Of a stretch of DNA of 64,000 nt, positions 1 through 64,000 are shown piece by piece. The notes under the pieces are model-generated. The model saw only the letters and a program-made list of their open reading frames with translations, was not told where the DNA came from and did no database searches. This DNA comes from Asterias amurensis. Taxonomy: Eukaryota > Echinodermata > Asteroidea > Forcipulatida > Asteriidae. How positions within the stretch are numbered: the stretch's first letter is position 1; every line of letters starts with the position of its first letter. Location: contig NC_092648.1 in NCBI RefSeq assembly GCF_032118995.1, positions 20,426,450 through 20,490,449 on the forward strand, in the 5' to 3' direction. The translations under genes and the position numbers were made by a program.

Positions 1-282
1 CTAAAGACACGAACAACAAGTTTGCAATGAAACCATGATACCACCCATTCCTCAAAACTTAAATAAAGTCGATGCGCTCAAATAACAAAACACGTCGTTT
101 ATAGTATTATACATTGGCGCGAAACCAAAGACTAGGCATAAGATAGCAAGATTATTTGTGAATAATTGTTTCCTGATTCAAATTATCCTAACATACAGAC
201 ACCCCTAATCTTAGTTTGAGATCTTTTAAAAAGAGCTTTCGTCAAAATTAATTTGAAGAATCGGTTAAGACTATATACCGTT

Positions 283-735
283 GTCAGATGCAATAGTGTC
301 CGCCATGCAATACTGTCCACTCCGGACACTTTTGCATATGCAATCGTGTCCGGGGCTATGCAAAAACCGTCCGGTGGACATGTAACTTGACTGTATGTGC
401 GCGCGTAAGCGAACATGAATATTCACGTATTTTATAATTGCAGCGAATAATTAACTGCCGAACATTTCCCATGTCATTCATGACTTGCCCTTGCTTGTAA
501 AAAGATGGCGAACGTGTTCCGCCGACCAAGGGCGTATAATTTACTGCAAGGACGGTTTAGCATGGGGCGGACCCAACTGCATATGCAAATGTGTCCGGGA
601 CGCAACTATATTATGCAGCAGCGTCCAGGCGGACACGATTGCATATGCAAAACCGTCTGGCGGTCATTATTGCATATGCAATAATGTTCTCCGGATAGTA
701 TTGCATAGAGGACATAATAGTTGCATGCGACACCG
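283..735. repeat. Foldback element with TTGCATATGCAA arms, copy 1
   Basis: The outer parts carry short reiterated motifs such as TTGCATATGCAA, ATGCAATCGTGTCCG and GCGGACACAATTGCAT. The left-hand motifs are reverse complements of the right-hand ones, so the element can fold back. The middle (about 390-500) is unique and contains TGCGCGCGTAAGCGA and a palindromic CATGTCATTCATGAC. A second copy in the same orientation lies at about 60937-61372 and is alignable across the centre. No protein of transposase type is visible, so it is non-autonomous. Ends are approximate. Confidence 0.7.
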
Positions 736-2587
736 CCTTCCCTTTCACTGATGACACCAAGATCACCCCCTTCATGTTAAGATGTTATAGTGAATATAAA
801 TTATACAATTGTTTCTCGTTTCTCATTAACAAAGTCTGACCCTTACCTTTAATTATGTATTTTCTTGTTCACGGATTTGTAAGTAATTTGTCCCTTTGGA
901 AGAGTTGACATCAAAATCATGCAACCTAAACACTATTTCGAAGGAAGTCAACCACCAACACAATTTTCAGAACAAGTTTTTTTTTTCTGATAGAAGTTAC
1001 ACAAACTATTTTCCTTGGTCATTATATTACCGAAGTATGAGCGTACCTTTTTGTAACAAACTAATATGGACACACTAAGAGATAAGTCCATGATACATTC
1101 TTGTGTGATATTGATGCATAAAACATCCAACTGCTTTTGTTTGTATATAAGATAAACATTTAATATTTCATCGGTGTTGTTAATGGATACGTCGTCGAGC
1201 AAGTCATATAAAATGATTCATTCCAGGAGAAATAAACAAAACGAATTCCTTCCACCGAGAGATGGTTTCTCTCTCGGTATAATAACAGTAATACATTGGC
1301 ACGATTTTATGTCGTGCCGAAGTTTCCAGGGTTCTCCTGATGCAAAGCTTTGAATGAAAACCACATGGATGGGTCGAATACATAGGCCTATATCAAGGTC
1401 TTCATCAACAAACCAAAGTTGTTCTGAGATAAATTTCTGTCACGATGTTGAGAACTTGCTGGGACACTTCCCAATTGAACCTATGTCAAAGCGAATACGG
1501 ATTTGATTTTAGGCCACACAGGTTTTCCCTGCAATTTCAAAAAGAAATTCATTCCACCTCGTTAGAGATGGTCAAAGGACGCAAGCAAGAGTGGTCAACC
1601 ATTCTATTTCACAGATGATAGGCCTAGTAGAAATTCAACTGTTTGTGAAAATGTAGTCTTGATCACTATAGAAGAATGACTGGGGGAAAAGCATCTGCAA
1701 AATTGATGTGTTATTATGTATCTCATACGACTGATGTAAAGTCTCATGATAATAATGAGCATTATGGATATTTGACGCGGGAACTGTAATTCGTATTTGA
1801 AGTTGCGCTATAAAATTAAAATTTTGAAAAGAGATAGGCCCACGATAACCGTTTTTTTGGACCGACTACATGGTTAACACCACATAAAGAATGCGGTCAT
1901 ATTGTAACATGAACACAGTCTTGATTTCACCTATATACGTAATGATTCAACATGAATACCAATGAAGTAAAAAGGAAAGAAGAGAAAAACTCGGTCGTGT
2001 TATGCTGGCTATGTGACCTTTGACCTTTGAGTACTGTTACCCGATTCCATCATCAGACTCAAGTGTCACAATTCTTACCTTGCTTATTCAGGTGCATGTG
2101 TTAATTTCGTATATGCTCTGATGAGTGGTATCGGTACATAGTCTGATTCCAGCTAATAAAGTGGCATTGGCCTTTATAACTACAAACCTTGCGGGCCAAC
2201 CGAGTATAAATCTCCACTAAAAGGAGTGTTGGCTATGAAACGTTTCGAACAGCGTATAGGCCTACTGTTTTTAGATGATGCACGCTGAGTGGCTGGAGGG
2301 ATGCACATTTACACTGTACGAAACGATATACAGAGACCACAACTGCTCCTTGAGAGCCAATGTAGAAGTTGAATGCAGAATGAAGAAGTCCAGCCACAAG
2401 TTACCAGAAATTGCAAAAACTGGGGCTGTAGACCTAAATTGGTTCTTTCCGGACATGGTATCGGTAGTGTCAAGTTGGTGAAATCAACACCGTGTCTTGT
2501 CACATTAGATATACTAAATTGGAGAGAAATTAATTTAACAACGGAGTTGTTGCAAGAGTCCCTTATAATCCACACATGTAAAGCTTT

Positions 2588-2948
2588 GAAGACACTGGAC
2601 ACTATTGGTAATTGTCAATGACAAATCTTCTCACTTGGTGTATCTTAATATCATGCACAAAATAACAAACCCGTGAAAATTTGAACTCAATTGGTTGTCG
2701 AGGTTGCGAGATAATAGTGGAAGAAAACTTAACACCCTTGTCACACGAAGTTGTGTGCTTCAGATGCTTGATTTCGTGACCGCAAAATCTAATTCTGAGG
2801 TCTCGAAACCAAATTCGGTGAATTACTACGTTACTTCAGAGGGAGCTGTTTTTTTTTTTGCAAGGTTTTATACTATTAACAGCTCTCCATTGCTTGATAA
2901 CAAGTTAGTTTTTGAGTAATTATACCAGTAGAGGTTCCAGTGCCTTTA
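2588..2948 (+). mobile_element. MITE-like inverted-repeat element (family GGACACTATTGGTAAT)
   Basis: The left end reads AAGACACTGGACACTATTGG and the right end is a diverged inverse ending in AGTGCCTTTAG. The interior is shared with the copies at 31230-32156, 45902-46620 and 52392-52776: it includes CATATGCATAAAATAAC-like sequence and a central hairpin around AATTCTGAGGTCTCGAAA. It has no coding capacity and is about 360 bp long. It directly abuts the next element on its right. Confidence 0.7.
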
Positions 2949-2949
2949 G

Positions 2950-3860
2950 GAAATGTACACGTTTGGTAATTACTTAAAACAAATATTAACTTAAAAACTG
3001 ACTTGGTAGCAAGCATTGTAGGATAGAGCTGTTGATAGTATACAAATATTGACTGCTTCGAGTGCTATGGTTAAAACTATGACTCCCGAGGTGATCCACG
3101 GAGCGTTCTATTTTTCCGAGGCGAAGCCGAGGGAAAATAGAACGCTCCGGGGATCACCGAGGGAGTCATAGTTTTTAACCATTGCACGAGTAAAAGCAGT
3201 CAATATTTGTTTTATAACACCCCAAACATTTCTAAAACCTGTATTATTATTATTAAGTTACAGACCTGAATGCTACAATCCACGGACGACGCGAACACAG
3301 ATTGCAAACACTTTTACCTACTGTGTTGCATGTAGTGTCGGACAATCCGAAATGGTTACAGACTATTAATTTATCATCTTCGTACACGCAACGGACGTCT
3401 GGGTACTGCACGCCGTGTGCTAGTCTGTCGGACTAGCGCACGGCGCCATGTGCTAGTCTTCGGACTAGCGCATGGCAAACCGACGCTCTATCACACGGCC
3501 GTCGTCTAGCAAAACTAAGACATGTCATGTGACGCGCTCTAAACCAATGAGCAGGCACAATACTTGCAAGGGGTGTTATAATATAAAACATTGTGGGAAA
3601 CGACTCCCTCTGAAGTAACGTAGTTTTTTGTAGAAAGAGTTAATTTCTCACTAAAATAATAAAAGACTTCTAGCTATGAAGTCTTTTATTCTTATCTGAA
3701 AGCACACAATTTCGTCCAACAGGGGTGTTTATTCTCGCAAATTCTCGATGACCAATTGAGCCCAAATTTTCACAGGCTTGTTATTTTATGGTTTTGATGG
3801 GATACACCAAGTGAGAAGACTGGTCTTTGACAATTACTAAACGTGTACCTTCCCTTTAAA
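2950..3860 (+). mobile_element. MITE-like element (family GTACACGTTTGGTAATTAC) split by an insertion
   Basis: The two halves, 2950-3040 and 3587-3860, together match the uninterrupted 365-bp copies at 47200-47565 and 61391-61755. They are separated by foreign sequence at about 3041-3586. The right end is ACGTGTACCTTCCCTTTAA, and the left end has lost its first few bases. A central hairpin, AAAGACTTCTAGCT and its inverse, is intact near 3660-3690. Confidence 0.75.
3041..3586. mobile_element. Foldback insertion nested in the preceding element
   Basis: This block is absent from other copies of the host element. It has two inverted-repeat parts. The first, about 3041-3210, folds on CAAATATTGACTGC against GCAGTCAATATTTG. 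The second runs from TTATAACACCCC (about 3212) to GGGGTGTTATAA (about 3580). The second part contains two closely spaced stems built on GTGCTAGTC and GACTAGCGCA (3417-3480). The arrangement suggests a foldback element that itself received, or gained by duplication, a second palindrome. No coding sequence is seen. Confidence 0.65.
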
Positions 3861-5683
3861 CATCACTTAAACATGAACTTACATGCGTGTAGCCTACTTA
3901 GATTAAATTAACTGTATCGTGAGACGTGTTTATGACCAGAAGAAAATAACCTTATCCTCTTACCACGGAGGAAGGAAGAAAAAACCTAATCCCGTCTATA
4001 TTACATCTGGAGGCACATTTGAAAATGTCACATTCCCTGTGTGATATGTGGACGTAATTTTATGCGCTCCGAATTTTCGGCGATACCTCAAAAACGCGAC
4101 CACCTTTTTAAATGAAAATAGTAATAAATTTATTTTATTGTGTAAATCTACAATCAACTGGAAGTTTAAACAACAACTTTACTTTTGCCTTTAATTTACA
4201 CGACTCCATATCTGTCGTCTTCTCCGGCCTAAAAGCCTTTCACAGGTTGAACGCGCAAGCTGTCATAATTTATTTTTACCACCTCCATGTTTTTACCAAG
4301 AACAATCTATTTCCAAACCAATAGTGTAAGAATCAAACTTGACAGCTTTATGACAACCTTATAGGCCTATGATGAAACTTACTAATAATAAGTCATTGGA
4401 ACATTTCAGGCCCATTCCAAACAGCTGCGTGACAAGACCTGTCAAACGATATCAAATACTGGTCAAACGATAAATCTGTCCCCTCGCATTTTATGCCAAG
4501 GATTCAGAATTAACTGGTAAAAAAAGGGGGTTGTAGCCAAGGCGTGCGAGACGCCCAAAAACGATTTTACGGCGTTCTTGATGGTACCACGTGTATGCGC
4601 AATAGGGCTAAGGGTGTTTATCGAAGGCTCTTGTGACTTGGATAGCAGCGATCACAAGCGACTGGCTGGGATCGCGGCTCCCCTTTTCACAATAGTTTAT
4701 CTTTCCCTCCCTCGGTATGAAGAAACTTCGTTTAAAGAAAGTTAGTGTAAGTGCTGACTGAAAGATAGCTTCCCAGTCAGAAAAGCCTTTGCAGGTATCT
4801 AAGCCTACAACTCACGGGGGAATCTATCCGCATAACTCAAATAACTTCGGATCAGCATTCAGTGAAGTCAATGTCTCATTAATGCACGAGTGGAGTTTTG
4901 ATGCGATTGCTAACTGAGCATAAAATTCACATCAGATTCAAGAAAAGGCGCACCATAGACCCTAATACACTGTCCACATAAACATTTCTCATTAACGCAA
5001 TCTCAGGTCGTTTGGAAACTCTAACGTGCATCGGTGAAGAATTTGTAAATTATATCCCGACCGTGATCCAGGCTTGACAACTGACGTGTTATTCCGTGTG
5101 AAGAGCACTCGGTGTTGCCAAAAAGCGGCACCCAGTTGCCTGCAGCTGCACTTTGCATAAAATGCGAATACAAACTTTGACTCTAGCAGAATTTGAGACT
5201 TTTCCTTAAAAAAGTTGTGTAATCCACTGTCGTGATTATGGGAAGTATAATATATCTGTATATGTGCCAAGGTAAATAATATTGCATTTGGGAAAGGTTG
5301 AGGTGTCCGGCTATTATATATTACTCAATTGCCCAAAGTAGCTAGCTCATGAAAGTTAATAACGATTATGTTGTGTTATTTTAAACCTGAAATAAAGAAA
5401 GAACCCATGATTTATTTTAGACACACGTACGACTACGCAACATTATTGTCCAAGTGTGCAAAACTTCGCTCGGTGGGACTGTTGATTGGGTGGTTGTTGT
5501 TACTTTTTATCAAAGCCCAAAGGATGACCGAGCATTCATCCAAGGCAGAGAGGTCATTGACGATGTATTTTGCCTCATTTCAAACAAATTAAGAGCTTAA
5601 AGATGATTGTGTATCAAAATTACGTGCGTGCTTTGATTAACCCCACACCTGTGTTTTTAACTTATGTCCATTCCATCCCACAG

Positions 5684-6045
5684 AGGCAATCCAGGAGCTC
5701 ATTCTCTGCGCAGTAGATGGTAACATCATCGCAGTCCGGCTGTTAGCCCAGGCCGGGGTGAACGTCAACAGCCCAGACGGGGATGGTTGGACGGCCTTAC
5801 ATCACGCTGCCAGTGAGAACCAGCAGGACATTGTCAAAGTGCTAACGGGGGAGTGCGGAGCAGACATGTCTATCCAGACACCGAAGGGACTCACGGCGTC
5901 TGATTTGGCTGGGAGGAAAGAACTCAGGGGAGGGTCGGCAAACCCATCATCATCATCATCATCATCATCGATGTCATCACCAATGTCAACGCGATCCAAA
6001 AGGTTGTCATCATCATCCTCAACCGAAGGATCCGGACGGTATTGA
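5684..6045 (+). CDS. Ankyrin-repeat protein, 3'-terminal exon (partial)
   Basis: A pyrimidine-rich tract ending in CCATCCCACAG gives an acceptor, and the open frame then runs from 5686 to a TGA-type stop at 6045. The peptide begins AIQELILCAVDGNIIAVRLL, followed by AGVNVNSPDGDGWTALHHAA, the classic ankyrin helix-turn-helix with its TALHHAA core. A second, weaker repeat (GADMSIQTPKGLTASDLA) follows. The last 35 residues or so are a low-complexity serine tail encoded largely by a (TCA)n run at 5947-5970. Ankyrin repeats are protein-binding modules, and nothing here shows an enzymatic role. The exon continues an upstream codon (two bases), so the gene starts to the left. The family is clear, but I cannot name the ortholog. 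Confidence 0.8.
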
Positions 6046-6142
6046 GCATTAGCTGAGACTGAACAGCCTCTTAGAAATACAAAAATTGGCGGAGATGACA
6101 GAATCAGCTGCCTGTAATATACAACGAACTTTCGCCCCCAAT

Positions 6143-6148
6143 AATAAA
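6143..6148 (+). terminator. Candidate polyadenylation signal of the ankyrin gene
   Basis: AATAAA lies about 100 bp after the stop codon of the ankyrin exon, the usual place for a short 3' UTR. Confidence 0.4.
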
Positions 6149-7900
6149 AAGAAGATGTAGACCACCATCTTCGTCACATAAACTTAATTAAAACATGCAC
6201 TTTTGTTATTGCACTGCCCCCTCCCCTAAAACGAAGGGGGAAAACTACAGATTCCAGTAATTGATGTAGGGCCAACACAGCCAGCCCTCGTTGTTAAAGA
6301 GCAAGATGCAAAGAGTTTCTACTTATAAAGAGTCCATTCTGAAGTCCCAAAATTCATTTCTGCTTTGTGTTTCACAACAACGTCTGTGTCATATTTAAAG
6401 AGGTAATTTTGGGCAGTCAGTCCCACATTGCAGCGACTTATTATAACGGGAGTCGACTGTCGTCTTCTATGGCATTGTGTTAAAAACAAAAAGGAGAAAA
6501 GATAAGCTGATCGGATGAAAAGGTGCAGAATATTGTACAATGTGAATAAACAGCTTAAATGTTTAACTAGTTATTACTAGTCCCGATTATCATGAGACTG
6601 TTTCTGCCTAAAATGCTCCTAGATTTAATGATTAAACTAGCATTTTGCAGAATATCAAATACACAGGTAAAAAGGGGCAACAATTTTAAGTGTAAAATAC
6701 CCTAAAGAAATTAACTGAACTTAATTGATTGCTCAAAACACGAACTATTATATTTTGGCAACAACTTCAGAGGTAAGGTTTGTTTCCATCGAATATACAC
6801 TCTGAATCACAACTAAAAGAAAAGAACTCTTACTATAAGACGGGCTGATCAATCCTTGTTTTAAGTTTTGTTTAATTTAATGATCAACATCTATACTTGA
6901 CTTCCTCTCGTACACATGTTTTTAATTTCAACAAAATTTAAGAAAAACTGTTGTAAATAGAGTTGTTCAAAACAGAAATCTGGCAATTGAATGTTTTAGT
7001 ATAATTTATAAGATAATAATATTTATAATTATGTTTGCGTATTTTTTTATGCATAATATTCCATCAGATAAAGTTTAACACAATCTTCAAAGAAAAATTA
7101 TGTTTAAATTAGCCGGCATTTTCCTCAGAAGATAACATTGCATTTTGATTACTTACACAAAAATTAAATGAAATTACATTTGACTCGTGCATAACATTGT
7201 GGATTCGTTGTTTGAAGCACACCATTTTTAAGAAAAACTATTTTCGATTATACAAAGTGGAAGCAATAAGTGCCATTTTACAATAACAACCAGCCTCACA
7301 ATAATAGAATGCGGAAACCAAAGTTTAAAGTATTTGAACACATGTACCTCTATACTAGACTACAGGCATGATATTTGACACATGCCACTTAGAAACAAAT
7401 GTTGAACCAGTCCTTGAATTTCATGTTTGAGAGGGCAAGGCCATCATTATTTTGTAAAGGGCACAGTATGAGCATAGTATTTTGGAAAGGTTTAGAAGGG
7501 GCACCAAGGCCAAGAACAGGAAAACAGAGCCTCCAAGGCCCTGTGTTATCTGAGGCCCGCAGGACAAAGTACAGCACAAGGGTTGGCTATACAATGTACA
7601 AATGGTTTGGGCTTTCACATACTTTCACCAGATGAGAGTCGTTGCTGACATAAAATGTCTCAAACTAAGATCCAAATTTGAAAAGAAATATTGAAATGAT
7701 GCTATTTCCACCTTTTGGTAACCCCTATTGGTCCAAAATCACTAAGCTTTTAGTTTTATTATTGAACACCATATCCACAGCACTAGAGAAGTAGATCACA
7801 AAGAGCGGGAGTTCCTTATAATACGTGAGGAAAATAGTATCTGATTTACTTCACCAGGCTGACTTTTAAAATGTCTGAATTCAGATCAAAATTTGAAAAT

Positions 7901-8045
7901 TCTCAATTCCGAAAATAACAAGTTTGCTGACCTTTCTGAGGGGGAAAATGGGTGAAAAATAATAAAATTTCAAAACTTTGAAATTTCTCAATTCCGAAAA
8001 TAACAAGTTTGCTGACCTTTCTGAGGGGGAAAATGGGTGAAAAAA
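7901..8045. repeat. Tandem duplication, period 85 bp
   Basis: A block beginning TCTCAATTCCGAAAATAACA and ending GGGGGAAAATGGGTGAAAA occurs at 7901 and again at 7986. The two copies are almost identical over 60 bp, which indicates a recent local duplication. Confidence 0.85.
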
Positions 8046-9129
8046 GAGGAAACTATATGTGGAAGAATATCATGCCTGACGCTAGTAAGAAAGGTACATG
8101 CAAAGATTTATCTTTTTCTTCTAAATCCCTCCTTAAAAAAATCATAATGTATAGCAACAGCAAATATTATCCTTTAAAAAAAAATATATATAAATTCTGT
8201 CATAATATTTATGAACTCTTAAATGAGACACCCATTTAAACATAAACCAAATAAAAAGGCAACAATTGCAAGTGTTTTCTACTGAACCTGGTCATTTGTC
8301 TTACCAGAGTACACAATTAAAGATTCATCAAAGCAATAATATCTAAATGTGTTTTTTACAGGAACAAAAACATAAATTAATTTCATACAATTAGCACATA
8401 AATCTTAATTTAAACAATGATATTTAACAGTACAATAGTGATATCATAAACTGATTTAGGTATGTGCAAATTTTTTACAGATAAATAACCAGTAATATAT
8501 TTTACCCACATGACATTCTCATAAATTTTATTGTGCAATTTTAAAGTGCACACTACGCCATCATCAAATCACATTATAAGGTATTTATACAAAACTCATC
8601 CTTTATGTTCAAGGTTAGACTACACATATTGCATGGTGACTTTCAAAAGATGACAAATCAATGTCAACCCTATATCGAGCCCCCCCCCCCACCCCACCCC
8701 AAACAAAAACGTCAAACACTGTCCCAACCCAAAACAATTATAGCAACAAAAATAGTAAACAATTCTTTACGACATAAAGATAAAAAAGAATAAAGCAATA
8801 CATAAATAAATACATAAAAAAGGACAATAAAAAATAATGAACAAAAAAATGGGGGACAAAAATACCCCTGCCCCCCCCCCCAAAAAAAAACCAAAATTAA
8901 TAATAGCTGCACTCAGTTAGTCATTTAACATTTAAATACATACCCAACGTTACCTATCAGTTTTTACAACCCTAACTACAGCAAACATGTTCCCTACTCA
9001 GCATGCACTCAAAACCAGAAACAAAATGTCCAAAGTACAAGAGCAAGTTTTGATGGGAGCACTATTAAGGGTGACTGATTTTACGAAGGGCGAACCTTTT
9101 TCCTGTACATAACCACCACGTAATGGTTT

Positions 9130-9405
9130 ACAAGGTGCTGTGGCGCAAAATGCAGCCAATAAGACCAGGAACACCGTGGAGAACCCCTTCTTTTAGCGAT
9201 AAATACACTGGGTTATTTTAGGTTTTAGGTGGGTTACACAACACACAGGCGGACAGCCTTACGTTCCATCCGAAGGATGAAGCAGTGTCTTGCTCAAGGA
9301 CACAAGTGTCACAACTGGGATTCGAACCCACACTCTGCTGATCAGAAACACTAGAGCTTGAGTCCGGTTTTCTTACCAGCTCGACCACAACCTGCCATAA
9401 TGACT
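9130..9405 (-). mobile_element. tRNA-derived SINE (minus orientation)
   Basis: Read on the minus strand, it starts with a tRNA-like head. An A-box-like TGGTCGAGCTGGTAAGAAAA is followed about 50 bp later by the B-box GGTTCGAATCCC. Then come GTGACACTTGTGTCCTTGAG and a tail with CTTCGGATGGAACGTAAGGC. The same arrangement recurs at 12425-12655, 17190-17520, 24010-24395, 24958-25314 and 27060-27288. The pol III boxes and multiple copies identify it as a SINE rather than a tRNA gene. Confidence 0.75.
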
Positions 9406-12400
9406 TTAAAGAATGCCTAGCTAAATTAGAACATGAAATGTCTTTGGGGAAAAAACCAAGCAAGTTTTGTTAATTTTATTAAAGTGACTTTTGCAAGTTC
9501 ACGTTATATTCAATTTAAAGTTAGTAAACTATGATAGAAATATCGAAATGGCAATAATTAATGGCATTGACTTCAAATATTATTTGGCTCAACTGTCTGC
9601 ACTACATGGCAATAAAATTCTTCATGATTAAAATATTCAGTATAGAAATATAAAATTGATTTAAGTTGGTGACACACGATGTGGTTAATATCACTACCAT
9701 AATTAAGTTTAATTAGATTTGGAGAATTTTTTTGAGAATACAGAAACATTTCGGAGAAAATACCAACAGTTCCCACATGGTGTACCTCAAACTAAACATC
9801 ACACAAACCCTCAACAATACAAAGCCTAACTATACAAGGGGGTTAATTTGTTTCATTTCTTAAAATGAAGACTTGTCAAATAAAATTTAACAATTAAGGC
9901 ATTGGTTGACATTTGACTCGGTATCTTTGCCGGGCATTTGAATATGTATATTTGATACTCATCAAAGTCATTAAGACATTTAACTTCCCATATGGATGGA
10001 ACTAGGTCACTCAAAAAATGGGGGGGGGGGGCGAGTTCAATCTTGTCTGGTACCTTATAAGCACCTGTCCTCTTTTTCCTCTTTGAATTTTTGTCGAGTC
10101 GTTGAAGCTTTTGAAACTTAATCGTGCATACAAAACTTTACACACATTAAACACAAAGGTTTTACCCCATTCACCTAAACAGTGTGAAACCTGGCCTAGA
10201 AAAAGCTCACAATTGGGTTTATCATGGGTGAAATCGCTTGGAGAATTTCACTCTTAACAAATTGGGACATCCTGGGTGAGAAAAAAAAAATCACAGAAAA
10301 GAAAAATGTATGATTGGGGAATTCAAGGTTGATAATCAGGGAAGCATAAATTATTTCTTTTGAGGTTAGTTTTGGATTCTGGATTAAGAAACTAAGGAAC
10401 GCTTTATAATCTGGAAATCACTTTCAAGTCAGCAAGCAACAATTTGTTGGTTGTTGGTTTATGGGTTACTCCTGCTTTGTTCCGACACCGCTATGTTCTG
10501 ATACCCCTCTGTTCCAACATCTATATCTTCCAACACCTCTAAAAATGTATGTTCCTAATCCTAATCTTAATCTTAGTCCTGACCCTAGCCCTCACTGTAG
10601 TATGTAAATCACAAAGAGCATTCACCGATTATTGCTCAATTTCTTAGGTCAAATGATAAAAACAGTTATTAAAGCAAATCTAAGAAATTAAAATTTTAAT
10701 AATGGGGCACTTTGGTGTTGAGTTATAGGCATACAATTCATGTAGCAATGCAATAAACAGTACTGTCAATGTCAGATGCCCATTATGTACATACAACTTC
10801 AAATACCTTATCCTAGAATTAGAATTTCAAAAATATCAAAATTTAGCCTCCATTGGCCCATTAAAAAAAAAATGGTGCAAGTGTGATGTAATTCAATTGT
10901 AAGCCATCCCTACTTTACACAAACTGGCTCCAACCTTTTCCAGAAGCCCATTAGCCAGAAGCCTTTTTGGGGTATGGCGAACGTGATAGGAGTATACTAC
11001 TTGGTCTGGGTGTAAACACACAAGTTTACCCAAACCTTATAGTGTTGTAGTATTGTGTCCGCCATATCTCAAAATGGCTTATGGGAGTTGCATTGAATTA
11101 GTTTTTCTTTGATGATTTATACGAGAATTGGAAATGGACTTGACTTTTTAATATTATATCTTCAAAGACTAAGATCTTCTTCTAAATTAAAAGTTTCGCT
11201 CACATAAATAAAAGGGATTTTGGGGTAAATACAAAAATCGTCTTTTTTGTGTGCAATATATGTATCTCATAAAAACTCCAAATGGTACGTTTTAGTACAA
11301 AATGTGTGAATGAAAGCCCTAATGGTGTACTCTAGTTACAAAATGTTTCATCTACTTCATAAAAAGTGGAAATATCTACACTAATCATTACTAATGTGTT
11401 AAAGGGTCAGGGTACTTTTTGTAGGACACAAAACACAATGTCCACAGATTTACATTAAACTTACACAGTTTGAAGATAATGATGGTAGAAAGCTTCCCTT
11501 AAAAATATTACTTGCTGAGGTGTATAATAGTTTTTTAGAAACAAGTAAAAGAAGTCACAACTTTTTTGTTTTAGTGAGATGAAAATTATTTCAGCATGTA
11601 AAACATATTTTGGGGACCTTGTTTTACTCATTTCACAAAAACTACAGCCCCTCAGCAACTAATGTAATATTTTAAAAACTTTCTACTATCATTAGAGATG
11701 TAAATTTGTGGTCATTATGTTTTGTGTTACAAAAACTACCCAAATCCTTTAATTGGGATGACATTGTTATATTATTTTATATACAATCTATTGCATTGAT
11801 TAAAATATTGAATGGCAGCTCAATTTAAAAGTTCATTCCTGACACTCAGGTTTGCGAATATGATGATACCTTACTTGTAAATTTACTTCCAGCATATTAC
11901 ATCACATTACAAGCTCAATAATACTGTATCACTTTCCTTAATGTTGAATCCCACAGACAGGAAATACCTACGCAAGATTTAAGATGTTCAAATATCTGCA
12001 GCTACAAAAAAAAACCAAATTGCATTCAGTATGCAATGATGGTGCATGGTTACTTTTCTGGTACAACTATCACTTCTTATTTAAGCCAGTTTACACCTTT
12101 ATTGCGGGCAAACACTACCACGAGAATAACGCCAAATATCTGAATTTCAAACCATCATGCAACTACCAGTACTGTTGACCTATTTCTATTTCTCCAAAAC
12201 GATGAATTTTCAAGAGCGTGTAATATCTGCGTGAAAGGCACAGTGCATGCATAGAATAACATTCTTATTGCCATGCTATAAGTTGCACACCTATAGAAGT
12301 GAAACCTAAGAGCAGAAGCTTTTATAGCACAGATATCTGCAAATAAAGATACTCAAGGCGCTTGCACAAAGAGAAATATTTAAGGCATGTATTTCAAAGA

Positions 12401-12424
12401 TTTATGAATTATGAAGCACATTAC

Positions 12425-12655
12425 ACAGGTTTACAAGGTGCTGTGGTATATTGAGCAGCCACTGCCAGTGACACCAGGACAAACCCCTTCTTTTAGAGTA
12501 ATTGGGCACTTTAATGTGCTATTGAACCTACTGCTTTACGTCCTATATGAAAGAAAAAGCAATAATGGTTAAGTGTAAAAGGACACAAGTGTAAAGGCTG
12601 GGACTCAAAACCACACTCTGCTGATTAGAAACCAAAGACTGGCAACTCCCTAATA
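12425..12655 (-). mobile_element. Degenerate tRNA-derived SINE (minus orientation)
   Basis: It shares the tail motif GGTTTACAAGGTGCTGTGG and the segment ACAAGTGT...CTGGGACTCAAAACCACACT with the SINE at 9130-9405. The B-box is eroded (CTCAAA in place of TTCGAA in this orientation), so this is an older copy. Confidence 0.6.
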
Positions 12656-12800
12656 TACAGTTCCTCAACTTTCATTATTGGTAAAGATACCACATTAACA
12701 AAGATATTCAAAGCCACTTGAAAACAGTTCCACAAAAACAGGGGTGACAAAAAGGTCTGAAACTAGAAGGTTCCTTGGAAATGATGACATATTTTCCCTT

Positions 12801-12978
12801 TTCAAGGGAGTTACTTCAAGGCGCTTTTGGGAACAGTATCCTCAGCACTAAATAGTGCTACTTTAATAAAAAAAAAGTATGACTTCTTTTTCAAGGGAGT
12901 TACTTCAAGGCGCTTTTGGGAACAGTATCCTCAGCACTAAATAGTGCTACTTTAATAAAAAAAAAAGTACGACTTCTT
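12801..12978. repeat. Tandem duplication, period 89 bp
   Basis: Two adjacent copies begin at TTCAAGGGAGTTACTTCAAG (12801 and 12890) and end in a poly-A run followed by a GACTTCTTTTT motif. They differ at only a few positions. The unit carries CAGTATCCTCAGCACTA, a piece of a dispersed repeat that also occurs near 7765, 23890 and 33095. Confidence 0.85.
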
Positions 12979-13434
12979 TTTCTCTGAAGAAAAAAACCAC
13001 AGCTTTTCTGTCACCATTCATACGATAAAAATGGTTTAAATTCAGACAAAAATCTGACATTTTCCAGCCCTGACTAGATACAAGTTCTAGAAGGTTATGC
13101 ATGAGATCAAAAGGTGTATAGTAGCTTTCACACATTATCAAAACTTACTAAGTTGGTTAACTTGTTTCTAAACTGTTAACCATCATCATGGCCAGTATGA
13201 CAGTTGCTTACTGGTAGCCTCCTGCAGCAATAAAGTACTGTCAAAAGCTAGCCTTACATCGGCCAGCAATTCTATGCGCAGCATTTAAAAAATAAAAATC
13301 TAGTTCCAATCTTCAAGATACTTTTTACATGAAAAATGTACCTACGCGTCTGATTTAGCAAAAACGTCATGTACTGTGTGTGTGGCGCAGAGTGCAATCC
13401 TGTAATTACATGCTAATATTTTAATATTCGTGTA

Positions 13435-13665
13435 GGTAACAGCTGGTCTGGCCTAATTTTTATAATTATTTGTTTTGGGATTTAATGGGGGAATTTAGGC
13501 CTATAAGTTTTGGTTTTCTTGTAATGCTTTTCATTTTGCTGTTTTGTTTTCTTGTAATGCTTTTCATTTTGCTGTTAAGCGCTTTGAGGAATGCCAATTC
13601 ATATTGCGCTATATAATTTTAATACTGTTTTATTATTACTATTATTATTATTATTATTAAGCAAT
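13435..13665 (+). repeat. SINE-like 3' tail with GCGCTATATAA and (ATT)n, containing a short duplication
   Basis: The segment AAGCGCTTTGAGGAATGCC followed by TTGCGCTATATAATTT and an (ATT)n run matches the 3' end seen in the SINE at 24958-25314 (CGCTATATAAGAAGCC, then ATT repeats). Just upstream, a 35-bp block with TTTTCTTGTAATGCTTTTCA is present twice in tandem (about 13513 and 13547). Confidence 0.55.
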
Positions 13666-14460
13666 GCATTTGATTTTTACGCAGAACGCAGATTCCCAGA
13701 ACACAGTACGAATGCACAGACTTATATGCATTGTTGGCATGTGTTTTCATTGCTATACATTGTGCAATACACACAACACATGATGGACACATGGATTTCC
13801 AGCCTAACCTTAAGCCTAGGCTTGAAAGAGGCCAACAGTTTTCCTTTGCAAAGCTATGAAAACTCAAAATATGTACAATCACAGAGCAATTCTTACTTTG
13901 GATTGTTCCAACATACAACTACACAATATTAACCATGTCCATAGGAGACCTCCACTTTCCCAAATGAACTGATTTTACCCACAAACATTGCCATGGTTTA
14001 ATATGCATGGTTTTTAGAAATACTTTTGCAAAATACAACTAAAGCAAATGCATTCTATAAAAATAAAACCTAGCTGATCAACTGAAAAGTTGCAAGTGTT
14101 TACTGTCATCTGCTGTACAATGCCTTAGCTTCATCTTTGTGCCATACCGCAAAAAGTGATCAAGGTTAAACCAACAGAGGGGGCTATAACATAAATCAGA
14201 GTTGTCTCCACGCAATAAGCCATTTGTGAGTTAGATTTGAATACTGCCTAGTACAAAGACAGCTTAGTGACAAGTTCCCGCTGACATTTGAAATTCTCCA
14301 TTGACAGTAGCTTTGCAAAGTTACAGAAAAGAGGGTGAACACCCATAAACAACTTTGAATGCAGATCTATGGCACAATAGTACCAGGATTTGCTCATCTG
14401 GAGGTTGCTCTACAAATGCTTGCCCAAAGCTATTTGGCATAGCAACTGTCTCTATAGTCT

Positions 14461-14610
14461 GGGGTCGATTTCACAAAGAGTTAGGACTAGTCCTAACTCA
14501 GGACTAGTCCTAGGAGATATACAAAACGTGTGGCTAGTCCTTAGTTAGGACGAGTAACTTGTCCTAACTCGAGATAAGACTAGTCTTAACTCTTTGTGAA
14601 ATCCACCCCT
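14461..14610. mobile_element. MITE with CACAAAGAGTTAGGACTAGTC termini, copy 1
   Basis: A 150-bp near-palindrome. The left end GGGGTCGATTTCACAAAGAG is matched in inverse by CTCTTTGTGAAATCCACCCC at the right end. ACTAGTCCTAACT-type motifs inside also pair. It has no coding capacity. Related copies lie at 18248-18379 and 21866-22010 inside DDHD1 introns. Confidence 0.85.
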
Positions 14611-14663
14611 GAGAAGTTCAAATTTAAGCAGTCACTTGTGACTAAGCAAGTCATAGATAAACA

Positions 14664-14899
14664 TTTTTCAAATCTGAACATGGAAATTCTTATTCTCAAT
14701 GGGTACTGTGCAAATTTCCTAAGATTGCACAATCGTTTGAGGCACACGTTACCCCTTGTGAATGTAAATATCATCCATTTATTTTTCAAATCTGAACATG
14801 GAAATTCTTATTCTCAAAGGGTACTGTGCAAATTTGCAATGGTTGCACAATCGTTTGAGGCACACGTTACCACTTCTGAAGGCAAATATCATTCATTTA
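14664..14899. repeat. Tandem duplication, period 118 bp
   Basis: Two head-to-tail copies begin at TTTTTCAAATCTGAACATGG (14664 and 14782). They share GGCACACGTTACC and end at ATCATYCATTTA, with a few substitutions between them. The block is probably part of the 3' UTR or downstream flank of DDHD1. Confidence 0.85.
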
Positions 14900-15434
14900 T
14901 CTCTTTATCTATATAGACTCTTCCAACAATGTAAACAAACTAGCCCCCACTATTTCCTCATGGTTTCGTTGAAATGGCATGAATAGAGTCATTGACACTT
15001 CAACTTAATTGCAACTTAATTTCAACACAATTCCAAACAGATAACCAAGGCGTTTCTGTGTACTTTGTTCCTGGCTATTCTGTAAAGTTGGATCCAAAGT
15101 TTTCTAGTAATAATTATAAGCGATCCTACAACCAGGACCAACTGAGCAAAGAAGCCAAGCACACATTGTTGCTTAGTTGTAGAAATATTTGTGTTGCTTA
15201 ATATCGAAAGCTGGTTACCAGCCAAAATACTATGCAACGTATATTCATTCCAACTGGTTCACGGACAATTTCTGATTAAAGACTATCTAACCAAACCTGC
15301 CACATGATAGAAAATTAGACAAAAGATAGAACTTCTCTTCAATTTCATAAGACAGGATTTAGACAGGATTAAGATAATCTAGACAGGATTGTTCTCACCT
15401 ACTGCCTTTGGACTAGTGGTCAGTAGCCTTTGGA

Positions 15435-18400
15435 CTAGTGGCCAGTGGCAAGGTCTTCAGGGAAGAGTTGAGTCAGCACAAATAAGGAGAGATCACCCGA
15501 GGACCAGTAGGAACTGTGAGATGTCAATGCTGAGATGTACATACTACTCAGATTACCTTGCCGAAGCTCAAAGTCTACTCGCTGCTCCAATTCTGTGGAA
15601 ATAAACAAAATTGGCGATATATGTTGTGTACCACTAAATTCGTCACCTCTTCCTACCCACTGTTCTTTATTTCCTCATTCCAAAATAGATAACACTCCAA
15701 TTCATTCAAATACAACCCGTCGCCCCATGGCACCAACCTTACACGTGCTGATGTCTGCCAGGCTTGCCATCTCGGTAGTCAATGGTAAGCAGGTAAACAA
15801 AGCTTTGCCTAAAGAGCGCCGTACACTGTATTACACACTGGGACCTTGACTACCAAGTTGGTGCAGGAGAGAGGTGGGGGGGGGGCAGAACTTAGAGAAG
15901 TACATTTAAGGAAGAGATGAAATTGCTGGTTGAGAACCCAAGTGGTAATGTTCTGTGCAAATTCCACACAACTTGCTCCTAAAGTTTTGGGGCTGCAAAC
16001 ACATACTTTCAGCTTACATTTAGTCCATTGCACTTGTCATAGCCACATGAAATTATGTGCACTTTCTTATCTTAACTTTTTTCTTCTCTTTGCTAAGCGC
16101 CTCAGATTAGGCAACATCAACAGTAGCATGAATGTCTGACGTCATTCTTCGAAGCTTGTGAATAACGCCAGAGAGCGGCCAAAAACCGGCGTGTAGTTTG
16201 ACCTCTGACGTTTCACATCTAGATACGCAGTCAAATTCCATTGCGGACTTGAGAGAAGTGACCATTTGGGCATCTATGTCACTGCACGTGCATTGTATCC
16301 GATGGCAATCACTGGATCTAGCGGCAGCGATCTGTCTTTATCCTTGCGGATAAAGACAGGGGCCCAGTCTACATCAATAGCTGCGCTCCACAAATGCCAG
16401 ATGATTGATTAACTTAACAGCACTATAGGACTTACCAATAGTATCCAGCTCTGATGGGATTCCTGCTTGTACAGACACAGCATCAGCGTCGTATGAATCC
16501 ATCGCTCTCTGTAGATCTTCAAGAGCGTCAAAATCTGGATCCCGCTCCTCCGAGCCTGATCGAGAAAACTTCGCCAGGAATCCCCCAATTCCTTCTGCAG
16601 AAAAAATAATACCCAAAATTATAGTGAAGGGTTCAATATGTGCTGAGTCAGCTGACCACTCACAAGATGCAGATTTTACAACGAGCCTTAGTAAAATAAC
16701 TTAGTTAATACTACTACTACTACTACTACTAATAATAATAGTAACATTTATATGGCTCCGAACCATTTAAAAGACAAATGGCCACAGGCGCTTTACATAA
16801 AATGGACATTAACCAATAAAAGTTAAACTGCAAGAATTTAAAATACAGGTCCACCAAAATAAAAAATACAAAAGAAGCAAAAAATCTGGACTAGCTCGTG
16901 CAGAAGATTATCAAAAAGCATTTAAAAAGTATGTGAAAATAGACCTACAATAATAATAACATTAATAATAGTAAACAATCAGTAAGAAAGTCAATTAACG
17001 AACCAACCAATTAATTAATTGATCAATGTATCAACCAAACCAACCACTCAACCAGTCCAGCTTGCAAAAACAATCAATAATCAATCAACATTATTCAGTT
17101 ATAAAACGCATTCCAGTACAATAATATCAACCAAGAAGCATTTTTAAAAAGTCGGTGAAGACAGGCCTTCACCAAAAAGATATTCTTTCATGACAGATCT
17201 CCTAACATCACAAGGCCAAACACACCTTAAGGTGAAGGCTACACTCAACTTTTTTGGATTAACGACCAAAATCAACTGCCACCAGGGGCATGTTGCCTCC
17301 TATATGCCCCTGGCGCTGAAACAGGGTTACCCGCTTCACAGTCCGTACGGATGTAGGCATGGGTATCATCCACCAGGAGCCTGGCTGGTGGAGCAGAATG
17401 CAATACCTTCCGTAATTGTTACAAAGCAATCATGGTTAGTGTTTTGCTCAAGGGCACAAGTGTCATGACCGAGATTTGAATCCACACTCAGCTGCTAGCC
17501 CGCTCGGCCACGACACGCTAACAAAAATAAAGTGTTAAAAGAATGTAGAGCTAGAAACTGTGCCTACCCTTCATCTCACAAAACAATATACTGCAAGACA
17601 GTAGCAAACAGGTCAGCCAAGGTCACTTGTTGCCGTTTCCGTTTAAGCTGTTCTATAAACTACGGTAGTAGATTCATTCTTACCAGTGAAAGACGTGGTT
17701 CTACCGATGGCAGGTTTTGCATTAGCACCTGTCTCCACCCCCGTCATTTCTTCATATGCAGCAGATCGACTCGTTGAGTTACTTGTTTGGATTCCCATGG
17801 ATTTAATCTGATCATAGGGGATCTGCTTAGCCGAGTCCTTGTGGTGGATGGTCATGGGGGCGACGTTGGCGTAGTGTTTTAGCATCAGAGGCTCTAGACG
17901 ATAGGCCTGAGGGAGTAATGACAGAAATAAGTTAAACATCCAGGGCCCAATTTCATAGAGCTGCTAAGCACAAAAATGTGCTGAAATTTCTTCATTGATA
18001 AAAACAGGGTTACCAACCAAATTTCCACGTGATTTTCAGGATAAGCAAACTACAGCTGAATACCAACATGCAATATACAACTACTGGAAATACGGTTGGT
18101 AGTCCTGTTTTTCATCAAGGTAGAAATTTCATGCTAAGCAGATTTGTGTGCTTAGTAGCTCTATGAAATTGGGCCCAGATCGGGACTCGAATTTGGGGGG
18201 AAAAACCAAGACTGCGAGACTTGTAGCTCAAAGATTTTACTGGACCAGGGGTGGATTTCACAAAGAGCGAGGACTAGTCTTATCTCGAGTAAGGACCAGT
18301 TACTCGTCCTAACTTAGGACTAGCCATGCAATTGGTATATCTCCTAGGACTAGTCCTAACTCTTTGTGAAATCGACCCCAGAACATGTGTTACAAGACAG

Positions 18401-21400
18401 GAACCAAAATGAGAAGAATACTATCTATATAGAACCACATTTGAGCTGTTTTTGGAACAAGCACCTGGATCAGATTGATCTCATTATACATGTACTTATG
18501 ATTAATACCTTCATACTCAACAAGATATTTGTAAATCAGTTTAAGTTAAAAATACATTGAGGTGTTATTCAAAAGCACAAGACGTTGGACTTGTACGGTC
18601 ATAAGCCTGACGCTAAATCAATGGCCTCTGATTCAGTGCTAATTTCAAGCTCTGCAGATATAAGGGGAAGCATTGGGTCGAGGCACATCTTTGTGTGTCA
18701 ATCTTTTGAACGGATGGTTCCAATTTAAATGGGCTGTAAATTTTATTTTCAATGCTATAGTATGCCCTCTTAAATGAGGGTCTCCCACATCCTGTATTTG
18801 TTTGTAAATCTTATCTGTTTTATCAAATTTGTTTTCCCTTTTTTGCTATCATTGTTTTTGTCATCTGGTCAGTTTGTAACTGCTAGGGTTGCTCTTTTTT
18901 AGCTGGTTTATTCCATAGTGGGGTCTCAATGTATAAGAGGGTTCCCCCAACACCCTGTGCATTTTTTTAAAGTGTCTTTTAGTGGTTTTTATAATATTTA
19001 TTTTACTTATTGTCGTCTTCTTATATAATGCTCCTATGTGCCCCGTGGTGGTGCAATTTTTGTGTATTTTATCTGTGCAATTTTTATCAGTATTGTTATC
19101 TTGTAATGCCACATTATTCAGCTTCGTGCTGCCAGTTGGTTTTTTAATAAAAATGAATGAATGAATGAATGAATGAATGAATGAATGAATGATTGAATTT
19201 GTTGTCACATAGGGTATCGTAAGCCATCCTTCCCTCTGTACTGACACCACAATAAAATATTGCCAACAATTTGATTCCACCCCTCCCCAGGATTGACATA
19301 AATTTAAGCATTCATTTGTCTCTTTCTTTCCAATAAGAAAACACAATTTGACTTACAACTGGGTCTGCTGGGTGATAAATATTGAAGATTTGTTTACAGA
19401 TGGATTTGGGAATGATTTGACTGATCGATCCGGTTCCTTGAGCCCGGAAACCTCTCATTACAAGGAAGACGGCCAACGGAGAACCCACACAGAAGAAACT
19501 ATCAAGCTGTTTACAAACAACAACAAAAAACAACAACACAAACAGATTTGTATAGATTAGATGTAATACATGTATTAAGGCAACAATAATAATAATAGTG
19601 GCCATTTATAATGCACTATGGCTGTCTAAAAGACACTATTGGTGCAGGAGAGATGCAGAAGCAAGTAGGCATACAATTAGTAAATAGATTTTAGCAAAAA
19701 TAACTTTTCACTTATAATACAATGATTTGTGACGAGTACTGGATACTCAATGCTCCCCCTCCCCCAAAAACCTTAAGAAGCAAAAAATCTACAGGCTAAC
19801 TATCTAGATAGAATTTAATTTATTTCAATTTTTGTGTATACAGTATGTGACAAATTACGTGAGTGAAATAATAATAATAATAGCAAAAATGTATATAGCG
19901 CCAAATCCATCAAAAAAACAATGCTCCATTGTTCATACATAGTAACATTAAAAAAAATATCCATAGATAAACACAAAGTCATTATCAGAATTAACAAAAG
20001 GTATACAAATCAATTTAAAAATTCAGCCAAAAATGACAAACGAAAAATGACAAGCAATTATAGAAATATTCAATATTTTAGATATGCAAAAGTAAGTAAA
20101 TGTATAACAGACCAGCTGTGACCACTAATAAAAAGTTGTTAAAAGAGACATACACCATAACTTAACTTATGAAGAAAATTTAAGAATGGACAATAAGTGC
20201 TAAAATGATACCATTAATGGTAGGGTCATTGATTGGTAATACGAAAAAAAACAGTGACCATTAAACTTACTTGGTAAGAAGCACTGCAAACAAACACAAC
20301 AACAATTCATAATTACATACATTTTCCATGAGACTTTTCCCCCCTAAAATAAACCAAAATGGTTTAATAGAATGTCAAAGTCTTTACCTGGAAATCTAGT
20401 TTTGGAGATGTGATGCTTACAGCAACTTGATTGGTGGCAAGAAGCTTATCCTCTAAGTCAGACACTCTGTGAAATGAATCAAACACAATGATTAAGAATA
20501 AACCAAAAACAGAAAATCCTAAATGATAGATAAATAGATAGGTAGATAGAGAAATAGCTAATAAACTAATAAGGTCTTGACAAAGAACTGTATAAAAACT
20601 ACCAGTAATGAAAGGATACAAATTTTAAAAATGCATAAAAACAACTACACAATTAGTAAAGTCCATACATAAAACAGCAAGAAATCAATTTGCTAATTAG
20701 GGATCCCAGCCAGCCTTAAATTAAGGAAAGGGAAGGAGTGTGGGTGAATAAGGGAATATGAAAGTGGTGGTAAGGTTTAAAACGCTGTGCGTGAAAGGTA
20801 AACGAGAAACATCTTGAATAATGCTAGGAAATTAAGTGAGTAATGTCTGGAAATATAAAATAAGAAGTACATTATATTAATCTCAAGTACCCTTTACGCA
20901 GCCTCAGATCAGACAAACCAAGGAAGGTAATACATATTATTTGGTTTTAACCTCATAATTATTTGGTTTTAATCTCACACCTATGTCATTGTGTGTAACT
21001 GAGTCTTGAGTACGGTATACAGTGCTAATGATGTATTGACCCCTCGCACGCACGTCATCATCAGAAAAATCTTGAATGCACCACACTGGTGGGCAATTTC
21101 ACTGTGCATTTTTATACATAACTCTATGCCCCAAAAAATGCAGCGAAGTGCGCATTTTAGGCAAAGCGGCGTTAATACACGTAAACCTAACTGCCCACCA
21201 AAATGGTGCGCGTGGCATCAGACGCCGCGTGTGAAGCGCGTGCAAGGGGTCAATAAAGGGTCAATACCCCCAAAATTCTTTATCCTCAATGCAAATTAAA
21301 CATCTTTCAGAAGCTACTTCAAACCAACCTTTTTCTCGCTTCGTTCAGTTCAGCTGCTAGTTCCTGATGGGTAGGACTCACCGAGTCAAGATCAGGGTGG

Positions 21401-24400
21401 CTCCCTTGTACATTATTAAGGTATTGATCATAGAGGTGGATGGGATTCCATCCGGTTAATATGTCGTAGACTATAACACAGCCGAGAGAGTGAGCAAAGA
21501 TGGACACTTTGCCGCCATTGGGCTCAAAGCCAGGGTTACGAGAACAGAATATGGAATACAGACGACACATCTGGGTGTGCAGACCCTTGACAATCTGCAA
21601 GAAAAAATTGTAACTAGCAAAGTTTTTTATTGTTTAATTTAGTATTATTATTATTTCATTTCTCTCCACAAGTTTAATAAAATTACAAACAAAAGTGATA
21701 CAAAATAGGCATTCCGCGGGGATCAGCCACCCCTGCTCCGGAGTAGGGGTAAGTAGTAAAACCCTGAGGTATTCTTGAAACGAGCAACCAAAACCCTATG
21801 GAATAGGGACACAGCGTGAAGTGGTTAGGTAACCGATGGGTTAAACAAGTCCTGGGGCTTCGCCAGGGGTAGATATCACAAAGAGTTAGGACAAGTCCTA
21901 CCTAGGAAATATTAAAAGCTTAAGGCTAGTCCTAAGTTAGGACGAGTAAGACGAGTAACTTGTCTTAACTCAAGATAAAACTAGTCTTAACTCTTTGTTT
22001 AATCCACCCCTGGGTTGTATTCCACGGGTATAAGAGTTACAGTGTGAAAAGGGCTAAAAGCTTACCTCTGATCTGTACAACGGGCTGGTGTAGTACAGTA
22101 TATCCATTCCTGTATTATTGAGTACATGACGTAATGACTTGAGCTTCTGGGGTGTGATTGCCGACACCCCTCCACTGTCTAGAGACAGAGAGGAACGCCA
22201 TTCAACCGGGAGGAACTCCACACGCTTTGTACAAGTAGGGCCCTTCAGGTCTGGAAAGTGCTTGTTGATGGTCTTCTCACTTCCTTTCCGTAAGCTGGAG
22301 ACATGGACAATGAAATTAGAGGTATTATACATGGCTGGTAAGAATAAAAAAATTTAAAACCACCACACAGTTGTTCTTCACATTGAGTCAGAAAGCTTAC
22401 TGAAAATTAAGTTTTTACTAGAATTATTTTTCTATGAAATAGTTTCTAATATTTATTAGAAAACTGTATATAAAAACCTAGACAACCTGAAAACTTAAAT
22501 TAAGGACAATTTGCTTGCATGCTGAAAGTTGTGCGTGCTTTTTCACTATTTTATTCCGACTCGCGCAAGTATTAAGCCCAAATTTTCAAAGGTTTTCTAT
22601 TTAGTCAATCACTCACGACACGAACACTATCTGAGCCTGTTCTGTAAGTGTTCACTAATTCTGTATGATATCTTTAAAGACCTGTTTGGACGAAAATGTT
22701 AAGTCGTGAACTTTGCTGAATTCCACTTAAAATGTTTTCCATGAATAGGGAAATCGAGTCATATGATTATAAAAAGGTTTCAATTGTGTAAAAAAACCCA
22801 ATCATTTTGTATGCCCTTATCCACAGCTTTTCTGTGAGATTTGCGAAAAGCCCTGTTACATAATCACTCTCAAAACGTCACACATGTAGTAGATAAAGCC
22901 GCTTTGTTGCAGCGTGGATGTATAACAAAGCAAACTCCCACAAATGACGTCAGCGGCATTTTCCTTTGACGCCCGCTCTCAACGGCAGAAGTGTTTCTAG
23001 TTTTTCAAAAAAACCTTTCGGTAGGGGGCTGATTTTTTAATCGATAATTACAAAAAGTTCAGAAGTGTACACATATCAAAATGACATTAAAATGGTGAAC
23101 AAGTGCATTATAAACAAGTAAAAATACCATTTGTGTTGAAAACATTCCGCTCAGGTAGCTGTTTATACACCTAATTGCCAGGGCCAATTTCATCAAGCTG
23201 ATTAAGCACAAAAAATAGCTTGAGCACAACAAAACTAAATAAATTTAACAGCCACACAAGCATGTCACATTTCTGCTTAGCAGACCTTTCAGCAAGATTC
23301 AGCAAGATTTTCTACATCTCAATGAAATTGGGCCCAAATTCATAAAGCTGCTTAAGCACATAAAGTAGCCAAGCACAACAAAATGATGCTTACCACAATA
23401 AGATTACCAGCCAAAATACCATGCCACACGTACAATCTTTGACCGGTATCCTGCTTATTTTGGCTAAGCAGAAACTGTTTAAGGAATATTTGTGCTTACG
23501 CGGCTCTATGGAATTGGGCACTGATAATAAGGACCTAGTGATTGAATAACTACAAATACTTACTCTGTACAGTTCTTGATGATATTTTGTCGGTCCATTA
23601 TCTGACCAATGCCATGCACTACAAACACAAGATGACTGATGGGTGGAGGTTTGTCGTCTAGACTGGACTCCTCATGGTATCCTCGGATGATCCGATAACC
23701 ACTGGTAGACGCTGTGGGGACAAATGTGTCTGCTTGTAAATATCACAGGGATGAGAGTAGTTTCTCACAAAAAGACCTGAAACTACACATGTAGGATACA
23801 AGTTCTGCTGATGTATGTTGAAATTATGGCTTTTCCACCTGAATGGTAACACCTGGAGTTAAAGATTCCACTGAGCTTTTAGGAACAGTGTTCTCAGCAC
23901 TAGAGAAGTAGATCAAAGAGCAGGATTTTGTTATATTATGTAAAAAGTAACGGCTGATTTTCTTCACCAGGCTGACTTAAAAAGTCTGAATCCAGATAAA
24001 AGTCTGACAAATCTCCTCCCTGATATCAGAGAGACAGCCAAACATCACAAGGCCAGAGACTGCCACCTCAAGGTGAGGGCAACACTTAAGTGTCAGCAGG
24101 GGCACATTGCCAAAAGTGTCAACGTTGCACCACATTGCAACCTACTCCTGGGGCTGAAACAGGGTTACCCCCTTCACAGTCTGTAAGCATGTAGGCAACG
24201 GTATCACCCACTAGAAACCTGACTGGTAAAGCACAATGCACTACCTTCCCAACTTTTAACGTCCGAAGCAATTATTGTTAAATGCCTTGCTCAAGAGCCG
24301 AGTGTCATGACCGGGATTCAAACCCACCCTCTGCTGCTGACAAAATCAGAGATTTGGTCCGATGACCTAGACCGCTGGACCATGGCACGCCAAGGGCGTT

Positions 24401-27400
24401 CCCTTGGATTATTGGGTCAAAGATTGGTTTTTGCCATTTATATTTCTGATATTGAGGCAAAATTAAAAAGAAAGATACAGTAAAAGCCACATGTAAAAGT
24501 TTCAGCTGAATACAGTGTCTGCTTGTTGAGAAAACAGCAACAAAACTTTCATGGTATTTCCACAAGAATGTCAAATCCATTTATGATTAGTGAGGTGACA
24601 GCAGGTACTGACAGCATTTTTGGCCGCAGCATTCGTTAAGTAGTATTTTCTGGACAGTATTTGGACACGTTTGGTGTTATACTCAAAATAACTATAAGCA
24701 TAAAACCTTTCTTGGTAACAAGCAGAGTGCTGTTGATAGTAAAAAACATTGGGAGATATGGCACTTTCTGAAGTAACATGGCTATTGAGAAAGAGGTAAT
24801 TTCTCACTGAAATATTTGAGTCTGAGAAAGACTTCAGGATAAAGGCTGTTCTCAGCCATCTGAAAGCAAACAAATTTGAGCAACAAGAACATTTTTTCTT
24901 TAATTATTTCATGCAACTTTGGAGGCCATTTGGGCTCAAATGTTCACAATTTCTTATTTTCGTGGCTGAGCGGATAAGAGCACCGAATTCAAGCTCTGGT
25001 GATTCTGTTCAGCGGAGTGTGGGTGCGAATCCCGGTCGTGACACTTGTGTCCCTGAGCAAGACACTTCACTGTTATTGCTTTTTTCCACCCAGGGGTAAA
25101 TGGGTACCTGTCAGGGTAGATTTGGTTCTTGTGATGGATTAGCCTTGATTGTGCTACATATTTGGCGGCACAAGCTGTATACTCCCCAGGGAGCTGAGAT
25201 GGTTTAAGGAATGATTTAAGGCCCAGTGACCAGGGGTAATAATGTTGAAGCGCCATGAGTGTCACTGCGTGACGGACCTGCACGCTATATAAGAAGCCAC
25301 TATTGTTATTATTATTGATGTTATGTTGGGATACACCAAGTGAGAATACTGGTCTTTGACAATAACCAATAGTGTCCAATGCCTTTCAGTTCTGATGGTT
25401 GAACCATCAGGGCCAAATTTCATGGCTCTGCATACTGCCGAATTCTGCACTTAGGATCACGATTCCCCACTTACCTGCGAGCGCCGAATTTCTTCGCTAG
25501 CCTTGTAAGCGTAGAATGCCTAGTATTGTGGAGTCTGCACGCGCAGAAGCCAAAGTTTGCCGCTAACCTATGAATTACGCTTGCCGTAAGCACATAATTT
25601 CCTGCTTTTGTAAGCGCTGATTCTGTACTTAAGCAGAGCCATGAAACTGGCCCAGATTGTGAGTTCGAATTTAAAAAAATAAAGCCAATTAACTTGTGAG
25701 TACCTTTAGAGAGACCAATAGTAGTCCCAATGGAGCGGGCAATCCTTGAGCTTTTTGAATTGCTGTATATGAATACATCCTTGATGCTGTTCCAGTCCAC
25801 ATGGTGATCTTTAAACCTCAGTTGCTTCAACACTGAAAACCAAATAATAATTTGTTTTTTAACCTGATCACAGATTGTGTATTCATTAAATTGTTTAATT
25901 TAATTTTAGTAGCCAACAGGCACTATCTTGGTGGTCTAGTTGGTATGACACTGCTTTAGAATTGCAAAGGTCGTGGATCCGAGTCTCACATGCTTAATAT
26001 GACTGTGATTTTAATCCCACAGAACTCAGGTAAAGTACTGAGTATACAGTGCTAACACATTGGTTTATGTGGGTAAAAACCAAAATGAATATTATTTATC
26101 CTGATGCAAATTTAACATCTATTAAATTTCATATTTGTTGATATTAATATGAATGAGGTTATCAGATTTTTTGAAGGAAAACAACTGCCTTAAGGAATAA
26201 ATATATTATTTAGAATAAGAATATAAATTTAAACATTGGGGCTAGGAACAAACGATGATCTGTATGTAGGTACAATACTTGTACATGTATGCTGCATTGA
26301 AAGAAAGTCAAAGACAACTGCGTTGGGGCTGACTTTGTGGAAAGTGACTTTCTGCTTTCATACACTCATCATTTGGTGACCGCTTTTTTACGAGAAATGT
26401 TGAAGATTTTTGCCAATTTCATGAAATCTGAAAAAATCCTCAAAAGTCACGCACCTGCTTTAACAGATTACCACCACGAAATTCCAATAACCATTCCCAA
26501 ACAACAGGATTATTATAAGTGTCTAGTTACCCTGTTTGGCAGCCTTGGTAGGTGGTGCATCTACTGTGGTTTTCTGTCCACCAAACTCGGCAAAGTGTTC
26601 AGTCTCTATCTGGGTAGCAATACTTTCATCTAGAGGTTCTAAATTACATTGATAGAACCAGGTACCCCGCATAACATCCACTGTCTCATCTGTACAAAAT
26701 ACAAAGAAATAAAGGAAGAACGGTACATGAATGAAATGCATAAATGGTGGTCAGTCAGGAAAGAAAAAACAAGTTGAGGTCCAACTTCATGGCTCTGCTT
26801 ACCCAAACCTTTGCGCTTATGACTCCCTGTGTAGCATATGTGAGACAAGTGCAAAATTATTCTGCAAGCTATGCTATAAACTGGGCCCTAACCCTAAGCC
26901 TACCGAGCCATACAGGAAAAAATAACTTTTTGAGATTTTGAAAAAGTTGTCACCATTTTGTGTGATCGACATCTTTACTAGTCTACTTCTTAGCTCATGT
27001 TTTCAGAACTCTCTGTGTTGGCAAAGAGGGTTTTGAAGTGTTTGAGCCTCCGCCAACCAAAGGTGATGTGTCTCAACCTGTAGCAAACTGGGTAAACCCC
27101 TTCTCTTGACAATCACTGGAATCTTTTACAAACCCATGGCTCACCATACAACCTGTAGGACGGAGCAGTGGTTCAAGTGTCTTGCTCATGGACAATAGTC
27201 AAGTGCTATGACTGGGGATCCAAACCCACACTCAGACAACACCTAAACTTGCAGCACTAAACTGCTCGGCCACGACACTCCACAATGGACTACGAAAGCA
27301 CCAACTTATTTTTTAAGCTACATAATCTTTTGGCAGTATGCACTTCCAACTCACCAGACCAATATAAAGCATGGCACTTCTTCTCTAAGATATCCACTTC

Positions 27401-29117
27401 ATACAGCCCTCCCCTCACTAAGATTCTCTCACAGTCTCCATCTTCAGCGTCTCCTTGTTCGTACACCTTCCGGTACTTCCACTCCAACTGGCAGGAATCG
27501 TATCCGATGAACGGTACCCACTTCTTGCTGGAATCGTCCCTGTAGAACCATCTCACTTTGGTAACTTTGAGTTTCTGAACCAAGTCGTCCTCATCACTCT
27601 TGGCACGTCTTGGAGGCGGGGGCCTCGGGGGTGGCTTCTTACTCTTTGGTCTTGTGGAATCATTGTTATTGGCCGTTCCAAGCCCGTCGTTTCTTGTGGA
27701 GCTGCTTGAGTTCTCAGACGGGATATAGGGATTATACGGGGGTGGTCGTCTGTATTCTTCGGGTACATCACGCTCTGGCTGGTCCATAGCCTGGTCAATT
27801 CAAATAAACAAAACATTATTTTAGTCAAACACAGTGGATTGGGAGTGAACTTGTGTTAATATTTATTTTACCTGAGAGTACACATTTATCTAAAAGTATG
27901 CAGCATTTTAAAAAAAAACTTGTTTGGATGTTGTGTTGTGTGAGTCAGAAGAAAATAGTGGAAAAAACATGCACAATTTTCGTATGATATGGGCCATTTT
28001 AGGTTTATTTTTTATAACACACCCTTGTTGCTTTGGATTGGCTTAAACTGGAACCAGAACTTGGGCTTTGTCCATATTTCTCTTCTTTTTACTTGTGGGG
28101 ATGAAAATACAAACAGAAAATAATTCAAATGAGGAGAGCCCCAGTTTTACTGGTTCTACTACTACTATGACTAAACTCTAAATGTCTGCTTGGTCTGGAA
28201 GTAACAATGAACAAGAAGGAAAGAAGGTTCCAAAGGGGTTATTTTGTTTGAAAATATAGTAAGTAGAATTAAACTAAAACAAGACAAAACAATTTTATAT
28301 TATAGGCCCTAAAGAACAAGCAGATATACACATAAGGTTTATCGCGAATAGCAAAATATCAAGAGAGGGCGCTGTTGAACCAACACAAAAGTCAGGCGTT
28401 GCGAGAGCCAGTCGTAGAAACTGCATAGAAACCGCCCCATATTTTCATATTCCTTCCCACATTGCATTGCGTTTCTGATTCGCGATAAACCTTATGGTCT
28501 GTTACCACAAACCAAATATATAAATAAAATAATATTATTATTAAAATCATTACCAATATTATGAATATTATAATGAATAGGGTAGATGGCCTTAGCTTTC
28601 GATCCAATCCGGACCTTCTTCAGAGGCATAAAACAAGTACAAACAAATACATATCCATTTATAGAAAAAGAGATGGGGAAAGGGATTAAGGAAAGGATCC
28701 AGAATTAGACCCAGTAACTGGGGCGCTGTACTCCTTTTAAACAATTTTTGACTTCATCTGTGTTTTAAAAGGAGTACAGCGCCCCAGTTACTGGGTCTAA
28801 TCCAGAATATACATTTTGAGTGTAGCAATGTTCATCAGGTAATTTGTCATTTTCCAAAACTGCAACAATAACTAAAACAATGTTTATCAAATTGTTTACG
28901 CCCAAAACCATGGGAGAAAATAAGGTGGGTGGGCCGGGCTGGGCCAGCATCCGGTATCCAACAAGGATTCCATGGCCGACTGGTGGGCCGGCTAGGAAAT
29001 AATTCTTATTACCTGGTGCATCAGGCCGTAGCTAAATCCTAGGTTTTGCTCTGCCTCCGCCGTGCCGTTGTCACCGTAGCTGCTTTGGTAGGGCGAGTTC
29101 GATGAGGAATTCATCAT
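15435..29117 (-). CDS. DDHD1: Intracellular phosphatidic-acid-preferring phospholipase A1, DDHD1-like (complete, 12 exons)
   Basis: Exons in transcript order: 29117-29013, 27790-27355, 26689-26531, 25832-25704, 23729-23564, 22294-22066, 21594-21329, 20466-20388, 19506-19357, 17906-17684, 16594-16436, 15592-15435. All introns are GT-AG, the phases join, and the total is 752 aa (human DDHD1 is about 900, DDHD2 about 710). After a proline-rich N-terminus, residues 115-230 form the WWE-like region of this family (VRWFYRD, WVPFIGYDS, RGGLYEVDILEKKC, MRGTWFY). The lipase segment holds VVHGIGQIMD and the nucleophile motif AHSLG with Ser444. The DDHD domain ends the protein; D571 (HPADPV), D707 (RVDFEL), H726 (TSH) and D734 are the likely namesake residues. 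No SAM domain lies in between, which favours DDHD1 over DDHD2. The family hydrolyses phosphatidic acid and related phospholipids in the cytosol and at organelle membranes. The start is the first of two adjacent ATGs. Confidence 0.93.
17190..17520 (-). mobile_element. tRNA-derived SINE in a DDHD1 intron
   Basis: On the minus strand the head has GTGGCCGAGCGGGCTAGCAG (A-box-like) and a B-box-like GGATTCAAATCTCGGTCATG. The body carries CCTGTTTCAGCGCCAGG and a tail with GGCCTTGTGATG. It aligns along its whole length with the copy at 24010-24395. It lies between DDHD1 exons 10 and 11, in the same orientation as the gene. Confidence 0.7.
17942..18179. mobile_element. Foldback MITE with GGGCCCAATTTCATAGAGCT termini
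   Basis: The left terminus GGGCCCAATTTCATAGAGCT, followed by GCTAAGCACA, is repeated in inverse at the right (TGTGCTTAGTAGCTCTATGA, then AATTGGGCCC). It is about 238 bp with no coding content. Diverged relatives occur at about 23183-23334, 23329-23521, 25408-25655, 47908-48105 and 53448-53620, and as fragments near 26783 and 40437, so this is one of the most abundant families in the window. Confidence 0.8.
18248..18379. mobile_element. MITE with CACAAAGAG termini, copy 2
   Basis: Termini GGGGTGGATTTCACAAAGAG and, in inverse, CTCTTTGTGAAATCGACCCC. The interior shares TTAGGACTAGCC and CTCCTAGGACTAGTCC with the copy at 14461-14610, inverted relative to it. It lies in the intron between DDHD1 exons 9 and 10. 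Confidence 0.85.
18800..19196 (+). mobile_element. Probable 3' end of a LINE with an (AATG)n tail
   Basis: A T-rich non-coding segment ends TTTTTTAATAAAAATG, directly followed by about nine AATG units (19153-19192). A microsatellite fused to a polyadenylation-like motif is typical of the 3' ends of L2/CR1-like non-LTR retrotransposons. I see no reverse transcriptase, so only the 3' terminus would be present. The assignment rests on the tail structure alone. Confidence 0.4.
21866..22010. mobile_element. MITE with CACAAAGAG termini, copy 3
   Basis: Left end GGGGTAGATATCACAAAGAG, right end CTCTTTGTTTAATCCACCCC. It shares the ACTAGTCTTAACT and TTAGGACGAGTAA cores with copies 1 and 2. It is more diverged, with a short internal duplication of ACGAGTAA. 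It lies in the DDHD1 intron between exons 6 and 7. Confidence 0.8.
23183..23521. mobile_element. Two adjoining diverged GGGCCCAATTTCAT foldback MITEs
   Basis: The first runs from CAGGGCCAATTTCATCAAGC to CAATGAAATTGGGCCC (about 23334). The second starts in the same bases with GGGCCCAAATTCATAAAGC and ends GCTCTATGGAATTGGGC. Sharing of the boundary suggests that one inserted at, or beside, the terminus of the other. They lie in a DDHD1 intron. Confidence 0.7.
24010..24395 (-). mobile_element. tRNA-derived SINE in a DDHD1 intron
   Basis: On the minus strand the head GGCGTGCCATGGTCCAGCGG, the B-box GGTTTGAATCCC and GGTCATGACACTCGGCTC are followed by a body with AACCCTGTTTCAGCCCC and the tail GGCCTTGTGATG. 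It is a full-length partner of the copy at 17190-17520. Confidence 0.75.
24652..25388 (+). mobile_element. Diverged GTACACGTTTGGTAAT-family element split by a SINE
   Basis: The left half (24652-24957) reads GGACACGTTTGGTGTTATAC, with TCTGAAGTAACATGGC and a degenerate central hairpin. The right half (25315-25388) has GGGATACACCAAGTGAGAA and ends AATAGTGTCCAATGCC. A complete SINE (24958-25314) separates them. The element lies in the DDHD1 intron between exons 4 and 5. Confidence 0.65.
24958..25314 (+). mobile_element. Full-length tRNA-derived SINE, best preserved in the window
   Basis: The head CGTGGCTGAGCGGATAAGAG (A-box) and GGTGCGAATCCCGG (B-box) resemble a tRNA of the Leu/Ser class. The body has TACCTGTCAGGGTAGATTTG, and the 3' end CGCTATATAAGAAGCC is followed by an (ATT)n tail. 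It interrupts an older inverted-repeat element, which gives a relative age. Confidence 0.8.
25408..25655. mobile_element. Foldback MITE, GGGCCAATTTCATGGCTCTG type
   Basis: Left end AGGGCCAAATTTCATGGCTC, right end GAGCCATGAAACTGGCCCAG in inverse. The interior consists of short GC-rich motifs (TAAGCGTAGAATGCC, GCCGAATT) that partly pair. It is related to, but distinct from, the copy at 17942-18179. It ends about 50 bp before DDHD1 exon 4. Confidence 0.7.
25918..26070 (+). mobile_element. Second SINE family, copy 1 (tail GAGTATACAGTGCTAACACA)
   Basis: The head GTGGTCTAGTTGGTATGACA and AGGTCGTGGATCCGAGTC resemble tRNA A and B boxes. The 3' end ACTGAGTATACAGTGCTAAC is shared with the minus-strand copy at 48990-49135, and its tail alone occurs at about 21009-21031. 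It is distinct from the CGCTATATAA-tailed family. Confidence 0.6.
27060..27288 (-). mobile_element. tRNA-derived SINE between DDHD1 exons 2 and 3
   Basis: On the minus strand, GTCGTGGCCGAGCAGTTTAG and GGTTTGGATCCCC match the A and B boxes of the main SINE family. GGGGTTTACCCAGTTTGC lies at the tail side. It ends less than 70 bp from the 3' end of exon 2. Confidence 0.65.
28331..28496. mobile_element. MITE with CATAAGGTTTATCGCGAAT termini
   Basis: The 19-bp terminal inverted repeats CATAAGGTTTATCGCGAAT and ATTCGCGATAAACCTTATG are perfect and enclose 128 bp without coding content. It is single-copy in the window and lies in DDHD1 intron 1. The perfect ends suggest a fairly recent insertion. 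Confidence 0.85.
28703..28803. repeat. Perfect 39-bp inverted repeat with a short loop
   Basis: The left arm contains ATTAGACCCAGTAACTGGGG followed by CGCTGTACTCCTTTTAAA. The right arm is its exact reverse complement, with about 22 bp between. Transcribed as part of the DDHD1 first intron, it would give a long perfect hairpin. Confidence 0.85.
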
Positions 29118-30052
29118 TTACTCATTATGATTATTGCTTGATACTCAACGAACGTTAAAACAGTTAAGAATTCACACCGTTTTCAGCGATAGTTCTATGT
29201 TCAGTTAGGTTTGTCGCGTGATGTTAAATTCATGACGTATGGTCATCACAAACTCAACCATAAACACAGCATCATGCATCCTGCCTGCATCAGCTGCATG
29301 CTTTTATTGGTTCACCTAAAAAAAAGATGAACCAGACTGTAAATTTCAACTTGAGAGGGCGCTTTATTCATTTGCACATCGCAGCATGTAGTTGATGCAA
29401 ATGTGCACGATAGCAACTTTGAGAGAAACTAAACAAGTGTGAAAATTTAGTGCAAATTTCCTATAAATGCTGCCACCAAGTAAGTAAACGTTTCATCTTT
29501 CTCTCACCCAAGTAAAATTGATCTCACCAAAAGGATAATGTGGGGGAAATCACTCCCCTTCTCGATCTTCACTAGTCGTGTGACTGTTGTCTGTCGAGTG
29601 TTGTGTGACTAACTAAACACAATGATGTAACAACCAGCATGACTGACTGGCTGTAACTTGTGTAGTGTGTGTTGTGTATAAAAGAAAGGAGCCTTTTGAG
29701 TTAGAAAAGATCAGGCTGGAAAAAGGTATCCTCGAGCCAATCTCCAACCTGGGCTACATAGATCCACTTAAAACTAGGCAAAAGGGAAGGGTGGCTGGAG
29801 AATTAGAAAAGAAAACTAGTGTGTTTATCATGGAGCTATATACTCTGCTCCATTTTGGTTCATAAAATTTTGAATTTGTATACTCATGGAGCAATAAACT
29901 AGACTAGTTTATTTATTGATCCATGGTTTACTTAACACCGCACGCAGACTATAGTATATTCATTGTATGTGTTTACCACATCATTTGTATTACAATGTTA
30001 ATGTTGTTTGATATTTTATAACAGAGTATTTTTGTTATCTTTCTTGTTCCAG
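29118..30052. promoter_or_regulatory. Divergent promoter region of DDHD1 and SMIM12
   Basis: The two genes are transcribed away from each other and share about 1 kb. DDHD1 starts at 29117 (-). The SMIM12 coding exon opens at an acceptor at 30052, so its non-coding first exon must also lie here. No single start element is decisive; a TATAAA occurs at 29462 and GTAAGT at 29480 could be a donor. The existence of the shared region is clear, but its internal elements are inference. Confidence 0.5.
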
Positions 30053-30164
30053 CGAATCTCGTCACAAGAACAAGATCTTCCTAGAGTAGTAGTAGTAGTA
30101 CTACCTGCAAGTGCAATTAATATTCCAATTGTAGCACTCTCCGAGGACAGCAACCCAAGTCATC

Positions 30165-30428
30165 ATGTGGCCAATACTCATGGCAGGTCTACGTACCTAC
30201 GCCCCCTATGTAACCTTCCCAGTTGCAGTTGTAGTCGGTGCCTTTGGATTCTATATTGAGAGAACGTGGCGAAGTGATAAACAGCCAGGCAGGGCTAGCA
30301 TTGTCGAACAAAGAGAGGAACGACTACTTGCGGCATATGCTGAACAAGATTGTACAAATGTGGACAGTCTCAAGGACAAGAAGGGAATTCCAAGGACAAT
30401 ATTGGACAGAAATCCACTAAGTAAATGA
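30165..30428 (+). CDS. SMIM12: Small integral membrane protein 12
   Basis: An 87-aa protein starting MWPILMAGLRTYAPYVTFPV. Residues 10-32 form one hydrophobic segment with the TYAPYVTFPVA core of vertebrate SMIM12 (92 aa). The charged tail keeps the spaced EQREERLL and SLKDKKGIPRTILDRNP elements (human ends VLNRNRPEKN). The coding sequence is uninterrupted and sits in an exon that opens after CTTGTTCCAG at 30052, so a non-coding 5' exon is expected. It is a single-pass membrane protein; to my knowledge its function is undefined. It is divergent from DDHD1. A candidate AATAAA is at 31118-31123. Confidence 0.9.
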   Translation: MWPILMAGLRTYAPYVTFPVAVVVGAFGFYIERTWRSDKQPGRASIVEQREERLLAAYAEQDCTNVDSLKDKKGIPRTILDRNPLSK

Positions 30429-31229
30429 AAACTTTGAAAGTGGAGTCGTCTTGGAGAGCAATAACTCATCAAACACTGAATACTGCTTCGATGAAAGTTC
30501 AGAAAGTCATTTTTTATGTAGTCACACACACAAACTTCAAATATTTGTTCGATTCGAAGACCTTATCATTGTATTATTTTGGAAAATTAATCTGTGGCAG
30601 AATCTGTTCTATCCAAGAATGAAGCAAATTTTTTGATAAAAACCCAAAACATGGTGTGAGAATGTATTGCTGAGAACCTTTCATGGATCACTGGTGATCT
30701 TTCAGGACAACTGGTTTTGATGTGTCAGAACATTTGTTTCCAATTCTAATATAATTTTTTTTTTTAATAATTGTTATTCATATACCAAGCCAGTAGCCAA
30801 CAAGAAAACAAAGGTCATTAGGTTTGAGTAATTTTAACCTATATGAGTAAAAGTTCTACTTTATGCAGTGTTTAACCTGTCTGATGACGTGAGCTAGATG
30901 GTGAATAGTTTTATTGATGATTGAAATACAATTTTAGCAACCTGCAAACTATAAGAATGAAGCAGTCACAGAAATGCATGATTCAATCCCAGTAAACTTC
31001 CAAAAATTTGTAAATTACACAAAAATTACAATCGTTTACTTGCCTTTATGGAAGAGCAAGGTGGTCACTGAAAACTAAAATAGGAATGGGAAAAGGAAAC
31101 ATGGCATGTACAATGAAAATAAAATCTTCAGTTCTCTTGATTCTGAAACAGTAGTGATGCAGCATTTTTTCACCGACTTCTTTAGTTAGTTGGTTCACTC
31201 AGGTCACCACCCAACTTATAAAGATTTCC

Positions 31230-32156
31230 TTAAAGACACTGGACACCTTCAGTAAGACCAGTTTTCTGACTTGGTGTTAAAGTCACCTGGAAGTGTGATA
31301 AATAAAGCTTTTGTCACTAATATATGTGTTTTGATGAGTGGAATGTGAATAAACAGTTAACTAAGGTTTTAAAAAATCAGTTCTTAAGTTATTTACAAAT
31401 TTAAGAGTAGACCCCGACCCGAGAGGGCGCTGTTCGTGACGTCAATCGAGGCAAACTTTGCTTGTAATGCGTAGAGTAAACACAATTGCAAAGTACATAT
31501 ACGGACCAAGTCGTGAGTTTGTACGTTTCAAAAAGAATTTTTTTTGTTTTTCCGGCAATGCCGACCAGGTGTATTGCTGCTGAATGCAGAAAAACACTTT
31601 TTGAAATATACCACATCACGACTTGGACGTACATGTACTTTGCACGTGTTTACTATACGCATTGCAGGCAAAGTCTGCCTCGATTAATGTCACAAAAGGG
31701 GTAGGCGGAGTCAGCCCCCCAAACAACTTTATATATTTTTTAAACATATAAATCGTGACAAACAATTACTAAAAAAATTGTTTTATTCATCGTAAGCATA
31801 TACTCTTATGTTTGAAAGAAAAAAAAAATCTATTTCCAGGTGACTTTAAACATATGCACAAAATAAACCTGTGAAAATCTGAACTCAATTGGTTGTCGAA
31901 GTTGCAAGATAATAATGGAAAAAAAAAAAACCTTGTCACACGAAGTTGTGTGCTTTCAGATGCTAATTATTCTGAGGTTTCGAAATCAAATTTGTGGAAA
32001 ATTTCTTCCTTCTCTAAAACTACATTACTTCAGGGGGAGCCGTGCCGTTTCTCACAATGTGTTATTCTATCACAGCTCTCCAGTGCCTGTGAACAAGTAA
32101 GTTTTTATGCCAATAATTATTTTCAGTAATTACTAACAGTGTCCAGTGCCTTTAAA
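31230..32156 (+). mobile_element. GGACACTATTGGTAAT-family element split by a foldback insertion
   Basis: The left piece (31230-31277) begins AAAGACACTGGACACCTTCA. The right piece (31850-32156) continues with CATATGCACAAAATAAACC and ends AACAGTGTCCAGTGCCTTTA. The uninterrupted copy at 52392-52776 shows that the 570 bp between them are extra. Confidence 0.75.
31278..31850. mobile_element. Foldback element with TTAAAGTCACCTGGAA termini and a THAP-like loop
   Basis: Termini TTAAAGTCACCTGGAA and TTTCCAGGTGACTTTAA are inverted. Two long inner arms (about 31436-31550 and 31590-31690) also pair: AATCGAGGCAAACTTTGC against its inverse, with TAGTAAACAC and CCAAGTCGTGA. The unpaired centre encodes MPTRCIAAECRKT from 31558, which looks like the first residues of a THAP zinc finger (C-x4-C). 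It could be a deletion derivative of a P-element-like transposon. The reading of the loop is tentative. Confidence 0.6.
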
Positions 32157-32672
32157 GAAATTTAAACTTGATTAAAAAAAAAATTGTTTTATAGGAAAAG
32201 GTCTATGGGAAAGTTTTGAAGGGTCATCTATAATGAAGGCCAAGACCAGGGCAACAGAGGTCATGAACAGACCTTGGCTTTTGTGTAATTCCAGGGAAAA
32301 AAAGCACTGTGCATGCAATATGGTTTACTTTTTCTTACTGCCTCTGAAGAAGTCGTTATAAGAAAGCTAAATAAAATTTGCAAAGGAGTTCAGAAAGTGT
32401 TAACAAACAAAATACATGTTCAAAAGACTACCGAGACTAAGAAAATGTATGCAATGTGATTATTGACCCTGATGTATTTTTTTCATTATGTTAATTCTAC
32501 TTTTTAATGTGTTAACACAGTTTAAATTAGCCAATAAAACTTACTTCAAAGAATCTGCAGTTTTAATGCTTGTATTCTTTCCGGGTAATCTTTGGACCAT
32601 TGACCTACTCGGCCAAGAATATATCAATATCAATTTACTTTTTGTATAAAAAACAAACTGATTACATGTTAT

Positions 32673-32757
32673 TAAAGGGAAGGTACACGTTTGGTAATTA
32701 CTCAAAACAAATATTAACTTAAAAACTGACTTGGTAACGTGTACCTTCCCTTTAAAC
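32673..32757. mobile_element. Internally deleted GTACACGTTTGGTAAT element
   Basis: Only the left 60 bp (AAAGGGAAGGTACACGTTTG ... CTGACTTGGTAAC) and the right terminus (GTGTACCTTCCCTTTAAA) of the 365-bp family remain, joined directly. Confidence 0.75.
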
Positions 32758-33334
32758 TTATGTTATCGTAGGCATGGTATTTGAGTACAAGGGCTGAACT
32801 TCTTGTAAAAATGGTATAGGCTTTTTTGACTTTTAAAACTTTTTTAAAAACACTACAAACAGATTTTTTCAAGGACAACAAAATCAGTTTTTTGCAGAAA
32901 CAAATTATAAGTCAGTATTCCACATTACAATGCACATTGGATAGTGAATATATCAGAGGTGAGAGCTGAGAGTCATTGATGACAAAATAATCTCATTTCA
33001 AACTGGGATCCAAAATTCAGGAGGTATGTCAAAATTATATTTTCAACTGTTGTTAACCTCTTGAGGGGAATCAAAAACTTTAAGGGAGCTTCTGTGAACA
33101 GTATCCTTGGCACAAGTAGATCAGAGAGCAGGTTGTACATTTTAAGAAAACAACTGCTTTGTTTTCAACAGGCTGACATAAAAAGTTATAAATTCTGACT
33201 AAGGACTTAAGTTCCTCATCCACGGTGTACTCTTTTGAATTTTACAGACCAATTTGGAACCATGGTGGAAGAGAGGGGTATAGGTTTGTAATTTTTCCTC
33301 AAGATGAAGAATCCTTTTTTTCCAAACTTTCTAT

Positions 33335-33811
33335 TCAGAAATCTGAATCTTCATGATCACTTTCTGTTTTTACAGGGCGAGGGAAGACTACTCTCATATT
33401 CCATTGTCCAACACAAATTATGCAATTCTTTCCTAAAAGACTCCTACTAAAATATTCCTTGATCGTCGTTTCGGCTTTTCCATCCACCAACAGTTCGTCA
33501 GTAACAAAATCAAGGTCGTCCGATGTCAGAGAGCAATTGTCCCCATTTGTCTTCATTACATAATGAATTACGGCTTCAGTTTTTGGCTTGAAATTGATGA
33601 CTGTAATTTGAAAGAATATGGGATCTTCGTCAAAGCAACATTGATGGAAGGGAGAGTCAGGGGGCGGTCCACATAACTTGCCCATGAGGCCAAATTGTTT
33701 GCCCTCTGCAGTGACCAGTCTGCCTTGAAATGAAGCTCCAGGCGAGTCAAAACACAGCATTGCAACACCACTTGCAGTCCATTTCTTGTCTTCAGTTGCA
33801 GCCATGCTCAT
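33335..33811 (-). CDS. Intronless 158-aa protein of unknown function
   Basis: An uninterrupted frame on the minus strand from ATG at 33811 to TGA at 33335. An upstream in-frame stop and the lack of an earlier ATG fix this start. The protein begins MSMAATEDKKWTASGVAMLC and contains FQGRLVTAEGKQFGLMGKL, DPIFFQITVINFKPKTEAV and LLGKNCIICVGQWNMRVVF, ending with an acidic ESDHEDSDF. Alternating hydrophobic residues suggest a beta-rich domain. There is no signal peptide or membrane segment. The length and composition are well above what chance gives in this AT-rich DNA, so I think it is real. I do not recognise the family. It lies alone between SMIM12 and NDUFB1. An intronless form could mean a retrocopy, but I see no poly-A remnant. 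Confidence 0.65.
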   Translation of the reverse strand: MSMAATEDKKWTASGVAMLCFDSPGASFQGRLVTAEGKQFGLMGKLCGPPPDSPFHQCCFDEDPIFFQITVINFKPKTEAVIHYVMKTNGDNCSLTSDDLDFVTDELLVDGKAETTIKEYFSRSLLGKNCIICVGQWNMRVVFPRPVKTESDHEDSDF

Positions 33812-36240
33812 TTCATAGAGGTGCACTGTGCCCTGTTGGTTGTGGGTTGTACTATATCAGCAATTGTATCCAATCAGTGTCCTATTCAACTAACATCACA
33901 ATTGCATATATAATTTAATATTAATTGTAAAAAAAACAACCCCAAAAACTAATAATTATGAAGACAAAAAAAGGTGCATTACTTACAATGCTTACGTGAG
34001 AAAATAAACCAAAACTTTATGCTTTACGTGAGTACTTAATTTTTGTTTGTTAATTAAAAATTAAAAACTAAAGAATAAAGTTTTTGTATCAAACAAAAGT
34101 TCCAAAGTTTTTTGGATAGCGAAGCAAAATATGACACAAACTACACGTGCTAAAAGTTAAACTTCTGGTCTGGTAACTGTACACTATGTTACAGTAACAT
34201 TGAACCAATTTTACATTATTTTTAGATGGGTACCATACTATTGTGTGTGACTGGAACTTTTGCCTCCCGAAAAGAAGTCAATAATTCCCGCTGGCTTCTG
34301 ATACACGACTGTCATTTCAGGTAAAAGTATACGTTTGTTACAATAAATTACCTTTATAAATGTAAGTTATGGCCTTCTCCTTCGACTGGGTGGCGTTGAT
34401 TGATCGGCACTTGCCCTTGTTCAGTTGTTGGAAGGTGTTTTTTCGTAGACGTTATTTGGTGCAGCATTCTATTTACATGTAGTGTACTTGTAGTTGTGTG
34501 CGCGATATACATACAAGGATTATACGCGAATAACACGGCACGCAAAGTATTCAACCTCGTTCCCATCCAATTGTGATTTTGGACCTTTTGTAAAACATTA
34601 TTATTGATATGGGAATTTCTTTGTTTTTATTAATTGTATTAATCATTAATAATTAAAGAATCCATAATTAATACAAACATATTTCTTTAAAGCCATTATA
34701 CAGTTTTGGTAAACAGTATTGTCCAAGTCCCACACTTCGTGTATCACAACTTTATAAAATAACAAACATATGAAAATTTATGCTCAATCGGTCATCAGAG
34801 TCGGCAGAAAATAACGGGAAAACCCACCCTCGTTTCCGCGCGTTTCGCCGTGTCATGACATGTGTTTACTATAAATCCGTAATTCTCGATATCGAGAATT
34901 GATATTGTTTTAGTGTTTTCTCAAGTAAAGCATTACATGGAACAACCTTTCAAGAGAAGTCTCACCATTACCTTCAATTCTGTAAACCCTGTAAATTATT
35001 TGTAAATCTGTGAACTTTGTTTTTTTTCTGTACCGAAAGTGTATAATGGCTTTAAATGAATGAGTACGAATGAATATGAGGTTCATTTCGCACGCACGCT
35101 ATCGTCTCCACGAACCTTGCCAAATCATTCAAATTTCAATCAATTGACATGTAATAAATTCCAACTCAAATATTTTTGCTCCCAACCCAAGTTCCCGTTT
35201 GAACCTGGATCTCACCAAAATTAGGGTTAGGCTCTATTATTGAAATTGTATTTGTTCTTGTTCTCAATGATATTTGCTGAGTGCTGAGCTCTGCGTGGGT
35301 CCAGAAAATCCATTTCGCAAAACAAGAGTGCAAGAAACGATCAATTTGTTAACAAACCATAGGAAAGAAGTTGTCAACTTTTTCAACATTTAAAGGAACC
35401 CAACATTTGCACTATCAATCAGTCACTGAATAAGGGAATAACAGTGCAAGGACCCGGTCTTCACTGCGTGGTAATGACCGGGTTGGTGGCTGGCGCTGTT
35501 AACGGACTGAGCCACCAACCAAGGTTACGACGTTACTTTGGAACATAGTGTTAGCCAGAGGGGTGTCTGGGTGTCTTTTGGACACCCTGTTTTTAATTTG
35601 GACACCCTGTTTCATCTGTCATTTACATGTAAAATTATTGTAGGTGAACAATTTGGACACCCAGTTTTAAAATTTCCAGCAAATTTGGACACCGTTTGAC
35701 CAATTCCTGGCTAAAACCTTGCTTTGGAAACAATAAACCAACAACAAAACTCTTATCACATCCGCCATACCTCAAAAAGGCTAATGTTAGTAAGCAGGCC
35801 TCAGAATTAATAATTGGGCCACATGCCCTAGTCTAGTGTTTTTAGCATTGGGCCAGTAAACTTATGACCGGGCGAGTTCGTTGGTCTTGTGTCTGAAGAA
35901 AGACATTTCATCTCATCTTTAGTTATACATGTATATAATTCTGTAATCATTTTTTTCAATAAAGTTGTCCTGTGTGCAATAAGTCAATTCTGCAAAATTG
36001 TGTTTTTTCTCATTGATGCACACTGGAAGGCAATTTTAATATTTTTAACAAGATGTTTATAATAAATTGAATTGGATTGAATCTCTTGCAAAAAAAGTTG
36101 GAAGCTGCTGTTTATAGGCAATAAAGAAAAACAGATCATTAATCTAATTGATGCGCATGAGAACACATTTTTATTTTAATCCCTTTGGAAAATGTTGGGT
36201 TTTTGATTAAACTGTTTTTCTTCGTATGTTTTGTTACCAG
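33812..36240. other. Intergenic stretch before NDUFB1
   Basis: No coding exon is seen. It contains one inverted-repeat element (34686-35056), a cluster of TTTGGACACCC-like motifs repeated about five times (35574-35695) and AT-rich DNA. It should include the promoter and non-coding first exon of NDUFB1, because that gene's coding exon opens at an acceptor at 36240; I could not place that exon. Confidence 0.4.
34686..35056. mobile_element. MITE-like element with TTTAAAGCCATTATAC termini, free copy
   Basis: The left end TTTAAAGCCATTATACAG is inverted at the right end as GTATAATGGCTTTAAA. The interior has CAGTATTGTCCAAGTCCCAC, GCGTTTCGCCGTGTCATGAC and a central hairpin on TCTCGATATCGAGA. The second copy is inserted in another element at 46071-46439. 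Confidence 0.8.
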
Positions 36241-36263
36241 TTACGGAGAGTTTCAAGTGAACA

Positions 36264-36437
36264 ATGGTTCTTCAACTTGTTGCGAAGTACTGGTGGGTGT
36301 CGGTAATGCCAACAGCTTTAATGGTTGGTATGTACATTGACAGAAGAGAGACGCGGAGGCTGAGTGGATGGAAGAATAGAACGCAATTGTACAAACGAGA
36401 GCTGAAGGCAGGAGAGGACCCATGGAAAGCATATTAA
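36264..36437 (+). CDS. NDUFB1: NADH dehydrogenase [ubiquinone] 1 beta subcomplex subunit 1
   Basis: 57 aa (human 58). It starts MVLQLVAKYWWVSVMPTAFM, a single membrane helix at residues 5-24, followed by GMYIDRRETRRLSGWKNRTQ and LYKRELKAGEDPWKAY. The human protein has the same layout ([20 protein letters not shown], then LFKRELQPSEE). It is an accessory subunit of the membrane arm of mitochondrial complex I, with no catalytic role. The coding sequence sits in one exon opened by TTTTGTTACCAG at 36240, so the 5' UTR is spliced. It converges with NEK2. Candidate AATAAA signals are at 37223 and 37463. The match rests on size, topology and the KREL segment. Confidence 0.85.
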   Translation: MVLQLVAKYWWVSVMPTALMVGMYIDRRETRRLSGWKNRTQLYKRELKAGEDPWKAY

Positions 36438-37945
36438 CTATTAAGACTATTGACTGAGCAAGAGTTAACGATGTTGAGATCCTAGTAAAAATTCTGAGTA
36501 TGACCGGGTGCAAGTCCTGTGGTCCAAAGTAACTGTCATGGGGTTCATTCATGGAGCCATGAATCGACAAGCCTAACATCTGTTTTATGGACCCAGTCAA
36601 AATTTGTTTGACGTGAACCAACATTGATGCTAGTTTTTTCCGTCACAATGGAACATGGACATGAAGTGATCACCACATCAACTCTCACACTAAAGCAATG
36701 GATTCCAGTGCCCTGCGGAGGAAGTGCCACAAATACTTCATGACTGTTTTGTTATTTCATTTGCTGTATGGGCTCAATGGGATGTTAAATTTTACCAATG
36801 AAGGGGATATTGCGACATCAAAATAATTGGATTTGAGACACAACTATGGTTTTAAAACATAACGGTGTACAAGATTGCATCTACAAAATCTACGTCCTCC
36901 AACTATCGAAGAAATTACATGCAAGCAAAATGTACAGTGCTATCAATTGTCAGAAAAACATAAACAACAAAATTCAAACACACGGGACAATGTAAAATCT
37001 CAGTTTGTGTTTAGAGTGATATTATTTACAAATCTTTTATTTGTAAAATATATAGAGTTGTAGGTGTGCATTAAAACCAGTTTAAAAACAAATCAAAGTT
37101 ACACTATTTAATGCAACAAGATGCAGCAGAAACCCATTATCAAAACATGTGTACCGTCCCTTGGCAAAAGGGACAGAATAACATTACATGTAGTTCTCGT
37201 CTGATGACTCTTGTTGCACTTTAATAAACCATGTCTGTATTGAAAATGGAAATCAATAACTTCCAATGTGACATTTAAATGAATTTTTTCCCACAAATAC
37301 TGTTGAAATAGTTAAGATACAATGATAATTTATTTGCTGTGCTATCAACAGTTATGGAGCAAAAGACAAAGTTTGTCCTTAAAAAGAATTTATTGGACTG
37401 TTCAACCAAGAGTGGCCCCGTAGATTATCAGTAACATTGAAGTTCTTTTTATGATGCAAAACAATAAAGTAAAATTTATTAAAGCAAACCTGAGCAGATT
37501 TGCATGTTAGCACATTTCAGTTGTATTGTGTTAAAATAAAGTTGGAGTTTCTAAGTTCTTAAATTTGACCTTGAAATGGCAATAAAGGCAGTGATTGGTG
37601 GTAAAAAACCTTAGTTATGTGCAGTTGTAAAATTTAAGTACAAAATCATTGATTTATGTTAAGATTATGTCTTCTATGTACACAATAATTTTCTCAGAAA
37701 TTAATAAGGATCAAATTTGTACACTGTATTCACAACCTTAATAGTAAATGTACAACTTTGGTGTATTTACATTATTGTTTTTTTAATAAATAGAAATGGT
37801 CTTTAAAAATGGTCACTCAACACACAAATCAAAGCTGAAAACACATCACCCCATCTGACTAAAAAGTGCAGCTTATGATTGGACTTTCAGAAGCCTTCAA
37901 TAAAAATCAAGCTATTCCTCTATTTCTATCTCTCTTGGTTTTTTA

Positions 37946-38066
37946 CAAAAGCTACCCCAAGGAAGATTGGTCAGCAGAGCTGTGTCGAGAAGCGGAAAAA
38001 CTCAACCCCAAAAGCTACCCCAAGGAAGATTGGTCGGCTGTGTCCAGAAGCGGAATTACTCAACGC
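37946..38066. repeat. Tandem duplication across the NEK2 stop codon
   Basis: Two copies of a 60-bp block with AAAGCTACCCCAAGGAAGAT (at 37949 and 38011) run into AGAAGCGGAA and CTCAAC. The inner copy ends within the last codons of NEK2 (stop at 38062-38060), so the duplication lies at the start of the 3' UTR and left the reading frame intact. Confidence 0.8.
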
Positions 38067-41000
38067 ATCATGTTCATTAAAAGTTTGCTCTTGTACTTTG
38101 CTGTCTGTTCCTCTTTCTGTAATGCCAGGCTCCTCATCTTGGCCTTATACAATCTATCCTTCAGTTGGGCTGTCTTCCCTACTTCACGCTTCTCTGTTCT
38201 AAGGTTAGGGTCTGTGACCTTCCTCGGTGGTATGTTCTCTTTTCCAGGGGCAAGAGGAGCAAAGTGGACCCTCTTAGGGGTGGTGCCAGGGTGGATTTCG
38301 TCATGGAAGTCTAAGAGATGAAAATGTAAAAAGGTTGGTTAATCTCTTACTAAGTCGCAAATTTTGGATATGTACACGTTGTACATTGTATCATGAAATC
38401 TTTTATAGCCGCAAAGATGACCCGACTGTAATCAATGAAGCAAGTGGTTCTCTAAGGAAGGTATCCAGAAATAAACATTTGTTAACTACCTAACTAAAGT
38501 TTCAAGAAAAATACAGGCGGGGAAAATTAATGTCTTCTCATGTGTCTATTATGATTATGATATTGGTATTAGGATAACTTTTAAAGACCAAATTTGTGCT
38601 GTATCTTTCTGGTCCAACATGCAACAAGCTTAACTTTAAAAAAAAAAAAATGACTAAAGAGCACTTTAAACTTTTCCTGAAATGCATTTATTTGTACAGA
38701 AATAATGTTTCTGACAAAACATTTAAAATTTTCAAAAACAATTTCTTTCAATTGCTGAACCGCGTTAAATATAATTAAATCTGATCACAGTTGGAGGAAC
38801 AATTAGTTTGCTGGTGACATTTATTTTTTGTTCCAGTTGAGCAACTCAAAAGTGGATTTTATCAACATGTGTACAACAAAGTTAACAAGGTTTTTCTCGC
38901 ATTACAATAATATAAACAAATTGGTCATTCAAAATTATGATAAATTGGTTCCATGGGAATTTTGAATGGATCAGCAATAATTTGGCACATTTATATGAAC
39001 ATGCTTATTTTCCTGGTACAAAAATAGTATTAAATACTCTTCTAACATATATATTAAGATTTACTTACTAATATTTCATAAAGATTTTGTGTTAAATTTA
39101 ACAAATAAATAATGAACAACTGGCTACACTTTTATCAAAAATAATGGTTTTGCATACTCAGTATTACAATACATGTACATGATTTTTACAAACATCACAC
39201 AAATGTACAAACACAGTTACTATACTAGAGTTACTTTTGCTAACAAAGGCCATATTTTTGGTCTGTTTGAACAAGTATTAAACAAAGTATAAAGTATCTT
39301 ACTACCTTTAAAAGGAGTATTTTTTACTTATTTTTTTCAAATCAATTCTTTGATACCGATTTAAGCAAATTAATTAGAAGAAAAATACAAACAATTTTGT
39401 ATTACCCCTACAGTACTTTTTGTTTTACTATCTAGCACATGTACTCCATGTTTTTTAACATTATATTTGTCTTCATCATGATTCAATAATATGGAATGTT
39501 GATCACTATATTCCGACATCCCTATGTTTTGATAACCCTATGTTCCGAATTGACACGTTGGGTTAGGGTTTGGAAAAATACACTAGAGTTGTCGGAATAT
39601 AGGGTTGTAACTGTATGGAGTCTACATACACAAATATGCAAAACTAACAGACAACCCTTGATCAAAAAAGGTTATGGAGCTACCGGAGGTTTGTGACACA
39701 CCGGAGGGATGGGTTTTCTCCATTTCCGCAACTCCTCATGAGCCATGGATGAATAATCGGGGACAGTCAACTGACGGACACCCGAACATTTACCTTTCTC
39801 TGTGCGCAGCTCCTTCACTCTATCGTTAAGATTCAGTCTTGTCAACTGGTACTGGCTGAGCATCGTCTCCGCCCTGAGGTAGAAAAACAAACAGATCTTC
39901 ATTTTGGTGAATTTCAGCACCGAGAATTCATTGTCATCTCCTGCAATGTAGCAAGACAATGCAAGCGCTTTCTGTATCGCACCCAAGTTGAAAAGTAAAG
40001 TGCCAACCTTGTCAGTTTTTCGTCAGCCAGTTTCTCCCTGGTAGCCATCCTCTTATCCCTGTTGTCCAGCATCCTGGATCTCTCCTCGAGGTGGTCCTCT
40101 CTCCGTCTTAAGTACTCTTCTCTCTTCTTCAAGGCTTCCTCGCGTTTCTTCATCGCTTCTTCTCGTTTTTCAACAGCCTCGAGTAGCTCCTGATTTTTCT
40201 TTGAAGAATTATCACCGGACTGGCTCGGCTGAGGCTCTTTCTTTGGAACACATTGCACTAGAATTCTTGGATGTTTCAGGATGTCATCAATAGATGGTCT
40301 CAGAACGGCCTAGCAATATTGTAAACAAACAAATTCATAAATACCATTATATTTCGACAAGTTTGTGAGCGAATTCGTTCATTAAAAACATGCTATTCTG
40401 GAACCTAATTTTGTGCAATTAAAATGTGAACATTTTGGCCCAATTTTATAGAGGCTTTTATAGAAGCAGCATTATGAAATTGGGTCCTGGTGCAGGCTTC
40501 ATTTTGTTTACACCGCTACCTTTCTCATTAAATAACTTTTTGCATACCCAATCCGTTGAAACTTGATACAAAGTAATGCGACGGCAAGAGGATGATTATG
40601 CAATTTAACACTCACATTAGTTTTCAGCATTTTTGAGATGAGCTCGTTCAGTTCTGATGAGTATTGAGATGGCAATGGACGGAATTTGCCTTCCTTGATC
40701 TTGAGTGCCAAGTTCTGCTGGTTGATGGCTGTAAATGGCGGGCTGAAAATATGATGGACAAAATCTATTAGTTTGAAACTCACTTGCTAGATGCAAAAGG
40801 TGCGGCACAAAAACAAATTGTAGGTTTCAATGAATTTGTATGAGCAAGTACCAACATTTCTAAACAACAAAAAGACAAGCACTTTTGACATTACTTTGGT
40901 TAATCTGACATTGTTTTACGGCAATCACTACAAACAAATATCACACAAAAAACACTTAAACTTCTATTTGAACTCACCTCAATGAACAAAGCTCATATAT

Positions 41001-44000
41001 AAGGCAACCAAGTGACCACATGTCAGACTTTTCATTGTAGGAACAATGGTTCATTTGCTCCTGAAAAATACAATTTAGAAAATTGAGGAAGTAAAATTAT
41101 GGCATGAAAGTAAACTGCAACACGACTTGGGATGTCTCGAATAACATTTCGTAGTATATTTGAATTGAAAGCTGATTATTGAAATCTTGTTTGTACACAA
41201 ACATCTTCATCTTGTGTGATTTGTCAATGTGGCCATAGTGATGTGATTGATGGATTGATGGTTTAAAATCAACCTTAGCACTTTGTGAAATCCAAGACCT
41301 ATTCATAATGAATAAATAAGGTAAGCTAGGTCATAGCATTAATTACATTGCGGACCAATCAATCACTTCACCTTAGTAGAAACTCAACTGGTCTATCAAA
41401 TGCACCGACAAGGATAGCTTGTATACATGCATCTTTCTGCATCATGCCACAAACTAAAGGCAAGATTTAGCAATTCACATCTAAATGGTGGCATCATACG
41501 CACATGTTGTCATGGGAATTCAATGAGCCAGATTTGTGGGTGCGCATTAGTAGTTGTGATTGTTGAGTGGGGGGGGGGAGCTTAGTGGATTAGGCTAATT
41601 AAAAAAGTCTTGTCTTAATATTGAACTGTTTTCAATCGCCGCATCAAAATAGGACTAATGCAAGACCTTCAAAACTGAAGACTTGAGTTACAACTGTTGG
41701 GAGCCTCCTATTTCAGAGTGTTAAGAATTGTTATTCCAAACCAAAGAGGAGACTTACAGGTGACATGTAGTATGGTGTCCCAACAAATGTCTTGGCAAAG
41801 CTGGTGTCGTGTTGAAGTACCCTGGCCAGGCCGAAATCGCCGAGTTTGACATTGTGAGTTGTGTCCAGGAAGACGTTGGCAGGTTTAAGATCACGATGAA
41901 GGACAGCACTCCCTTTAACCCGCTGTTGACATTCGTGCAGAGCCAATGTGATCTGGCGAAGGATCTTCCAGGCAAAGTCTTCTTCCAGGTATTTCCTGTG
42001 GAAATGACAATCGATAATGAGCTTTTACTTTATCTTGTAGTTTGGTTAAACTTGTATTGAGTTGGAAGTGAACATCAAGAACTCTGAGCACTGTGTTGGC
42101 AACACTTTTAACCAAAGCTGGTACCTTGACAGGGATAAAGGCAGAAACCACTCTTACAAGCAGGACGGTTTAAGTAAAGATACCAAGCAATGCCACACTA
42201 TGTAATGGGTGCCATAACTACCAGACTAATTACAAGAACGCATTTGAGTGGGTGTGTACACACAGCATTTATGTCATTCACACATTAAGTGGGTCAAAGG
42301 CGTATCCAGTACATGCCGCCACTGACCAGTATGTTCAAAAGGCTGGTATGTCAATGTGGCATTATACATGTATGCTCGGTGGGCCAGGATGCCTGTTGAA
42401 TCAATGATAACTATTCAATTCAATTCAATCAAATCAACATCTATTTTCATATTGGTGAAAAAAGGAGAATAATAAACAAAGTACAATTATTTAAGTCAAG
42501 AACAGGTCAAGAAAATTACGAGTGAAAATGAAATGAAAATATGTAATGTAATAGATACGGAGCGAACCAATACGACGGCATTTGATTGCTCTAATATTCT
42601 GAAAAAAATCGAGCTGTAAATACTTTTAAAGGAACACGTTGCCTTGGATCGGTCGAGTTGGTCTTTGAAAAGCGTTTGTAACCGTTTTTTATAAAATGCA
42701 TATGGGTAGAAAGATGTTGTAAAAGTAGAATACAATGATCCACACAAACATGCCTCGAAATTGCGTGGTTTTCCTTGTACCTCGTCGACTAACACGTCGG
42801 CCATTTATGGGGGTCAAAATTTTGACTCCCATAAATGGCCGACCATGTTAGTTCGCACAGTAGAAGGAAAACCACGCAATTTCGAGGCAAACTTGTGTGG
42901 ATCATTGTATTCTACTTTTAAAACATCTTTCCAACCATATGCATTTTATAAAAAACGGTTACAAACGCTTTTGTTTTGACCAACTCGTCCGATCCAAGGC
43001 AACGTGTTCCTTTAAGTATTTACAGCTTTTAAGTATTTACAGCTTGATTTACAAGTTTTAAAAAACTCTGCCACGTGCCACCACCTGTCAGTTTAAGTAA
43101 AATGGTACCAAGCTGGACACGTGTAATGTACAGAGTTGGATTAGATACGAACATTATGTACCCTAAAACTTGGGAGAAATGTGGAGGAAGAATTTCAGCA
43201 GGAAAGTTGTTTTAATAAAGTACCTGTCTCTTCTGCATCGTGAGATGAGACTTCCCAGGTCCCCACCTTCACAGTATTCCATAATGATATAGATAGTGGT
43301 AGAGTTCCGATCTACGATGCGGTCGTAGTAGCGGACAATGAACTCATGACGAAGCTCTCGGAGTAGATTCACCTCAGAGACCAGCATCTGTTTCTCCGTT
43401 TCCGACATGCTGCCATAGTCAATCTCCTTCCAGGCTAGGATCTGTGTGGTACATTACGTGTACATGTATAGAAACAAGTGGATGTTAATCAAAACAGGCC
43501 TGCTTCCTTGCTAATGCAAAAAAAAAAAAAGTGCTTTAAAATTATTGCTTGCTTCAAAGAAATTGTATACTTTTGGTACTTTGGTGAATCCCAACATGTA
43601 TACAAATGGCAAAACCGTCACTTTTTTGGCAAGTCAGTCAGTTGTCTTTGCTTTACTTTAGAATGCCGGTTAACCTGTACCCGCAGTAATTACTCATGTT
43701 ACTACCAAATTAAACTTTAAATATAAACAATAACATAATTTATTATTAAATAGGCCTATCTTTAGGGTTTACTAAAATTATTAGCTAGTTTAGAATTGCA
43801 ATTTTTAATCATAACCCTACATCTACAATCCTCCTGAATGGTTAAAGGAATACGTTGCCTTGGATCGGACGAGTTGGTCTATAAAAAGCGTTTGTAACCG
43901 TTTGTTATAAAATGCATTGGAAAGATTTTTAAAAGTAGAATATAATGATCCACACAAGTATCACTGAAAATTGCACGGTTTTCCTTTTACGTCGCAAACT

Positions 44001-44962
44001 AACCTGGTCGGCCATTTATGGGAGTCAACAACTTGACTCCCATAAATGGCCGACTGTGTTAGTCGGCGAGGTAAAAAGAAAACCACGCAATTTCGAGGCA
44101 TATTTGTGTAGATCATTGTATTCTACTTTTACAACATCTTTCTACCCATTATGCATTTTATAACAAACGGTTACAGAACACTTTTCAAAGACCAACTCGA
44201 CCGATCCAAGGCAACGTGTTCCTTTAAAAGAATATCACAACTATTTTAGAATGGGCCTATATCAGGATAGATCAGCACTTATCCTCTACATAAACAATTT
44301 AGTCCTAGTTTCGCAACTTAACCAAACATTACATAGTGTAGTCCGAACCCTTTTCTCCTTTCAAATTTTAATGGAATTGCCAGTGTAAAAACTATCTTAT
44401 TCAATCTTAGTTAATTCAAGCATACAGTTACAATACAATACAACTCGTGTGACTGATCATGATTTAATTTAATATGATTAATTAACATGATTAAGGCATA
44501 TTTGTTTTAACAAAAATAAACATAAACAATTCCGTATCATGCCACCACTTTTTCACTAAATTTTACAAAAAGGAATAGGCCCCTATCTTCTTTTAAAAGT
44601 TTTAGATGAACAGGTAAATAATAACCCATAATATCTTATTTTATTTTCCATTGCCTCAAAACAAATTGAAACGGTGATGGCAGGATTATATATGGAAACT
44701 TCCCCCCCCCCCCCCAAGCCAAAGTAAGCTGTGGCGTGAAATCCTATGTTTCCTCTGAACCCCGAGGATCCTCACGTCGTCCTTCGACGACTCGAGAAAT
44801 GAAAACGGAAAATAGAATTGGATTTAGAAATAAATAGAACTTAGAAGTGCAAAAAAGAAAACAAACCTTTCCATCACTTTTTCTTCTAATCTTCTTGCAT
44901 TTCCCATACGAACCCGATCCTATGGTGCAGATTACTTCGTAATCACTGATTTTAGTCGGCAT
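38060..44962 (-). CDS. NEK2: Serine/threonine kinase NEK2 (complete, 8 exons)
   Basis: Exons: 44962-44867, 43441-43224, 41995-41758, 41060-40978, 40742-40616, 40309-40008, 39873-39794, 38310-38060; 464 aa (human 445). Phases fit throughout. The kinase domain fills residues 8-270: glycine loop IGSGSYG (14-20), catalytic K37 (ILAWKEID), MEYCEGGD, HRDLKPAN (138-145), DFG (158-160), and TFVGTPYYMSP with T174 in the activation loop. A heptad-like KKREEALKKREE coiled coil follows in exon 6. Exon 8 carries a PP1-docking RVHF (395-398), a KEN degron (405-407) and a terminal Met-Arg, all features of human NEK2A. NEK2 drives centrosome separation and acts in mitosis. Exon 7 can also be read past its donor (GAGAAAG|GTAAAT) to a stop at 39672, giving a 421-aa form without RVHF, KEN or MR. 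It is head to head with ataxin-3. Confidence 0.95.
42611..43042. mobile_element. Large foldback element, copy 1 (NEK2 intron 2)
   Basis: An almost complete palindrome. The left half reads GAGCTGTAAATACTTTTAAA, GGAACACGTTGCCTTGGATC, AATGATCCACACAAACATGC, then GGCCATTTATGGG. The right half repeats these in inverse. The centre at about 42812-42836 is CAAAATTTTG between the two GGCCATTTATGGG arms. There is no transposase. On the right the outermost 18 bp (AAGTATTTACAGCTTTT) are duplicated. Confidence 0.85.
43842..44227. mobile_element. Large foldback element, copy 2 (NEK2 intron 1)
   Basis: Same palindromic design as 42611-43042: TTAAAGGAATACGTTGCCTT at the left, AAGGCAACGTGTTCCTTTAA at the right, and the GGCCATTTATGGGAGTCAA hairpin at the centre (44011-44052). 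It lacks the GAGCTGTAAATACTT extension. The two copies differ by scattered substitutions, so they are probably independent insertions of one family. Confidence 0.85.
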
Positions 44963-45551
44963 TTTGAAGGAGCTTCCACGGTCTACAGCAAACGGACTTT
45001 ATTCTTACTTGTCATAAATTACCACTGAAAGAATACGACCAACGAAGAACAAGCCAAACTATGCGTGGCATGCACACACGAAGGAGCATAGCCTATGTTT
45101 AGTTCGAATATACCCCCAACAACAGAGCTTTTCATTGGTCCGCTATTATCAAAAGCGTAATCTCATTGGTTTAGGATTACGGTCAGGGGTTAGAAATTAA
45201 ATGACACTTGCTTGTCTGGAGTCCTTTTCACACATACTATTTGCATAACAATCGGGGTCGCAAAAAGCCAACGCCAGGGGCTAGACTATTCCATTTAATT
45301 TGAAGGGAGAAAATATCCAAGCATTTGGCAATGCATTGTTTGTTTTATCATTTATTTAAAAAATAACTCATTTGTTTATTTTTGTTATATTTTGAGCAAC
45401 TTTTTATAAATTCAAAACATTACAGCTACTTATTAATTGATCTTTATTTATCTTATATGTACTCAAATACTTGCAACTTACCTGTCACTTAATCATCAAG
45501 TCCACCAGGATAAATCTAAATAAATCACATGAGGGCGTCTTCCAGATCAAC
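44963..45551. promoter_or_regulatory. Bidirectional promoter of NEK2 and ATXN3
   Basis: Only 589 bp separate the two start codons, and transcription diverges. The region is free of the repeats that fill most other non-coding DNA here. It contains inverted CCAAT boxes (ATTGG at 45134 and 45165) and TTCGAA at 45103, described separately. No TATA box stands out on either side. Confidence 0.75.
45103..45169 (-). promoter_or_regulatory. Evenly spaced CCAAT-CCAAT-CHR motif array
   Basis: On the NEK2 strand, ACCAATGAG (ATTGG 45165-45169 on +) is followed by ACCAATGAA (45134-45138) and then TTCGAA (45103-45108), each start 31 bp from the next. It is known that NF-Y boxes about 31-33 bp apart upstream of a CHR (consensus TTYGAA) mark many G2/M genes, and human NEK2 is such a gene. 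The motifs are seen directly; their function is inferred. Confidence 0.55.
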
Positions 45552-48500
45552 ATGGATGCAATTTTTCATGAACGAGTGAGTAAAAATGCAATATAATATT
45601 TACTTTCTATTTCCGTGTATGTTTGAGACATATCACTAAATTACTTAAGAAAGTATAAGCAGTGACTGAAAGATTAATTTACCTTATTTGATTTCCATAC
45701 AACGTTCTACTCTAAACTGAACTGAATCGATTCAGTGGGAAAAGGTTTCGTTTGTTTTTGTTTGTTTGTGTGTGGTGGTGCAGTGTGGGGATTGATGAAA
45801 ACAAAAATAACACCACAGATGCGAGCCCCTGACCGGTGAGGCCCTGTGGTGTTATTTTATAAATGTTAAATGATCTGAATCACATGTCGTTGACAACATG
45901 TTAAAGGCGGTGGACACTATTGGTAATTGTCAAAGACTAGCCTTCACAGTTGGTGCATCTCAACATATGCATAAAATAACAAACCTGTGAAATTTGAGCT
46001 CAATCGGTCATCAAAGTTGCGAGATAATAATGAAAGAAGAAAACACCCTTGTCACACAAAGTTGTGTGCGTTTAAAGCCATTATACACTTTCAGTAAACA
46101 GTATTGTCCAAGTCCCACACTTCGTGTATCACAACTTATATATAAAATTACAATCCTGTGGAAATTTAGGCTCAATCGGACATCGGAGTCGGGAGAAAAT
46201 AACAAGAAAACCCACTCCTGTTTTCACGCGTTTCGCCGTGTCATGACATGTGTTTATAACAAATCCATTCTCGTTAACGAGAATTTATATTGTTTTACCG
46301 TTTTCTCAAAAAGTAAAGCATTTCATGGACTAATATTTCAAGAGAAGTCTTTCACCATTACCTTCTGTAAACCCTGTAAATTATTTGTAAATCTGTGAAC
46401 TTTTTTTTTTTCTGTACCGAAAGGGTCCAATGGCTTTAACTTGAGGTCCAAAAATCAAATTCGTGGAAAATTACTTCTTTCTCCAAAACTGTGGCACTTC
46501 AGAGGGAGCTGTTTCTCACAATGTTTTATACCACCAACCTCTCCCCATTACTTGTCACCAAGAAAGGTTTTATGCTAATAATTATTTTGAGTAACTACCA
46601 ATAGTGTCCACTGCCTTTAAAAAGTCCTCCTGTTTCAAGCCACCTATTCCTGACCTGACTCGATCTCGTGTGCCAACAAATAAAAAGCTTTTTTTTTATT
46701 TAAAGCTAAAAACTAAAAACTACCTCCTGAATCCATGGTATATCTGTCCTGAATCTATTGTTATTGTTTGTTTTCCACAGCAAGAGGGCTCTCTCTGTGC
46801 CCAGCACTGCCTGAACTCACTTCTTCAAGGTCAGTATTGTTGATATCAGGTCACATCCGAAGGACATCGTTCTATACTTCAGCGCATGATGACGCACAAA
46901 TGTAGCAGTAGCTGTAGCAGCTAATTCACACATGGCCTCATCATCACATAAAACAAAAATTTACTATAAATTATAACGTGAATAAATTACTATCATCAAA
47001 ACACAAATGGATGACATTGCCTGTAAATACACATCACCATTAATAAGCTTAACATTAATTTCAAAAGACAAAGCAACATTTATATATTAGTGATTGCCAT
47101 AACTGGCCAGGCAGGGATTTAAATCAAGTTTATGTCAAGAACTGAAATCGGTCACTGTCAAGGTGTTTTTTTCAGACAAATATTGTTCTTGTTATTTAGT
47201 TAAAGGGAAGGTACACGTTTGGTAATTACTAAAAAACAATATTAACTTAAGAACTGACTTGGTAACGAGCATTGGAGAGCTGTTGATAGCATAAAACATT
47301 GTGAGAAACGGCTCCCTCTGAAGTAGCGTAGATTTTGAGAAAAAGGTAATTTCTCACTAAAATAATAAAAGACTTCTAGCCAGAAGTCTTTTATTCCTAT
47401 CTGAAAGCACACAAATTCGTCAAACAAGGGTATTTTTTCTCTCATAATTTTCTCGCAACTTCGATGACCAATTTAGCTCAATGTTTCATGCTTGTTATTT
47501 TATGTTTATGTTGGGACACACCAAGTGAGTCTTTGACTATTACCAAATGTGTACCTTCCCTTTAATGTCATTTAATTTATTGTAACATAAACTGCACATG
47601 TCACTACTGCATTGAGATTAAGTTTTCAAAGCTTGCCAGAGATTAATGAATGTAGTACTAATGATTTGAAGAACAATTTGTTTAACTGACAGTTATGTGT
47701 ATTGGCAACTTTATTGACCATAGGTCCTTATTTTAGTGCTGTGGACTTGGCAGACATCGGAAGGGATCTTGATGAAGCTGAGAGAGCAACCATGGCCGAA
47801 GGAGACATCAATTCTCCTGAATATCTCAGGTTTATCCAGGTAAAATTGTATGCTCACTGAAAGTTTTATTTTTCAATTCTTTTTTTTTTTTCAATGGAGC
47901 TGAACATCAGGTCTCAATTTCTCAAGTTGTTAATCCTACAGAGAGTGCTTAGCAAAGAAAAACTTTGCTTAGCAGAAACAGACCTTCCAGCCAAATTATC
48001 ATGTATTGTTTTGTTTGAGACTGGTTCCCCACTACTTTTTGCTTAGCTGAAAATATTGCTAAGCACCATTTTCTGCTGAGCAAGTTTATGATATTTGGTC
48101 CATAGATGTTGACCCTTTTCATATAAGATGTTCATTACCCTCGAAACAATAGTCTAGCTCACTAAGAAGTAACATGCGGAAAAATTATCTCTAGAAGTAC
48201 TTGGATTTTGTGTTTCATTCTTTCCGTAGCAACCGTCGAGCAACATGGATGACAGTGGATATTTCTCAATACAGGTCATCGGTCGAGCCATGAAAGTCTG
48301 GAGCCTAGACCTCCTCCCGTTTGGTAGTACAGAAGCAGTGGAGGCAAATATCCATCCAGAGTAAGTGTCAGCCATGCAAAGGTTTAAAGTATTTGAGGAA
48401 ACCCAAGACAGTCATCTGTCTACAAGTTCGACGAAACAAAACAACAAAAGTTTGTCATACTCATAGAGGATGAGATTCTTTAGTATTTGTTGTCTTGAAA

Positions 48501-51500
48501 AGCTGCCAAGTAATTCAAAAATGATAAACAATCAATTGAATGATAATATTGTACAACAGCAGCGTGAGCATTAACATCTTGATTTGTCCTTTTCAAGTGA
48601 AACTTTCCCAACAATGCAAGAAAAAATGGCATTCAGTGGATATGCTGATTCAAGCCATTGTCTAGTCATTTCAAGAGGCTGAAACTGTTAAATTTTTCGT
48701 TGACATATTACAATTTTTTCCTCAGACGCGAGAAAGCTTTTATATGCAACTTCAAGGATCACTGGTTGACCATCAGGAAGATTGGCCGACAGTGGTTTAA
48801 CCTCAACTCATTACTCACAGGCCCAGAGCTCATTTCAGATACATACCTTGCTATGTTTCTTATTCAACTACAAAAAGAAGGTTGGTTTGACCCCCAACTT
48901 CTTCAGGAAAGTTGGCGCTGAACTTTCCTAAGTTTCCACAAACAGATTAGGTTGATACATGTTGTCATTATTGTTTTTCCCCATACACCGATGTGTGTTA
49001 AGCACTGTATACTCAATTACTGTAAAAAAAAATCCACATACATTTATAACTTAGTTGGGATTCAAACCCACAACCTTTGCCATTCAGAAGCCTTATAGCA
49101 GATGCTTTACCACTAAACCCTCCATGTTGTCATGTCTATGGGGTTGGTTTGGCTGCCAAACTAGGGAGAGGGTTTTTGAGAATTCTGAGGTTGGTAGCTA
49201 ATGGGTAAGGAGGTTTCTTCTCCATCAGTATCAATATTTTTTCTGTGACATTATTAAGGGGTTAAGGTAGGCTCAGTGGTTCTTTCCCTGCCTTGCACCT
49301 CTGTGGTCCCTGGTTAGAATCCCGCCTCTGAATGGAGGGAGCATTGTTGTATTTGGATTGGGTTTTCAGTCCTTACAATGGACCTTGATTATTGCGTGGG
49401 TTTTCCCCGTTTTTCGAGGTTCCCTCCCACATCTAAAGTTGTCTATTTCTTCTTGTGTCCTATTCATCCAGTCAACAACATTACTCACATTCAACAGACA
49501 CAATAATTAGGATTAAACAACTTAACAACTATGAAAGAAACGAAGTAGCACAATTTTGTGCTAACAAGAGTAGTTGGTTGAAATGGAGCTTTTTGAAAAA
49601 TAATTTTCTAAAGCAGTTTCACTTTGACACATGAGAGTGATAAATGTCCGTATTTTGTGTAATTTTTGTGTGAATTTGTTTCTGTGACAGGGTACTCATT
49701 GTTTGTAGTCAGAGGCACGCTACCAGATAATGAAGCAGACCAGCTTCTCAATCTCATCCCAGTCATTCAGACGATAAAACCCCGCTTACTGTCCGACCTC
49801 GCCCAGCAACAAACACCAGCGTCAACCTCAACCTCAACGGGGGAATCTTCCTCGGGGAAGAGGTTGGTCAGTCTGGAGGATCTCCATAATGCACTGCAGG
49901 CAAGCCAGAGTTCGGAAGCCAGGGGTACTGCAAGAGGGGAGAGACTGTGCAGTACCCTTAAGAGTGACAACAGTCAAGGTTTAGCTGATGCTATGAAACT
50001 AAGCATGCAAGGTATTAACTGACTCCGCCTCGCTACAGTGGGCAGCGCCGTATCGATACCTCTCATCACTAACCCCTGGTAGGGATGTGCTAAAAAAACA
50101 ATGCTGATTGGCTCCCAAAAGTGATTGCTTTGCCCGTATGGTTGTTAAAAACTTTTGAGCACTTGCATGGTGCTTGTTGGATACAGAGTACCCACGTGTA
50201 ATGTTGGAAATATTTCACGAGATTCCTTTATAATGATCCATGCTTATACACAGTCACCTTAAACAGCATAGAGTAAGACATATCACAAGATCCATTGATG
50301 AATCATAATGAGAGGGGACCAGTTGCTCTTTTGCAGGCTAGTAGCCTGAGGCTACCATACTTGAGGGGACCAGTTGCTCTTTTGCAGGCTAGTAGCCTGA
50401 GGCTACCATACTTGAGGGGACCAGTTGCTCTTTTGCAGGCTAGTAGCCTGAGGCTACCATACTTGAGGGGACCAGTTGCTCTTTTGCAGGCTAGTAGCCT
50501 GAGGCTACCATACTTGAGGGGACCAGTTGCTCTTTTGCAGGCTAGTAGCCTGAGGCTACCATACTTGAGGGGACCAGTTGCTCTTTTGCAGGCTAGTAGC
50601 CTGAGGCTACCATACTTGAGGGGACCAGTTGCTCTTTTGCAGGCTAGTAGCCTGAGGCTACCATACTTGAGGGGACCAGTTGCTCTTTTGCAGGCTAGTA
50701 GCCTGAGGCTACCATACTTGAGGGGACCAGTTGCTCTTTTGCAGGCTAGTAGCCTGAGGCTACCATACTTGAGGGGACCAGTTGCTCTTTTGCAGGCTAG
50801 TAGCCTGAGGCTACCATACTTGAGTGGGCACATACACTGGATTGGCCAAAGGCTTTATTAAAATTCTGACGGATTTTAATGAACCAATTCCAGGGGTTAA
50901 TAAACATGCTTCAAGACAGAAACCGTAATGTAGTTTGTAGTTTTACTGTACTCGCTGCAAATGCCTGGTATAAATACTCATATGTGTGCCCTGCCATTGC
51001 AAGAACAAGCAAAATCAAGAACCAAAGAAAAATATTGTGAAACCATAAACCATCAGACAGTGATGAGAAATTTCAGACCTTTGTATGAATTTAGACTTTG
51101 TAAAGTCTGCATGATAATTCAAAATGCTGTCATTTTCTCATTAAGCTCCTTGGAACTAAACTGCAGGGCATCTCAAAAGGTAGATATGCCATCATTTCAA
51201 TGTACCTCCTAAGATCTGGATCCAAGTTTCAGACTCTTTTTGTAAGCAGCGAATGTAACCCCATCAGACCTGACTAGACTTGTTATTGTAACTGCTTTGA
51301 CTCATGGTTGTTGTTTGTGGATTCTTTTTCCGTGAAGGAATGGGAGACCCTAGCGTAGATGAGAAAGTAGATCCTGAAGACCTTCGGAGAAAAAGACAAG
51401 CATTCTTTGACAGGTAATTTATTAATTAATGAGCATATTGTTTGCTTTTGTTTGTCAATCTCATGTGGAAAAACTGGATTTTGTGAAACACTCGGTACAG

Positions 51501-52243
51501 TTTTTTTAGCTTCCATTTCTGTATTTTATGGTTTTGTAGTACTTTTTTGTTGTATGAGATGAAATGTAAATAGGTATTCACACAGCACCTTTTTTTTAAC
51601 CGGGGCAAAGTTTTGTTTCAGACAAATTTCCACAATTGTATTTCATAGAGCCATGTTTAAACACGAGTTAATGTACAGGCAGCCACTTCCAGGAAATCTC
51701 CATGCGAAGACAAAACATGAACGTGTGAATTACCACATAATTTTCTTGGGGGATAGTAAGATACCAGTAGACAAATTTATCTTGTGCTGCCAAAGTGTTC
51801 CTTTTGCATGCGGTGCAGTTCATTGCCTTCAAGTTGCCTGTAAAAATCGCCCTGTGTGACAAGGCCTTTAGAAATGCTAGAAGATCTCATAAACCAAGAC
51901 TGTTTTCTTTAACCACAGACAGCAGAATCAAGAGACTCGACCATCACAAGGCCAAGTTGACTCTCTTCAAGGTGAAGGGCACAATACCCCCGCTGCCACA
52001 CACCCACACAGCCAAGTCCAAGCCGGCCAGCCAGTGCTATCAGAACCCACTCCAGAGGAAACAAACCCTCAAGAACCAGGTGCAATCGGACATTCTCTCG
52101 AAACAAAACTCTTTGCAAATGATGATCAAATGACTGAGGAGGCGATGCTAGAGATAGCTATCCAGATGTCATTGGGCGGAACGCAGAAACTAAGTTCAGT
52201 CTCTGGAACAGAACTACAACCACAGCACGGGAACGGATCATGA
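45552..52243 (+). CDS. ATXN3: Ataxin-3, Josephin-domain deubiquitinase (complete, 8 exons)
   Basis: Exons: 45552-45575, 46781-46829, 47724-47839, 48230-48360, 48726-48880, 49691-50011, 51338-51413, 51919-52243; 398 aa with consistent phases. The Josephin domain (1-180) keeps the catalytic triad at the same numbers as in human: C14 (QEGSLCAQHC), H119 (FKDHW) and N134 (QWFNLNSLL). GPELISDTYLA is nearly invariant. A ubiquitin-interacting motif ends exon 6 (LADAMKLSMQ) and another is near the C-terminus (EEAMLEIAIQMSL). Between them LRRKRQAFF matches the human VCP-binding LRKRREAYF. Where human has the polyglutamine tract there is only RQQNQ. Human exons 4 and 5 appear fused here as one exon. The enzyme trims ubiquitin chains, preferring long and K63-containing ones, in protein quality control. 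The start codon gives MDAIFHER, matching human MESIFHEK. Confidence 0.95.
45902..46620 (+). mobile_element. GGACACTATTGGTAAT-family element carrying a nested element
   Basis: Left end TTAAAGGCGGTGGACACTAT, right end AATAGTGTCCACTGCCTTTA. The internal order matches the free copy at 52392-52776, except that 46071-46439 is foreign. It lies in ATXN3 intron 1. Confidence 0.85.
46071..46439. mobile_element. TTTAAAGCCATTATAC element nested in the preceding one
   Basis: It aligns end to end with the free copy at 34686-35056: TTTAAAGCCATTATACACTT at the left, GGTCCAATGGCTTTAA at the right, and a centre on TCTCGTTAACGAGA. Its clean ends show that it inserted after the host element had settled. Confidence 0.85.
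47200..47565 (+). mobile_element. Complete GTACACGTTTGGTAAT-family element
   Basis: Terminal inverted repeats AAAGGGAAGGTACACGTTTG and AATGTGTACCTTCCCTTTA, and a central hairpin AAAGACTTCTAGCC/AGAAGTCTTTT. It is uninterrupted, in ATXN3 intron 2, about 160 bp before exon 3. Confidence 0.9.
47908..48105. mobile_element. Diverged GGGCCCAATTTCAT foldback MITE (ATXN3 intron 3)
   Basis: Left end AGGTCTCAATTTCTCAAGTT, with GTGCTTAGCAAAG. The right end has CTGAGCAAGTTTATGATATT and TGGTCC. The GCTTAGCA and TGCTAAGC cores of the family pair inside. Confidence 0.5.
48990..49135 (-). mobile_element. Second SINE family, copy 2 (ATXN3 intron 5)
   Basis: On the minus strand the head GGTTTAGTGGTAAAGCATCT (A-box) and GTGGGTTTGAATCCC (B-box) leads to GTATGTGGATTTTTTTTTAC and the tail TTGAGTATACAGTGCTTAAC, as in 25918-26070. 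A further tRNA-like stretch on the + strand follows at 49264-49330 (GGCTCAGTGGTTCTTT, CCTGGTTAGAATCCC). Confidence 0.6.
50312..50821. repeat. 51-bp minisatellite, 10 units (ATXN3 intron 6)
   Basis: Ten head-to-tail units begin GAGGGGACCAGTTGCTCTTT, and I see essentially no difference between them. Each unit contains the inverted repeat GTAGCCTGAGGCTAC. Because 51 is a multiple of three and the unit lacks stops in one frame of each strand, artefactual open frames of 188 and 176 codons run through it. The homogeneity means very recent expansion or continual homogenisation. Confidence 0.97.
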
Positions 52244-52354
52244 GTCATGACTGTTTGTATACTATTTACATCTGCAATATAATGCAAACTGTTTGGCGTA
52301 GTGAACAGCATCTAGTTTAAAAAAAAAAAATCTTTTCAGTTGTCAGAGTTGGCC

Positions 52355-52360
52355 AATAAA
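52355..52360 (+). terminator. Candidate polyadenylation signal of ATXN3
   Basis: AATAAA lies 112 bp after the ATXN3 stop codon and just before a repeat element that begins at 52392, so the 3' UTR is probably short. Confidence 0.5.
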
Positions 52361-52391
52361 CAAGCTGTTTGCTTTCAGTTAAACAACATCA

Positions 52392-52776
52392 GTTAAAGAC
52401 AGTGGACACTGTTGGTAATTGTCAAAGACCAGTCTTTCCATTTGGTGTATCTCAACATATGCATAAAATAACAAAGCTCTGAAAATTTGAGCTTGATTTG
52501 TCGTCAGAGTTGAGAGATAACTATGAAAGAAAAACACACCCTTGTCACATGAAGTTGTGTGCTTTCAGATGCTTGATTTCGTGACCTCAAATTCTAAACT
52601 TGAGGTCTCGAAATCAAATTCGTGGAAAATTAATTCTTTCTCGAAAAACTACGTCACACTTCAGAGGGAGCCGTTTGTCACAATACTATCAACCTCTCCC
52701 CATTACTCGTAACCAAGAAAGGTTTTATGATAATAATTATTTTGAGTAATTACCAATAGTGTCCACTGCCTTTAAA
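52392..52776 (+). mobile_element. Complete GGACACTATTGGTAAT-family element
   Basis: Left end GTTAAAGACAGTGGACACTG, right end AATAGTGTCCACTGCCTTTA. A central hairpin is formed by ATTTCGTGACCTCAAATTCT against AACTTGAGGTCTCGAAAT. It serves as the uninterrupted reference for the split copies at 31230 and 45902. It lies just downstream of ATXN3. Confidence 0.85.
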
Positions 52777-55700
52777 GATGCACTTTGTGATAATAGTAGC
52801 AATGCACAGTTTTTGTTATAGTGCTTTATCACACCCGAGGGTGTCTCAAAGTGGTCATTATTTTTCTATAAGATATGCAGAACTATGTTCGAAATATAAG
52901 ACTTATTTATGTCATAGCACCATGCTAACACTTACGAGATGCTAAGGCGCAATCTGCAAACAACTTTTACAAGAAAAAACGCAGGGTTGATAAGTTTACC
53001 GTGTTCTTGTACGTGCATTACACACCAACAGCTTTACGTTCCATCCAAAGGACAAAAGTATAACAGTTAAGTGACCGCACCGTCAAATATTATTATGAGT
53101 CCAGTTACAGATTGAAATTGACTGTGTCGTTTATATGTGATGTTGTTTTTCATTAGCACATTATTATTAATGCTAGTGTTTATCTTGTCTGAAAGGACAG
53201 GGTTTTGCAAGCAGATGATTCATAACCAACATAAATCCTTAATGAACAAGCACACATTCTTACAAATTTTCATACCGGCTAAAGAAAACATATATTTAGT
53301 AACTAATTTTGTTCTACTGCACTGACTGAAGCACAAAAGTTCACATAAAAACAAAAATGGATTTCTGGATTATGTTTTCTGCATAGTTATTACACTTTTA
53401 TAAAAGCTTTTATAAAAAGTGTACTCTGCTACAGTGTTTTAATCTGGGCCAAATTCTGTAAGAAAAACATGCCGAGCACAGAAACATTTTGCTTAGCAGA
53501 TTTAAGACTACCAACTAATATACCTTTAAATTGATGGGACTTTGTACTCCACTCTTTTCAAACATTCTTGCTCACTAAAATTCTTGCTTAGCAAACTTAA
53601 TTCCAAAAGAGCTATCATGTTCAATTTGCTGTACATTTAATGTACATGCAAATTTCTTGACTACTAATAAATTGTGTTTTATGAGATGGATCTACTGGTC
53701 TTTTTTATCTCCCTGGACCGAGGCTAGAAAGACTTCAAAGTTGAAATAATTAGGTCCAAACATTTAGAGCGTCGAAAGGCCCTATGATGAAAGTTTGGCC
53801 CAGGTTTCAAAATCTTAAAAAGTGCCTTACTTCATGTCAATTCTTTTAGTAATTTTCTTTTGCCACTTAATGATGCCAAACATAGACGCCAAGAATGTCT
53901 TAAACATTGCCGATTTCTAATTACTATGGGTCAAGGGTATGGAAATTGTTTATGCAAAGCAGTATTTAGTTTAAATATTTCCGGTTGAATTGAGATCAAC
54001 TGATAATGGCTCAACAGAGTTTTACAAAAAGTGCCTCCAGTAAATGTGGAGTGTTAGGGGAATGTGCAGTCATTTAAATCCTCCGGTTTGTGGAGCACTA
54101 CCACAAAAATTATATTTTTGGGGTAAACTCATAGAAAGACAAAGGTGCATTTTGTTTACAGAATGTTATGTTTAATTGTACAAAATAAAGTACTGCGGCT
54201 CTTGAATGTCGGACTCAGTAGACATTAAAAACTTCTGTTCACAATTCCTATTCCAAGAAGTTTTTTTATTTTTATTAGTGGGATTTGTGACTGTAGGCCT
54301 AAATAACAATCAGACTTATTGCATTGATATCATCACACCACCATTGGAGAGTTAAAATCACGATGAAACAATGGAAACACACAGATTTGTTAGTATTGCA
54401 TACAGGTAGAGGATTGGCCAAATAAAGGCCTGATATTCTTCCTACTTTTAATAGTTTGTTTTGTTTTGCCCTTTGGAAAAATCAGACAATTTTTCAGTAA
54501 TAAGGCTTGACAACACAATAACAGCCTACATGTGTACTTGTAGGTCAACCCTTGCACTGGAAAAGAAATGTTCCAACTTTTTTCCTCTGACCAAATATAA
54601 TTATGCCTGCTGTTACACAAACTCCTTGTTTTACCTCCAAGCGAGGGCGCCCTACTCAAATCTACAGTCACGTGCATACGGTATTTTGCTTATCACTTGG
54701 CAGGAATACCACCCTTATCAAAGTTAAAATATTTTGGTGACAAGTTACAGGTGAAGAGAGTTTAGGAGGGTCTGTAGCAAAATGTAAAGGGCATTTTCCA
54801 ATTTTGCACCTTGCCTTCAACCAAGGAAAACAACGCCTTGAAAGCAGTTGATTCATGCTCTTTTATCTCACATTGCTTCAATCATTGTAAATTTTCTGAA
54901 ATATTCTAAGCAGAAATGTCATCCCTGATATTTCTTAAAGGGGACAAGAAATAAATTGTCAATCATAAAATCATCCTGAAAAAGAAAAAGAAAAACGTTT
55001 TAAAATGATAGACAAGTACTATTCTTGAAGGCAGGTATATAAATGATTTGTTGAAAATATATGTTTTTATTGAAATGTTACTCACAAAAAAAGTTGTTGA
55101 AATATAAAATATAATCCATATTGGAAACTCTGATACATTTGTCCGGATCATTTTTTGTTTTGCTTGTCAAACATTAGTAAGTCTACTTTTGCAATAGTTT
55201 TAGTGTCCATTGACAATGTACTCCAAAAAATAAATAAAATAATGTAGATTAAAAAGCTGTTTATGTATAAAATGATTTGCCTCTGTATTGCAAACTTTTA
55301 CAACTTCTGAGACTAGTATAATTTAAAACGTTGCATATGTGGACCTGAGAAGCTTATGGTTAGCACCAGTTAAAAATGTCTGAGCAAGTTGAAGACATTA
55401 GCACCTCTAGAAATCTCTTGAAAAACCCAAGATTGCTAGCATTTGCAGATGGGCAACTCAGGCTGAAAAGTGAGGTGTGCACTGGATGCCATTTTAGTAT
55501 GCAACTCTATGGATGCAACAATAGATCAGTGCAGACAACAACCATCAATGCTGTAACCAAAAACTTGCTTATAATCGAAATGGCGCCCATGCCGTATTTT
55601 ATATTGAGAAAATAGAATTAGCTGTTGCAAACTGCTTACCAACCAAAAGGACCTACGGTATAAATGCAAAAAATAGTTAACGGCCCGACCTTACGACCCT

Positions 55701-56576
55701 AGCAGAGTCTTTCTCAAATGCTAAATAACAATAGTTAGCTACAGTTGCTAGGGTTTGCTACTTTTAACAGAAAACAAGAAGCTGATGTTGGTAGAGATTT
55801 TGGGTGTGATAAATAAAATTTGAAAACACTAACGCAGAAAGTTTGTAAACAATAATAAACCACTTTTCTTTGGCACAGACACTTCAGTGTTTGTTAATTT
55901 GATGAGAACAGAGCAATAAAACAGTTAGTTTGCAACAATTAAAATTTGTCTAACTGAACCTTACTGTAATAGTGTTGTGAAATTTAAGCATTCTTTTTTT
56001 GAGGCGGGTGCATACTTCCCTAGAATTTAAGTGACACAGAAAATCAGTATGTACTGTATTCCATTAGGGGTTTTTATTGTAGTAGAGAAAAAAGGCACTG
56101 AAAAACTTCAAAAATAAATTTATCTTTAATGTATTTATTGGCAAGTTAGTTGAACAAGTATACATAGTCATCCGGAAAATGGTTATAAAAATAAGAAACA
56201 TGTTAATACATTATTTTGCAGTATTTCTCTAAACAAGTACCCCTGCCTGTTGGACTCGGTACTCAGGAACAAGAGAAACTCGGTACTCAGTCACTTGTAC
56301 TCAATGGCCCAAGAACTTTTACTTCAGTATACTTGGTCAGTCGCCATAGTACTAAACAGTACCCAACGAAAAGCTTTTTGACTGCATCACTCGGGAGTAC
56401 ATACTCGACTGCATTATCAAAACTCATGACTGCAGAGTGAGTCATGAAAACTCAATGAGATCAATGCATGTAATCCCAAAAGTAAATTCGTACATTTCAG
56501 CCTTGTTAGCGAATCATTGCAACATGGTACATTATAATAAACAAGTCCATTGTTTCCATTCTTCAAAGTGGATTGT
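52777..56576. other. Intergenic stretch between ATXN3 and B3GAT3 (tail to tail)
   Basis: No supported exon. It contains a SINE fragment (about 52930-53085, minus, with CTTTACGTTCCATCC), a diverged foldback MITE (53448-53620, GCTTAGCAG core) and AT-rich DNA. The right end holds the 3' UTR of B3GAT3, with a candidate poly-A signal at 56139-56134. Confidence 0.5.
56134..56139 (-). terminator. Candidate polyadenylation signal of B3GAT3
   Basis: TTTATT on + (AATAAA on -) lies about 440 bp after the B3GAT3 stop codon. It is one of several AT-rich possibilities. Confidence 0.35.
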
Positions 56577-59500
56577 TTATACTTCTATACGTATATCTGT
56601 CTCCTTCACATCATACTTCAGTTTAGGTTTCTCTGTCCTGGTGTGCCAAACATAAATCTGCAAAATACAAAATATATTTACAACGGTTAAAAACCTTGAT
56701 GTGATTGCAAGAGATATATGTGGATGCAGAATCGGAAAATGCTCTTTCAAATTTAAAATATAGCTGTGAACTGAAAACAGTTAATTTGAAGACCAGTGCT
56801 CTGGTAAGTGGCTTTCTTTAAAATTGAATTTATACAAAACAATATTTCTTATTTTTATAATTCAACAATGTTGGTCTGAAAAGTGTTGAAACACTTAGGA
56901 AGAAACATTAATGCGTAGCTTATCATTGAAGATCTGTTCACTACTAGTTCAATATCATTTAAATTGAGCTAATTTACTAAATTTAAATGATGGTATTGAA
57001 AGTAGGAGTGAACAGATCTTCAATGATAAGTTAACTGTTAGCAAGTAATAAGTGAAATTGTTTACAAAGGAAAAAAGAAAGACATTTGAAAATTGCTAAC
57101 ACAATGCTTTGCTGACTTTATGGAAGAATTAAAAAATACCTCAAATAATTGTTGAATGATGAATATGAAAAACAGAGGCAACTTACTTTTGTACACATAT
57201 CAGCTTTTGGTTCCAAATCCTCCATTTTGATCAAATTCACCAGCAGAGAAGACTCCAAGTATCCTCGTTTTGCTTTCAAGTCAAACTTCGCAAATGGTTT
57301 CTCCTGCAATAACTTGAGATTGATGGCGAATCCTGCCATGTCCATAGGATAGGGTCGTGCAGGTTCCCAGCCCACATTAAAGCCAATTATTTGCCCTGTT
57401 TTCTTATCTACTCTCGGGCTTTCATACATCTGTCCTCCTACAAGACCCACTGGCCACATGGAGACTTTTTGAGTGTCTCTCATCTGAAATTAACAAATCA
57501 GAACAATAAAATAAGTATATAAAGTAATTATATTGGAGGCTTGCATCTTGTCCTGGCTGTTTTTGTAGTGAAGTTGTTTTTGTTTCAAACACTTTATGTT
57601 TTTATATTTCTAATGAGTCAAACTGAGTGCATTCTATACTTCAATGCACATCAAACATTGAAATGTTGCAAACTTTGGAGTTTTTGGCAGATCAATGACT
57701 GTCTCAGTAAGGCATTTCTTCAAGATTTTAAGACATTACAACCAGTGGTGCCACCAGACCTGTTCATATGGGGGGGGGGGAGGGGGTGAAGAAGAGGCAA
57801 CTCTTCTGACAATGATGGAATTACACCACTGTTATTCCTAAGCTAGGGTAATGCAAATAATATCAATTAATATGGTGCAATTGTTTTGGGTTAAAAATGT
57901 CAAACATACCTCATCAAATATTTGAAGACCATAGGTGTTATCGTCGTCAGCAAAATAAACAACCCCAGGATTCTTAGTAGCGTCCACATTCTTTAATAAC
58001 CACTCGATGGCAGTATTCCTTTGCTCGACACCTCTTGGCTTCAGCCAGTTGGGGTCATTCTTACCCAACTTGTACTGTTCTGGCGTCTTGAAATTCAAAT
58101 GTGTGTACTTCATGCCGCTGTTTTTCAAAAAGTTGATAACGAGACTGGATTTTCTGTTTGCATCTTCCACAACGATCCAGTGGAAATTTCTCACATGGAG
58201 GAACGACTGTGCTATCCTGGTCAACTCCGCTTTCTGTACAGGTCTTGTATGGGTGGGTGTAACGGCATAGATTGTAGGTAGGCTCTTATTTCTGGGGTTG
58301 ATACTGTCTGTGATTTCTCCCACGGCATCGGGATACTGTTGACGGAGACGGACGGCAAGACCTTGTAGATTTTTCCTGTCTTCTTTGAGTTGTTGTTCGG
58401 TATCATGAAGGAATGTCTGTTTTTCTTTGTAGTCCTGATTAATGGCATGCATGAGGTATGGATGCTTGTGGTTTCCACCACTGCTCCCCATTTGAGTACA
58501 TAACGAATCTAACAAAAACATTGCGGATAAAAAGAAACAAACAATATGATTTTTGAATGTCAGTAGTGAAATCAACATACCCTTAGGAAATTGTGTTCAA
58601 AAATGGCAAGTAATGTTTTACTGTAAATTTTCAAATATTTTTGTTTTCTTTCTTAATCATAGACCTACTCTATAGCTTACCTAAGTTTCTTTAAATACAT
58701 ACATCTTTAATGGCCTCAGGAACCTAAGCCTACCCCTAGAACTAAAGAGGTTAGTTCTGCTATAGTCATGTCTCCTCGTGTAGATTACAGCGGAACGAAC
58801 CTCATAGTTCTTCTAGGAGTAGCAAAAATACCCATTTGACCATTTTCCAGTACAGTCAGGCCATGGTCCTAGTTGGCTTGAGACAGAGATGACTTGGATC
58901 ATAGTTGCAATAAACTTAATCCTCCATCCTCCTGACCGCCGAAGACTGGCGGACCATCGGGAGGATTATCGCAACTAGGACCATAGAGGCTCTGACCAAG
59001 TTGACTTGGGTCTTGGGAACCAAGACATAAGTTGGCTTGGCCCTTGGAAACAACATGACTTCTGACTGAGTTAGCATGCATTGGGCAGAACATGGAGGAA
59101 GGAAGTACCTGCTCATGACAGTGGAACAATTAATTCTTATAATCTTACCAAGTTGTGAAAAAAAAATAATAAAAAAAAATCAATAAATTTCAAACACAAA
59201 CTCCAGAGTCTCACTCTCCTCATTCTGTAAGTAACACTCACTCCAAGACTACTCCTAACTATAATGAGATTTGTTCAGCTATCTTCTCAGAAAAAGTTCC
59301 TGTATATGGCCACCACTTTTTCATTCGATATGAAACAATACAGTATCTAATTTACCCAAGTAAATGAGATATCCCTTTTTGTAAAAACTAGTGAAAAAGT
59401 GGTGGCGCCATACGGAAAATTATCCCTCGTCTCCACGAAGTGATGACGATAGCTGAACGAGCCTCATCATAGCTCTAAGTACTGTAGGGACTAGGAGTAA

Positions 59501-59981
59501 TGTCATCAGTAACCCAGGACCACCTTCCTCCATCGCCAGTCCCCCCGCCCCCCCCCCCCCCACCCCCACCAAAAAAAGACAACAACAAACAGACAACAAC
59601 TTTAAAAAAAAAACACACACAGCAACAGAATAAATAACAATCGATAATTCAATCAATCAAAGTAATTGGAGTAGATAAACATGCATGCACAAATCAATAT
59701 ACATCAGCAGCAGATCATTAAGATAGATCACTCAATCACTCTCAGTCTCAATAGTGTTTAGTGTATAAATCAGCTGAGTCAGATCAATTTCAAGAATCGC
59801 CGACAATACCATGCGGCGAATCCTAATACAAAATAAATGAACTGTCACTGTGTGAATGTCTTCGGTAGACATGTCAGTCAAAGGTATACTTACTATAATT
59901 AAGAATCAACCATAGTATCCCAGCAGTTGAGCAGAAAAAATACGCACAAACAAAAGTCCGAGGTCGCCAAAGAGCCCTCAT
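56577..59981 (-). CDS. B3GAT3: Galactosylgalactosylxylosylprotein 3-beta-glucuronosyltransferase (GlcAT-I type; complete, 4 exons)
   Basis: Exons: 59981-59894, 58508-57910, 57483-57187, 56657-56577; 354 aa (human B3GAT3 is 335). Residues 9-28 form the signal anchor of a Golgi type II protein. A charged, coiled-coil-like stem follows, and the GT43 domain starts at LPTIYAVTPTHTRPVQKAEL. PRGVEQRN and the DDD of YFADDDNTY (217-219, the Mn/UDP site) are intact, as are WPVGLVGG, WEPARPYPMDMAGFA and LESSLL with the likely catalytic base E306. The C-terminus has YVWHTRTEKP. An N-glycosylation site (NKS) lies before the domain. PRGVEQRN and WEPxRPxPxDMAGFA favour the linker enzyme B3GAT3 over B3GAT1/2. 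It adds the glucuronic acid that completes the GAG-protein linker tetrasaccharide. Reading exon 2 upstream instead gives a plausible-looking hydrophobic start, but it runs through the polypyrimidine tract. Confidence 0.93.
56919..57030. repeat. 112-bp near-perfect palindrome in B3GAT3 intron 3
   Basis: The arms CTTATCATTGAAGATCTGTT, followed by CACT, are exact inverses over 24 bp. The middle pairs again through CAATATCATTTAAAT and ATTTAAATGATGGTATTG. Only a few loop bases are left unpaired. It was not seen elsewhere in the window. Confidence 0.85.
59272..59459. repeat. Foldback element in B3GAT3 intron 1
   Basis: GTTCAGCTATC (59273) and GATAGCTGAAC (59449) form the outer arms. GCCACCACTTTTTCA and TGAAAAAGTGGTGGC form the inner arms, about 188 bp in all. 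It is probably a MITE, single-copy in this window. Confidence 0.75.
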
Positions 59982-60936
59982 TTCGTTGGGAAGTGCTGTA
60001 TCAGTCACTTCAATTCAAATGACTTCATTTTTAACATGTTGACAAGGACCACAGAATGGTTCCCCAAGCATAATGTCACAAGAGAGAAGTATGTGTCGTC
60101 TAGGTATCGCCCAACTCGTGGCGTTTCATAGAACGCATACTGCGCAAAAATGCCCCCTTTACCAATATTGTCGATCGGTGCAATATTTATAAATCATGAA
60201 ACATTTGGAAAACCAAGGTTCGAAAAAGAAAGAAAAACAACAACTCCAAAACAACAATAAAAATGAACAATGTTCTAAAATGAAATAAAAAGGTCTCACT
60301 ATTTTAGAAATAATGATCCGCAGCTAATTGTTGAGCATAATCTATTTATTAATTGCCCGTGCTCTGTGAAATTGGCGTGGCTTACAGTGGATTACGTCAA
60401 ACTTGGGTGTGGCCATTAATTTAGCTACTCCCATTATAGACGCCTCTGACCCTGCAGCAGATGATAAATCGCTCGGCATATTCTTCAAAGTGAAATGAAA
60501 GATAGATAAGGCCACACGATGGGCCTATCCCATTAGACTTGGCAGACGAGGGCCATATTATGGGACTCCTCCTGGTTGCCCATCCAATGTCCTCCTCTTC
60601 ACAGTTGGTCCTACCATAGATGAGGTCCTACATCTTGCAGGTTAGCAAATAATTTTACAATAGTGACTACTTTAAGAGCGCATCTGGTCTCCCTCCTGTT
60701 GGGGTCAGTATGGTGGGGAAAGTTGGAGTGGGCTGCTCTATGGTTAAACTGCATCACTTCAAACTCAGCGAGATGCCATAGATTTCCATACAAGAATACG
60801 ACAATGTAGCCCCCTCCCAGGCCTACCCCGAAAACCAAGACAACAACTCACAAATACAAGCGAACCCGAACTGAGAATTGCATTGCATGTGCCCAAATGA
60901 GGAGAAAATATTTACCGCCAGCCCAAATACCCGGTA

Positions 60937-61372
60937 TCAGATGCAATTGTGTCCGCCATGCAATAGTGTCCGCTCCAGACACTATGAATATGCAATCGTG
61001 TCCGGGGCTATGCAAAAACCGTCCGGTGGACATGTACATCGATTCCATGTACATGACTGTACATGTATGTGCGCGCGTAAGCGAGCGTGCATGCACTGAA
61101 CCTACGTATATGCAGCATGAATATTCACGTATGTTATGATTGCAGCGAATACCCAACGGCCGAACATTTCCCATGTCATTCATGACATGCACTTAGCTTG
61201 TAAAAAAAAAATAGCGAACGTGTTCCGTCGACCAAGGGCGTTTAATTTACTGCAAGGACGGTTTTGCACGGGGCGGACACAACTGCACATGCAAATGTGT
61301 CCGGGCGGACACAATTGCATTATGCAGCAGCGTCCGGGCGGACATGATTGCATATGCAAAAATCATCTTGAC
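60937..61372. repeat. Foldback element with TTGCATATGCAA arms, copy 2
   Basis: It aligns with 283-735 in the same orientation. The left motifs ATGCAATTGTGTCCGCCATG and GCTATGCAAAAACCGTCCGG, the GCGCGCGTAAGCGA middle, and the right motifs GGACGGTTTTGCA and GTCCGGGCGGACA are all shared. This copy has the clearer arms and an extra TACATGTACATG-like stretch at 61030-61066. Confidence 0.75.
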
Positions 61373-61390
61373 TGAGCTTATGATGAAGAT

Positions 61391-61755
61391 TAAAGGGAAG
61401 GTACACGTTTGGTTATTGTCAAAGACCAGTCTTCTCACTTGGTGTATCCCATCATATGCATAAAATAACAAGCCTGTGAAAATTTGGGCTCAATCGGTCA
61501 TCTAAGTTGCGAGAAAATGAAGAAAGAAAGTACTTCTTGGACGAATTTGTGTGCGTTCAGATAGGAATAAAAGACTTCTAGCTAGAAGTCTTTTATTATT
61601 TTAGTAAGAAATTACCTCTTTCTCAAAAACTACATTACTTCAGAGGGAGTCGTTCCCACAATGTTTTGCACTATCAACAGCTCTCCATTGCTCGTTACCA
61701 AGTCAGTTTCTAAGTTAATATTTGTAATTACCAAACGTGTACCTTCCCTTTAATG
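61391..61755 (-). mobile_element. Complete GTACACGTTTGGTAAT-family element (inverted relative to 47200-47565)
   Basis: Termini TTAAAGGGAAGGTACACGTT and AACGTGTACCTTCCCTTTAA, with a near-perfect central hairpin AAAGACTTCTAGCTAGAAGT. It lies about 20 bp after the foldback copy at 60937-61372. Confidence 0.9.
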
Positions 61756-62545
61756 GAAACAATTATAAAAGTTGCCCATATCTTGGTTATGAAATAATTA
61801 TGCTCTCTCTGTTCGGTGTTACCATTTCTCCATGGTGATACCATATATGAGTGCACACACAACTCACATACCGACGAGAGCTCGCCCAACAAAGTGAAGT
61901 TTATTGTTTTATGGAAATGTTGACTTTGTAAAAACAATTAGTTCGCCCAAAAAGGGGGGGAGTTACTATATACGTGTCGTGAATAATTTAGAGATTGGTG
62001 AATTTTTCTGTCGTTTAATCAAGGAGCAATTATTTTTTCCTACATGACGTGCATAGTTTTATCATAAGGCAAGGTTTTTATACAAGTCAAGATGGAGCCT
62101 TTTTTTTTTTTTATAAACCAGACATCGAGATCATTGGTGGTGACCTGAGTCTGGGCTCTCATCAATAACATACAAGAAACAAAACAAACCCAATCCTACT
62201 TGAATGGGGTAATTTTTCCACTTCTAACCCGCCGCAATGACAAGTCCTTCAGTGAAGTTATCTCTTCAACATGCCGCGGGGGATCCTATTGCTGGCCCAT
62301 TGTATCAATGATCAATATAATCTATTTGCATAAGAAGCACTTTTATTGGTACAACCCCCTGTGCGACACAGTCCATAGCTCGTCGTAACCATAGTGAAGC
62401 TCACACAGTGTTGAATGAACTATCATATACAACACTTCCTATGGGGTCTGCCCTATGCCCCCGTAACACCGATCGTGCCGGCTGAAGTGGATTACTTTGT
62501 AAGAGCAAAACAAACCTGTAGAGAGACCTACTTCTTTCAGACAAA

Positions 62546-64000
62546 ATGGTTCCCGATTCAACGATGGGAAAGACGGCTGTCAAACCTGCTACGGTTAGGC
62601 CAGTCAAGACTCGTCTAAAGACAACGAAAGACAAGACAGGTGTGATGGAAAGAGAGACAAAATTTAAGGTAAACCCACAAGTTACAGTCTACTAATCCGC
62701 CTAGTGTTCGATGGGACCATGGAGAGGGATAAGTATCGCATGGGTACAATGATAACCCAATGATTGTATTTACAGTTGTCAGGTTTCTACTTCACTTGGT
62801 TCCACCATAAAATGCAACTGTTATTGTCACTTGTGGAAATCATGTGGTTTAAAAGAGACATCGTCATCACGTATATTTTAACGAGGTTGGAATTAATCAG
62901 TTTAAAAAACAATAGTGTCACGTCATTACTGGTGGTGATTTAAGTCTCTCTCTAACTCTATGCAGATTATAAAACCAGACATTATTTGACCCTTGGGAAA
63001 AACAAGTAGGAACATTTTGATCGAGTAAGGGCTGACCTCTACATAGTCTAATTACTTTCAGATTTTTTGGACAATTTTTCTGATTTTTCCCTTGGGTAAT
63101 ATGTCAGAAATCAGGCTAAAGTATAAGAAGCATACATGTTTATTTGTCTGTTTATTTGTTGTAACCAATGTCCTTCGCTGCTCTGTACAATTGCCAGACA
63201 ATCGCGGGATAACTTTGTTCACGTGGTCGTGCATCATTCCCTCTATACCAAGAACTTCAAATAAAATGCCCCACCCATGTAATGAGGGTGGTATACACAT
63301 GAATTGATAAATTCATGTGATTGATCTTTTAAAACAACACTTATGTTTTTTCTCTCAGGGACGGAAGAGTTTGAAGGATAACTACGAGAAGCCGGTATCG
63401 GGCCGAGACCAATGGTGGAGAGCACACATCAGGGTAAGATATCGACGCTTCGTGAAGTTCCCGCGAAGTCAAACAAAAATGTTCCCGATCAAGTCGGACG
63501 TTTCGCTTTACAAAGCACGAATGTTTTCGGCACATCGCATGTTCCAATAAGTATTTAAAGTAGGCTGCTTTCTAATTCGGTCAGAGGCCTCTCCCTATAT
63601 ACAGTGATTATGACAAGTTAATATTTGAAATGGAAGTGTTCCTTTGAGTCTATATATAGGGCCGGCTATGCCTAATTCTGTCTGACAATTTCAGAAGGGA
63701 TTTACAAAAACAAACATCCCCCAATGCAAACTTACTAAAACTAACTGCGATATACGTAACAGCAGGATTTAAAGTATATTTGACGTAAAATTTTCCCCAT
63801 TTAAAAAAAACTCTGACAGGAAACGCCAATTCCAGGTTCCTATGCGACTCGCAACTTTCTAGCAGACCTCGATGAGCGGCCAGCGACGTATGCCTTCAAG
63901 GGGGAAGGACGCAAGAAAGACGCCGATACCCAACGTAAAGGCACCGTGCTGTTACCTGGTGCCTATGAGGCACATGACATGGTATACGACTTAGAGCAGA
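62546..64000 (+). CDS. STPG4: STPG4-like sperm-tail PG-rich repeat protein, first three exons (partial)
   Basis: Exons 62546-62668, 63359-63433 and 63820 to the right edge, with GT-AG introns and phase-0 joins. The basic N-terminus (MVPDSTMGKTAVKPATVRPV) leads to GRDQWWRAHIR|ETPIPGSYATRNFLADL, then TYAFKGEGRKKDADTQRKG and LLPGAYEAHD. Human STPG4 has the same order (GREWWR, DTPIPGTY, TYNFKNEGRKK), and P-G-x-Y is the SHIPPO/STPG repeat. Proteins of this group line axonemal microtubules or are testis-expressed; the role here is inferred. The gene runs off the window, so the C-terminal repeats are not visible. The start is the only ATG before exon 1's donor with an open frame. A TTTCAG just upstream (62540) could be an acceptor of a 5' UTR intron. 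Confidence 0.8.

Follow-up and report, generated by a model that had tools for sequence, protein, structure and literature searches.

A NEK2 gene of the starfish Asterias amurensis with a NEK2A-type C-terminus and an open reading frame into its last intron

We find that the minus strand of the window, by which we mean the whole 64,000-nt stretch of DNA analyzed (C1:20426450-20490449), contains a complete NEK2 gene of 8 coding exons at 44962-38060. Judged from its sequence, the gene is an ordinary animal NEK2 orthologue, and its predicted main product is of the degradable NEK2A type. An open reading frame continues from exon 7 into the last coding intron, which raises the question of a second, NEK2B-like ending. 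We consider it probable that this is an ordinary NEK2A-producing gene, the last intron of which merely begins with an open, G+C-rich stretch. On that explanation the open extension would be mostly incidental to the start of the intron, and not a selected coding tail.

In the gene model, which was rebuilt by hand, coding starts with the ATG at 44962, and exon 1 (44867..44962) matches human NEK2 from residue 1. It is followed by exon 2 (43224..43441), exon 3 (41758..41995), exon 4 (40978..41060), exon 5 (40616..40742), exon 6 (40008..40309), which holds the end of the kinase domain and a coiled-coil-like region, exon 7 (39794..39873), which is common to both possible endings, and exon 8 (38060..38310), which holds the NEK2A-type C-terminus and the stop codon and matches human NEK2 over KVHF and KEN. 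All seven introns are GT-AG, and the normal, fully spliced product is 464 aa long. Exon 7 measures 80 nt, is entered in phase 2 and is linked in phase 1 to exon 8, which starts at 38310, across the 1483 nt of the last coding intron (intron 7, 38311..39793). The product has a Pfam Pkinase match of 221.7 bits, and its top match in PDB is full-length human NEK2 (E 1.2e-141). Other kinases in PDB are further off, the nearest being NEK1 (2.5e-55), with NEK7 at ~1e-48; in this search the kinase domain is nearest to NEK2 among the NEKs with solved structures. NEK2 also appears to be single-copy, since close exon matches fall at one locus and other kinases match at E 1e-20 or weaker. Among the 91 of 206 candidates scored in the genome (491.5 Mb, 23 contigs), the exon matches, 85-100% identical except for one that runs past exon 7, lie at the NEK2 locus only, and the next-best match is a 35% identical kinase (E 1.0e-20). 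Intron 1 harbors a ~390-nt element (43842-44229) that matches on both strands in an inverted-repeat-like manner and reads as MITE-type, with at least 40 further copies at 91-94% identity (40 of 5535 candidates scored), and a stretch of intron 2 resembles this element by eye.

Other features of the window lie outside NEK2. Pfam identifies a UPF0767 family protein at 30135-30428, which is presumably SMIM12-like, a minus-strand exon of glycosyltransferase family 43 at 57838-58596 and, likewise on the minus strand, a WWE domain exon at 27290-27799. An exon at 21319-21633, for which Pfam gave no family, looks DDHD-phospholipase-like. At 50312-50824, about 10 identical copies of a 51-nt unit form an array with long open frames on both strands. 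The exon upstream of this array resembles ataxin-3, but Pfam assigned it to no family. No Rfam family reached its gathering score in the window.

The A-type tail of the predicted protein is complete, with [RK]VxF, KEN and a terminal MR present in the order of NEK2A. The PP1-binding motif RVHF (residues 395-398; 38261..38272) and the KEN box (residues 405-407; 38234..38242) are pattern matches that align with human KVHF and with human KEN at 391-393, respectively, and the terminal Met-Arg (residues 463-464; 38063..38068) follows from the gene model as well as from a pattern match. An in-phase splice from exon 7 to exon 8 that yields RVHF, KEN and the terminal Met-Arg had been proposed in an earlier, sequence-only reading, and our rebuilt model reproduces it. 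The protein resembles human NEK2A (445 aa) in the kinase domain, the C-terminal region, the KVHF/RVHF, KEN and terminal MR motifs and their order, and differs from it in length (464 aa) and in residue-level changes; binding to PP1 and the APC/C is here predicted from the motifs. A terminal MR is also given for human NEK2A in an excerpt of PMC4729826. From the NEK2A stop codon into the 3′UTR, an imperfect tandem duplication of ~60 nt is present at 37946-38064, with blocks of 30 nt (97%) and 28 nt (89%).

If the exon 7 donor (39794/39793) is left unused, conceptual translation continues as GKCSGVRQLTVPDYSSMAHEELRKWRKPIPPVCHKPPVAP and then meets the TAA at 39674-39672, which adds 40 residues; translation thus bears out the 40-codon open frame to a stop at 39672 noted earlier. 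This read-through extension, the candidate NEK2B-like tail, covers 122 nt including the TAA (39672..39793). The conceptual short form would be 421 aa long, the same as the long product through exon 7 and different thereafter, and would not contain RVHF, KEN or the terminal MR. It had been described as a kinase lacking the PP1 site and both APC/C signals, and the loss of these three motifs stands, but three RxxL (D-box-like) matches would stay in the short form, including RLNL of exon 7 (residues 367-370; 39828..39839), itself a match to the pattern only. The description of the donor as strong holds likewise in part: GAGAAAG/GTAAAT agrees with 8 of 9 consensus positions and ties for best with donors 4 and 5 among the seven donors of the gene, but position +5 is A and not the consensus G. 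The weakest NEK2 donor, AAG/GTTGGC with 6 of 9 consensus positions, belongs to exon 6 (region 39874-40309); the shortest intron (134 nt) follows it, and read-through there is open for 31 codons.

The comparison with vertebrate isoforms turns on the position of the last intron. The first residue after exon 7 (382) aligns with human residue 371 at moderate confidence (posterior ~0.7, with small gaps on either side), and human residue 371 is what we take to be the point where NEK2A, NEK2B and NEK2C part. On this alignment the intron, and with it the possibility of a truncated product, is probably older than the divergence of the two lineages. The layout is then shared because the intron is shared; that both lineages use it does not follow. 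Like vertebrate NEK2B (human and Xenopus), the candidate short form would lack the PP1 site, KEN and MR, and it would diverge at residue 382, the one aligned at moderate confidence with human 371. Their tails differ, with ~14 residues in human NEK2B and 40 here, and show no evident similarity except for a Gly, which is uninformative because any phase-1 G/GT donor gives Gly. The variation of human NEK2C presumably concerns the same exon junction. In the starfish gene, an in-frame alternative acceptor of the NEK2C kind is absent from the start of exon 8: no in-frame AG occurs in the first 70 nt, the AGs present there ending 38 and 40 nt in. NEK2C is described in an excerpt of PMC8999480 as a third human splice form with 8 aa missing from the C-terminus.

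Human NEK2B is described as a more stable splice form without both degrons and the PP1 site (excerpts of PMC4729826 and PMC8999480), although the second of these also states that NEK2B is degraded in G1. An excerpt of PMC2018689 has NEK2B lasting into late mitosis, and reports that NEK2A itself escapes degradation in the early mouse embryo. Because NEK2B persists and mouse-embryo NEK2A is reportedly undegraded, the contrast between NEK2A and NEK2B need not hold in every egg. For Xenopus, Nek2B is named as a maternal component that is recruited to the embryo's first centrosome (excerpt of PMC12270485; title cited in PMC2018689). The titles and abstract openings of the papers listed on Nek2 in sea urchin, starfish and Patiria, and on NIMA-related kinase isoforms in echinoderms, describe no echinoderm NEK2 isoforms, those of the papers listed on Nek2B splicing, the Xenopus or zygotic centrosome and polyadenylation state no intron or poly-A mechanism for vertebrate Nek2B, and excerpts of PMC8779408 and PMC6556028 contain nothing on the exon boundary of NEK2 isoforms.

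The length of the open frame does not set intron 7 apart, since other NEK2 introns stay open for 40, 35 and 31 codons. Past donors 1 to 7 the frame is open for 40, 20, 8, 1, 35, 31 and 40 codons, respectively, and we therefore rejected open length as coding evidence on account of introns 1, 5 and 6. Stretches open for 40 codons or longer begin at 268 of 3305 positions (8.1%) in NEK2 introns 1-6 and at 11746 of 91778 positions (12.8%) in sampled non-coding DNA, which was drawn from the surroundings of 40 kinase exons together with NEK2 introns 1-6. Among G/GTRART sites in the window, the NEK2 donor included, 3 of 26 remain open over 40 codons when read in the same phase. For 20 donor-like sites in the non-coding set, 7 of 60 frame tests gave at least 40 open codons, and one site of the 20 had a G+C content of at least 0.508.

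Base composition is the one positive sign of coding constraint on the extension. Its G+C content is 0.508, against 0.292 in the remainder of intron 7, and a value as high is found in 6.4% of non-coding windows of 122 nt (n = 1553) and in 30% of coding windows (n = 320); within NEK2 introns 1-6 it is reached in 45 of 3293 windows. When an open frame of 40 codons is demanded as well, 2147 of 91778 non-coding positions (2.3%) qualify. The fall in G+C along intron 7 is larger than in 500 of 500 permutations, and each of the other six NEK2 introns shows a weaker change. The best break lies at nt 281 of the intron, with a plausible range of nt 111-306 that spans the stop at nt 122.

Codon usage of the extension is neutral to unfavorable. 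The codon model was trained on 40 of 136 Pkinase matches (7792 codons, loci L003-L042) with the NEK2 exons held out, and the non-coding set comprised 101,618 bases from the flanks of the kinase matches, with the open frame and 60 nt removed, and from NEK2 introns 1-6, in which unannotated exons may remain. The extension scores 0.007 and its other two frames 0.099 and 0.022, while NEK2 exons 1-7, which were held out, reach 0.201 overall and range between -0.152 and 0.518 in 40-codon pieces. A score as low as that of the extension is seen in 8% of 330 kinase segments, a comparison set that is the training set itself, and a score as high in 19% of 8082 non-coding open segments, or 56% when these are matched for G+C. 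The synonymous-only score (-0.033) is lower than that of every 40-codon piece of NEK2 exons 1-7; 13% of the kinase segments, again the training set, score as low. Among non-coding segments with an open frame, 34% score at least as high, and among the 1167 of them matched for G+C the share is 87%. These tests are weak because the extension has 40 codons, and we do no more than lean against coding constraint.

The part of intron 7 beyond the TAA would form the 3′UTR of the putative short form, and two AATAAA motifs are found in it, at 38820..38825 and 38687..38692. Downstream of the second, within 60 nt, lies a T-rich run, and this motif would be the better candidate for intronic polyadenylation. 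Poly-A ends immediately below 39672, as expected in the sequence-only reading, are at odds with these positions: the motifs sit 846 and 979 nt beyond the stop. Two AATAAA motifs are observed in intron 7 against 2.46 expected by shuffling, and NEK2 intron 1 also has two. A stop without a downstream exon junction does not trigger exon-junction-dependent decay, so provided that the mRNA has no exon after exon 8, a transcript with intron 7 retained should escape that decay, and intronic polyadenylation is then not needed for the short form; we suggest that such an mRNA could end at the ordinary poly-A site. The putative short-form 3′UTR has no TTTTAT and no TTTTAAT, one TTTTAAAT and one Pumilio-like TGTANATA, and in the 560 nt downstream of the NEK2A stop there is one TTTTTAT, which contains TTTTAT, together with two Pumilio-like TGTANATA. 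Going by cytoplasmic-polyadenylation and Pumilio-like motifs, the short form is therefore not singled out as maternal. Intron 7 also carries a short repeat, dispersed or in tandem, with inverted arms of 19 nt (39506..39602), whose core of ~43 nt has ~100 short matches among those listed, often in tandem and on many chromosomes.

We favor the reading of an ordinary NEK2A-producing gene, and on this reading the last coding intron separates the coiled-coil-like region from the regulatory tail, apparently in its ancestral position. If intron 7 were kept, the ribosome would read 40 residues into it and stop, to give a kinase without the PP1 site, the KEN box and the Met-Arg tail. Some short protein, presumably at a low level, may appear when splicing is incomplete, because the retained transcript should, with exon 8 as the last exon, escape decay. 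Last-intron retention and intronic polyadenylation in general yield C-terminally truncated proteins, and NEK2 here would likewise be truncated by reading into the intron, in its case as a potential only. Any last intron that precedes signals of this kind would, if retained, produce the same layout, and the layout alone therefore does not imply, as had been argued, an ancient or repeatedly evolved choice between a degradable and a stable form. What may be ancient is the option of truncation at the last intron.

The main alternative is a regulated NEK2B-like isoform, for which intron 7 would be kept, or an intronic poly-A site, the better candidate being 38692, would be used before splicing, in some cells, perhaps the oocyte or early embryo. 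The result would be a more stable kinase that neither binds PP1 through RVHF nor engages the APC/C through KEN or MR. We regard it as possible, if doubtful. Consistent with such an isoform are the alignment of the truncation point with human 371, the presumed human isoform boundary, the removal of RVHF, KEN and MR by read-through, a donor without the +5 G, the AATAAA at 38692 with its T-rich run and the high G+C of the extension, as well as the greater stability of human NEK2B without both degrons (excerpt of PMC4729826) and the place of Xenopus Nek2B as a maternal centrosome component (excerpt of PMC12270485). The codon usage of the extension argues against it, as do the AATAAA motifs, which are no commoner than expected and equally numerous in intron 1, and the maternal-type 3′UTR motifs, which do not favor the short form over the NEK2A 3′UTR. 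Of the NEK2A/NEK2B interpretation as first put forward, the NEK2 identity, the A-type tail, the loss of motifs on read-through and the moderately confident alignment of the junction with human 371 hold; a short form that exists or is chosen is not borne out by frame length, codons or AATAAA number. The fuller proposal of a NEK2B-like form that is regulated by last-intron retention or intronic polyadenylation, probably maternal, at an intron shared with vertebrates, we hold to be tentative and rather unlikely.

We find it quite improbable that the extension is a relic, either of a formerly longer exon 7 or of decayed coding DNA captured from elsewhere, although this would explain a high G+C (0.51) without present coding constraint. 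A weak likeness to nicotinamide N-methyltransferase (E 0.11 over 36 residues) would fit a captured piece, but Pfam gave no family for the extension and the likeness was dropped. The NNMT piece finds only the extension (E 2.4), and no NNMT-family member was found in the genome in an insensitive search without initial candidates. PDB holds no significant relative of the extension. In the genome it matches only itself at a significant score, as protein and as DNA, and its only other look-alike (C2:30243883, E 3.3) has no family and no PDB match, returned itself and one match at E 6 when searched again, and was taken as chance. No retrocopy or paralogue with the tail is present among the candidates scored, and since the extension matches only its own place, the genome offers no retrocopy that could document a transcript. 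The viral contig collection gave no match, and the prokaryote collection gave one, on a bacterial contig; it spans query residues 13-106, the coiled-coil-like part, and leaves the tail uncovered. That the G+C-rich stretch regulates splicing by helping to define exon 7, with the open frame as a side effect, is very improbable, for although the stretch adjoins a donor without the +5 G and differs in composition from the remaining intron 7, no unusual RNA structure was detected near the end of exon 7 (z 0.15).

The outcome is a clean NEK2 gene model, with the second ending as a possibility read from the sequence. Echinoderm eggs are classic material for work on centrosomes and the cell cycle. If the NEK2B-like form were real, the choice of a degradable or a stable NEK2 would be older than the split of echinoderms and chordates, or would have arisen twice at one ancestral intron. 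Should echinoderms produce both forms by way of the same intron as vertebrates, the A/B switch would count as an old component of the passage from egg to embryo.
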